IMG/VR virus record: IMGVR_UViG_3300023115_000034
Location: 1 to 46,035 of that record
Reading direction: 5' to 3' (one strand)
DNA: 46,035 nt
Source of the DNA: a virus
Position 1 is the first letter of the stretch. Each line of letters begins with the position of its first letter. Position numbers and translations under genes: made by a program. Below, one piece after another: positions 1-46,035 of this stretch. Under the pieces are notes generated by a model. That model did no database searches. It saw only the letters and a list, made by a program, of their open reading frames with translations, and was not told where the DNA came from.

Positions 1-882
1 AGTACCTGTACCCACTCTTGTATCAAAGATTGCATTTGTCGCGCCTGTTTTTGTACAATACAGCCAAGTCTCAAATGTCCAACTACCAGTGCCAAAACCA
101 AATCCTGCATCATTAGGTATTGCAAGGAAATCCCCAGACCCATCAAAATGATTGCTATACCCCCCATGCCTGTACGGACTAAATGTGCCAGCATGAGTAT
201 CACCGTTGACTGTAATAGTATGATTACTAGTAGACTCGTCAGTTATGTTATTATTGTCTGAGGTTCCAGTTGCTGTTGCTAGTAAAGTTGTATACCTACT
301 GTTTTCTATAATAGTAATAAATCTCAAGGTAAATGATGAAACTGAAGGTAGAATATTTACTCCATCACTGGCTCTAAAGGTAATCGACCCAGTTAATTCA
401 GCACCTTCTCCAACTTCTGAAACTGTTTTAGGAGTGATAGTAAAGACACTTGAATCTTGACTGATAGTAGCCATCGAGTCCATAGATCCAGCAGTTACAT
501 AAGAATATGATATGGGAAGACCGTCTGGATCTGAAGCGGCTAATGTAATAATAGTAGCATCCTGTGGGCTATCAGCATCCAACACATAAGATGACAAAGG
601 TTGTCCACCAGAATCCCATGTTGGAGTGGTGTTAATAAGGGCTATATTGTACCAACCCGATCCATTCCAGATGTAAAGTCTATTTGATGATTGTACAAAA
701 GCTTGATCTCCTATTTCGTTACCAGTATTTGGGAGTAAATCTGGTGATGCAAAATCTCCAACAGAAGCTTCATCTACTGCAGATGCAATTGTTGCAGGAG
801 TAACACTTGGATTTGATGTTATTTCAGAAAGTATAGGACTTTCTATCATAGATTTTGCTAAAAGTCTTGCTTTACTTGGCAT
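1..882 (-). CDS. LamG-type tail fibre adhesin, partial (3' end outside window)
   Basis: This is an open frame of 294 codons from an ATG at 882 to the window edge, so the C-terminus is missing. It is a close paralogue of the gene just upstream at 890-3358. The segment starting LPNTG, then the RLYIWNG/WYNIALINT motif and the VLDADSPQD and HAGTFSPYRHGGYS motifs are shared almost residue for residue. Domains seen: a variable first ~50 residues, a short Trp-rich segment (about 50-80), a cadherin/Ig-like beta domain (about 85-190) and the beginning of a concanavalin-like LamG domain (about 235 onward, motif HFDGSGDFLAI). The role is inferred: host-surface (probably glycan) binding at the tail. The start lies 7 bases after the previous stop, and AGAGGA at the end of that gene may serve as the ribosome site. 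The LamG part diverges from LamG-1 of the neighbour. Confidence 0.85.
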   Translation of the reverse strand, partial: MPSKARLLAKSMIESPILSEITSNPSVTPATIASAVDEASVGDFASPDLLPNTGNEIGDQAFVQSSNRLYIWNGSGWYNIALINTTPTWDSGGQPLSSYVLDADSPQDATIITLAASDPDGLPISYSYVTAGSMDSMATISQDSSVFTITPKTVSEVGEGAELTGSITFRASDGVNILPSVSSFTLRFITIIENSRYTTLLATATGTSDNNNITDESTSNHTITVNGDTHAGTFSPYRHGGYSNHFDGSGDFLAIPNDAGFGFGTGSWTFETWLYCTKTGATNAIFDTRVGTGT

Positions 883-889
883 ATCTTTA

Positions 890-3358
890 TTATCCTCTAA
901 ATGGTAATGTTGGTGGTGTAAAGCTTGTGACTGCTGGGCTTCCGTATACGTTATATGTGGATATTTTTATATCACTAGCATACCCAGCATAAGGTGTACC
1001 GGGTCCTGATGATCCAAATGAAAAATATACATTATCAGCACTTGGATCAAGTAACCCAGCTGATAAATTACCAGTCATTACACGAGTTCCATTTAAATAC
1101 AAAGAACAGCTTGTTGCTCCCGAGTTTGACATAAAACAAACATGTTGCCATGTATTTGCCGCAAGTTTATAACTATTTGAAGTTTCTTGATTAAAAAATT
1201 GGGTACCACCGTTTCTCACTGTTAATCTTAAATTGTCAGTATTTTCTTGTTGAAATAATATATACGTGATTCCGCTACCAAGAAACCAAACAATTTTATG
1301 AGCTAATCCATTAGCTTGAACATGTGTAGGATTTATCCAGCATTCAATTGTACACGGCGCGGCAAATAAATTTGGAAACCCAGGACCACCAGCATTTTTT
1401 GATGGTATTTTAACATAATAATCGTTGCTAATAGTACTAAAATCTATAGATTTAGTTCCCGCAAAATTAACTGATGTTGTTGTGCCTACAGTCCCAACTG
1501 CTTGCAAAACCGATCTTTGAGACTTATCAATGATGGATGCGTCTGTTCCTTTGAGGTGTAAAGATGTACCAGATGATGATAGTGGAAATGTAGGTGGAGT
1601 GAAATTGCTAGTATAAATGGCAGTATCTTTGACTATTCGTAAATCGCTGATATAAACTGAACCAGTGTTTTCTCCAATGAAAGCATTCCATCCAATACCA
1701 ACATTACTTGAAATAAAGTTTGTACTATTTGATGCTGACCCTACACTTGTGCCATCAACATAGATACTGATTGTACCACTATTACGAACCCAAGCGACAT
1801 GATGCCATTGATTTACATTAATGGTTCCAACACCATTAGGAAATATTTCACCAACAGTGGTATAAAAATAAACGCCTGTTCCCGCTTGAACGGTGATAGT
1901 AACATATGCTCCGTTTGTGCTGACGGGCCTTGTATCAACAATTTGACTTGCAGTTGTATCATTACAATAAACCCACGCTTCTATAGTAAAATCGTTCGTT
2001 CCAAAATCAGCTATATTAGTATCATTTATTGTTAAATAATCCCCAGTCCCATCAAAATACACAGACCCACCATGATCCGCAACTTCGTATTCATTGTTGT
2101 CGTAAGGGCCAAATGGTCTTGTTGAGGTATTACCGTTTACTGTAATAGCATGATTGTTGGTAGAACCATCTGCTATGTATGGAAGATGGCAGGTGAGTAA
2201 TGAAGTATTTGCTATAGCGGTAAGGCGTGCAATTGGTGGAGTAAAGTTGCTAGTATAAACAGCGGTGCCTTTTACTATTCTAAAATCAGAAATATATCCG
2301 CCGAATATTTCATTATACCCTCTTGTAAATCCAATAGAGAGAGGCTCATCTATCTCAGATACACTTACAGTTTGAGAAAGCACCTGAGTGCCATTTACAA
2401 AAATTTTAATATTCGTGCCATCATATACCCATGCACAATGGCTCCAAGCATTACTTACTAAAGTAGTGGAACTTTCATAATTTGTTCCATTATAAAAACC
2501 AATGACACCAGTGCTAATAGCTAAATAACCATGGTAACTTGTAGTGTTGCTGCCACTGACACGCTTTGAAAAAATCGTTCTATATTTACTATAATCAAGC
2601 ATGGGAAATACCCAACACTCAATCGTAAAGCTTGTATTTGCTAAGTTTATCGAAGCATCATTTGAAATAGTTAGATAATCCCCATTCCCATCAAAGTAAG
2701 TGCTATACCCACCATGCCGATAAGGACTAAACGTACCGGCATGAGCATCGCCGTTTACCGTAATTGTATGATTATTAGTGGAAGAATCGGTTATATCATT
2801 GTTATCTGAAGTATTCGTGACATCAAATAAAGCAATAGTGTGTTTACTGTTTTCAATACTAACTATAAATGTAAGTGTAAAGTTTGATATTTGAGGCAAG
2901 ATATTAACACCATCGCTTGCTCTAAAGGTAATTGATCCAGTGTATGTCCCTTCACCAAGCTGTGCAAGTGTTTTAGGAGTAATCGTAAATACGCTTGAGT
3001 CTTGATTAATAGTAGCCATTGAATCCATTGATCCACCAGTAACGTAGGTGTAATTTATTGGAAGACCTTCTGGATCTGAAGCAGCTAGTGTAATGGTAGT
3101 TGGGTCTTGTGGGCTATCTGCATCCAATACATAAGAACCAGAAGGTTGTCCACCAGAATCCCATATTGGACTCGTATTAATAAGAGCTATATTGTACCAG
3201 CCAGTGCCGTTCCAGATATAAAGCCTATTTGTATCTTCAACAAAAGCTTGATCTCCAACTTTATTACCAGTATTGGGAAGTGCATTTACATCAGCATAGT
3301 CTTCATTTTTAGGGGCTTCAGCCAATTCTGATAATAATCTACCTTTTGATTTTGTCAT
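890..3358 (-). CDS. Tail fibre adhesin with three LamG-like domains
   Basis: The 822-residue protein has the layout of a receptor-binding fibre. Residues 1-45 are variable, 45-60 hold the RLYIWNGTGWYNIAL motif, and about 65-165 form a cadherin/Ig-like domain (DADSPQD, AASDPEGLPI, FRASDGVN). Three concanavalin-A/LamG-like domains follow at about 215-385, 425-600 and 635-815. The first two carry the YFDGxGDYLTI strand; all carry a xxWxHxxxx strand (AWSHCAWVYDG, QWHHVAWVRN, TWQHVCFMSN), and the first two end in SDxRIVKxTAxYTSNFTPP. LamG_3-type domains commonly bind carbohydrate, so glycan binding on the host is likely but not shown. No catalytic motif is visible. A TATAAATA-like late promoter lies just upstream, separating it from the 1151-aa fibre gene. 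The gene downstream is a paralogue, which indicates tandem duplication. Confidence 0.85.
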   Translation of the reverse strand: MTKSKGRLLSELAEAPKNEDYADVNALPNTGNKVGDQAFVEDTNRLYIWNGTGWYNIALINTSPIWDSGGQPSGSYVLDADSPQDPTTITLAASDPEGLPINYTYVTGGSMDSMATINQDSSVFTITPKTLAQLGEGTYTGSITFRASDGVNILPQISNFTLTFIVSIENSKHTIALFDVTNTSDNNDITDSSTNNHTITVNGDAHAGTFSPYRHGGYSTYFDGNGDYLTISNDASINLANTSFTIECWVFPMLDYSKYRTIFSKRVSGSNTTSYHGYLAISTGVIGFYNGTNYESSTTLVSNAWSHCAWVYDGTNIKIFVNGTQVLSQTVSVSEIDEPLSIGFTRGYNEIFGGYISDFRIVKGTAVYTSNFTPPIARLTAIANTSLLTCHLPYIADGSTNNHAITVNGNTSTRPFGPYDNNEYEVADHGGSVYFDGTGDYLTINDTNIADFGTNDFTIEAWVYCNDTTASQIVDTRPVSTNGAYVTITVQAGTGVYFYTTVGEIFPNGVGTINVNQWHHVAWVRNSGTISIYVDGTSVGSASNSTNFISSNVGIGWNAFIGENTGSVYISDLRIVKDTAIYTSNFTPPTFPLSSSGTSLHLKGTDASIIDKSQRSVLQAVGTVGTTTSVNFAGTKSIDFSTISNDYYVKIPSKNAGGPGFPNLFAAPCTIECWINPTHVQANGLAHKIVWFLGSGITYILFQQENTDNLRLTVRNGGTQFFNQETSNSYKLAANTWQHVCFMSNSGATSCSLYLNGTRVMTGNLSAGLLDPSADNVYFSFGSSGPGTPYAGYASDIKISTYNVYGSPAVTSFTPPTLPFRG

Positions 3359-3386
3359 CTTTATATAACCTTAAATTAGTCTATAC

Positions 3387-3394
3387 TATTTATT
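3387..3394 (-). promoter_or_regulatory. T4-type late promoter (variant AATAAATA)
   Basis: The minus strand reads AATAAATAGTATAG, 28 bases before the ATG at 3358. It differs from the T4 late box TATAAATA only in the first base. The following GTAT matches the two stronger boxes at 21399 and 25891. The placement in one of the few real gaps (37 bases) supports it. Confidence 0.55.
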
Positions 3395-3395
3395 A

Positions 3396-6300
3396 TTACT
3401 TTTCTGTTAAAATCCAACCACGGCTTGCGTTATAATAAACTAAACCAAATGAAGCTTCATTTACATCTACGGTTAAATCTGAGTCTGTACCCTGTATCCT
3501 ATCTGAAGAAGTTAATATAATATTATTTGTTGCACAGTTTCCGGAGCCATCAATAATTCTAATTTCATTACCAAATGTCGGAGAACTAGGTAAATTAATT
3601 GTTATAGAATTTGAAGATGTGTCAATTACTAATTTTTTATTTACTGCAGCAGTATATGGTGTAGTATTTACTTCAACATAATCATTAGCTAAAACACTAT
3701 TTACAATACCCGTCACATAATCGGAGTCTGCTCCAGTAATTTTTAATACAGATGAAGTATTTGTTTGTAAAGTATTAATTACAACTTCATCCGCAGCTTC
3801 TGTTGGATCGTTAAAAGTAATAGTATTTGTTGTTGAGTTTACAGTAAAATCTGATGCTAAAACTCTAATACCATTTATAAACACCTGATAATTGTCTGTA
3901 TCTATATTTAATGTTTGTGCATTAATATCAGCACCGGTAAATACCGTTTGTCCAGAATCTGCGGAATAAACATAGTTTTTAAAATATGACTGATTGTGGA
4001 AATAATTGTTATTAGTAAATTCTTTTATATATGAATTACTATGTGCTGTAATAAGTAATTCGGTTCCGTTTACAACAGGATCAGTAAGAGTAAGAGATGT
4101 TCCATTTGTTGCAGTATAATCAACACCATCTATAATTACAATACCATTTAAAAATACTTGAAGTTGACCAGAATTATATGATAAAGTATTTCCTACATCA
4201 TCCGCGCCTGTAAATATGGTTTGATTAGAATCGGAAGTATATCTAAATGTTGTTGTTGCTGGATCATTAGAAGAAGTAAATGTAGATAAGATATATGCTG
4301 AATCCACAATACCCAATACTTGAGCAGAATCAACAGTTGAAATTCTTGCATTAATATAAGCCGAATCAATAGTATTGATATAATCAAACTGTGGGCTTCT
4401 GGCAAGAATATAAGCTGAGTCAATAAGAGCAACCGTTTCTGCTTCTGTCATTAAAAAACCATCAGCTAAAGCTGAGTCTAAACCTTTTATTTGTCTTTCT
4501 CCGATATATGCTTCATTTACTATTGATGCAATATAAGCTGAATCCACTGCTCCACTACCAAGGAAAGCAGTAATTGTAATTTCAGAAGAGGACTCTGCAG
4601 CATCGGTAAGTACAATAGAAGATCCGTTAGTTGCGGTATAATCGGTAGAACTCAATAAAATACCATTCATAGAAACTATAATTGCACCAGGATGATAATT
4701 AAGTGTATTACCATTATCATCTGTTCCACTAAAACTCGTCTGATTTAACGACGCTGTATAATTATATACATCTAATCCGGGTAAACTTCTGTAAGTTGAT
4801 ACGTTTGATAAATTATATGCTTGAATTGTAAGCTCGGATGTTGAAGGAGCAGCTGTATTAAGAACAATAGATGTACCATTAGTTGCTATATAATCATCTG
4901 AATCAGATAATAAAATACCATTTAAATAAACTTGTATATCACCAGACTGATAAGATAAAATTTTACCTTTTATATCAGAACCCGTAAAAGTTGTTTGACC
5001 AGAATCTGCAGTATAAATAAATGTTGATATACCATCAAGGGCTTTTGAACTTCTTACTCTTTCATTAATATATGCAGCATCTATTAATGCAACTGTATCG
5101 TTTGCAACTATAGTATTAATTACAACTTCGTCTTCAATTATTGCAGCTGTACCAAGAGTAATTGTATTTGTGATAGGATTTGCAGAATAATCTGATCTAA
5201 GTAATCTAATACCATTTATAAATAATTCATAATTAGAAGAATCAAATGCTAAAGAATTTCCATTTACATCATTACCACTAAATATTGTTTGACCAGAGTC
5301 TGCAATAAATTTAAAATCTACAAAAGATGCATCAACGGCATTTAAAGAAGAACGTGCAGAAATATAAGCTGAATCAATTATTGCAATTACATCAGCCGAG
5401 TCTATTGTACCAGTTCCTCCACCAGAATTTGTTGAAGGATTAAAAGTAAATATTCCAGTTGAATTATCATAAGACAAAGAACCGCCGCCTGATGCAGAAC
5501 CAGTAGTAACTGATAATCCCGCTCTTGCCTCCGATAAACTAATACCAGAACCACCACCAGACTGTCTAGCTTGAACATAAGCCGAATCAACAGTATTTTG
5601 AATAAGAATAATTGTTGAAGCAGAATCTACTGTACCACCACCGCCGCCACTTATAACAAGATCACCAGACCCTAAAAGTGTATTTCCATTAATTGTTTTA
5701 ATATTGGTTCCAGATACAAGTGTTGATTGAGCATCCGTAATACCATATCCAGAAATTGTGGTAGGTATGCCCGTTAATGAACTAAATGCCCCATCAAACG
5801 CATCCGTAATGCCATAGCCAGCTATTGTTGTTGGCGTACCTGTTAAAGAACTGAAAGCTCCATCAAATGCATCCGTAATACCGTATCCAGCTATTGTTGT
5901 TGGCGTACCTGTTAATGAACTAAATGCCCCGTCAAAATTTACAGAATAATCTGGACCAGAACCACCCATACCACTATGATTAGTGCAATAATAATGTAAT
6001 CTTGGTGTTGCAAAAGTAACAGCTATTTCTGTATAAGCACCTGAACTACCAGGTGTTCCAGCAACTGTAACACCTGTTGAATATGTGGCACTTGGACTAT
6101 TATTAGCATTAGTTGAAAATCTGAGTGGGTGACCAGAGTTTGATGCATCTGATTGATCGAACCTATATGTTCTGCCGGGTTGCAAATGAAGAACCGGACT
6201 AACCGCCCCACTAAAATAATATTTATTACCAGTTCCATACTCATTAGTACCGCTTGCTACAGTAACTAATACTGTGGTAATAGTTGGCAATTTAGTAGCA

Positions 6301-6851
6301 ATATTATTAGTTACTGTTGTACTAAAGTTAGCATCATCTCCAAGAGCAGCAGCAAGTTCGTTTAAAGTATCAAGTGTCCCAGGGGCTGCATCTACTAATG
6401 CATCAATCTTTAGTTGTGCTCTTGCGTCGGCTCTTGCATCTGTATAATATAAATTAGTACCTTCAGTTAAATCGTTGGTAGATTTTGTTCCTAATCTTGT
6501 ATCAAATCTTGCATCTGTATAATATAAATTAGTACCTTCAGTAATATGATCAGTAGTATCTGGTATAGTTAAAACACCAGTAGAATTATCATATGCTTGG
6601 GTTCCTGCAGAACCTAAACTTATAGATGTTCTTATAAGAGGAATAGCTCTAGCCGAATCAATCGAATTTGCTTGTACTATGTCAAGTACACCGGCAGAAT
6701 CAAATCCGGATCCTGCTGCAGGTATTCCTCCAGAAGAATCTATAATTGTAATTATGCTACCGTCGGCTTTAACTGATTTTAATTCACCTCGTACAACAAT
6801 ATCTTGTCCTACATCTAGGCCATTTTTTACCTTAAAATCTTTATTTGGCAT
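3396..6851 (-). CDS. Large tail fibre with cupredoxin-like domain and five repeated fibre modules
   Basis: This 1151-residue structural fibre has several readable parts. The N-terminal 1-40 hold the marine-phage fibre start (KNGLDVGQDIVVRGEL). Two EGTNLYYTDAR motifs follow at about 100-140. A beta domain at about 200-300 ends in YYCTNHSGMGG, with His241, Cys289, His292 and Met295 placed as in a type-1 copper protein. Three 23-residue FDGAFSSLTGTPTTIAGYGITDA-type repeats come next at about 306-374. Five copies of a ~70-residue module (GQTxFxGxD...NGIxL...DYxATNG) start near 509, 604, 694, 868 and 958, linked by DSAYI segments. The C-terminal ~90 residues form a separate domain. Copper binding is inferred from residue spacing only. 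The gene begins 18 bases after the giant fibre stop with a strong GGGGAAAG ribosome site, so both are probably cotranscribed. No enzyme domain or S74 chaperone is visible. Confidence 0.85.
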   Translation of the reverse strand: MPNKDFKVKNGLDVGQDIVVRGELKSVKADGSIITIIDSSGGIPAAGSGFDSAGVLDIVQANSIDSARAIPLIRTSISLGSAGTQAYDNSTGVLTIPDTTDHITEGTNLYYTDARFDTRLGTKSTNDLTEGTNLYYTDARADARAQLKIDALVDAAPGTLDTLNELAAALGDDANFSTTVTNNIATKLPTITTVLVTVASGTNEYGTGNKYYFSGAVSPVLHLQPGRTYRFDQSDASNSGHPLRFSTNANNSPSATYSTGVTVAGTPGSSGAYTEIAVTFATPRLHYYCTNHSGMGGSGPDYSVNFDGAFSSLTGTPTTIAGYGITDAFDGAFSSLTGTPTTIAGYGITDAFDGAFSSLTGIPTTISGYGITDAQSTLVSGTNIKTINGNTLLGSGDLVISGGGGGTVDSASTIILIQNTVDSAYVQARQSGGGSGISLSEARAGLSVTTGSASGGGSLSYDNSTGIFTFNPSTNSGGGTGTIDSADVIAIIDSAYISARSSLNAVDASFVDFKFIADSGQTIFSGNDVNGNSLAFDSSNYELFINGIRLLRSDYSANPITNTITLGTAAIIEDEVVINTIVANDTVALIDAAYINERVRSSKALDGISTFIYTADSGQTTFTGSDIKGKILSYQSGDIQVYLNGILLSDSDDYIATNGTSIVLNTAAPSTSELTIQAYNLSNVSTYRSLPGLDVYNYTASLNQTSFSGTDDNGNTLNYHPGAIIVSMNGILLSSTDYTATNGSSIVLTDAAESSSEITITAFLGSGAVDSAYIASIVNEAYIGERQIKGLDSALADGFLMTEAETVALIDSAYILARSPQFDYINTIDSAYINARISTVDSAQVLGIVDSAYILSTFTSSNDPATTTFRYTSDSNQTIFTGADDVGNTLSYNSGQLQVFLNGIVIIDGVDYTATNGTSLTLTDPVVNGTELLITAHSNSYIKEFTNNNYFHNQSYFKNYVYSADSGQTVFTGADINAQTLNIDTDNYQVFINGIRVLASDFTVNSTTNTITFNDPTEAADEVVINTLQTNTSSVLKITGADSDYVTGIVNSVLANDYVEVNTTPYTAAVNKKLVIDTSSNSITINLPSSPTFGNEIRIIDGSGNCATNNIILTSSDRIQGTDSDLTVDVNEASFGLVYYNASRGWILTEK
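4318..4424 (-). repeat. Dispersed repeat, copy A (107 bp)
   Basis: This segment is nearly identical (about 8 differences in 107 bases by eye) to 7558-7664 in the next fibre gene. It encodes AYILARSPQFDYI and DSAYINARISTVDSAQVL. Confidence 0.85.
5731..5937 (-). repeat. Three tandem 69-bp repeats
   Basis: Three copies start at 5731, 5800 and 5869, an exact 69-base (23-codon) spacing. Each encodes FDGAFSSLTGxPTTIxGYGITDA. The SLTGTPTTxxGYGITDA motif is common in phage fibres. The copies differ at a few mostly silent positions. Confidence 0.9.
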
Positions 6852-6869
6852 AGTTCACTTTCCCCGTGC

Positions 6870-9800
6870 CTAATTTACTACTGTTTTATTTGATACTACT
6901 TTAACTGTTCCTGTACCACTTGCCTTTATTAGTTTTAATTGAATTTGACCACCATTTTCTACTACATCAATTATACCAAGATCACTATCATTGGCAAAAG
7001 TACTTACTGTACCGTACTGAGTACTAAATACCTGGGATTTATTATATGTAGCAAGTAGTTTGGTTATCTGAGTATGACCTAAACTACTATCTTCCATATG
7101 AACGGTGTATTCAATTGACTTAAAGTTATTACTATGTATTGTTCTATCAAATATTGTTGCTGTGCTAGCAGTTACTGAAGTGGTGGTAGTTCCTGTTGAT
7201 CCAGAAGATCCTGCATCTGCTGCAGCTTTAGTAGTAAAGATAGAAATTTCATCACCAGAATCTCTGGCTTCAAAGAATGTTAGACTAGAACTATCGGTAT
7301 GAGTATAATCAACCCCTTTTGTAAGAGTAATACCATTGGCAGTAACTATTGTAGCGGTTGTTACATCATATGATAGAATACCGCCTTCTATATCCGAACC
7401 ACTAAATACGGTTTGACCTGCTATTGCAACAAAACTATACCCAACTAATGATCCTCCTCCGGAGCCGGATCCACTTCCTCCTCCAGATCCAGTAATTGAT
7501 AAAATATAATCTGAATCAATTATACTTGTAATATATGAAGAATCTATTATTGCAAGAACTTGAGCAGAATCAACAGTTGAAATTCTTGCATTAATATAAG
7601 CAGAGTCAATAATATTAATATAATCAAATTGTGGGCTTCTAGCAAGAATATAGGCTGAATCAACCATTGCTTCTACAGCGTCTGAATCAACACCTTGAGG
7701 TACCACTCTTGCTTGTACATAAGCCGAGTCGATAATACTAATATAATCAAATTGTGGGCTTCTAGCAAGAACATAGGCTGAATCAACTAAAGTTGATACT
7801 CTATCATCTGTATAATATAAGTTTGATCCTTCAAGAAGATCATCAGTTGTTTTAGTTGCTAATCTTAAATCAAAGTCAGCATTTGCTCTTACTGTAGTAT
7901 AGTATAAATTTGTTAAACCTTCAGTAAGATCATCAGTTGTTTTAGAATTAAAGTCAGAATCAAATCCTAGATATTTACCCGATATGCTTCCGACATTTAG
8001 TGCAGCAAGAGTAAATCCTGTGCCATTTCTATTAATAGTAGCTGTTGGATCACTGTCATCGAGAGCAGCATCATCTAATCCATTGAATATATAATATTCA
8101 CTATTTGTTGCATCTCTAAAGAAACCGGTATGTTCTTTTGTAGTGCCACCATCTGGAGAATAATGCCCAATAAAGCCAATATCTACGGCATCGGATAGTT
8201 CATTATTTTTTCCAAGATGAATCATTGGATCGTCAATACCCAGAGTTTGAGTATTAAGAATTGTTTGTGTACCATTTACAGTAAGATTGCCTGATACTAC
8301 AAGATCAGAAAATTCTACACTGTCACCATTTAGAATAATTCTATTCCAGGCAGATCCAGTAGAAACATATGGTTTGTTGTCGGTGTTTATTACTGCAAAC
8401 ATACCTTTATGACTACTTGCAGTAGGCAGAGAAGAAATGTTTGAATATGAATTTCTATATAAAATCTTATGTGGACCAAAGTCCACATCTCTAATTCCTA
8501 TTCCAGTAAGTAATTGAGTATAGGAAGAATCAACAATATTTTTAATATAAGCGGAATCAGCAACACTCTTAATATAATCAGAATCAGCATTAAATCTAAT
8601 CCAGGACCGATTAGCTGCAGTTTTAATATAGTCGGAATCAGCATTAAATCTAATCCAAGACTGATTAGCTGCAGTTTTAATATAGTCGGAATCAGCATTA
8701 AATCTAATCCAAGACCGATTGGCTGCCGTTTTAATATAGTCGGAATCGGCGGCTGTTTTAATGTAATCGGAATCAGCATTAAATCTAATCCAAGACTGAT
8801 TTGCTGCCGTTTTAATATAGTCGGAATCGGCTACTAATTTAATATAATCGGAGTCCGCTATTGATTTAACATAATCTGAATCAACTATGTTTTTAAGAAA
8901 ATCTGGAGTAATTGCAGTTTTAATATAATCTGAATCAGCGGCTGCTCTTATATAATCTGTATTAATTAACTGTGTTGTTAGATTTGAATCAATTAAAATT
9001 TGTCTATCTCTAACAAAATCAGAATCAAATATACCAAGTATGTCTGCCCCGTTTAGCTGTATTTCTGTAGCATTAAATGTACCGTTTACATCAAAATCTA
9101 CAGCTGGAACTGTAGTTCCAATACCAACATTTTTACTGCCGTTATAGTAAATGTAAGCAAAATCTTCAGTAAATACGGTTGTTGGAGAGAAAGGCACTCC
9201 ATTAAATTGAAGTTGACCATTATTACTAATATTCAGATTACCTTGAATTTCAGTTGTACCACCAACTTTAAGCATATTACCAAAGCCTGGTATATCGGCT
9301 GTTACACCAATACCAACACTTGGAGTGCCGCCAGCTGGAGTTGCAGTAAGAGATGATCTTCCTATGATGTCAAATCCAAATGCAACACCGTCGCCCAAAG
9401 CCCTATCAATCATAACTTGGGCCTCAGCTGAATCCAAGAATAAAGTATCATCTAATCTACTGTTAATATAACCTTCGTCAATTACAGTAAGATAAGTTTG
9501 ACCTGCTGTAAAGCCAAACATTTGTTGACGGGCAGTTACATAAGCTGAATCAAAGTATTCTTCTGCACTATCTGGTCCAATAAAGTATTGATTTTCATGA
9601 TGTTCAATATAAACATCACCAAGAGAATCTTCACTCGGAATAAGTAAATCACCATTTAGATATAATTTACCAGTATAATTAATACTTCCGTCAACATCTA
9701 ATTTATACTTACTTGAGTTTATTGGCTGTCTACCAATACCAATACCGCCAGATATTGTTGTGTAAAGATCATTTGAAATAGGATCACTATAGAAGAAGAA

Positions 9801-12800
9801 TGGGTGAGTCATAGTAGCTCTGAGATACGGAATATCTACAATATTCTGTACATAAGGAGCATCTATAATTCCTTCAACGTATGCATTGTTTACAACATCA
9901 TCCGTAATATATTGACTAATTCTCTTTCCGTGTCTCCAGTAATCTCCAAAGACACCAACGTGAACATTTCCGTATATATCTACATCATATGCCGGATCTG
10001 CAGCAGCTTGACCGATGGCAACCTTACCGCCCATTATAGATAATGTATTGGGTTCATTTACTGTACCAGATACAGATGAAGATAGACCAATTCCAACTGA
10101 ATTATTGCCGTTAACAGTAATTCCGCTACCAATTGCAATTGATCTAAATGCAGAAGATATACTATTAGCACCAAATGCTAAACCACCATTTGATACTGTT
10201 AGATTTTCACCAAACCCTAAACCGCCAGATGAAGCAGATATGTTATGGCCAAATGCCATTGGATCATCAGTACCTGTTGATCCATCTGTAGTATTACTGT
10301 AACCAAATGCGTAGCCAGTTCCGAGAGTTGTTGTATTGCCGCCACCATAAGCATAGCCGCCATTTGCTACAGTATTTCCTACACCATAAGCATAACCATT
10401 ATCTACAGAAGTGTTTCCGTACCCAAATAAGAAACCATTTCTAGTAATAATATTATTAGTACCAAATATATAACTTGTTCCACTCGGACCTGTAGAACCG
10501 GTATTACCACTACCATAAATATTAACTTGTCCGTTATTGGTATTTAAATGCCCAAATATATTAACACCGGAATTGTTGGAGTTACTATTACCATAAATTC
10601 TAACAGTACCTCGGGTATTGACTGCATTGGAAGGTGAATTATTAGTATTACCCCATCCAAAAACAGAAACACCGGCCCAGTAACCATTATGTCCGCTGTT
10701 ATTTCTACCTACAAAAAGACCATTGTAGTTATTACTTCTATTATTATCACCAACAATTACTAAGCCACCATAATAACCGTTTCCATTATTACTACCGCCT
10801 ATAAGTATACTTCTTGGTCCCGCATTATTACTTGCACCAATAGCAACACCGCCACCGTATGCAGCTGCAGTATTACCAGAACCAATAGCAACACCGCCCC
10901 AGTTGGTAGAATTGCTTCTACCTATACTGGTACCACTTTGGGTTGCATCTGATGTTGTACCAATTGAAACACCACTTAGATTAGATGATACTGATGAACC
11001 AATTGATTTACCACTATTAGATGAAGTATTACTAACACCAATTGAAACACCGCTAGTGTTTGCAGTCAAAGATGTACCAATTGCAACACCACCATTTGAT
11101 GAAGATGCTACTGTACCTATAGAAGTTGAACTATAGGAAGTTGCTGATCTACCAATTGAAACACCACTTAGGTTAGATGGTGATAATCTACCAATTGAAA
11201 CACCACTATTACTTGCACGTTGATCAAGTCCTATAGAAACTGATGCAGTGGTTGTTGTTGAAGATACATCTTTACCAATTGAAACACCGCTATTACTGGT
11301 TATTGATTTACCAATTGCAACAGCATTTGCAAAGTTGTTATTTACAATATTTTCACCAATTGAAACCGACCCTGCAAAGTTCTGGTTGTGGTATATGTTA
11401 GCACCAATACCAACACCATCTTGAGATGGGTTATCAATCGTATTACCAATTGCAACAGCATTAGTTCTAGGTAATATTGCATTTCCGGCTTTTACATCAT
11501 AACCAAGGGCTAAAGAATAATCTGTAGCTAATGTATTATAACCTATACCAACCGATGCTCTTCCAACTTCAGTATCATCCCAAGTTACGGTTGTTCCATC
11601 TACTGCACCAACTCTAAATGCTCCCCTTTGGGGTATCCACATCATCCGAGCACCGGCATTAGTTCCATATCTAGGATTAATTGTAAAATCTGGAATTACA
11701 TTTGGTGTTGTTATAGCAACTCCAGCACTATCCCAATCACCATGATAGAAAATTGCATTACCACTCTTTACAAAGAATTTAGTATCACTATCACCAAGGA
11801 CCATATCCTGTGGTTCACCAATAACAACTGCACCACCAGCATCATAATATATTTGTTGATTACCGACAGCATCATTATTATAACTCCAAACACTTTGAAG
11901 TCTATTACCGATATAATTTGAATCAACAATTCTTTCTATATTTGAATCAAAAGATAAACCACCAGGACCATAATACATTGTAACATTTGAATCAAAGGTA
12001 AATGATCCGACTGTTGCATTAACTGAAACGGGACCTGTAAAACTAGTTGAACTTGAAATTAGATTATTAGCCGTTAGAGTATCAACTGTGGTATGATATC
12101 CATTATTAACAGTTACATTACCATTAAATGTTGCTGGGCCAAGTAGTGAAAGAGAAGTTGTTACTTTAGGTGATTTATCATCAATTCTAAATATATCATT
12201 TAGTGCTACTGAAGTTGCATCATCTGTAAATGATACAGTATTTGCATCAATAATACTAAATGTGCCACCATATCCAGATTTTGGATTTTGTAAAGAGTCT
12301 AGGAGACCTCCTGCACTATAAACGGTGTTAATATTAAGATTATCACCATTTATATCAAGACCCGTAAATGTAATTGTAGTAGGAAGTGTTCTAAGATTTA
12401 CATTTAAAGATAGATCAGCCGAATCAACAGCATCTTCATAAACTCTAAAGGAATTTGGATTTGCAAAGAAGTAATCGGAAGATGAAAGAACCTGTGAATC
12501 ACCTAAACTATCAATTCTATATACTTCGACAAATCTCTGTTCTGGAGGTGTTGGAAAATAGAAAGCTTCAAATTCAGAATCAGTATTTACATTAAGAGCT
12601 GCTATCAAAGCTCCTTGACTTAATGTATTTAAATTATTAGATAATAATGAAGAAGTTATCTGGAAGAAATAATCGCTATCAACTGTAACTTGTGTTCCAG
12701 AAATATTAACTGGACCGCCGGTTACTGTTAGTCCGCTATCAAATCTTCCAACACCAGCAACGTGAAATTTAGTTACTGGCTGATCTGTTCCAATACCAAC

Positions 12801-15800
12801 ATTTACATTTCTAACATTTGGATAAGTGCCAAAGAATAGTGTGTTATCTCTCCTTTGCCATTCAGAACTATCATTAGCTGCAGAAAGAATATATGAACTA
12901 TCAACAATTGATTTTATATAAGCTTCATCAATAAACGATGCAAGTGTAGCTGCATTTAAAACAACTCTTGAACTAACATAAGCATTATCTATTATTGATG
13001 CAAGATAATCTTCTGTCGGCCATTGTCTAACTTGACCTAGACTATTTCTTATGCTTATAGGGCTATTGCCGGCATTGTCGTCCAAGTAATCATTAGCATC
13101 TTCAATAAGAATTGGTGCTTTACCTATATTTCTTACAGACAGAGCTAAAGTATGATCTGCTAATAAAGTAGGTGTTAATTCAGAAGGTTGAAGACCACCT
13201 AGTAATGATTTTACACTACCTGAAGGTTTATAGTAAAGAGCATCTGGATGTGCTTGCCAGAATGCATCATTAGAAACTCTTGCTTGGACATAATCAGTAT
13301 CCAAGAAATCTATCATTGTAGGTATTACTAAGTTGCCTGGACGGATAACGTGACTATCAAATGATAGACCACCAATAGTAATAGCACTTCCGCCTAATGT
13401 AAATGCTCCTCCAACGGTAATACCTTGTGAATCAAATCTAAAGTTTTTGTTACCAGCTGTACTTGTAAAGGCTAAATCACCACTAAATGTAACACCTTGT
13501 GAATCAACTCTTAAGTTTGTACCATCACCTCCGACAAAAAGATCACCAAGGACATTTAAATTCGGACTAAGAACTCTTGGTGGTGTATATGGCACAGAAA
13601 GAACATCACCAGCATCACCAAAATCAAATCCATCAATTATTGTTATATTACTATCAATCAGACCTCCTGATATAACTGGAGGACCACCATGAGAATCTCT
13701 GCGAAGAGCAAACTGGAATGAATCAATTGGATCAGCAAAGTAGAAAATTGTATCTAAATTATTTCCTGCATTTGTTGTTAATTCGGTTAAAGGAATATTA
13801 GAAAGTTGTATGGCTTTGGTTAAATCTGGATCAAAAGTACGAACAGGATGACCTGTGTTTTTAACATATAATTCGTGATCATAAGGTACTTTAATTCTTA
13901 CTGCATTAGTAATAGCACCAATAGTATGATCAAACTGAATTGAATCAATTCCTGTGCCTATTATAGATCCAGTTCCAAATCCTGGTCCGACTGATGTAGT
14001 ACTACCAAACCCAAGATAATCTTGAATTGTTTTTGGTCCAAAGTATATCGTTGCTCCGCTATCAACTCTTATTGAACCAGCGACATCAAGAGCATAATCA
14101 GCATTATTTTTACCTATTGCAACTTTAGTATTGTCGAGAGAACTATCATTAGCTGCAGAAGTATTTAATATAATATGATCAGATTTATTATTAGCTGTTA
14201 CATTTCTACCAATTATAAATGTATTTGTAGTATTACCTTTTATAAGGTTATCTTCACCAAGTATAAAGTTATTAGAACCAGTAGCTATACTATCAAGAAT
14301 ATTATTCGTACCTATAAATGTAGTGTAACTTCCTTTCAAACTTGTGAATGATAAATCACCGCCGCGGCTAATATTATTTTCATTACCAATAGCTGTACTA
14401 TAAAGACCAGATACGGCGTTATTTCTTCCTAATGCAATAGATCCAAAACCTAGTTTTTCATTTGATAATTGATTATCAAAATCCGAGAATCTACCAACTC
14501 TAAATAATTCTAATTTTGGCTGATATGTTAAAAGATTAACATCACCGGCAATAAATGGAATTGAATCCATTAGTTGTGCATCTGTAACGGTAAATGTGCC
14601 GTCTGTAATACCACTTACAGCAAAACCTTCTTGTGCTAAAATATCAAGATCATAAGTAGCAATTTTATTAATTCCAAGAGGTTTAGGAACATTTGTAGAA
14701 TCTACAACGGCATATCTAACAGCTTCACCTTCATCTACAAATGGTGTTGTACTTTGATAGACACCAGGAGCCCCTTCTTGCAAAAGTTCTCCTGCTAATA
14801 TGATATTGCCTTTTACATAAAGGTTTCCGTCATAATTATTAAATTTATCACCAGAATCACCAATAATTACGTTACCATAATTAATAGATAAAATTCTTTC
14901 AGATCCTACTTTCATAGGAACATTAGATAAGTTAATACCTATGGCATTATCTGCACTAGAATCTATTCTAATATTTCTACCAATACCAGTAGCATTATCA
15001 CCATGTATTCTAATGTCCGTACCAAGTGCTACACCAAGATTTGCATCTATAAAGTTATTATCTCCAAATGCATAGGAAGGTGAACCTTTTAATATATTTG
15101 CGCTGCCTACAGCATAAGCACCACCACCAGTTATGGTATTATAGGTACCTATTGCATAAGAACCAGAGGCAGCTGTTGCACTTGCAGTTGTTCCAATAGT
15201 ATTATTGTAACCGAATACACCAGCTAAATTACCATTTACATTATTTTCAGTACCAATACCTATGACACTAGTACCATATAAATGATTTTCTTTACCAATA
15301 CCAATTGCAAATTGTGTACTACCAATAGGGACAGATGAATCGACTGTAACATCAGTACCTATTAATATAGTACCCGTATTATTTGCCCTAGTTTTAGTTC
15401 TTCTGCCTAAAGCTATAGAATAATCCGCTTCAGCTTCTGTTAAAGAACCTATAGCTAGTGATGCTAAACCTTTTGCTCTAGTTGCTTCACCAAATGCGGT
15501 AGAAAATAATCCAATATTACCTTGAATATAATCTCCAGAGGGCCCACCTCTAAAGTAGCCGCCTCTTGTAGCACCTTTTGATGTAATATATGTAAATCTT
15601 GATCCATTACTATCATCCATATAAGAAGCCATTGGACCAGCAAGAGTATTGAGAGCATAAACAATACCTGTAGAATCAATTTGGCCTCTTACAGATATAT
15701 CTCCAATAACGTCCAATTTATATTTTGGAGTATCCGTTCCAATTGCAACTCTACCATAAGATTGTAAAGATATTGCATATGGATCAGTAATATCAGATAA

Positions 15801-18341
15801 AGGAATATTATAAGCAGCATCTGCAGTTGGTTCATTTTTTATAAAAATACCACCACCGGTAAAGATAGAACCATCTTTATAAATATTTCCAGTGAAGTTT
15901 ATAGAACCGTCTTTTCTTACTTCAAAAAGTGTACTATCATAACGAGCTAAAACTTCAATAACATTAAATGAGTCAGAGTTCGGAGCATTTTTTGCTAGTG
16001 AAGATTTAAAGATATTTTCATGTGCAGTAGATACCAATTTAGCAGAATCAGTAAATATTTCTAAACCATAAAAGTCTCTTGGTGCAGAAATATTAGACGG
16101 TAGTGTCCAAGTTGATGGAGCATAATATGTGCCAAACTGTGCAGTTGTAAATCTACCTAATTGAATATCGCCGGTAGCAATAATTTTACCGGTATTATCA
16201 TCAACATTAAATCTATAGTATCCTGAATCATATAATTTTTGAAAGGATGTTGCAAAACCGTCATTAGTGATAATACTACTAACATGATTACCGTATTTAA
16301 GACCTTCGGTAAATCCAATTGAATCATTATCACCTGAAGTTAAAATATAACCTGGATATAAAGATGTTAGTTTTACATCTCTTGCAACCAAGTCTTTTTC
16401 TACAGTAACTTGACCATTACTAAGATCAAAACTTAAAGAAGAATCAGAAGTTAAAGTGCCGTTATTATCTATTATTGCAACTGTATTTGGTTTAAAATTA
16501 CCAAATGCACCAGTTAATTTGCCAGTAATATGTAAATTACCTATGGTTGCAGAGTCAATAGTAATTGCTGCTATTTTTGCTGAATCTGCATAAAAGTGTT
16601 TAAAATTTCCTGAATCAATTCTAAGTACACTTATATCTGCTGAATCTGCATCTAAATATGGAGTAATAATTCCAGATCCAGAAACAGTTAAATTGCCAGA
16701 TCTTAAAACATTAATATCAGCAGAATCTATATTAGCATAATTAGATGTTAACTTATTTGTAGTAATACTATCTGCCTGTATTCCAGAAAGATAAATATTT
16801 CTCCATCTCTGATCTGAACTACCAATATCAAATGCAAGGCTTGTATTAGGTATTAAGTGAGAATTAATATCACCACTAAAAACTATATTATCTTCGTTGC
16901 TGTCACCAAGATAAATATTACCGCCTGTTGCTGATTTTATTGTAGCATTACCGGATACGGTAAGGTCTCCACCTACGGAAAGATTGCCTTTTATATGAGC
17001 ACTATCTACAGTAAGACCACTAATTCTTGCTAAATTGATGTCTGCTGAATCAATATCTGCATACTCTATACCAGCGCTATCTATGGTTGCTCTTGTAATA
17101 TCAGCATAAATAGAAGTAAGATCCGTTATAATACCACTATCTGCATATATTGCAGGAACATCTATATCTTTATTAAATACCCATCTATCAGGTGTAGCTT
17201 CATAAGTTATTTTAGCGTTGGCTGCAAATACTGTAATACCGGCACCATCTGCTTGACTTGAATCTTGAGCAGAGTCTGCAAGAACAATATTTTTATCATT
17301 AACGGTAACTGTAGTTGAGTTTACTATTGTCTCAGTACCATCAACCTGTAAATCGCCTTTAATAATAACTTTACCAGTATTATCTCCTACAGCAGCAGGA
17401 TCTATAACAAAGATTTGAGGCCCATTTATTTGACCAGTGATATTTAAAATATCAATTTGTGCAGAATCAATATAAGCATGTTTAATATCTGCTGAATCAA
17501 TATAAGCTGTAATAATTCTTGTTAAATCTACATCAGAAGAATCTATATCTGCATAATTGATTCTAGCAAGAGTAATATCAGCTGAATCAATGTCTGTATG
17601 ATCTATATCTGCATATCTAATATAAGCAGAATCAATTTCCGCATTGGTAATTCTAGCAAGAGTAATATCTGCTGAATCAATAATTGCGTGTAAAATATCT
17701 GCACTATCAATATAAGCAGTAATAATATCTGCCATAATAATATCTGCTGAATCAATATAAGCATGACCAATATCTGCAGAATCAGCATAAAGAGCAGTAA
17801 ATCTATTTCCTAGTTTACCAATATATCTTGCACCAACAATAAATATTTCATTTCCATCAAGCCCGGCTGGAAGATTATCACCAATAAAGTTAAGTACACC
17901 AGATTGATAATCAAAGAAAAATTCATCATTATTACCAGAACCAGCAGCAAATATTCTAGTCCCAGAAGTTTGTGGATCCGTTGTACCAGAAGGTGCAATA
18001 TAAACTTTTACAGCATAAGTGGAACCAAATTGCGGAGGAATCCAATTAGTTAAATTTGTTTTCCAAGTTCTATTAGGGGTTGCAGTAGTATCTTTTACTG
18101 CTTCTATTGAAGAAGATCCATTTCCGCTATCATCATAAATTTCAATAATGCCAATACTTAAACTAGGTAGTATATTAGGTATTTGATAAGCATCAGTCCA
18201 TAAATTATTTCCGTCCAAAAGTAAAGGACTTGCAATTGCTTCGTTTGTAGCAGTTTTAATTGAATTGATATCTGTCTTTGTTGCTCCGTAACCAAGCTTT
18301 TTCCAAAGAAAGTCTATCTTTTGATTGTCACTTATTGACAT
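6870..18341 (-). CDS. Giant 3823-aa tail fibre with pentad, nonapeptide and YadA-like repeats
   Basis: This is one intact 11.5-kb frame. Residues 1-180 are a marine T4-like fibre base domain (KIDFLWKKLGYGATKTD, RTWKTNLTNWIPPQFGSTY, DEFFFDYQSGVLNFIG). Residues 189-298 are 22 unbroken pentapeptides A-x-I-x-x, with 8 more at 413-452. Glycine-rich YadA-head-like arrays (xAIGxxxxxxG) lie at about 948-1137, 1294-1392 and 2260-2775. At least five VGIGT...P...YKLDVxG-type modules are scattered through the middle. A nonapeptide array (ADSDYIKTA/ANQSWIRFN) lies at about 3150-3278. The last ~90 residues before a short tail repeat the GQTVFSGSD module of the 1151-aa fibre. It is probably a long trimeric side or tail fibre (inference from architecture). 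It starts 10 bases after the 1003-aa fibre with AAGGA at 8-base spacing. No catalytic or self-cleaving domain was seen. Confidence 0.88.
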   Translation of the reverse strand: MSISDNQKIDFLWKKLGYGATKTDINSIKTATNEAIASPLLLDGNNLWTDAYQIPNILPSLSIGIIEIYDDSGNGSSSIEAVKDTTATPNRTWKTNLTNWIPPQFGSTYAVKVYIAPSGTTDPQTSGTRIFAAGSGNNDEFFFDYQSGVLNFIGDNLPAGLDGNEIFIVGARYIGKLGNRFTALYADSADIGHAYIDSADIIMADIITAYIDSADILHAIIDSADITLARITNAEIDSAYIRYADIDHTDIDSADITLARINYADIDSSDVDLTRIITAYIDSADIKHAYIDSAQIDILNITGQINGPQIFVIDPAAVGDNTGKVIIKGDLQVDGTETIVNSTTVTVNDKNIVLADSAQDSSQADGAGITVFAANAKITYEATPDRWVFNKDIDVPAIYADSGIITDLTSIYADITRATIDSAGIEYADIDSADINLARISGLTVDSAHIKGNLSVGGDLTVSGNATIKSATGGNIYLGDSNEDNIVFSGDINSHLIPNTSLAFDIGSSDQRWRNIYLSGIQADSITTNKLTSNYANIDSADINVLRSGNLTVSGSGIITPYLDADSADISVLRIDSGNFKHFYADSAKIAAITIDSATIGNLHITGKLTGAFGNFKPNTVAIIDNNGTLTSDSSLSFDLSNGQVTVEKDLVARDVKLTSLYPGYILTSGDNDSIGFTEGLKYGNHVSSIITNDGFATSFQKLYDSGYYRFNVDDNTGKIIATGDIQLGRFTTAQFGTYYAPSTWTLPSNISAPRDFYGLEIFTDSAKLVSTAHENIFKSSLAKNAPNSDSFNVIEVLARYDSTLFEVRKDGSINFTGNIYKDGSIFTGGGIFIKNEPTADAAYNIPLSDITDPYAISLQSYGRVAIGTDTPKYKLDVIGDISVRGQIDSTGIVYALNTLAGPMASYMDDSNGSRFTYITSKGATRGGYFRGGPSGDYIQGNIGLFSTAFGEATRAKGLASLAIGSLTEAEADYSIALGRRTKTRANNTGTILIGTDVTVDSSVPIGSTQFAIGIGKENHLYGTSVIGIGTENNVNGNLAGVFGYNNTIGTTASATAASGSYAIGTYNTITGGGAYAVGSANILKGSPSYAFGDNNFIDANLGVALGTDIRIHGDNATGIGRNIRIDSSADNAIGINLSNVPMKVGSERILSINYGNVIIGDSGDKFNNYDGNLYVKGNIILAGELLQEGAPGVYQSTTPFVDEGEAVRYAVVDSTNVPKPLGINKIATYDLDILAQEGFAVSGITDGTFTVTDAQLMDSIPFIAGDVNLLTYQPKLELFRVGRFSDFDNQLSNEKLGFGSIALGRNNAVSGLYSTAIGNENNISRGGDLSFTSLKGSYTTFIGTNNILDSIATGSNNFILGEDNLIKGNTTNTFIIGRNVTANNKSDHIILNTSAANDSSLDNTKVAIGKNNADYALDVAGSIRVDSGATIYFGPKTIQDYLGFGSTTSVGPGFGTGSIIGTGIDSIQFDHTIGAITNAVRIKVPYDHELYVKNTGHPVRTFDPDLTKAIQLSNIPLTELTTNAGNNLDTIFYFADPIDSFQFALRRDSHGGPPVISGGLIDSNITIIDGFDFGDAGDVLSVPYTPPRVLSPNLNVLGDLFVGGDGTNLRVDSQGVTFSGDLAFTSTAGNKNFRFDSQGITVGGAFTLGGSAITIGGLSFDSHVIRPGNLVIPTMIDFLDTDYVQARVSNDAFWQAHPDALYYKPSGSVKSLLGGLQPSELTPTLLADHTLALSVRNIGKAPILIEDANDYLDDNAGNSPISIRNSLGQVRQWPTEDYLASIIDNAYVSSRVVLNAATLASFIDEAYIKSIVDSSYILSAANDSSEWQRRDNTLFFGTYPNVRNVNVGIGTDQPVTKFHVAGVGRFDSGLTVTGGPVNISGTQVTVDSDYFFQITSSLLSNNLNTLSQGALIAALNVNTDSEFEAFYFPTPPEQRFVEVYRIDSLGDSQVLSSSDYFFANPNSFRVYEDAVDSADLSLNVNLRTLPTTITFTGLDINGDNLNINTVYSAGGLLDSLQNPKSGYGGTFSIIDANTVSFTDDATSVALNDIFRIDDKSPKVTTSLSLLGPATFNGNVTVNNGYHTTVDTLTANNLISSSTSFTGPVSVNATVGSFTFDSNVTMYYGPGGLSFDSNIERIVDSNYIGNRLQSVWSYNNDAVGNQQIYYDAGGAVVIGEPQDMVLGDSDTKFFVKSGNAIFYHGDWDSAGVAITTPNVIPDFTINPRYGTNAGARMMWIPQRGAFRVGAVDGTTVTWDDTEVGRASVGIGYNTLATDYSLALGYDVKAGNAILPRTNAVAIGNTIDNPSQDGVGIGANIYHNQNFAGSVSIGENIVNNNFANAVAIGKSITSNSGVSIGKDVSSTTTTASVSIGLDQRASNSGVSIGRLSPSNLSGVSIGRSATSYSSTSIGTVASSSNGGVAIGTSLTANTSGVSIGVSNTSSNSGKSIGSSVSSNLSGVSIGTTSDATQSGTSIGRSNSTNWGGVAIGSGNTAAAYGGGVAIGASNNAGPRSILIGGSNNGNGYYGGLVIVGDNNRSNNYNGLFVGRNNSGHNGYWAGVSVFGWGNTNNSPSNAVNTRGTVRIYGNSNSNNSGVNIFGHLNTNNGQVNIYGSGNTGSTGPSGTSYIFGTNNIITRNGFLFGYGNTSVDNGYAYGVGNTVANGGYAYGGGNTTTLGTGYAFGYSNTTDGSTGTDDPMAFGHNISASSGGLGFGENLTVSNGGLAFGANSISSAFRSIAIGSGITVNGNNSVGIGLSSSVSGTVNEPNTLSIMGGKVAIGQAAADPAYDVDIYGNVHVGVFGDYWRHGKRISQYITDDVVNNAYVEGIIDAPYVQNIVDIPYLRATMTHPFFFYSDPISNDLYTTISGGIGIGRQPINSSKYKLDVDGSINYTGKLYLNGDLLIPSEDSLGDVYIEHHENQYFIGPDSAEEYFDSAYVTARQQMFGFTAGQTYLTVIDEGYINSRLDDTLFLDSAEAQVMIDRALGDGVAFGFDIIGRSSLTATPAGGTPSVGIGVTADIPGFGNMLKVGGTTEIQGNLNISNNGQLQFNGVPFSPTTVFTEDFAYIYYNGSKNVGIGTTVPAVDFDVNGTFNATEIQLNGADILGIFDSDFVRDRQILIDSNLTTQLINTDYIRAAADSDYIKTAITPDFLKNIVDSDYVKSIADSDYIKLVADSDYIKTAANQSWIRFNADSDYIKTAADSDYIKTAANRSWIRFNADSDYIKTAANQSWIRFNADSDYIKTAANRSWIRFNADSDYIKSVADSAYIKNIVDSSYTQLLTGIGIRDVDFGPHKILYRNSYSNISSLPTASSHKGMFAVINTDNKPYVSTGSAWNRIILNGDSVEFSDLVVSGNLTVNGTQTILNTQTLGIDDPMIHLGKNNELSDAVDIGFIGHYSPDGGTTKEHTGFFRDATNSEYYIFNGLDDAALDDSDPTATINRNGTGFTLAALNVGSISGKYLGFDSDFNSKTTDDLTEGLTNLYYTTVRANADFDLRLATKTTDDLLEGSNLYYTDDRVSTLVDSAYVLARSPQFDYISIIDSAYVQARVVPQGVDSDAVEAMVDSAYILARSPQFDYINIIDSAYINARISTVDSAQVLAIIDSSYITSIIDSDYILSITGSGGGSGSGSGGGSLVGYSFVAIAGQTVFSGSDIEGGILSYDVTTATIVTANGITLTKGVDYTHTDSSSLTFFEARDSGDEISIFTTKAAADAGSSGSTGTTTTSVTASTATIFDRTIHSNNFKSIEYTVHMEDSSLGHTQITKLLATYNKSQVFSTQYGTVSTFANDSDLGIIDVVENGGQIQLKLIKASGTGTVKVVSNKTVVN
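7558..7664 (-). repeat. Dispersed repeat, copy B (107 bp)
   Basis: This is the partner of 4318-4424, in the 3' part of the giant fibre gene. A further partial copy of the ARSPQFDYI segment lies at about 7730-7785 in the same gene. Confidence 0.85.
8510..8890 (-). repeat. 27/54-bp tandem repeat encoding nonapeptides
   Basis: The word aaatctaatcca recurs at 8592, 8646 and 8700 (54-base steps) and again at 8781 (54+27), and the reading frame is kept. The protein alternates ADSDYIKTA with ANQSWIRFN or ANRSWIRFN, so the basic unit is 9 residues (27 bp). Flanking units are degenerate (ADSDYIKLV, VDSDYVKSI, ADSAYIKNI). Confidence 0.9.
10010..11565 (-). repeat. YadA-head-like beta-roll repeat array (largest of three)
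   Basis: About 35 glycine-rich units of roughly 12-16 residues encode GVSIG, GVAIG, AVAIG and AYGxGN cores (residues about 2260-2775 of the giant fibre). This pattern matches the left-handed beta-roll of trimeric autotransporter heads. The second half switches from xSIG to Asn-rich GNTNN/YGxGN units. Confidence 0.75.
14165..14480 (-). repeat. YadA-head-like repeat array 2
   Basis: This short array (residues about 1288-1392 of the giant fibre) has IALGRNN, TAIGNENN, TFIGTNN, FILGEDN and FIIGRN units in sequence. Confidence 0.65.
14930..15500 (-). repeat. YadA-head-like repeat array 1
   Basis: This array (residues about 948-1137 of the giant fibre) has LAIGSLT, IALGRRT, FAIGIGKEN, IGIGTENN, YAIGTYN, YAFGDNN and VALGTDI units at roughly 14-20 residue spacing. 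Confidence 0.65.
16986..17105 (-). repeat. Second block of A-x-I-x-x pentads
   Basis: Eight consecutive pentads (residues 413-452 of the giant fibre), including ATIDS, ADIDS, ADINL and AHIKG. This is a shorter repeat of the block at 17448-17777. Confidence 0.75.
17448..17777 (-). repeat. 22 consecutive A-x-I-x-x pentapeptides (15-bp period)
   Basis: Residues 189-298 of the giant fibre split without a gap into 22 pentads such as AYIDS, ADIIM, ADITL, ARITN, AEIDS and ADIKH. Position 1 is Ala, Thr or Ser and position 3 is always Ile or Val. This fits the pentapeptide-repeat rule (small residue at i-2, bulky at i), with Ile in place of Leu/Phe. Confidence 0.85.
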
Positions 18342-18350
18342 ATTCGATCC

Positions 18351-21300
18351 TTATGAAATACTCAAAGCTGTTATTGACTGATTAGTAGACAGAGCAATTC
18401 TAACTAACCCTACATTTCCAGTAGCGTTTGTTAAATTTTCTTCACCGAGTGTCATTAAATAAGATCCGCTTAAAGCAGTATTTGCAATTATTCTATCATT
18501 ACCTGTTTTAGCACAACCATTACTTCCATTACCACCATTGGAAATATTAGCACCAGGAACACCACCATCATTTGCTTGGATAGAACAGTCTAACCACCCA
18601 TTTATAGTACTTGTATTATCTATTGTAGATCCCGGTGCAGCTATAAAAATTCCTTCAACTCCTGTTGTACTTGTTATATTAATATTAAAGTTTGCTACAA
18701 CTGTCCTTCTAAATGCAAATGTAAAATACTGAATTCCCGTGTCCCCAGATCTATTAGGTCCTGCCGGTAAATATGAACCGTTACTATAATCAGTTAAATT
18801 ATGTTCTATTACTCCATAATTTACTGTAGCTTCTTGTGTGCCTTCTACTCCCGGATCTGCTGTTTCAGTATAAACATTATTAGTATAAAAATTAGTTGAA
18901 CTTGTATAACTAGGAGTATTTATAACTTCAGAATTGAAGTCAAAAATGCGTACTCCATCATCATCAAATCCAAATCCTAGATTATCGTCTACTTCAATAG
19001 CTATTTCACTAATAGGTGTTTGATCAGCATTATGTACTAATATATTTTCCGATAGTTCATGATATGAACCCCAACCATTTGGGTTTCTTGCTCTTACTTT
19101 TAGTTTTTGCATTGCTCTAGCTGAAGTAGTGCTTGTTATAATAACCGACATACTACCTAAAGCATAAGGAGAAGGAATACCAGTATTTGCAATTGGTATA
19201 CCATTTGATAAAAATGTTGAAACACCATCTATTTGATCATACCTATAATTCTGATCTGAAATTACATTTCCTGTTCCTTCTAAACGTGTTGCAGAAGAAA
19301 CTTGAAAAGGACTATTTGTTTGTTGATAAGTTTGGCCAATAAAATCTGAAATATTTAAACCAGAAACATTTAAAGTTGCTCCTGTTGTATAATGTGGAAC
19401 TCCACTTATGTATTTGTAAGTTCCAGATACATTTTCTGAAATTGTTCCAGTAGTTAAAGATGGTGTAGTATTATTATTATCTTTAACAAAATATACAGTA
19501 TTTGTAGAACCAGTTTGAGAATGAGAAATGCTATAACTATTTAAACCAACAGGCAATAATGTTACATTTTTAGAAATCTTTGCTTTAAATCCCTGATATA
19601 AATTTGGATGATAAATGCTAGTATCAAAGGAAGTTGGTGCACCTGTTGCATCAAATAAATTATAATCTACATTATCTGAAACAATTAAGCTATTATAAGT
19701 TCCGTTCTGATTTGCTGATGTAAATGTAACCGAACCATCTATTGAATTATTAATATTAGAAACTAAAACTCCAGAATTTCCACTATAAGCAATACCAGAA
19801 GATGTGACTGATGTTTCTACATTTCCAGAAGATTGTGTAACTCTATCAACATCTTGACTAGAAGTTGGTCCTCCACCAGTAGTATTATCTGTAAATCCTA
19901 CAGCAAGTTTAGGACTGTCGCCTATACTATTATTAAATGATATAGTTTTTGTATTTAAACCTTGAGGTGCCGAAATATTAGGATTATAAACTTTTAATTC
20001 AGTTGTACCAGATTCTGGTATTAAAGTTGGATCGGCGGTAGTATGTGTTACTATAGTAAGAGTTAGTGTATCTTTTCCTGTTCCAGTATTGCTCCCGACT
20101 GGCCAAGTATGAACTAATCTTATTCCAGAAGCACCACCAGCACCAGTATTATCTAAGATATTATCTATAGGTGTGCCGTCTCCCCAGTCCATGGTATATT
20201 CTACAGTCGCTGGTCCATTTTTATCTGCTACATTTGTATTTGTTGATAAATTTGAAAGCCATAAATTTTGACCTTCAATAACATATAAATCATTACCTGT
20301 TAGTACAGGTGAAGAAATATCTTCTAGCCTATGAAGAGTAAATTGAGCAACAGGATCGGGAGTATATATTGTAATATAATCAACATTCGTTCTAAATGCT
20401 TCACTTCCAGTTCCAACACCATCTGTATGCCAAGCCCTAACTTTTACACTAGCCGGACTAGATAAAGGATCTAAATATTGATGAGTTGGGTTTACTGCTG
20501 TTACTGCTGAATCAATAGTACCATCACCCCAATCAATATCGTATCTATTTGGTGTACCATCATTATCTATAGTAAGTGTTGCTATAAAACCTGCACCTGC
20601 TGCAGTAGGAGATGCAGTAAAAGTAAGATCCCTACAAAAAGCATTATTTCTTACATTATTAATTGCTTCATTTAAACCATCAAGAACATCTGTTACTCTA
20701 TCACTATCAACAAAGTGCATATAAGCACCATCTTTCCAGAGCCCATCTAAAGGTATACCAGCTTTAACATTATCTGTATATGTTTTTGTAACAAGAGACT
20801 GTGAACTATCTGGAATATAATCTACAGATGCTACTAATTGTCCAGAATCTGTAATTGATAATCTTTTTGTGCCCGCAGTATAAAATTGTAATGTATCATT
20901 ATCTGTGCCAGGAGAAAGTTCTGCAATAATATATGTATCTTGATCTACATCTTTTACACCGCCAAGACCACTCCATACATTTCCGTCGTATCCTTCAAAT
21001 GAAGTATCTTCGGTATTAAATCTTATTGATCCAATTACATCATCTGGTCTTTCAGATGTGGTACCTGTTGGAATAACAAGTTCATTATTAATTCTGAGAT
21101 AATCAAGATCCCGACTATCTCCAGTTAATAAAAGTTTTAAAGATTGATTAATACCAGCGGAATCTGGCACTAAAGAAGTTATAAATTCTCCACCAATTTT
21201 TGCAATTCGTGGTGCAGTACCTGATGAATCAATTGGATTACCGACACCAATAAAAAGCGCTCTTGAAGAATCTAAAGAAGAATAAGCCAATTCACCGGTT

Positions 21301-21362
21301 TTAAGCGAACTAGGAATAGCTTGCGTAGATGATCTTTTTATTCTTATTATACTGAAAGCCAT
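18351..21362 (-). CDS. Tail fibre with PKD-like domains (1003 aa)
   Basis: The N-terminus (IIRIKRSSTQAIPSSLKTGELAYS) looks like the short phage fibre N-terminal domain of the Mtd_N type, which attaches a fibre to the tail. A fibre shaft segment follows, with motifs such as GSIRFNTEDTSFEGYDGNVW and ERPDDVIG. Two PKD-like beta-sandwich domains come next: one around 245-330 (DIDWGDGT) and one around 335-460 (TMDWGDGT). The remaining ~540 residues are Ser/Thr/Asn-rich beta sequence with no family I recognise. PKD domains usually act as spacers or protein/sugar contacts on extracellular proteins, so a surface-contact role is likely. A perfect TATAAATA box lies 36 bases upstream of the ATG, so this gene heads the giant-fibre transcription unit. 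The ribosome site is a distant TAAGG. Confidence 0.82.
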   Translation of the reverse strand: MAFSIIRIKRSSTQAIPSSLKTGELAYSSLDSSRALFIGVGNPIDSSGTAPRIAKIGGEFITSLVPDSAGINQSLKLLLTGDSRDLDYLRINNELVIPTGTTSERPDDVIGSIRFNTEDTSFEGYDGNVWSGLGGVKDVDQDTYIIAELSPGTDNDTLQFYTAGTKRLSITDSGQLVASVDYIPDSSQSLVTKTYTDNVKAGIPLDGLWKDGAYMHFVDSDRVTDVLDGLNEAINNVRNNAFCRDLTFTASPTAAGAGFIATLTIDNDGTPNRYDIDWGDGTIDSAVTAVNPTHQYLDPLSSPASVKVRAWHTDGVGTGSEAFRTNVDYITIYTPDPVAQFTLHRLEDISSPVLTGNDLYVIEGQNLWLSNLSTNTNVADKNGPATVEYTMDWGDGTPIDNILDNTGAGGASGIRLVHTWPVGSNTGTGKDTLTLTIVTHTTADPTLIPESGTTELKVYNPNISAPQGLNTKTISFNNSIGDSPKLAVGFTDNTTGGGPTSSQDVDRVTQSSGNVETSVTSSGIAYSGNSGVLVSNINNSIDGSVTFTSANQNGTYNSLIVSDNVDYNLFDATGAPTSFDTSIYHPNLYQGFKAKISKNVTLLPVGLNSYSISHSQTGSTNTVYFVKDNNNTTPSLTTGTISENVSGTYKYISGVPHYTTGATLNVSGLNISDFIGQTYQQTNSPFQVSSATRLEGTGNVISDQNYRYDQIDGVSTFLSNGIPIANTGIPSPYALGSMSVIITSTTSARAMQKLKVRARNPNGWGSYHELSENILVHNADQTPISEIAIEVDDNLGFGFDDDGVRIFDFNSEVINTPSYTSSTNFYTNNVYTETADPGVEGTQEATVNYGVIEHNLTDYSNGSYLPAGPNRSGDTGIQYFTFAFRRTVVANFNINITSTTGVEGIFIAAPGSTIDNTSTINGWLDCSIQANDGGVPGANISNGGNGSNGCAKTGNDRIIANTALSGSYLMTLGEENLTNATGNVGLVRIALSTNQSITALSIS

Positions 21363-21398
21363 ACTGGGTCAAACCTTAATAAATCTTGAATTATATAC

Positions 21399-21406
21399 TA
21401 TTTATA
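21399..21406 (-). promoter_or_regulatory. T4-type late promoter (TATAAATA)
   Basis: The minus strand reads TATAAATAGTATATAA in a 50-base gap, 36 bases before the ATG at 21362. The box equals the T4 late consensus, read by the phage late sigma (gp55-type) with a sliding clamp. It would drive the giant-fibre block. Confidence 0.75.
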
Positions 21407-21412
21407 TACTTT

Positions 21413-21658
21413 TTAAAAGGTATCACCCCCATCTAGTTCTTGGCTTATATATTTTTGTTCAGCGGCATCAAAAACTAATACATGTCCTTCTGCAAGACCT
21501 AAAAGAGTTGGATCATCTGTATTTGTTTCATCCACATCTACATCAACAATATCTCTTAATCTAGCACGAAGTTGAACCCGTTTTGTTGTAAAAACGGGTG
21601 TTCCTACAGTAATTTTTTTTACAACTGTTTTATTTGATACTAACTTTATACTAGACAT
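21413..21658 (-). CDS. Small structural protein (81 aa), function unknown
   Basis: This short protein has a basic N-terminal half (SSIKLVSNKTVVKK, KRVQLRARLRDI) and an acidic C-terminal half ending VFDAAEQKYISQELDGGDTF. The closing VFDAxxxKYxxxxLDGG pattern resembles short conserved proteins found in fibre regions of marine T4-like phages, but I cannot name it. Its first residues share SNKTVV with the last residues of the 3823-aa fibre (VVSNKTVVN), and the DNA there is nearly identical over ~24 bases. It has a good AGAGGT ribosome site and starts 9 bases after the 128-aa gene. It may be a linker or attachment protein for neighbouring fibres (inference). Confidence 0.7.
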   Translation of the reverse strand: MSSIKLVSNKTVVKKITVGTPVFTTKRVQLRARLRDIVDVDVDETNTDDPTLLGLAEGHVLVFDAAEQKYISQELDGGDTF

Positions 21659-21667
21659 TATTTACCT

Positions 21668-22054
21668 CTAAGTTACGGATGGAGTAACCTGTATATTACC
21701 CTCTAATATTCTTTCAACTATTGTAGCTTGTTCTGCAGAATCATATCTTGATATTTCAACATCATAAACATATCTACCCGGTTTTAAAGCATTTGTCTGT
21801 TCATTAGTTAAAGATAAATGTATAACATAATCTAAATTATCCGGATCAACCGTAGTTGCAAAAAATGATATAGCATCAGAATCTTTAGTATTATAAGTTT
21901 TTTTTAATTTTGCATTCACATTATATAATGGAACAAAGGTAGCAGTTTCATCTTGAGTATTTAATTGTTTAGGAGATCCGTCTGGATTATATAAATCCAG
22001 CCTAATAGTTACATCCGAACCTTTATCAATTGTTAAATCTTCGTATTGTGCCAT
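21668..22054 (-). CDS. Small beta-rich structural protein (128 aa), BppU-N-like
   Basis: The predicted protein is beta-rich with no signal peptide or membrane segment. Its pattern (KGSDVTIRLDLYNPDGSP, a middle NAKLKKTYNT strand, LTNEQTNALKPGRYVYDVEI) resembles the N-terminal baseplate-attachment domain of BppU-type phage proteins, which have the same order of 'linear term, then kinetic polymer rule, then Y.YDVE' strands. That likeness is by eye only. It sits in a tight cluster with the 504-aa fibre (11 bases upstream) and the 81-aa protein (9 bases downstream), which points to a baseplate- or fibre-attachment role. The alternative is an independent Ig-like decoration protein. Confidence 0.7.
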   Translation of the reverse strand: MAQYEDLTIDKGSDVTIRLDLYNPDGSPKQLNTQDETATFVPLYNVNAKLKKTYNTKDSDAISFFATTVDPDNLDYVIHLSLTNEQTNALKPGRYVYDVEISRYDSAEQATIVERILEGNIQVTPSVT

Positions 22055-22065
22055 TTTCTTTCTCG

Positions 22066-23580
22066 TTATAAAATTTCTATATCCGTAATATATAAGTTTG
22101 CACCGGCTGCTTTACCACCAGAATAATCAAAAGTTCCACATAAAAATGCAAAACTATAAGTTGCATCATTTTGTACCTGTACTGTTACTGTTTGCCATCC
22201 ACTATCGCCGCCTACAGAATTTTGAGTTTCATTTAATAATGTTTGTTGATAGTGGTTTCCCGGAGACGTGTCCCAAGATTGTAACCAAGCAAAAACATCA
22301 TATGCATCGCCACCACCAACTGCTCTCCACTTAAAGCGAACTGAATTACTTGTTGTTAAAGGAATCCAAGATAAGCTTGTTAATAATGGACCATGAACAA
22401 CATCGTAGCCATTTTGTGTCGTTCCTGAGTTATACAGTCTCATACAATAATAACCTAGTTGAGTGCTGCCTCCTTGTACGGTATCTGTAGGACTTTTAAA
22501 CTCAAAATTATAAACGGCGCCAGAAGCAAAATCTCCAAGATCACCTTGGCTAGTTCCGCTACTACCCGAAGGTGTCGGTGTAGGATCGATCGGCATATTA
22601 ATACCTTTATCCGTAAATCCTGATCTACGCCAATATATTGTACTACCCGTGTGTGATGGAGAAGTACTTTTTCCTAAATTTTTATTTGATCTATGTACAT
22701 CCCAGCCTAATAGTTGTGATATAGGTTGACTATTATATGTACTTGAATATAATGTAGTATTTTGAAAATTAGGATTTATAAAACCTATACTCGTATCTAA
22801 AAGAGTAAATGGTGTTGTCACTAAATCGCCGCCGTCAGAATCTAATCCAGGAAATCTTATTCTTAAATCTATATTACCTTCAGCTTTATTATCGGCAGCA
22901 AAAGAACAACGAAGATTTAAAACAGGTGTTAAATAATTTAAAACATTAAATTCTGTTGAATTTAATTCCCAACCAGGTCGTGATCCTTGTGTAAAAGCAG
23001 AACCAGCCCCTCCTATTTGTACGCCGTCTAAGTTAAGAAAATCTGAACTATCAAAATTGGGATCTGGGCCATATGCTGGTTCAATTACATAATATATACC
23101 TCTCCATGGATCATAACCAGCTGGCCAATTGCCTCCAGTATCAGTACTTACAGTTTTTACAACAGTACCCAATGATCTTCGTACATCATTAGTTGTACCG
23201 TTTTCTACTCTATAGGTTGCATCAAATTGCAAAGTAACATCATTAAAAAAACCTGTATTCGGGGGCTCTGCAACATGACTTACAGTAAAACCGGTTGTTC
23301 TTGTTTGAAAATCTCTTATACTTATTTCAGTTCCACGATTTTTTGCACCAATAGTTCTCCTACTATTTGATGTAGATGTTCCAATTCTTCCGTTTGGATC
23401 TTCTGGTACATTAAGCCAAGCACTAAAGAAATTATCTTGTTCAGGAACATATATTCCGCCTCTATATAAATCTGCAAAAGATAAAGGCTGGTTATTACCA
23501 ACATTAAATGCTGACCTAAGATCATCAAAAGAAAATTCAGTTCCTAAGCTTCTTGGAAATAAATTTCGGTTATAACTCAT
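22066..23580 (-). CDS. Virion protein with SFDDLR/SFADLYRGG N-terminus (504 aa)
   Basis: The first 45 residues (FSFDDLRSAFNVGNNQ, then SFADLYRGGIYVP) match a short N-terminal motif seen repeatedly in structural proteins of marine T4-like phages. It is probably an attachment segment. The rest is beta-rich and without a family I recognise. The final ~130 residues (from about 370: SLSWIPLTTSNSVRFKWRAV, VFAWLQSW, GWQTVTVQV, YSFAFLCGTFDYSGG, ITDIEIL) look like a jelly-roll carbohydrate-binding type domain. Its ATG overlaps the TGA of the S74 fibre gene (ATGA), so the two are translationally coupled. The likely role is a fibre or tip protein contacting the host. No enzymatic motif was seen. Confidence 0.75.
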   Translation of the reverse strand: MSYNRNLFPRSLGTEFSFDDLRSAFNVGNNQPLSFADLYRGGIYVPEQDNFFSAWLNVPEDPNGRIGTSTSNSRRTIGAKNRGTEISIRDFQTRTTGFTVSHVAEPPNTGFFNDVTLQFDATYRVENGTTNDVRRSLGTVVKTVSTDTGGNWPAGYDPWRGIYYVIEPAYGPDPNFDSSDFLNLDGVQIGGAGSAFTQGSRPGWELNSTEFNVLNYLTPVLNLRCSFAADNKAEGNIDLRIRFPGLDSDGGDLVTTPFTLLDTSIGFINPNFQNTTLYSSTYNSQPISQLLGWDVHRSNKNLGKSTSPSHTGSTIYWRRSGFTDKGINMPIDPTPTPSGSSGTSQGDLGDFASGAVYNFEFKSPTDTVQGGSTQLGYYCMRLYNSGTTQNGYDVVHGPLLTSLSWIPLTTSNSVRFKWRAVGGGDAYDVFAWLQSWDTSPGNHYQQTLLNETQNSVGGDSGWQTVTVQVQNDATYSFAFLCGTFDYSGGKAAGANLYITDIEIL

Positions 23581-24611
23581 GCTACTTTATCTTTATTTTT
23601 TAATTCTTCTATTTCAGCTTTTAATTCTTTTACGGCTTCTACAAGTAAACCTATCATATTAGCATAATGTAAAGCTTTATTTCCTTGAGGTGTTTCATAT
23701 ACTGCTTCCGGTAAAACTTTTTCAACTTCTTGAGCAATAAGACCTGGTAATCTAATATCACTACCTATATAATTAAATGTATATCCGTTTAATTCCATCA
23801 CTTTATCAACAGGATTGTTAATAAGTTCTAAATTTTCTTTAAGAGATATATCGGAAAAACTAGCAAAACCTGTTATATTTCCAGAAACATATAATTCACC
23901 CGTAATATAATAATCTCCAAGCATATTGGAATCGCCAAACTTAGAAATAAATGAAGTATTACCTCTAGTTTCAACATAAGACGAATCAATAATAGTTGTT
24001 AAATCTACTGCAGTTACAGAAGCTCCGTGGCCATATGTATCAAATGTAATACTTTGTAAAACATTAGTCCCAGAATTTATAGAATTTGTTAAACCTCCGG
24101 CAGTTGGATGAGAAATATAAACTGGACCACTACCTGGAGTAATTAAACCCCCACCACTTAATCCAACACCAGCAAAGACACCTGCAGATTCTAAGAATAT
24201 TGTGCCACCATTAGACTCTACCATAGATAAAATGTGTCCAGCATTATCAATTGTAATATTACGAATAATATTTGAATTACCAGAATTATTTATTGAAGTT
24301 GCAGAACTTATTGCGTGATTAAGAGAAATTGTATCATTTGCACTATCAAATATGCCTCCGCTTAAACTATCAAAGCCTATACTTGCATTAATTGTATAAG
24401 GAAAATGTAAATTATTATTGGAACTAATTGCACTATCAAGCTGTTGAACAGTAACAAAAGTATTACCTCCGGATAATACATAACCAACAAAGTCCATAAC
24501 ATTAACACGAGAAGAAGCTTGAGGCTTACCGCCTACATTAGAAATAACAAGATAATCTCCCGAATCTATGTCGGCTTGTTGAATTGGTGTTAAATCTAAT
24601 ATTCTTACCAT
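23577..24611 (-). CDS. Tail fibre with self-cleaving S74 chaperone domain (344 aa)
   Basis: The C-terminal ~92 residues are a Peptidase_S74 intramolecular chaperone: SDISLKENLELI, then GLIAQEVEKVLPEAV, then LHYANMIGLLVEAVKELKAEIEELK, ending in a coiled coil. Such domains trimerise the fibre and then cut themselves off with a Ser-Lys dyad. Here Ser253 and Lys258 have the same +5 spacing as the endosialidase Ser911/Lys916 pair, so cleavage is predicted between Phe252 and Ser253. The N-terminal part (LTPIQQADIDSGDYLVISNVGGKP) is a short attachment region. The middle is a Gly/Ser/Asn-rich shaft with repeated SIN/ITFDxxGH motifs. It lies 17 bases after the 409-aa fibre. The ATG follows an A-run and has a weak ribosome site. 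Confidence 0.9.
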   Translation of the reverse strand: MVRILDLTPIQQADIDSGDYLVISNVGGKPQASSRVNVMDFVGYVLSGGNTFVTVQQLDSAISSNNNLHFPYTINASIGFDSLSGGIFDSANDTISLNHAISSATSINNSGNSNIIRNITIDNAGHILSMVESNGGTIFLESAGVFAGVGLSGGGLITPGSGPVYISHPTAGGLTNSINSGTNVLQSITFDTYGHGASVTAVDLTTIIDSSYVETRGNTSFISKFGDSNMLGDYYITGELYVSGNITGFASFSDISLKENLELINNPVDKVMELNGYTFNYIGSDIRLPGLIAQEVEKVLPEAVYETPQGNKALHYANMIGLLVEAVKELKAEIEELKNKDKVA

Positions 24612-24628
24612 TTTTTTTTCTTTCTATA

Positions 24629-25858
24629 TTATAATTGGGTCATTGTGCCTGTTGTATCAATATCTTCGTTTGCATCAGTTCCGTACCAAAATAATGATAC
24701 ATTTACTGACCATTTAGTTCCACTGGCAATAAAATGGTTGCCGCCGGTTCTTCGAGTTGGAGCTGCTACTCCATTATTGCCTATTGGTACTAATACATCA
24801 TTATTAGAAACATCATAAGCAACCGCAACTCCTTCATTTTTGCCATAAGGATCATTATTTGATGTTCCTATATATATTACATCACCAACTGAATAACCAC
24901 CATCGGCACTAGTACATATTATTTTTAATTGTATATCATCGGGTCTTCTTGATATTCCTGTAGGAAAATTACTGGCGTTCCATCTATATGTTGCAGAATT
25001 AGCAGGTACTGCTATAGTGACATCTTGTCTATAAACCTTTGTTGCTGCTACTGAAGAAAGATCTGCTGGTTCAAAAGTAAAGTTTCCGGTTCCGTTATTA
25101 TAAGTTAAAGAACCGCCGCCACTAGCAGCATTTGTAATTACAGCTAAATCTGTTAAAGCTATTCCGCCGCTGTCTGGATCAACTCTTGCGTTAATATATG
25201 CAGAATCAATTAAATTAAGTGTTATTGCTTGAGCTGTTGCTGAATCAATTCCTGCCGGCGAAATATTATTATTAATATTATTAATAATATTATTCATATT
25301 AACTCTAAATTGACCAGTAGCGGTATTATAATCAAGTGAACTGTCACCAGGGTAAGTTCCTATTGCAGCATAAACTCTCTGATTAGTATAATAAAGATTT
25401 GAACTACCTTCTTGTAAATCATCTGTTGTATTTTGTAAAAATTCTTTATCAAAGTAGCCTACTGGCATTCTAGCAGAATCTAAAACACCCGTAATTATCA
25501 TACAAGCATCTAATCCGGGAATTAACTGTGCATTAAACACACCAGTTCCGACTTTACTTGCATCTAAAGTAGGAATATCAGAATCTCTAATGGTATTCGA
25601 AGAAAATGTAAAAACGCCTGTTGCCGGACTATAAGATAAACTAGAATGTGGAGCATTATTACTTGCGTTTAGTGATACACTATTACGAATAAATGATTGA
25701 GTTGTTCTACTATTAACTTCATTTAAAGCCTGAACAAGATCAGTAGTTACCGGAGTAGTTAAATTATCCGGATCTCCAACATTACTTGAGATAAGATTTG
25801 TTTTTTGTCTAAAGGTCTCAAACGTGTCTGTCAAATTAACTGTAGGTTTTCTGGCCAT
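24629..25858 (-). CDS. Tail fibre with RQKTNL attachment domain (409 aa)
   Basis: Residues 1-50 (NLTDTFETFRQKTNLISSNVGDPDNLTT) form the marine T4-like fibre attachment domain also present in the 382-aa gene at 27804. The middle has NTTDDLQEGSSNLYYTNQRVYAAI and IDSAYINARVD motifs shared with the large fibres. The C-terminal ~140 residues (from KVYRQDVTIAVP, with RRPDDIQLKIICTSADGGYSVGD and WSVNVSLFWYGTD) are a separate beta domain, a probable tip. No chaperone or enzyme domain was found. A perfect late promoter box lies 32 bases before the ATG, so this gene heads a unit with the S74, 504-, 128- and 81-aa genes. Confidence 0.82.
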   Translation of the reverse strand: MARKPTVNLTDTFETFRQKTNLISSNVGDPDNLTTPVTTDLVQALNEVNSRTTQSFIRNSVSLNASNNAPHSSLSYSPATGVFTFSSNTIRDSDIPTLDASKVGTGVFNAQLIPGLDACMIITGVLDSARMPVGYFDKEFLQNTTDDLQEGSSNLYYTNQRVYAAIGTYPGDSSLDYNTATGQFRVNMNNIINNINNNISPAGIDSATAQAITLNLIDSAYINARVDPDSGGIALTDLAVITNAASGGGSLTYNNGTGNFTFEPADLSSVAATKVYRQDVTIAVPANSATYRWNASNFPTGISRRPDDIQLKIICTSADGGYSVGDVIYIGTSNNDPYGKNEGVAVAYDVSNNDVLVPIGNNGVAAPTRRTGGNHFIASGTKWSVNVSLFWYGTDANEDIDTTGTMTQL

Positions 25859-25890
25859 TTTTATACCATCTCTAAAATTTTAATTAATAC

Positions 25891-25898
25891 TATTTATA
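25891..25898 (-). promoter_or_regulatory. T4-type late promoter (TATAAATA)
   Basis: The minus strand reads TATAAATAGTATTAATT in a 58-base gap, 32 bases before the ATG at 25858. It is identical to the late consensus and shares the downstream GTAT with the box at 21399. Confidence 0.78.
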
Positions 25899-25916
25899 AC
25901 AAATTATTTAGATTTA

Positions 25917-27794
25917 TTAGAAAAAGAGTACTGCAACTGCACCAGATGATCCAGAACCAGAAGATGTAGAAGATGCGCCTCCACCGCCGCCAAAATTACC
26001 ACCATTTGAACCGGTTCCTCCACCATGACCGCACAGCACTTTACCATTTGATCTTACTAAATGTGTTGATGTACCATATTGTGATAAAATTAAATTTACT
26101 TCAGTTCCAGTAAGAGAACCATTAGGACCTCCCGCAGGACCGCCCGAACTTTGAACTCCCGCGGCTGCACCTGCTGCATCACCACCATTTATATTATAAT
26201 CACCGCCTGATGCACCACCACCATTAGGCCCGATTTGTACAACATTTCCACCAATTCCACCACCGCCGTAAACCGGAGAACTTAAAGATCCGCCCGTAAC
26301 TGTAGTATTACCTCCATTTGCTCCTGCAGCATTACTACTACCAACGCCTCCTGCACCAACATTAAAGTTAAATGTTTCTCCTGGCAAAACCTGAGTTATT
26401 CTTATTGCAACACCCCCACCTCCGCCGCCAAAACTTTGAGAACCGACACCGCCTGCTGCTCCTCCACCAATAGAAACAAAAGCAACATTTCTTGCTGAAT
26501 TAATTGACCATGTTTGATTTGCAGCATAAACAGATACTGAAGTAGGTGCCGTCGAAAATAAACCAGTGTTAATGTCAAATGTAGGTAAAGGATCTGATGT
26601 TAATCCTATAACACCATTTAAAATAACATCATCTCTTATAGCAGTCCATGCATTATATAAATCATTAAAGTATTGTACAATATTTTCATCTTCATTTAAT
26701 TGTGTCGGATCTAAGTTATTTTCATCAGTAACTATTGATGGTATAGTAGGATCTATATTTGTTCTATATTGGGGCCCCATATATGCTACTTGTGTTTCAT
26801 CATATACCGTACCATCTTCTCTTGTAGCAAGCACTCTTAATTTTCTTATATTTGTATATTTATTTGCCTCGGTTAAAAATACATCAAATATTTTGTCACC
26901 ATCTATTTTATATCCTAATCCTAAATGATTATCACCCCTTATAGAATTAACTAGATCTTGTTCATTAAATACTGGACCAGTGCCAGGAAGAGAAGATGGT
27001 GTTTCTTCTTTTAATATAATACCGCCTGATACACCATTACCGCCGTTATTACCGCCTCCTGCCGCCCCGGTTCCACCAGAGCCTATTTGGGTAATTACCA
27101 TATAAATTGTTTGACCCGAATATGCAGATAAATCTAAATCCGTTTCTACTTTTTCTCCAGCACTTCCGCCCTTACCGCCATTACCGGATTCATCATATCG
27201 ATCTGGTAAATCTCCTCCTCCACCGCCGCCGCCGGCTCCTATACCTGTAGCATCAGTACCACTACTTGATTCTCTTGCAACACCACCAGTTCCTATTGTA
27301 CCATAATTTGGATCAGAAGATACAACACTTCCTCCTACAGTAGCCGGTTTTGGTCCACTATTACTAAAAGAAACAGCACAGCTTGCACCACCTTCACCGC
27401 CTGCTAAATCATAAGCTTTTATAAGAGTGCCGGTTGGCGATCCTGCTCTAAATTCAAATATAGTATTAGTACCATTACCACCTTTTCTATCACCCGTAGG
27501 ACCACCACCAGGACCGCCATTTTCTCTACCATGGCCTCCGCCACCACCACCGGCAACAGCTATAAAAGAAACACTATTTCTTACACCTAAAATAACAGTA
27601 TCTGGTGATGTTATAGTTGCAGAACCACCAAATGCAGCTGCCACTTTAGGATCACTCTGTACTTCTGGTCCATCATCTCCGGACCAAACTATTTCAGCAA
27701 TTATTCTATCGTGAAAAATTTCTTTAAATTTTCTAACAATAGGAAGTACTTCTACTTCATCATTTAAATTTCCTATTACATTTCCAGCTACCAT
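25917..27794 (-). CDS. Glycine-rich tail adhesin with two poly-Gly modules (625 aa)
   Basis: Two glycine-rich modules dominate the protein. The first (about 78-260) has runs such as AGGGGGGHG, GGNGTNT and GIGAGGGGGGGDLP. The second (about 430-625) has SIGGGAAGG, GGGGGGVAI, GGGTGSNGG and ends SSGAVAVLFF. Such modules resemble the polyglycine-II sandwich of T-even gp38-type adhesins and the glycine-rich fibre tips known in cyanophages. They usually bind outer-membrane proteins or glycans. The region between (about 265-400) is an alpha/beta linker with GPQYRTNIDP. The start region (EVLPIVRKFKEIFHDRIIAEIVW) differs from the neighbouring fibres. AGGAG at 8 bases gives a strong ribosome site. It is probably the distal receptor-binding protein of one fibre (inference). 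Confidence 0.82.
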   Translation of the reverse strand: MVAGNVIGNLNDEVEVLPIVRKFKEIFHDRIIAEIVWSGDDGPEVQSDPKVAAAFGGSATITSPDTVILGVRNSVSFIAVAGGGGGGHGRENGGPGGGPTGDRKGGNGTNTIFEFRAGSPTGTLIKAYDLAGGEGGASCAVSFSNSGPKPATVGGSVVSSDPNYGTIGTGGVARESSSGTDATGIGAGGGGGGGDLPDRYDESGNGGKGGSAGEKVETDLDLSAYSGQTIYMVITQIGSGGTGAAGGGNNGGNGVSGGIILKEETPSSLPGTGPVFNEQDLVNSIRGDNHLGLGYKIDGDKIFDVFLTEANKYTNIRKLRVLATREDGTVYDETQVAYMGPQYRTNIDPTIPSIVTDENNLDPTQLNEDENIVQYFNDLYNAWTAIRDDVILNGVIGLTSDPLPTFDINTGLFSTAPTSVSVYAANQTWSINSARNVAFVSIGGGAAGGVGSQSFGGGGGGVAIRITQVLPGETFNFNVGAGGVGSSNAAGANGGNTTVTGGSLSSPVYGGGGIGGNVVQIGPNGGGASGGDYNINGGDAAGAAAGVQSSGGPAGGPNGSLTGTEVNLILSQYGTSTHLVRSNGKVLCGHGGGTGSNGGNFGGGGGASSTSSGSGSSGAVAVLFF

Positions 27795-27803
27795 ATTGTA
27801 CTC

Positions 27804-28952
27804 CTACACTTTAAGTACACACTCAACTAATTTTTCTTCTTGATTTTTATTTGTTTCAAGAGCAATACCAACAATTGCTGTGGTTTTTAGTGTAGTACAA
27901 ATACCGTCTTTTAGAGCAAAGACTGCTTGACCTTTATTAACGGGCCCTTCTACCCTTACTGGAACACGACCCTTTAGTCCAACATACTGCCCTTCAGCTT
28001 CACTATTCATCATAAGAGCTGGTTTTGTAGAAATTACACCAATACAATAATCGGACATTGTTGCTTCTCTAACTTCATAATCTTTACTATCTGAAACAGC
28101 AACTGCGGTTCCAGGAATTAATTCTTCACGTGTTGTATATTTTTCTGCAAGGTCAGCATACAGTGAAGAGGTTGCAACACCATCAAAAGTAGTAGCATAC
28201 ATAGTAGCAAATCTATTTGTATCCTCTCCTATATCATAGGTATTATTACTTGCAGATAGAACATGATCATTAATTGTAAGATTAGATGACATTGTTACGC
28301 CACCTGTAAATGTTTTATTACCACTTATTGTTTGTAAATTAGTAAGAAGAACTGGTCCGTGTGGATTTGAACCATAAAGAGTTGTTGGAAAACCAAATCC
28401 CAGAGAATCTAATTCAATAGGATGATCAATTGGTATTGGTGGTATACAAGGTAATCTGTTTATCTCGCCTTTAATTTTTGAACCGCGTGTATCTGGAATA
28501 TGATTTGAATCTATAATACCAGATGTAATAATACTACCAGGCAAATTTGGAACATGTGCAACGCCCAACTGATCTGAAGTAATTTTAGTTGCAGATATAT
28601 TGGGTATTCTTGCTGGATCAAATGTACCAGATGTTATTTTTCCTGCCGGGAGAGAAGGAACCAAGCTTGGTGTAAGAGGATTTGTTACAAAAGTAAATTC
28701 TCCATTAGCACTATTATAAGATAATTGTGCAAGAGAATTTGGCCCAGAAGTAGTTAAAGAAATAAGCTGTGCTATTTCAGCCGAATCTAAAAATTTATTA
28801 TCTAAGTAATTAATAGCTGAAACAATACTTACATCATCAGGAGCTGGCACTTGAAGATTGTCTAAATCTCCAAGATATTCTCCTGTTAAGTTTGTTTTCT
28901 GTCTCCACGCTTCAATAGAGTTACTTAGGTCTACATATACTTGCCTTGCCAT
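27804..28952 (-). CDS. Tail fibre with G2-like C-terminal domain (382 aa)
   Basis: Residues 1-50 (DLSNSIEAWRQKTNLTGEYLGDLDNL) are the fibre attachment domain shared with the 409-aa gene. The shaft includes a parallel set of short ITSGxxDxxxIP units (KITSGTFDPARIP, KITSDQLGVAHVP, IITSGIIDSNHIP), so it is probably repetitive beta structure. The C-terminal ~130 residues start at YADLAEKYTTREELIPGTAV and include YCIGVISTKPALMMNSE and GRVPVRVEGPVNKGQAV. This resembles the Peptidase_G2/trimerising C-terminal domain of phage fibres, though the catalytic residues are not certain by eye. The ATG overlaps the stop of the 72-aa gene (TAATG). Confidence 0.82.
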   Translation of the reverse strand: MARQVYVDLSNSIEAWRQKTNLTGEYLGDLDNLQVPAPDDVSIVSAINYLDNKFLDSAEIAQLISLTTSGPNSLAQLSYNSANGEFTFVTNPLTPSLVPSLPAGKITSGTFDPARIPNISATKITSDQLGVAHVPNLPGSIITSGIIDSNHIPDTRGSKIKGEINRLPCIPPIPIDHPIELDSLGFGFPTTLYGSNPHGPVLLTNLQTISGNKTFTGGVTMSSNLTINDHVLSASNNTYDIGEDTNRFATMYATTFDGVATSSLYADLAEKYTTREELIPGTAVAVSDSKDYEVREATMSDYCIGVISTKPALMMNSEAEGQYVGLKGRVPVRVEGPVNKGQAVFALKDGICTTLKTTAIVGIALETNKNQEEKLVECVLKV

Positions 28953-29170
28953 TAATCACCTATTTTATTTAAAAGAGTTGAAAGTAATTCTTTTATTTCT
29001 GTAACATCGTCTTTTAATTTTTCCAATTCTTGCTTTTCTCTTTTTTTCTTTTTTAATGCTTGTCTTGATTTAATAATTGTTTCATCATCACTTATTACAA
29101 TTGCTCCAGACTCTAAATCTCTTTTATATCCTGGAAAATTATCTACCATTGCATATTTATGATTTTTCAA
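28952..29170 (-). CDS. Small coiled-coil protein (72 aa), TTG start
   Basis: This short, charged protein has a Lys/Glu-rich second half (KKKKREKQELEKLKDDVTEIKELLSTLL), which is a clear amphipathic coiled coil. The first half has a PGYKRDLESGAIVISDDE motif seen in short proteins of marine T4-like phages. The start is TTG at 29170. TTAGGAG gives a strong ribosome site 6 bases before it, and the next in-frame ATG is 7 codons further in without such a site. It lies 1 base after the stop of the 1852-aa wedge protein and overlaps the following fibre gene start. It may be a linker or assembly factor for fibres (inference). Confidence 0.78.
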   Translation of the reverse strand: MKNHKYAMVDNFPGYKRDLESGAIVISDDETIIKSRQALKKKKREKQELEKLKDDVTEIKELLSTLLNKIGD

Positions 29171-29171
29171 T

Positions 29172-32100
29172 TTAATCTCCTAATGCAATTACTCTAAGAT
29201 CACGTATTACAGGTACCTTAGTCTGATTTCCTGATCTCATAACAATTTTCAATTGAAACTGTGTAAATTCTTCACTAGAACCATCAGATTTACCAACTAA
29301 GTAACGATATTCTCTAAAGATAAGAGGATCATCATCGGAACCAATTGCTTTTTCTGGTTCAACTTTAATAAATGGTATACCTTCTATTGAAGCTTCGCTG
29401 GTTACTCTATAATACATATCAATAAATGTATCTGATGGTCTATTAGCTCCCATAAGAATTTTTAATCCAACTGATGATGCTGTTAATCTTACCGGTTTTG
29501 TTATATGTTTAGCAATAGAAGGACCGTCTTCCCTTGTTTCTCCAAATAGTGGATCATAGTATGCCGTTCTGTTACTGGTGCCCATAATAGCATTTACTGT
29601 ATCACTATCTAATGAGTGAGACCATTCAATAGGCTTATTCTGAGTTGTACTTTGTGTATTACTTGGATTATCAATAAGATTTGTAGTAAGGGTTGCCGAG
29701 TTTCTTTGTAAGTCGATAACAGGACTTACATAAACATTACTTGATCTTATTTCAGCTTCTAAAACTAAAGATGTTGCAAGCTTAGAAGGTGGAGAAACTC
29801 TATGCATTGTTCTCATAATATTATCTTGATTAGGAGAAACCAACGTAGATACAGTATCAAGTATATCAACACTTCCTAAAATATTTGGAGTATTATCCGC
29901 ATATGATTTACCAGTAGACATTTTAACCTGATAATCTATTCTAGTTTTTGGTGGTTCAATTGCTTGAACAGCTGGCCAAATAATATTATAATTATATGCT
30001 TGTTCAACAGATACGTTATTACCACCAGTTATTGATCTAAAATATAAATTTGGTTTTGTAAGACTAGATGGTGCTGAAAATACAAATCCAGTAGGATCAA
30101 CTTCAGTTAAAGTAAATGGTGTATTATTTAAGTCACTATCTATTGGTGTTCCAGTGATTCCACTTAAATTAATAGTGTCTCCTACATATAAACCGTGTAA
30201 TGGTGATCTAACGTAAACATCACTATAATTTGAACTATCTCTAAAGAAAAATTCTATAGGATCTGAAGCTAAGATTCTTTTTGGTACCGGAACATTTTTA
30301 AAGACGGCTTTCGTTGTTTTATCTACATGGAATTCAGCTTTATATAATGTAAATTTAAGATCAGTTTTAAAATCTGGTTCCCAAGTTCTACTATTCTGCG
30401 ATTTAAAGAAAGAGCCAAGATATGGCTGAGTATTAATTTTTTCTGTTGTAGATCCTAATTTAAACTCGCCCATTGTTGAAATATATGTTTCATATGCATC
30501 ACTATTTGAAATAACTACAATAGCATATTCTGTAGCTGGTTTTAAATATACTGGTTCTCTAAATACTGCTTTTGTTTCTGCTGAAGCATCTGAAGAAACA
30601 ACTACATCTGATGCCGGAATAGTAACAATCGAACCCGGTAGTGCAACATCTGAAGATGGAACACCATTTACTGTTGGTCTAATTTGAATAGAAACCGGAA
30701 AAGCTTGATCGCTCGTATCTTTTTTTGAAAAGAATAGTCCGACTTCTGTTAAGAAAACACCAGTTCCTTCGGTAACTAAAAATGATTGTGCAATAGGATC
30801 TTGATAACCAAGCACACATTTTATTACTCCTGCGGTATCTTGAACAATTCCTGTTGCAGTTTCAATTGTGTCATCAATTAAATCTCCAGTAGCAGTAGCC
30901 ACACCGCCCATAGCAGATGTTATTCCTCCAATGAGATCTCCTTGGAAAACCTCTCCTATACCATCAGCAATACCTCCAGCAACAGTTTGTAAAGCACCAA
31001 GGAAGTCTATACCACCACCTTTTGATCTAACATTTATTGTTTCCGTCTTAGTTGTAGACTCTCCGACAATATGAAGCATTCTTGTAGATAAAACATCTTC
31101 TTGTCTTGTAGTAAGTGTTCCAGTAGAACTAAAAATTGCCTGAGCAGCACATGATGCATTTTGCTTTTTAAACTCTGTAATATCTAATAGAGTAAATTCT
31201 AAATCTCCAGTTCTAAAATTACCGTTAGCACGGGTGCTTGATGATGGTATAAAGAAACTGCCTTGAATTTTACCCGAACCGTCGGTATAAAGTTTTGTTT
31301 TTCCGCCTAAATTGCTCGGATATTCCGTTGCTGATTTATATAAATTGCTTACTTCAGTTTGTTTTGTAGTGTTAACACCAGTAAATTGATCTTGTCTTAC
31401 CCAATCTGCAATAGATCTGCCGTCAAAATAAGCAAATACTTGTGTATTAGGAGCTAAACCTTCGGCTTGGAAACTCACAATCTTTGATCTCATAAAAGGT
31501 AAAAATGCAACATCAACGACCCGATCATCAATTATTTCTCTAATAGTTTCTGAAGCAACAACTCTATTTACAACAGTTTCTGTTGTAACATCAGTTCCTC
31601 TAGTAGTTTTTTTGTTCCAGAACCAACCTTTTGTTTCTTTCCAATCTCTTCTTGATATTTCATTAGTAACTGAAGCTTCAGCTCCGACATCAAGACCATC
31701 AATATCAGTGCCGCCCCAATTCCATTCATGGGCTCCCCATTGAAGTGCCAAATCAGTATTAAGCAGAGTTCCGCCGGGAATAATTTTTTCTGGAAGATAA
31801 TCTGTTTCATACCAATCATCTGATGCAGGAGAAAGAGTTAATGATCCATTATAAAATAAATTTAAATAAGGATTAACATTTATTGTAGAGGAAGCAACGT
31901 CTTGAACAATATAAGGTGTTGTAGTATATGTTGTATATACATTATCGCCTTTCATAATTGTATTTGTAGAAGCATTTGAATCGTAATAAAAACCAATATT
32001 ATTTGTAATTGCTCTGGGTCTTAACGCTTTATTTCTAGGATCTATTGCAGCAGAATAATCAGGATGTGTAATATCGGAATAATATTGATTTTCAAAATTA

Positions 32101-34730
32101 TCTGCCATAAGCCCAGATTTAGTTCTGTTTCTATTATCAGAATCTAAAACATCAATATTAGCAGTATCCATTTCTAATAAAGTGAGAGATGTTACCTCGG
32201 TAAGATCATCAATCTTTTTTTCAATCTTTGCTATATCTCTCATAGTATAACGTTTATTGTCAAGCATAGTGAATTGCAAATCTTTAGGACCGAAAGTTCC
32301 TGGATTCATTCTAACTCTATAAAGTTCCATAGCATCTGGAGGAGTAGGCGGGAATTTAGGTGTTAAACTAGGTCTACCTTGAATATATTTAAATTCGCCT
32401 TCTTGTGTTAATAATACTTTATCATATCTTGCTTCATATAAATTTACGTCTGCTATAATAGTAGAACCATTTCTTGGTAAAATAAAAACTTCAGCATCTG
32501 ATGTTGAAAATGTTCCGCTACTACCTTTTGATGATCTAAAATCCAAATAATTTTTAAGATCAATATATTGACCATTTGCTAATTTATAATTTGGTATATC
32601 TTGATAATTTATACTAGAATATGAACTTGGTCCAAAAAAGTCTCCAGAACCATGTTCAAAATAAGTAAACTCTACATATAATGTTATACTTGTGTTATTA
32701 AAATTACCTGTTATTGTTCTACCAGATTTTATTCTAATAGAACCTTTAGCATATAAATTATCTCTTTGTCCACCATCAACAATAAATTTATCAGTAACAA
32801 GATTACCGTTTTTTGATTGAACTCTAATTTCTTCTACACTAATAACATCAGTAAAAGGTAAAGAAGCTGTGCCTACACTAGGATTAAATGTTACTAAAGC
32901 TGATGTAGAAATCTTTGTTTTAGATGCAACCGTTGCTTGTTGTTTAAATGTATATGCATATACTTCATAGGTATCGCCAGCAACAACACCATTATCTACA
33001 AGAGGATCTCCTGTTGAACCCTTTAAACCAGAAATAGTTATACTTGAAAATCCTACTGAACCATAGCTAGGAGTTTGACCAAGCGTTACTCCGCCAGCAT
33101 CTGCAATAACCCATCCATTAGTATCAGTAAAAATTTCACCTGCTGGAGCATTTATAGTGATAGTTCCTGCACCATTTGCAATAGATGCTGTAGCTGTATA
33201 TCTTCTTGCAAGAGTCATGGAAACATCTGAAACTGAACTTGGTCTCTCGCCTGGTATCTTAAAGAATAGCTCATTTGCTTCTGATTCAAAAATAGACACT
33301 TTATTATTATTTCTAACAAGAATCATTTCTTGTCTATCACAATTACATAAAGAAACTTCAACACCAATTGATTTTGCATCTCTATTAAACTGTTTACCTG
33401 GATTCATATTAATGTCAAATACATATACTTTATATGTACCCGAACCAGGTTCACCACGATCTATACCCCTTACTCTTAAAGTTCCTATAGTATCGGGTGC
33501 TGTGCTACTAAAAGTAGGAGATACATCAGTATCACTAATTGTAAGTAATTCAAATACGTTTACGTTTGGTATACCATAAAAACCTTCTTTTACAAGAATA
33601 TAGTTTCCATAGTTACCAGAAATACCTTGATTTTCTTGAGTTACCGTAGTAGTTGATCTAGGTACACTTAACGAACTTGCAGAAGATTTATTTATTCTGT
33701 AACCATTTACATAAGCCGTACCACTACTTACAGATAAATTAAGTTTAGAATTATCAGTACTATGATCTTCCCAAGAAATTCTAAAAGGTTTTACTGTATA
33801 ATTACCAGACTCTTCCCTGGTACGTACAGCCATAATATCATTTATTTTATTATATTGTTCATATCCAGTAACCGCTTCTGATAATACACCATGTTCAATT
33901 TTAGCATAATAAATAAATGTTTCACCGGGCTGAATGGTATTTTTATTTACAAGTTCAAGTTTAATTGTATATCTGTCGGCACCAGGAGCAGTATAATTAG
34001 GCAATTCCCCCTGATTATCATATAAAGTATCATCATCATCGGCTGTAGTTATCACTTGGGTAAGTTTAAAACCAATGGTAGCAGTTGGGTTTGAAAAATA
34101 CTTTGCTACAATTAAATCTTGCCTAGGAACATAAACAAAATGACCTTCTGCAAAAAATGTTGCTGGTCCAGCAGAAACTCTAAATCCATAACCAGTTGCC
34201 GGATCTGCTGTAGTATTTGTAGTTTGAGCAACTAATACCAAAGACCCATCTTTTTCAAGTAATTCTTCTCCAGGTCTTATTGAAGCCGGAGTTGTTCCGG
34301 ATGTGCCATTTAATGTATCAAGATATTGTACATATATTGTAGCCGGATCATTTACGGTAGCTTCAATGATTTCAATTATTTTTACTGAAATGCCAGATAG
34401 CTGCCCAACAAAAACTTTATCTTTAAAATTAGATATATTAGCAGGAAGAGCAACACCAGGAGTTACTACATCTGTAGGATCAGTATTTAGTTTAACATAT
34501 CTATAACGAGTATTGGCAGTAACTGAAGCTGCTTCAAGTGAAGCCCCCTCTTTAAAAAGATTTGTACCAAGCCTTTTTATTTCTTCTTGAATAATCGATT
34601 GAAGCTGATTTAATTCTCTGCTCTGAAGGGCTTTACCACTTTTAAATAATACTTTATGATATCCCTTATCAGGATCAAAGTCATCTCTATAAATCTGATT
34701 TTCTAAATTTTTAGTGTAATTAATAGACAT
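29172..34730 (-). CDS. Large baseplate/tail structural protein, DUF4815-like N-terminus (1852 aa)
   Basis: The N-terminal region (FDPDKGYHKVLFKSGKALQSRELNQLQSIIQEEI) is a DUF4815-type phage structural domain and continues over roughly the first 500 residues. Further parts are a coiled segment near 830-850 (RDIAKIEKKIDDLTEVTSLTLLEM), a conserved beta region (FMRSKIVSFQAEGLAPNTQVFAYFDG) near 1085-1110, a Gly/Ala-rich, hydrophobic stretch near 1234-1304 (GIDFLGALQTVAGGIADGIG), then DPIAQSFLVTEGTGVFLTEVGLFF and a beta-rich C-terminus. It is probably the largest baseplate/fibre-attachment scaffold. I chose the ATG at 34730, which overlaps the upstream TAA (TAATG), over a GTG two codons earlier. 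T4 gp9/gp10/gp11 counterparts are not recognisable elsewhere, so this protein may replace some of them (inference). Confidence 0.82.
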   Translation of the reverse strand: MSINYTKNLENQIYRDDFDPDKGYHKVLFKSGKALQSRELNQLQSIIQEEIKRLGTNLFKEGASLEAASVTANTRYRYVKLNTDPTDVVTPGVALPANISNFKDKVFVGQLSGISVKIIEIIEATVNDPATIYVQYLDTLNGTSGTTPASIRPGEELLEKDGSLVLVAQTTNTTADPATGYGFRVSAGPATFFAEGHFVYVPRQDLIVAKYFSNPTATIGFKLTQVITTADDDDTLYDNQGELPNYTAPGADRYTIKLELVNKNTIQPGETFIYYAKIEHGVLSEAVTGYEQYNKINDIMAVRTREESGNYTVKPFRISWEDHSTDNSKLNLSVSSGTAYVNGYRINKSSASSLSVPRSTTTVTQENQGISGNYGNYILVKEGFYGIPNVNVFELLTISDTDVSPTFSSTAPDTIGTLRVRGIDRGEPGSGTYKVYVFDINMNPGKQFNRDAKSIGVEVSLCNCDRQEMILVRNNNKVSIFESEANELFFKIPGERPSSVSDVSMTLARRYTATASIANGAGTITINAPAGEIFTDTNGWVIADAGGVTLGQTPSYGSVGFSSITISGLKGSTGDPLVDNGVVAGDTYEVYAYTFKQQATVASKTKISTSALVTFNPSVGTASLPFTDVISVEEIRVQSKNGNLVTDKFIVDGGQRDNLYAKGSIRIKSGRTITGNFNNTSITLYVEFTYFEHGSGDFFGPSSYSSINYQDIPNYKLANGQYIDLKNYLDFRSSKGSSGTFSTSDAEVFILPRNGSTIIADVNLYEARYDKVLLTQEGEFKYIQGRPSLTPKFPPTPPDAMELYRVRMNPGTFGPKDLQFTMLDNKRYTMRDIAKIEKKIDDLTEVTSLTLLEMDTANIDVLDSDNRNRTKSGLMADNFENQYYSDITHPDYSAAIDPRNKALRPRAITNNIGFYYDSNASTNTIMKGDNVYTTYTTTPYIVQDVASSTINVNPYLNLFYNGSLTLSPASDDWYETDYLPEKIIPGGTLLNTDLALQWGAHEWNWGGTDIDGLDVGAEASVTNEISRRDWKETKGWFWNKKTTRGTDVTTETVVNRVVASETIREIIDDRVVDVAFLPFMRSKIVSFQAEGLAPNTQVFAYFDGRSIADWVRQDQFTGVNTTKQTEVSNLYKSATEYPSNLGGKTKLYTDGSGKIQGSFFIPSSSTRANGNFRTGDLEFTLLDITEFKKQNASCAAQAIFSSTGTLTTRQEDVLSTRMLHIVGESTTKTETINVRSKGGGIDFLGALQTVAGGIADGIGEVFQGDLIGGITSAMGGVATATGDLIDDTIETATGIVQDTAGVIKCVLGYQDPIAQSFLVTEGTGVFLTEVGLFFSKKDTSDQAFPVSIQIRPTVNGVPSSDVALPGSIVTIPASDVVVSSDASAETKAVFREPVYLKPATEYAIVVISNSDAYETYISTMGEFKLGSTTEKINTQPYLGSFFKSQNSRTWEPDFKTDLKFTLYKAEFHVDKTTKAVFKNVPVPKRILASDPIEFFFRDSSNYSDVYVRSPLHGLYVGDTINLSGITGTPIDSDLNNTPFTLTEVDPTGFVFSAPSSLTKPNLYFRSITGGNNVSVEQAYNYNIIWPAVQAIEPPKTRIDYQVKMSTGKSYADNTPNILGSVDILDTVSTLVSPNQDNIMRTMHRVSPPSKLATSLVLEAEIRSSNVYVSPVIDLQRNSATLTTNLIDNPSNTQSTTQNKPIEWSHSLDSDTVNAIMGTSNRTAYYDPLFGETREDGPSIAKHITKPVRLTASSVGLKILMGANRPSDTFIDMYYRVTSEASIEGIPFIKVEPEKAIGSDDDPLIFREYRYLVGKSDGSSEEFTQFQLKIVMRSGNQTKVPVIRDLRVIALGD

Positions 34731-36094
34731 TAGCACTCATCCAATTGAATAACTATTTTAATATCTTCTGTTTGATTTGCAACTCTAGTAACTGCAGACC
34801 TATTATCTATATACAATACTTCACCTGTAAATGGATCAACTTCTGATCTTATTAACGGATTACCTATGGTTCCTTGACCTGGACCGGTTAATTCTGTTAT
34901 AGTTTCACTTGCAATAAAAGGTGCATAACCAGTAGAATCATTTTGATGATATAACAATATGTTTTGGTTCGTTTGATCAACATAAGCTCTAGCACCACTT
35001 GTAGCACCAATAATAATTTCATCTGTTGAAAATGCAATAGGATTTGTTGAAAGAGTCATCGATTGTAATGCATTACCAGTAAGACTTGTCCATTGGGAAC
35101 CTTGTGCAGAATCTTTAATTCCTCTAATAATACCAATCTGTCTATAATCTTGATTTATAAGCCAATCTGATGTATTTCCGTCAACTCTTACTCCAATCAT
35201 CATAGAACCACATTTAAGATCAGAAGATGCATCTCCACCAATACCCAATCCGCTTGACATAATAGCTCTTACTTCACCGTTTGTCCCATCCTGATCTGTA
35301 AGTGTAATTTGAGCACCTCTTAATCCATGAACATAATTTAAAGTTGTTCCTGAAGAATCTGGATTATATTCTGCTTTAATAATTGAACCCGTACCGGAAT
35401 CTAAAGTAAAATTGACAAGTGATGGATAATTAACACCATTAATATTTACTGAAGGATTGCTGTAATTTGATCCGCCTGCTATTACTTCAAAGGAAGTAAT
35501 CATTCCTGGCTTTGCAGTTTGTTGTATTTCATATTGCTTAATTTCATTACCTGTAGAATTTGAATCTACAGATAAAATTCTATTAATAGGCATATGATCA
35601 TTAGTCATAAATAAAGTAGCATCTAGTGCACTAATAGTATAGAGAAATTTCCAAACATAACCATCTGAAGTTTCAAACGGGTCATTATTAGCTCCTGTAG
35701 GTTCTACTATCGAAGGTACTGCAGAACCAATTGAATCTGTTCCTTGTCTTAAACAAATATAAACATCATTATTATTATTTGCAGTATAAAAATATTCTGA
35801 ACTATAATCTGTTAAATCTTTTTTATCATCATATGCAACGTATGTAGATCCTGTTTTCCAGGATTTACGAGGAACAACTAAAGAAGCTGCCGCTACTCTA
35901 TGAATAGATTGCAAACCATTCCTAAAATCATTTTGGATTCTAATATTGTCTTTTGCAACAGGAGCAGAATCTAAAGCATTCCATGGATTGGATCGAGACA
36001 CACCAATATAATAGTTTTCTGTAGTATTATTAATACTACGAATAGTCCCAATCATGAGTTCTTTTTTAAAGTTTTGTGTTACAACTGTTGACAT
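34730..36094 (-). CDS. 8: gp8-like baseplate wedge protein (454 aa)
   Basis: The N-terminal half has features I associate with the T4 gp8 family: YYIGVSRSNPW near 27-37, PVAKDN, and DGYVWKFLYTIS near 142-153. T4 gp8 (334 aa) is a dimeric wedge component that sits beside gp7. This one is longer because of ~100 extra beta-rich residues in the C-terminal half (from about 230). The position in T4-like order (25, 6, then 7 and 8) supports the call. It lies 10 bases after the 515-aa gene, with AGGTAGAG before the ATG, and its stop overlaps the start of the 1852-aa gene. The call rests on motif recognition and position, not on an alignment. Confidence 0.7.
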   Translation of the reverse strand: MSTVVTQNFKKELMIGTIRSINNTTENYYIGVSRSNPWNALDSAPVAKDNIRIQNDFRNGLQSIHRVAAASLVVPRKSWKTGSTYVAYDDKKDLTDYSSEYFYTANNNNDVYICLRQGTDSIGSAVPSIVEPTGANNDPFETSDGYVWKFLYTISALDATLFMTNDHMPINRILSVDSNSTGNEIKQYEIQQTAKPGMITSFEVIAGGSNYSNPSVNINGVNYPSLVNFTLDSGTGSIIKAEYNPDSSGTTLNYVHGLRGAQITLTDQDGTNGEVRAIMSSGLGIGGDASSDLKCGSMMIGVRVDGNTSDWLINQDYRQIGIIRGIKDSAQGSQWTSLTGNALQSMTLSTNPIAFSTDEIIIGATSGARAYVDQTNQNILLYHQNDSTGYAPFIASETITELTGPGQGTIGNPLIRSEVDPFTGEVLYIDNRSAVTRVANQTEDIKIVIQLDEC

Positions 36095-36104
36095 ACTCTA
36101 CCTA

Positions 36105-37652
36105 TTAAATTATTGCGTCCTTTAAATATAACAGATTCTTGTTTCTTAATTCTTGAATAGTTACATTTTTCATATTCTGGTTATCACCATAATTAAAACT
36201 ATTTATATTGAAAACAGCATTAGAATCGTACTTAATCCACTCATATATACTATTAAATTTATGTGAAAGATTAAATTTAACAGTAATATTTCCTGGACCA
36301 TCCTTTTTAAGATTTATATCTAATATTCCATTAGAATCAAGTATATTATCAATCCTTAATACTGGTGCTGTAGTAGATACAAATGATGTTGCATGATTAG
36401 CAGCATCTAAACTATCTCCTATACAAAAATAATCACCACCAAAAGAATCACCAAGACCAGGTAATGCAATTTCAAGATTTGTGGAAGAATAATCACCTTG
36501 CAAATACATTCTTGAAATATATGTCTTACTATCGCCTCTTGTAATTTGAGCAAGAGTTTTATTTAATTCTTGTGGCACATTAATTTGTATTAAAGATGAA
36601 GTTAATGTTGGAGTTTCTGTTCCTAGAGTTTTTATTGTTGCTGGAGATGCTTCAAATATACTATAGCGTTCACCATCGACTTCTGTAAGACCAGGTTGAT
36701 AATTACTATCTTCAGTTCTAAGTGTTGGAGATAAATTTATGGCTGCAAGATTTATTTCTTTATTACTATAAATTCCACCATTGGCAGAACTTTGAATAGA
36801 AAACCCAGGACCTTCAAGTGCTCTTCCATAACTGTCTTCAATAAACCATCCTTCACTATCAGTATAATCTAATACATTTCGGTATCCAAATCTTCTTGTA
36901 TTTAATCCGCAAGTGTATTCTTTAAATCCATCCATCACAAGAATATCAATATTACCCATATCGACTTTACTGATAACACGAGTTTCTACCGACATTCTTG
37001 GAATTGAGCTGTCTGTTTCAATTCTTAAATTTAAAGGTGTTGCATCAGAAAGAACACCAACGGGTTTATATTTTGGATTTGTATATAACTGTGCATCCGC
37101 ATGTAAATAAAAACCTGCAGGGTGCACAAACTTTTTATATAATTGTTCCCATTGCTTTAAAGGTACCGAAGTTTTTACTAAATGTGATAATACTTGATGT
37201 AATCTACCGTCTTGAATTTTCTTTGGCGAATTAGGTCCAAGTATTGATAAAGGATCGTCTAATAAAAATATTTTTTCTTTTGGGTATTCTATCTCTACAT
37301 ACGTATCGAAAAAGCCACGGAAAAACCCTTCTGCAGAATAAAGAGAACCTTTTACTCTGAAAAACTTTGCAAGATTTTTTAATATTTCACGAGGATTAGA
37401 AATAAATTGAGAAGATAAACTAAGACCAATTTCTGCAAAAAGAGAATCAAGATATTTTAAATCCGTTTTTCCAATATCTCTTATTTCATATAAATCTTTT
37501 ATTGTATTTCCAAAATTTCCATCAGAATCTAAAGCGTCATAATATGATTCCAAAAATTCTACAAGATTTGGATAATCAGTAACAAAATATTCCGGGAGAA
37601 CATCCCTTACATAATCTGCTCTAAGTGATATATTATTTCTATCTTCAGACAT
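36105..37652 (-). CDS. Baseplate wedge-position protein (515 aa), possible gp7 counterpart
   Basis: The N-terminal third is helical (VRDVLPEYFVTDYPNLVEFLESYYDALDSD, then RDIGKTDLKYLDSLFAEIG, then LKNLAKFFRVKGSLYSAEGFFRGFFD). It resembles the start of P2 gpI/wedge proteins and of a structural protein widely conserved in marine T4-like phages. The remainder is beta-rich with no named domain. It lies between gp6 (4 bases upstream) and a gp8-like gene, the place of T4 gp7, the wedge initiator, but is about half of T4 gp7's length (1032 aa). I infer a wedge role from position. Identity to gp7 is not shown by sequence. Confidence 0.72.
   Translation of the reverse strand: MSEDRNNISLRADYVRDVLPEYFVTDYPNLVEFLESYYDALDSDGNFGNTIKDLYEIRDIGKTDLKYLDSLFAEIGLSLSSQFISNPREILKNLAKFFRVKGSLYSAEGFFRGFFDTYVEIEYPKEKIFLLDDPLSILGPNSPKKIQDGRLHQVLSHLVKTSVPLKQWEQLYKKFVHPAGFYLHADAQLYTNPKYKPVGVLSDATPLNLRIETDSSIPRMSVETRVISKVDMGNIDILVMDGFKEYTCGLNTRRFGYRNVLDYTDSEGWFIEDSYGRALEGPGFSIQSSANGGIYSNKEINLAAINLSPTLRTEDSNYQPGLTEVDGERYSIFEASPATIKTLGTETPTLTSSLIQINVPQELNKTLAQITRGDSKTYISRMYLQGDYSSTNLEIALPGLGDSFGGDYFCIGDSLDAANHATSFVSTTAPVLRIDNILDSNGILDINLKKDGPGNITVKFNLSHKFNSIYEWIKYDSNAVFNINSFNYGDNQNMKNVTIQELRNKNLLYLKDAII
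36200..36207 (-). promoter_or_regulatory. Possible internal late promoter (TATAAATA)
   Basis: A perfect TATAAATAGT lies inside the 3' end of the 515-aa gene, 105 bases before the gp8-like start. The codons there read Asn-Ile-Asn-Ser, so it may be a chance match in AT-rich coding DNA. Confidence 0.25.
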
Positions 37653-37656
37653 TATA

Positions 37657-39498
37657 TTACAGTGCTACCTTGGTATCTTGTTCATTTTTTATTGGTTGCA
37701 TTACTAGTTTTGAAGTGTCTAATCTTAATACATAATTTCTAAGAGGTTTGATCATGCTTTGATCAATAGGTGTTGAAGTGAAAGATATATACGATTTACC
37801 ACTTAAATTAGAAACCGGATTAAAACCATAAAGAGTTACACTACCCTTTTCATAATCATAATTACCTATATCTTCTTCAATAATAGTTCCGTTACTTGAA
37901 ATAACTTGTAATATATTAGAGTTTAATTTATTTTTAACTCTACAACTAATAGCATCATCACCATATGTAAATAAAGATGATTCTATACTATAATCCTCTG
38001 CTTCAGCAGGAATTAACATCACTGGAAAATATATATTATAATTGTTGGCAGATCCTAAAGTCACATTAACTCTCTGTTGAATTTTAATATCCATTTTAGC
38101 AGAAAGTATGGCTCTGTTTATATCACTTACTTCTGTCAGAATTTCTGATCTACTAAATGATTTATTAAATGCATTTAAATTTGTTGAAAAATAATCCTTT
38201 AAAAAATTATAAATTGCAGTTTGAATTCCAGATCCCGTAACGTTTGTTAAACTTGGATCAAAATTAAAATTTCCAGTTATTTCTAAATAAGTTTCTTCTG
38301 GATTAATAAATTTATTAGAAATTGACATAACAGAAAGCTGATCGGTAAAATTATTTTTTATACTATCTTCAGTTGATGTTTTTACCGTATCTGATGTACC
38401 GTCTTGATACTGAAGACTAATATACACTTTACCGTAATCAATAGGTATATTATCTTCACCTCCCCATACCACTACATCTTTTATAACAGGAAAATTTGAA
38501 AGAATCATTGCTCTATAATCAGCTGCTGTTACTAGTCTTTTTTGAGTAGCAAATTGTAGAGGTGCTAACTTACGAATTGATTCTATACTTTCTTTTTCAT
38601 AGCCCTCTGTTGAAGGAATTTGAGATTGAACTTGAACGGAATAATTAATTCCATCATAAGTAAAAAAATCTTTACTTTTAAATCCGCTACAGCCGTTTGC
38701 AGAAGTACCGCTGGAAGAAAAATATCTTACAACAACTTTACTTCCTATTGCCGGAGATTTACCAAAACTTTTTCCATCACCAAAATTAATTTCATAATAT
38801 CCATTTGGTGCTTCTTTTATATCAAAGAAAGTAGTAGTTGAATCAACCTTAAGTGCGGTATCTAAGAAATAATAAGAAGTATATTTTGTAGATGTAGGTG
38901 AATCATAAACATCAACTGTTATTTTTCCCGTGTCAAGAGTTTCATCTGGAATTACATATATCTGATTTTCTGGTGTATCATCAACAATAAATGTTTTTGT
39001 TTTATATTTTCCTTGAAAAATCTTTATCTGATTATTGTTATCATCGTCAACAAACTCATATAATCCTGAACCATTATCTGTTGCGGTATAATTTTTATCT
39101 GTTATAAATGTAAAAGTATCATTTTCATTTTCAGCAGTAAAATTCCAACCCGAAGTTAGCGTTATACTTGTAGGTCTATTAACCACACCCGATAAATTTA
39201 CATATACACTTATAGCAGAAGAGGATGGTGTTCTTGATCTTGGTCTATAACCTAGAAGTTCTGCATGAGACACTACAGAAGAACGTAATTGTGCTGTATT
39301 TAAAAATGCTTCGTTAGTAGCAAAATTTGCAGTTAAACCATTAAAGTGTGTATTATATGCTAAAACATCTAATATATTTGAAAGACCTGAAGCTTCAAAA
39401 TCATAATCAGAAAATTCTGGTTGTTGAGCAAAATAAGTTTTTAAACTATTTCTTATATTGCCAAAATCTAAAGCCGTTGATGTAATATTTGTTGCCAT
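37657..39498 (-). CDS. 6: Baseplate wedge protein gp6 (baseplate J-like)
   Basis: This 613-residue protein matches T4 gp6 (660 aa), which forms the ring joining the wedges. The N-terminus (DFGNIRNSLKTYF, FEASGLSNILDVLAYNTHFNGLTANFATNEAFLNTAQLRSS, ELLGYRPRSRTPSSSAI) is the characteristic gp6 start. A baseplate_J-like core follows (GYEKESIESIRKLAPLQFATQKRLVTAADYRAMI near 315-350). The C-terminal part (INEEDYLEIT-like strands and LKDYFSTNLNAFNKSFSRSEIL) completes it. The ATG overlaps the stop of gp25 (TAATG), the same pairing as in T4-like genomes. It is translated with gp25 from the late promoter at 39968. Confidence 0.92.
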   Translation of the reverse strand: MATNITSTALDFGNIRNSLKTYFAQQPEFSDYDFEASGLSNILDVLAYNTHFNGLTANFATNEAFLNTAQLRSSVVSHAELLGYRPRSRTPSSSAISVYVNLSGVVNRPTSITLTSGWNFTAENENDTFTFITDKNYTATDNGSGLYEFVDDDNNNQIKIFQGKYKTKTFIVDDTPENQIYVIPDETLDTGKITVDVYDSPTSTKYTSYYFLDTALKVDSTTTFFDIKEAPNGYYEINFGDGKSFGKSPAIGSKVVVRYFSSSGTSANGCSGFKSKDFFTYDGINYSVQVQSQIPSTEGYEKESIESIRKLAPLQFATQKRLVTAADYRAMILSNFPVIKDVVVWGGEDNIPIDYGKVYISLQYQDGTSDTVKTSTEDSIKNNFTDQLSVMSISNKFINPEETYLEITGNFNFDPSLTNVTGSGIQTAIYNFLKDYFSTNLNAFNKSFSRSEILTEVSDINRAILSAKMDIKIQQRVNVTLGSANNYNIYFPVMLIPAEAEDYSIESSLFTYGDDAISCRVKNKLNSNILQVISSNGTIIEEDIGNYDYEKGSVTLYGFNPVSNLSGKSYISFTSTPIDQSMIKPLRNYVLRLDTSKLVMQPIKNEQDTKVAL

Positions 39499-39944
39499 TA
39501 TCTCAACCTCGAAATTTCTGTTTCTAAAGTAATTATTTCATTTGTATTTAATATACGAAAAGTAATTGATATATCAAGAGAATTTGCATAGTCAACAAGC
39601 GAACATGATATATCGATTACTTCAGCTCTTGGTTCATAATTTTCAATAGCAAGTTTTATTCTTTGTTTTGTTTCAAATTCTGTAAATGGGTCTCCAAGTT
39701 CAAAAAGCATATCTCTAATATTAGCACCAAAAAAAGGAATAAAAGGTTTTTCATAGTGATTAGTAAGAATTAAATTCTTTACTGCCTGTTTTACCGCATT
39801 TGCGTCCGTTTTTTTAAATATATCACCATTTCTTCTTTTTTTAAATGATAAGTCAATATCAGAATAGTTACCCTTTCCAAGAGCCGTTATTTGTACTCCT
39901 GTATCTAGTTTTCTATCTTCAATTGATAATGATCTTGTTGGCAT
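39498..39944 (-). CDS. 25: Baseplate wedge protein gp25
   Basis: This 148-residue protein is a GPW/gp25-family member. T4 gp25 (132 aa) has a fold related to the T6SS protein TssE and binds gp6 and gp53 in the wedge core. The typical parts are DIDLSFKKR, DANAVKQAVKNLILTNHYEKPF, PFFGANIRDMLFE, and the beta end with ISCSLVDYANSLDISITFRI. It is the first gene after the late promoter at 39968 and overlaps gp6. The ribosome site is AAGAG at 7 bases. In the family the RDLLFE-type motif (RDMLFE here) lies in the helix that contacts the neighbouring wedge. Confidence 0.93.
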   Translation of the reverse strand: MPTRSLSIEDRKLDTGVQITALGKGNYSDIDLSFKKRRNGDIFKKTDANAVKQAVKNLILTNHYEKPFIPFFGANIRDMLFELGDPFTEFETKQRIKLAIENYEPRAEVIDISCSLVDYANSLDISITFRILNTNEIITLETEISRLR

Positions 39945-39967
39945 GTTTTTCTCTTATTTTATTGTAT

Positions 39968-39975
39968 TATTTATA
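39968..39975 (-). promoter_or_regulatory. T4-type late promoter (TATAAATA)
   Basis: The minus strand reads TATAAATAATACAAT in the 37-base gap between the spike gene and gp25, 23 bases before the gp25 ATG. It is the natural promoter for the wedge operon 25-6-(515 aa)-8-(1852 aa). Confidence 0.72.
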
Positions 39976-39981
39976 ATGGTT

Positions 39982-41997
39982 TTACGTGCTTAATATTTCA
40001 ACCAAATCTGTTGCTGTTTGAACGGTCCCATTATAAACAGTTTCAACACTTCTATTAAAGTACGCTGTATAATTTTCTGGCATTGATGGCATATTTACCA
40101 CCATTTGAGAATTTAAAGAGCCGTTAGGGTTGTAATTATCATAATATAAACTTATTTTTTCATAATCACTATTATCTTTTAGATATACTGCAAAGTCAAA
40201 TATTTTATCATTTGCTATATTACCTGTAGTAGAATCATAGATTTCATAAGCTACAGATCTTCCGTTTTCGGCTAATTTTTTAGGAGAACCGTCTGATAAA
40301 GTTTCTTTAGGTCCTTTCTTATAAAGACCCTCTGCAACTACTAAATCATATCCTTCAAATTTTTTCAATTGATTAAAGGTATTAATTATATTTGCTTGTG
40401 GGTATAAATTTCTTGCTATAATTTTTCTTTCTTCTGAACTTTTTGTATGATCAAAATTTACTGGATCTTTATCTGATGCCACAAATTTAGAAATAGGAAC
40501 ACCTTTTGCAAGATGTGTTTGCATTGTAATATCTCTTTGATTATTAGGGTCAAAGTTTTGATCAACAGCAATTGTTCTTTCTACTCCACGTGAAGAAGAT
40601 TCCCTTAAAGTAAACTTTTTAGTCGCTGCTTGTAATTGTCTATTTCCTATTTCTTCTACACCGGATCTTGCGGTCTGAGACATACTTTTTATACGTCCTG
40701 TACTTCCGGGTGCAAGTGATGCATAAGCCGGATTTAAAACACCATTTGCAATTTGACTTTCTACAAATTTTTCATTTTTAAGATTATTTGGTTCTTTTAA
40801 TTTTGATCTTATTTGTCCAGTATTCAATTTTTTATCTGTTATACCATCAGAGTTTTTGGTTTGATCAATACCGTCATTAATTGCAGAATCTCTATCAATT
40901 CTTACTTGTCTTATTCCTTGATCGCAGTCAGAACAATGGGAATCTAATATATCTTTTGTTGGTTTATATTTTTTCCCTTGTGCCACAGGATCTTCTATAC
41001 TATGGGCTGTAGTATTTACACTTCCACCATGTGAAGCACCAAGTGCTGCGGTCCCAGCTTTTACTGCCCCTTTTGCTGTACCATTTAAATCTCCATGAAA
41101 TACTTTTGCTTTCATAGTTTTCTTTGCTTCTACTTCACTTGCATGTAGTGTTCTATCAACATAACTATTCTGAGCAAACATTGTTATATTATCACCACCA
41201 ATAGTACCTTCATCTCCAAAGACTGATAGATTATTGGCTGCAACATTAACGTCAACAGATGTCATATTCATCTGAGTTTCAGAAGTTATAAATGTATCAC
41301 CACTGTGGGCATATTCTGCAACACCGTCAACTTCATTAAAATATGTGCCTTTAGTATGAGAACTAAAACCATTTAAACAAACATTGGAAACTTTTTGTAA
41401 AACAGTAGATGATCTTGTTTTTTGTATAACTTCGTTAAACGCTCCAACAATATGTTTACGATAATTTCTTACTACATTTAAGATATGATTACCGCCAACT
41501 TTTACATTATAATCACCTTTTACATCTAAGTTATAATCACCATGAACTGTAAGATTTAAATTTCCATAATAAACAATTTCTCCGTTACCGCCAACTTTAA
41601 GAATCCTTTCTTGACGACAGAACTCTGCTTTCTTTCCTGTATTGCTTATAAAAATACTACCATCTGGAGAAATTTCAATTCCGTGACCATCTTTATGTTT
41701 TATAAGTATTCTTTCGCCGCCGGGAGTATCATTAACTTCAATTACATGACCAGAAGTAGATTCACTAACTTGATTTAATGGGTATATTGCTTTAGGATGA
41801 TTTCTAGGATTATCTTTTAGTTTAAAAACTTTTTTTCCTCTGGCTGCTTTATTTACTGATGGTTCTCCAGCATATTCTTTTTTAGGATACTTACCTTCAG
41901 GATCGGCAAATCCATCAGAGGGCACTCCTTCGTTTACAACCTGAGATTTCCCTTGATAAGCAATTCTATCTTGTACTGTATCATTTTCTGTAGTCAT
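39982..41997 (-). CDS. gp5-C-like beta-helix tail spike protein (671 aa)
   Basis: Residues about 148-196 show octapeptide repeats VHGDYNLD, VKGDYNVK, VGGNHILN, the V-x-G-x5 pattern of the T4 gp5 C-terminal triple-stranded beta-helix. A preceding HVIEVNDTPGGERILIKHK and ISPDGSIFIS region is the usual VgrG/gp5 entry to that helix. The needle part extends with weaker repeats to about 290. The second half (from about 330) is mostly unfamiliar. It holds a short Cys pair (HCSDCD) and a C-terminal domain from about 540. The OB and lysozyme parts of gp5 are in a separate gene, so this is a split spike. The ATG has a strong AAAGGA site and lies 10 bases after the amidase stop. No PAAR-like tip protein was seen in this window. 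Confidence 0.83.
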   Translation of the reverse strand: MTTENDTVQDRIAYQGKSQVVNEGVPSDGFADPEGKYPKKEYAGEPSVNKAARGKKVFKLKDNPRNHPKAIYPLNQVSESTSGHVIEVNDTPGGERILIKHKDGHGIEISPDGSIFISNTGKKAEFCRQERILKVGGNGEIVYYGNLNLTVHGDYNLDVKGDYNVKVGGNHILNVVRNYRKHIVGAFNEVIQKTRSSTVLQKVSNVCLNGFSSHTKGTYFNEVDGVAEYAHSGDTFITSETQMNMTSVDVNVAANNLSVFGDEGTIGGDNITMFAQNSYVDRTLHASEVEAKKTMKAKVFHGDLNGTAKGAVKAGTAALGASHGGSVNTTAHSIEDPVAQGKKYKPTKDILDSHCSDCDQGIRQVRIDRDSAINDGIDQTKNSDGITDKKLNTGQIRSKLKEPNNLKNEKFVESQIANGVLNPAYASLAPGSTGRIKSMSQTARSGVEEIGNRQLQAATKKFTLRESSSRGVERTIAVDQNFDPNNQRDITMQTHLAKGVPISKFVASDKDPVNFDHTKSSEERKIIARNLYPQANIINTFNQLKKFEGYDLVVAEGLYKKGPKETLSDGSPKKLAENGRSVAYEIYDSTTGNIANDKIFDFAVYLKDNSDYEKISLYYDNYNPNGSLNSQMVVNMPSMPENYTAYFNRSVETVYNGTVQTATDLVEILST

Positions 41998-42007
41998 GAT
42001 TTATCCT

Positions 42008-43552
42008 TTACGAGGGCGTTGCTTTTGAGTTATTTGCTCCTACCAACTGTGCAGGAGATAATGGTGGTGCTGAACCACTTGAAGATTTATTTGTTTTATT
42101 AAATTTTGAAAGAATATATTGTTTCATACTAATTCCAGGATCAACTTTTGTTGGATCTGTTTCATTATGACCCCAAACTTGTCCGCCAGGCCAGACAACA
42201 TAAAATGCTCTAAGAAACTGATTTAAACTATTCCATTGACTTGAAGTAATAGATTCTGCACTTATAAAATTATTCGGAGTAGGATTATTACTATTACAGT
42301 TATATCCTCCTATCATAGAAATCCCTATACTATACTTATTATGTCCATTTGCTTTTGCATGAGCACCCATCATATTTAAAGGTCGCCCTCTTTGAATAGA
42401 ACCGTCCTTTTTTATAATATAATGATATGATATACCTCTACCAAAACCTCTATCTATAGCAATATTATGACACTCTTCAGAACCAACATTTCCCTGATTG
42501 TTAAAGTGTGCAGACCAGTGTACAACTACTTCTGTTATTTCTCTACTAGCACCTCTAAAATCAGCAATTAATTCTTCAAAACTATCTACAAATTTAAATT
42601 CATATGGATATGATCCACCTTTAGTGATTCTAGTATTTTCAGGATAATTCTGTTCATTAGAATTTAATCTTTCTACCTTAACTGTTGGAGGAAGTAGTTT
42701 TGAAAATTCGTCTGTAGATGATGGAACTCCACTAACTACATTTGATAATGAAGGATCTATTTTATAAACATCTTTAAAAATTTTATCACGTTCAGTAGCA
42801 GATAAATTACTACCGCTAAGAGCATTTTCTACTATCTGTGCAGCTTTTTCTTTATTTCCTAATAGTATTTCTTGTAATACACTTTTTAAAACATTTTCTT
42901 TTAATAAGCCTCTTGTAATAGTAGTTAATTCATTTCTTAATACATCTGTTCCTAATAGTAACAAATTATTTAATAAGCCGCCTTCAAAATTATTAATTGA
43001 TCCCAATTTTGATAATAGTTGAGAAAAAAGTGCATTTCCAAATAAATTATTATTACCTTGAGTTTTTTTAATATTTTGAACAACTTCTCCTGTAGGTTCT
43101 GTAGTAAAATTGTTCATTAAAGATTGACTAGGTTCATTTCCCGTAATAGATTGAATATTATTAAATATGGAAAGAGGTGTTGAAGCAATAACGTGAGATT
43201 TTAGTTTACCGGAAACAGGAGACTTTCCTGTTATTGCTTCTAATGGTCTAACATTTGTTGGAGTGGTTTCAAAATCACTATTAAATCCTTGTATTGGATT
43301 TTTTAATCTTACCGGACCAACATCTTCTATATTATCTGGATCAGATTTGTCATTTAGTGTTACTAAAGATTCTATATTACCTACATTCGAGTTTGCATTT
43401 TTTGCTACAACACCATTTCTAACAGAAGAGATTATATTTGCAGCACTTTTTATATCTTGTGTTACATCATCAATATTAGTCTGTTTTTTAAGACTATTAA
43501 GAATGTTATTAAAACCGTCTTTATCTATTGAATTTTTTAAAAAAGATGACAT
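42008..43552 (-). CDS. N-acetylmuramoyl-L-alanine amidase, tail-associated (514 aa)
   Basis: The C-terminal ~170 residues are an Amidase_2/PGRP (T7 lysozyme-like) domain that cuts the lactyl-amide bond of peptidoglycan. Likely zinc ligands are His345 (VVHWSA), His462 (WGHNE) and Asp471 (DPGI, in place of the Cys of T7 lysozyme). Lys469 and the SYHY tyrosine match the catalytic Lys128/Tyr46 of T7 lysozyme, and His398 (GAHAKAN) is the conserved structural site. The first ~320 residues are Asn/Ser/Leu-rich with no known family and probably fix the enzyme to the hub. It lies between the tail lysozyme and the spike gene, so it is a virion-borne wall hydrolase for DNA entry and not an endolysin (inference from position). 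No signal peptide is visible. Confidence 0.88.
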   Translation of the reverse strand: MSSFLKNSIDKDGFNNILNSLKKQTNIDDVTQDIKSAANIISSVRNGVVAKNANSNVGNIESLVTLNDKSDPDNIEDVGPVRLKNPIQGFNSDFETTPTNVRPLEAITGKSPVSGKLKSHVIASTPLSIFNNIQSITGNEPSQSLMNNFTTEPTGEVVQNIKKTQGNNNLFGNALFSQLLSKLGSINNFEGGLLNNLLLLGTDVLRNELTTITRGLLKENVLKSVLQEILLGNKEKAAQIVENALSGSNLSATERDKIFKDVYKIDPSLSNVVSGVPSSTDEFSKLLPPTVKVERLNSNEQNYPENTRITKGGSYPYEFKFVDSFEELIADFRGASREITEVVVHWSAHFNNQGNVGSEECHNIAIDRGFGRGISYHYIIKKDGSIQRGRPLNMMGAHAKANGHNKYSIGISMIGGYNCNSNNPTPNNFISAESITSSQWNSLNQFLRAFYVVWPGGQVWGHNETDPTKVDPGISMKQYILSKFNKTNKSSSGSAPPLSPAQLVGANNSKATPS

Positions 43553-43569
43553 AAATTAAACTCCATAAA

Positions 43570-44439
43570 TTAACCATATGTTTCAAAAACTTTTTGTGCA
43601 TAATTATATCTTTTTTGAAAAGTACCTGGCTGTGGTCTTTCAAATAACTCTTCAAAAATTCTTGTCGATTCTGAAACACTACCTGCACCTGTTAATTCTC
43701 CGTAACCTAAATATGGTTTTGTTTCCAATTCGTGCATTAAAAAATTTAATTGGCCTTCAAGAGACGAATACTCTACACCGTTTTTACTTGAAAAATCTTT
43801 TAACTCATCATATCTACTACCTCTCCATTGTGCTAATCCATATGCAGGCTTACCAAGATCATTTGGATTTAAAGTATCTGGTTCTAACCCAGATTCAGCA
43901 TAAAGATTGCCTATAACTCCAGCAGCTTGTTCATCTGTGAGACCTTCACCTTTTAAGTAATTAAATATTTTTTCAGCATTGGAACCACCTTTTAAATTTG
44001 ATGTATCAATTTCTCTGCCTTCTTCATCTTTACCATCTTCAACATCGGTATCTTGATCTTTATCATCTGCCGGAGTGTCTCCACTTCCACCACTATTATT
44101 TTTATTTGTATTTCTTTCAATATGATGAATAGGACCTATAATTATTGGCAATTGAGAACTAAAACCGTCCATAAAAAATCCAAAAACTTGAGCACCATTT
44201 TGAATTTGAGGCATTTTTCCTATACCAGATATTCCGCCTTCGGTTGATGGTAGTACAACTTGGGCCCAAGGTAAATCATTAACACTTGTCTGACCCCCGT
44301 TATGTATCCCTCTTATACGTACCTTTAATCTACCTAACTTAAGAGGATCTTTATTATCTACAATAATGCCAATAAACCATCTAAAATGGTCACCATAATA
44401 ATCTTCCTGTAAAGTTTTTAATTCATTAACTGTTTTCAT
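43570..44439 (-). CDS. 5: gp5-type OB-fold tail protein with tail lysozyme domain (289 aa)
   Basis: Residues 10-110 are a gp5/VgrG-type OB-fold (RWFIGIIVDNKDPLKLGRLKVRIRGIH, LPWAQVVLPSTEGG, GAQVFGFFMDGFSSQLPIIIG). An acidic, Gly/Asp-rich linker follows to about 155. Residues 158-289 are a phage tail lysozyme domain (NAEKIFNYLKGEGLTDEQAAGVIGNLYAESGL, then AYGLAQWRGSR), with Glu182 as the probable catalytic acid. It acts on peptidoglycan during penetration. T4 gp5 is one chain with OB, lysozyme and needle. Here the needle is in a separate gene. The ATG overlaps the TGA of the hub gene. The linker could be a cleavage site like that of gp5, but none is identifiable. Confidence 0.88.
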   Translation of the reverse strand: MKTVNELKTLQEDYYGDHFRWFIGIIVDNKDPLKLGRLKVRIRGIHNGGQTSVNDLPWAQVVLPSTEGGISGIGKMPQIQNGAQVFGFFMDGFSSQLPIIIGPIHHIERNTNKNNSGGSGDTPADDKDQDTDVEDGKDEEGREIDTSNLKGGSNAEKIFNYLKGEGLTDEQAAGVIGNLYAESGLEPDTLNPNDLGKPAYGLAQWRGSRYDELKDFSSKNGVEYSSLEGQLNFLMHELETKPYLGYGELTGAGSVSESTRIFEELFERPQPGTFQKRYNYAQKVFETYG

Positions 44440-45788
44440 GCTGTTAAGGTACCATTTGTTGTAGGTTTATATCCTAATTTAGCACAAGAAATTACAGAGT
44501 TATAAACATTCTCTTGAAATACATGTCTGGTTGCATATATCATATATGTACCACTTTTTTTCTTATCTAAATTATTATTAGGATCAGATTGTGATGTATC
44601 TGATATATTAGCATTAAATGCTATATTAATTAAATTTCCAATAGATTTATTTACTCCGTTCTGTAAAAAGTTTCTACCGGGCACTGATATATCTATAGAT
44701 GATTTATGTAAGAAGTGTCTAAGAGACTTTGTTTTTGCTTTAAACATATGCGATGAAACACCAGATGCTTCATAATAATTTAAAGAGCCGTCTTCAAAAG
44801 TTAGTGTTGGTGTTATTTGTGTTATCTCGCTTGTATCATAATCGTGCATTGGTCCGCCGGGAAATTGTGTTACTCCATCATATATCGGTCTCTGTTGTGC
44901 TGGCGGATAAGGAATACTGGAAAATATTTCTTGTGCATTAATTCTTGCAGTATAAGGTTTATTTTTAATTGTATCTAAAAATGTATAAGTTGAACCAGTT
45001 AACCCTTTTCTTGCCATCATTAACTGATCTTCAAGATTAGAATATTTAAAATCACGAATTGCATAATACTGTCTAGGATCTAGTGTTTCAAATCCAGAAC
45101 CTATTGGTTGTGAAAAAGTATATGCATAGGTATTATTATTTAAAGGTGTTGCATTTAAAATTGTTTCTAAATCCATAAGTCTAAGATTATCATCACATAT
45201 TGTTGAAAATAAAAAATATGGTAATCCTGATGTTGTAGATGCTCTATCTTTAATCCAATTAGCTGCACCAATAGGAGTCATGTTTGGCACTACTACTTTA
45301 ATACTACCATCTACATTTTCATTTCCAGCCATTAGAACAGATCTTCCTAAATTTTCACTTATGATGCTACTAATTATTGAACTTGGTGTTCCACTATAAG
45401 CTTTTTGAACACGAATCATTCTCGAATAATAGCCAATATCTTCTATTAAAGCAATAGAATCAAGTTCTGTATTATCATTTGTTTTTACAGCTCTTAAAAC
45501 TTCTGTTATTATAAATTTTTTTGTAATCGAAAATTCGTCTCCATCTAGCGAAGTTGAAATTTCAATTGTAACTAATTCTGTACCAGAAATTTCTGCTGTT
45601 TCTAATATTCTTGATGTATCAGCAAATACAATTTGTGCAGTTAAATACGGTTTATCTACATGTTCGTAAATATTAACTTCATTGATAACAGAGTTTATTA
45701 TAAAACTTGCATTGAGTTCTTGTTTTTCTATTTCAATTTTTCTGATAATAAACTCTGCATTGAGTTCTTGATTTGATTTTTCATTCAT
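44436..45788 (-). CDS. gp27-like baseplate hub protein (450 aa)
   Basis: The layout fits the gp27/gpD baseplate hub, which forms the ring under the tail tube and holds the spike. An N-terminal tube-like strand region (INEVNIYEHVDKPYLTAQIVFADTSRI) is followed by VEIS-type strands, YFLFSTICDDNLRLMDLETIL near 190-215 and MARKGLTGSTYTFLD near 263. It ends with the typical HVFQENVYNSVISCAKLGY. T4 gp27 is 391 aa. Position directly before the OB/lysozyme gene is as in hub-spike modules. The ATG overlaps the stop of the upstream gene (TAATG). Note two near-copies of an INxLNAS/FII motif in the first 40 residues (NAEFIIRKIEIEKQELNASFII). The call rests on motif and context, without an alignment. Confidence 0.72.
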   Translation of the reverse strand: MNEKSNQELNAEFIIRKIEIEKQELNASFIINSVINEVNIYEHVDKPYLTAQIVFADTSRILETAEISGTELVTIEISTSLDGDEFSITKKFIITEVLRAVKTNDNTELDSIALIEDIGYYSRMIRVQKAYSGTPSSIISSIISENLGRSVLMAGNENVDGSIKVVVPNMTPIGAANWIKDRASTTSGLPYFLFSTICDDNLRLMDLETILNATPLNNNTYAYTFSQPIGSGFETLDPRQYYAIRDFKYSNLEDQLMMARKGLTGSTYTFLDTIKNKPYTARINAQEIFSSIPYPPAQQRPIYDGVTQFPGGPMHDYDTSEITQITPTLTFEDGSLNYYEASGVSSHMFKAKTKSLRHFLHKSSIDISVPGRNFLQNGVNKSIGNLINIAFNANISDTSQSDPNNNLDKKKSGTYMIYATRHVFQENVYNSVISCAKLGYKPTTNGTLTA

Positions 45789-46035
45789 TATCTATTCTCT
45801 CGAAGAGTCTTTTTATAAGAAGAAAATACAGATGATACAATTTCGGGTTTAAATATTTTTATCTTTTTGTTTATATCATTCTGTTCTTTATAATGATCAA
45901 GATTGGTTACTGCTGTTAAATTAGAACCCGGACCAATAGTAGGATCAATATCAACAATGCCTTCAGTATCTTTATAGTGTCTAACTGCATTATATTCAAC
46001 GGTAGATGAGTGAACAGTAATAAATTTACCAGATT
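45788..46035 (-). CDS. Unrecognised structural gene, C-terminal 82 residues only
   Basis: The frame is open from the window edge to a TAA at 45788-45790, which overlaps the ATG of the hub gene. The visible end includes FITVHSSTVEYNAVRHYKD, GIVDIDPTIGPGSNLTAVTN and a basic C-terminus ending SSYKKTLRENR. I do not recognise the family. Position next to the hub suggests a tube-initiator or baseplate protein (T4 gp48/gp54 or gp53 role), but no sequence feature proves this. The frame was found by checking all three minus-strand frames. The other two contain several stops. Confidence 0.8.
   Translation of the reverse strand, partial: SGKFITVHSSTVEYNAVRHYKDTEGIVDIDPTIGPGSNLTAVTNLDHYKEQNDINKKIKIFKPEIVSSVFSSYKKTLRENR

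Follow-up and report, generated by a model that had tools for sequence, protein, structure and literature searches.

Described Five-Residue Arrays

Phage fibres are commonly three-chain assemblies. Gap-free A-x-I-x-x pentads are found within large tail or fibre proteins of phages, namely in the J and tail-fibre arrays of PHROGs 31, 892, 28766, 7660, and 16534 and in the Phage_Tail_Tip domain PF09327 with the residues that follow it. The SU10 tail needle, gp18 (7z4b, chain EA), which is composed of three chains, contains seven A/V-x-I-x-x pentads in phase; the model of this needle was built with AlphaFold2-multimer and fitted into a map at 15 Å (PMC9509320). We found no atomic-resolution structure of a long array centred on Ile. 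A-x-I pentad runs are absent from lambda J and from the T5 tail region (90–115 kb, with pb4 inspected by eye), so that the structures solved for lambda and T5 fibres give no answer as to how such arrays fold.

The same five-residue register, with a small residue at i−2 and a hydrophobic one at i, is present in the pentapeptide-repeat proteins (PF00805; NP275-NP276, 2j8k; HetL, 3du1; and the designed 4yfo). Their published consensus is [S,T,A,V][D,N][L,F][S,T,R][G], with Leu or Phe at the centre (PMC8145042).

The Fibre Protein and Its First Pentad Array

The window considered here is a stretch of 46,035 nucleotides from an uncultured, T4-like, and probably marine virus. A single open reading frame on the minus strand (6870..18341), located in a T4-like myovirus baseplate/fibre gene cluster, encodes a giant fibre protein of 3823 aa with YadA head repeats (PF05658). 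Its conserved N-terminal domain (aa 1–178; 17808..18341, minus) matches phrog_9417 with an E value of 2e-32 and probably serves for virion attachment. The domain is common to short fibre-like proteins of 338–347 aa that have no array (54–58% identity), and it is also present, at about 35% identity, in jumbo phages of Caulobacter and Brevundimonas.

Residues 189–298 (17448..17777, minus) form 22 strict pentads A/T/S-x-I/V-x-x without a gap, exactly as counted in the sequence-only reading of this DNA; when the whole protein is shuffled 2000 times, no run exceeds 5. Position 1 is occupied by Ala (19), Thr (2), or Ser (1), and position 3 by Ile (21) or Val (1). Together with the in-phase flanks, LYADS before and LNITG after, the block comprises 24 pentads (aa 184–303; 17433..17792, minus) and has homologous counterparts in L006, L021, L092, and L144. 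The recurrence of DS as a unit, pointed out in the same reading, is confirmed by a 2.8-fold enrichment across the open reading frame (92 occurrences against 32.7 expected). An assignment of DS as the Bacteroidota O-glycosylation motif was considered and dropped, as only 40 of the 92 precede A, I, L, V, M, or T.

Identical pentads are written with different codons, the Ser of the AYIDS copies being encoded by TCA, AGT, TCA, and TCT, which shows that the array is not a fresh duplication of DNA. The homologue L006, which is 70% identical, retains the array with non-synonymous changes in 15 of 110 codons (14%), compared to 1065 of 3451 (31%) downstream. We attribute this combination of codon variation and few non-synonymous changes to an old, selected feature. 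Both observations, together with the strict alternation across 110 residues, the recurrence of the pattern in unrelated phages, and the fact that the pentad blocks of homologous fibres (see below) differ in length solely by pentad steps, argue against a composition-driven low-complexity linker with no defined fold, in which the pentads would be a by-product of repeat expansion. Such a linker would be in line with the low AlphaFold2 confidence discussed below, but we regard it as improbable.

Kinship with Tail-Fibre Arrays

The comparison with phage protein families, one of the checks proposed in the sequence-only reading, gives matches of the array to the SU10 tail-needle family phrog_16534 (tail fiber, E 1e-4) and to phrog_7660 (tail fiber, E 2e-3), and also to seven PHROG families of unknown function; the E values for phrog_923, 31265, and 15350 range from 2e-9 to 5e-6. 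A scan of viral contigs yields at least 65 distinct arrays of the Ala-x-Ile type within long frames, with 5 to 46 pentads among the matches listed. Eight of the proteins carrying them were tested, and all eight match tail or tail-fibre families, most being tail fibres or J proteins; the PHROG profiles that match the window array hit these proteins as well. The repeat had been expected to be unusual in a fibre shaft. With so many arrays found, and with all the tested ones falling into tail families, this expectation is not upheld. By its sequence pattern, the array is one of the Ile-centred A-x-I-x-x repeats that are widespread in phage tail fibres, and it represents a known type rather than a novelty.

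Some differences from the sampled J arrays are apparent. The window array comes after the attachment domain at the N-terminus of a giant side/baseplate fibre, the J arrays after the central-fibre domain. Asp-Ser units recur in the window array at intervals of two or three pentads, while the J arrays look like ITTAKI/ITNAKI pairs. Of the eight viral-contig proteins, five have PF09327 ahead of the array or overlapping it; on the window array this domain scores 11.8 bits, below the curated cut-off of 22, and the array is for this reason not assigned to that family. In SU10 gp18, the pentads are followed by LTVGGDF, reminiscent of SVGGDLTV in the window fibre, but the gp18 array is short, has a coiled coil upstream, and shows weak overall similarity (E 0.005 with a profile).

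Pentapeptide Solenoid or Fibre Shaft

According to the sequence-only reading, the array fits the pentapeptide-repeat rule. The five-residue spacing is consistent with this, and so are the in-phase sequence alignments with pentapeptide proteins of known structure (E 4e-17 to 2e-8) and a low-confidence structural model. On the other hand, with Ile at 21 and Val at one of its centres, the array has no Leu or Phe at the central position, where the PF00805 superfamily carries them, and the proposed PF00805 search, run with the array, the second block, and the 520-aa region, returned no hit up to E 10. In the three phage pentapeptide proteins that served as controls, 87 of 89 centres are Leu, and the scores are 101, 356, and 166 bits. 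The phmmer likeness to pentapeptide structures is not diagnostic, because the SU10 needle segment draws the same kind of matches.

Modelled in isolation with AlphaFold2 (pLDDT 46, pTM 0.38), the array resembles a pentapeptide solenoid. Foldseek places this model nearest to a phage pentapeptide protein (TM 0.70, rmsd 2.7 Å, 118 columns), followed by NP275-NP276 and QnrB1 (TM 0.55–0.60), matches that indicate a tendency only, since the model is weak. In the model of aa 1–480, calculated with 12 sequences, the pLDDT is 42 overall and 33–50 in the array, and neither a usable fold nor a solenoid is obtained. No confident prediction of a different fold arose, and the predictions themselves are of low confidence (pLDDT 42–46).

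These alignments and the isolated model, along with one Ile-centred phage array (L205) that exceeds the cut-offs of both PF00805 and PF13599, are what a genuine right-handed quadrilateral β-helix in each chain would lead one to expect, with four pentads per coil and three solenoids side by side. We consider this alternative conceivable but doubtful. In addition to the very low model confidence, the Ile centre, and the absence of PF00805, the periodicity expected for coils of 20 residues is lacking. A search for a 20-residue super-repeat by lag identity in six arrays was negative, the value for four pentads lying below the shuffled mean. At a lag of five pentads (25 residues) the identity is raised in five of the six, the window array itself being not significant (p 0.105); as the six arrays are related, the p-values are not independent. 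Furthermore, among the at least 65 arrays listed, lengths divisible by four are not favoured (21, compared with 22 for 2 mod 4), and the length differences between homologues, described below, do not correspond to coils of 20 aa. The Leu-centred pentapeptide proteins and the Ile-centred phage-fibre arrays can be told apart despite their common five-residue register, the window array being, moreover, part of a fibre.

The likeness of the isolated model to pentapeptide proteins such as QnrB1, and the Asp-rich outer positions, would also suit a functional DNA mimic such as Qnr or MfpA. This role is extremely improbable, considering that the array lies inside a virion fibre, adjoins the attachment domain, and is encoded in a baseplate gene cluster, that its kin are tail-fibre arrays, and that its Asp residues are mostly in DS units, which are present throughout the fibre.

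The explanation we favour, and consider probable, is that the array is a length-adjustable shaft or spacer close to the N-terminus of a giant tail or baseplate fibre, in the Ile-pentad class. The fibre is probably trimeric, judging from the kinship with the three-chain SU10 gp18 and from the general architecture of phage fibres. The role we infer is most likely that of a spacer, in which each pentad would contribute one short β-strand plus a bend; Ala and Ile presumably point inward to the core, and the variable residues, in many cases Asp-Ser, would lie outside. Since every pentad would be equivalent, the array could lengthen, shorten, or take in modules by steps of five residues, and its length would set the length and position of the distal modules. 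In such a shaft, the three chains may be wound into a single β-prism or may build three neighbouring pentapeptide-like solenoids; at a rough 4.8 Å per layer, 22–24 pentads would measure about 11 nm in the first arrangement and about 3 nm in the second. The leaning of the isolated AlphaFold2 model toward a pentapeptide-like monomer is a point against this explanation. A broader proposal, which we put forward only tentatively, is that long Ile-centred arrays adopt a fibre fold unseen at atomic resolution, with three chains in one pentad-stepped β-prism that allows any number of pentads, and that the pentad is a universal length unit of phage fibres, distinct from the pentapeptide-repeat proteins.

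Second Block, Modules, and Length Changes

A second pentad block at aa 413–452 (16986..17105, minus) does exist as previously noted, but the eight pentads ascribed to it are obtained only with a relaxed pattern. The strict pentads number six (aa 413–442), and LTVDS and AHIKG are counted only when Leu is allowed at position 1. The block continues into the GNLSVGGDLTVSGNATI segment (16917..16988, minus), and in L021 a module of the GNLSVGGDLTVSGNATI kind (GNATIK...WRNLYIDG) is inserted within the first array. Between the two blocks lies a module at aa 308–400 (GPQIFVIDPAAVGDNTG...VNDKNIVLADS...; 17142..17420, minus), which has 53–65% identical counterparts in cyanophage structural proteins and is present at 79 loci in viral contigs.

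Relative to the window, the first array is longer by 10 residues in L006, and the second block by 55 residues in L021 and 170 in L006, so that the stretch from DSGII to GNLSVGGDL measures 51 aa here, 106 in L021, and 221 in L006. All three differences are multiples of 5, and none is a whole number of 20-residue coils. This pattern points to phages adjusting the length of their fibres and exchanging receptor modules by five-residue steps, and the homologous series of the second block provides a natural set for the study of fibre-length evolution.

Repeats of other kinds are found farther along the protein. The best of the two YadA-head-type stretches, aa 1298–1321 (14379..14450, minus), scores 26 bits with PF05658 against a cut-off of 25. 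At about aa 3131–3267 (8541..8951, minus), tandem nonapeptides (ADSDYIKTA / ANxSWIRFN) are present, and the comparison of this region with L006 reveals 9-aa indels at positions 3146 and 3255.

The pentad array and its conservation

The giant fibre ORF (3823 aa, 6870-18341, minus strand) carries, at residues 189-298 (17448-17777), the 22 gap-free pentads described in the sequence-only reading, position 1 being A19/T2/S1 and position 3 I21/V1, and the phase extends by one pentad on either side (LYADS and LNITG). The longest run in 2000 shuffles of the fibre protein was 5, versus the 22 observed. The second block, at residues 413-452, is also present, but its claimed length of eight is too long, six strict pentads (A/T/S at position 1, I/V at position 3) being found. 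The array is old and selected, and not a recent DNA repeat; identical pentads in it are written with different codons.

Codon changes were counted against the 70%-identical fibre of L006, a locus on a 177-kb viral contig. The array (15/110 non-synonymous codons) resembles the N-terminal domain (30/188) and differs from the remainder of the fibre (1065/3451). The DS dipeptide is enriched 2.8-fold over the whole 3823 aa (92 versus 32.7 expected), and 85 of the 92 are kept in L006, compared with 165/301 for Ser outside DS. Enrichment of 2.0- to 3.2-fold is also seen in ORFs 3396-6851, 23577-24611, and 36105-37652, and is absent from the two cyanophage structural proteins checked.

Among the homologues on viral contigs, L005 (74-kb contig, 3823-aa ORF) has an array identical to that of the window, L006 has 24 strict pentads, and L021 has 14, followed by an inserted GNATIK...WRNLYIDG module and four more. 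The arrays of L036/L092 and L144 are shorter and more divergent, the distance from GNRF to the next module being 93 aa versus 129 in the window, while short fibre-like proteins sharing the N-terminal domain lack the array.

Kinship with phage tail fibres

An exact-pattern scan of viral contigs (five A-x-I-x-x pentads, frames of at least 300 residues) returned at least 65 distinct Ile-type arrays, with up to 46 pentads among the matches listed. The centres of the 65 listed arrays are 731 I, 66 V, 20 L, 6 M, and 1 F; a minority of these arrays may be chance or antisense frames. Eight long arrays among the matches listed were tested, and each of the eight proteins hits PHROG families whose annotation is tail or tail fiber. 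PF09327 (Phage_Tail_Tip) is found in five, and the FNIII-A domain of gpJ together with central-tail-fibre-J matches (PHROG 31) in two, a third matching PHROG 31 partly. The nature of one of the eight, L205, is less certain, since it also clears the cut-offs for pentapeptide proteins and lacks both J and tail-tip domains. The window array matches nine PHROG families (16534, 7660, 923, 31265, 15350, 12514, 36443, 7713, and 30240), all of which recur among the eight proteins. A helix of this kind had been expected to be unusual in a fibre shaft; judged by these matches, arrays of the type are already common in phage tail-fibre families. The J-type central tail fibre at L187:953-6088 (1712 aa) has 46 consecutive Ile-centred pentads, twice the window array.

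Family membership and fold

The sequence-only reading had likened the array to pentapeptide repeats. However, its centres lie outside every published consensus (L/F; PMC8145042), and a PF00805 search of Pfam gave no match to the array, whereas three genuine phage pentapeptide proteins used as a control have Leu at 87/89 centres and score 101-356 bits. The label of pentapeptide-repeat protein is thus not justified on the defining features tested, even if the array may work like one.

Structure prediction gave a pentapeptide-like nearest shape, at low confidence. The AlphaFold2 model of 480 residues has a pLDDT of 42, while that of the isolated array is all beta (pLDDT 46, pTM 0.38) and is closest to pentapeptide solenoids, with TM values of 0.70 to a viral model and 0.55-0.60 to NP275-NP276 and QnrB1; no structure match fell below E 0.001. 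Because of this proximity, folding as a pentapeptide solenoid remains a serious rival. Against it, the arrays show no 20-residue signal and the indels are pentad-sized. The clean length differences between homologues, +10 for the first block and, for the second, +55 and +170, are all multiples of 5 and none of 20, so the unit of length change is the pentad rather than the four-pentad coil. Nor do the 65 arrays among the matches listed prefer multiples of four, although even numbers are favoured (43/65, p 0.006, relatedness ignored). Within arrays, DS mostly recurs at intervals of two or three pentads. Variable-position identity is lowered at lags 1 and 4, and it is raised at a five-pentad lag in both L021 arrays and in those of L006, L092, and L144 (p 0.000-0.038; p 0.105 in the window array).

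Since the lambda central straight fibre, a trimeric beta-sheet prism (PMC11101478), lacks Ile-type pentads, no solved structure decides the fold. The three-chain tail needle SU10 gp18 contains seven such pentads; a beta-prism is reported for its C-terminal domain, from an AlphaFold2-multimer model fitted to a 15 Å map (PMC9509320). The most likely role of the array is that of an expandable segment, a shaft or spacer, in a fibre that is probably trimeric.

Other features of the fibre and its neighbourhood

The distal fibre contains a tandem nonapeptide repeat (ADSDYIKTA / ANxSWIRFN, 8541-8951). Three 9-aa indels relative to L006 lie near it (aa 3146, 3255, and 3598), so the 9-mer is a unit of change there. 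Some 500 residues (aa about 2250-2755, 10070-11600) are rich in SIG/AIG motifs, like the left-handed beta-roll repeats of YadA heads, much of the stretch being under Pfam detection.

The genes for baseplate and fibres on the 46-kb record, baseplate wedge and hub genes among them, are those of a T4-like myovirus. From the best isolate relatives of the wedge subunit ('Phage C48C1', 36%; pelagiphage HTVC008M, 32%; Methylophilales phage Melnitz, 32%) and the cyanophage kinship of the fibre modules, we infer a marine origin. The hub, which is T4 gp5-like, seems to be in two pieces (39982-44439). In matches to phrog_430 (hub and tail lysozyme), ORF 43570-44439 covers the start and ORF 39982-41997 the later part. 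An amidase ORF (42008-43552) lies between them, as if the lysozyme had been swapped for an amidase. Adjoining the fibre genes, an 822-aa protein (890-3358) with three Laminin_G_3 / ConA-lectin-like stretches is a candidate carbohydrate-binding virion protein.
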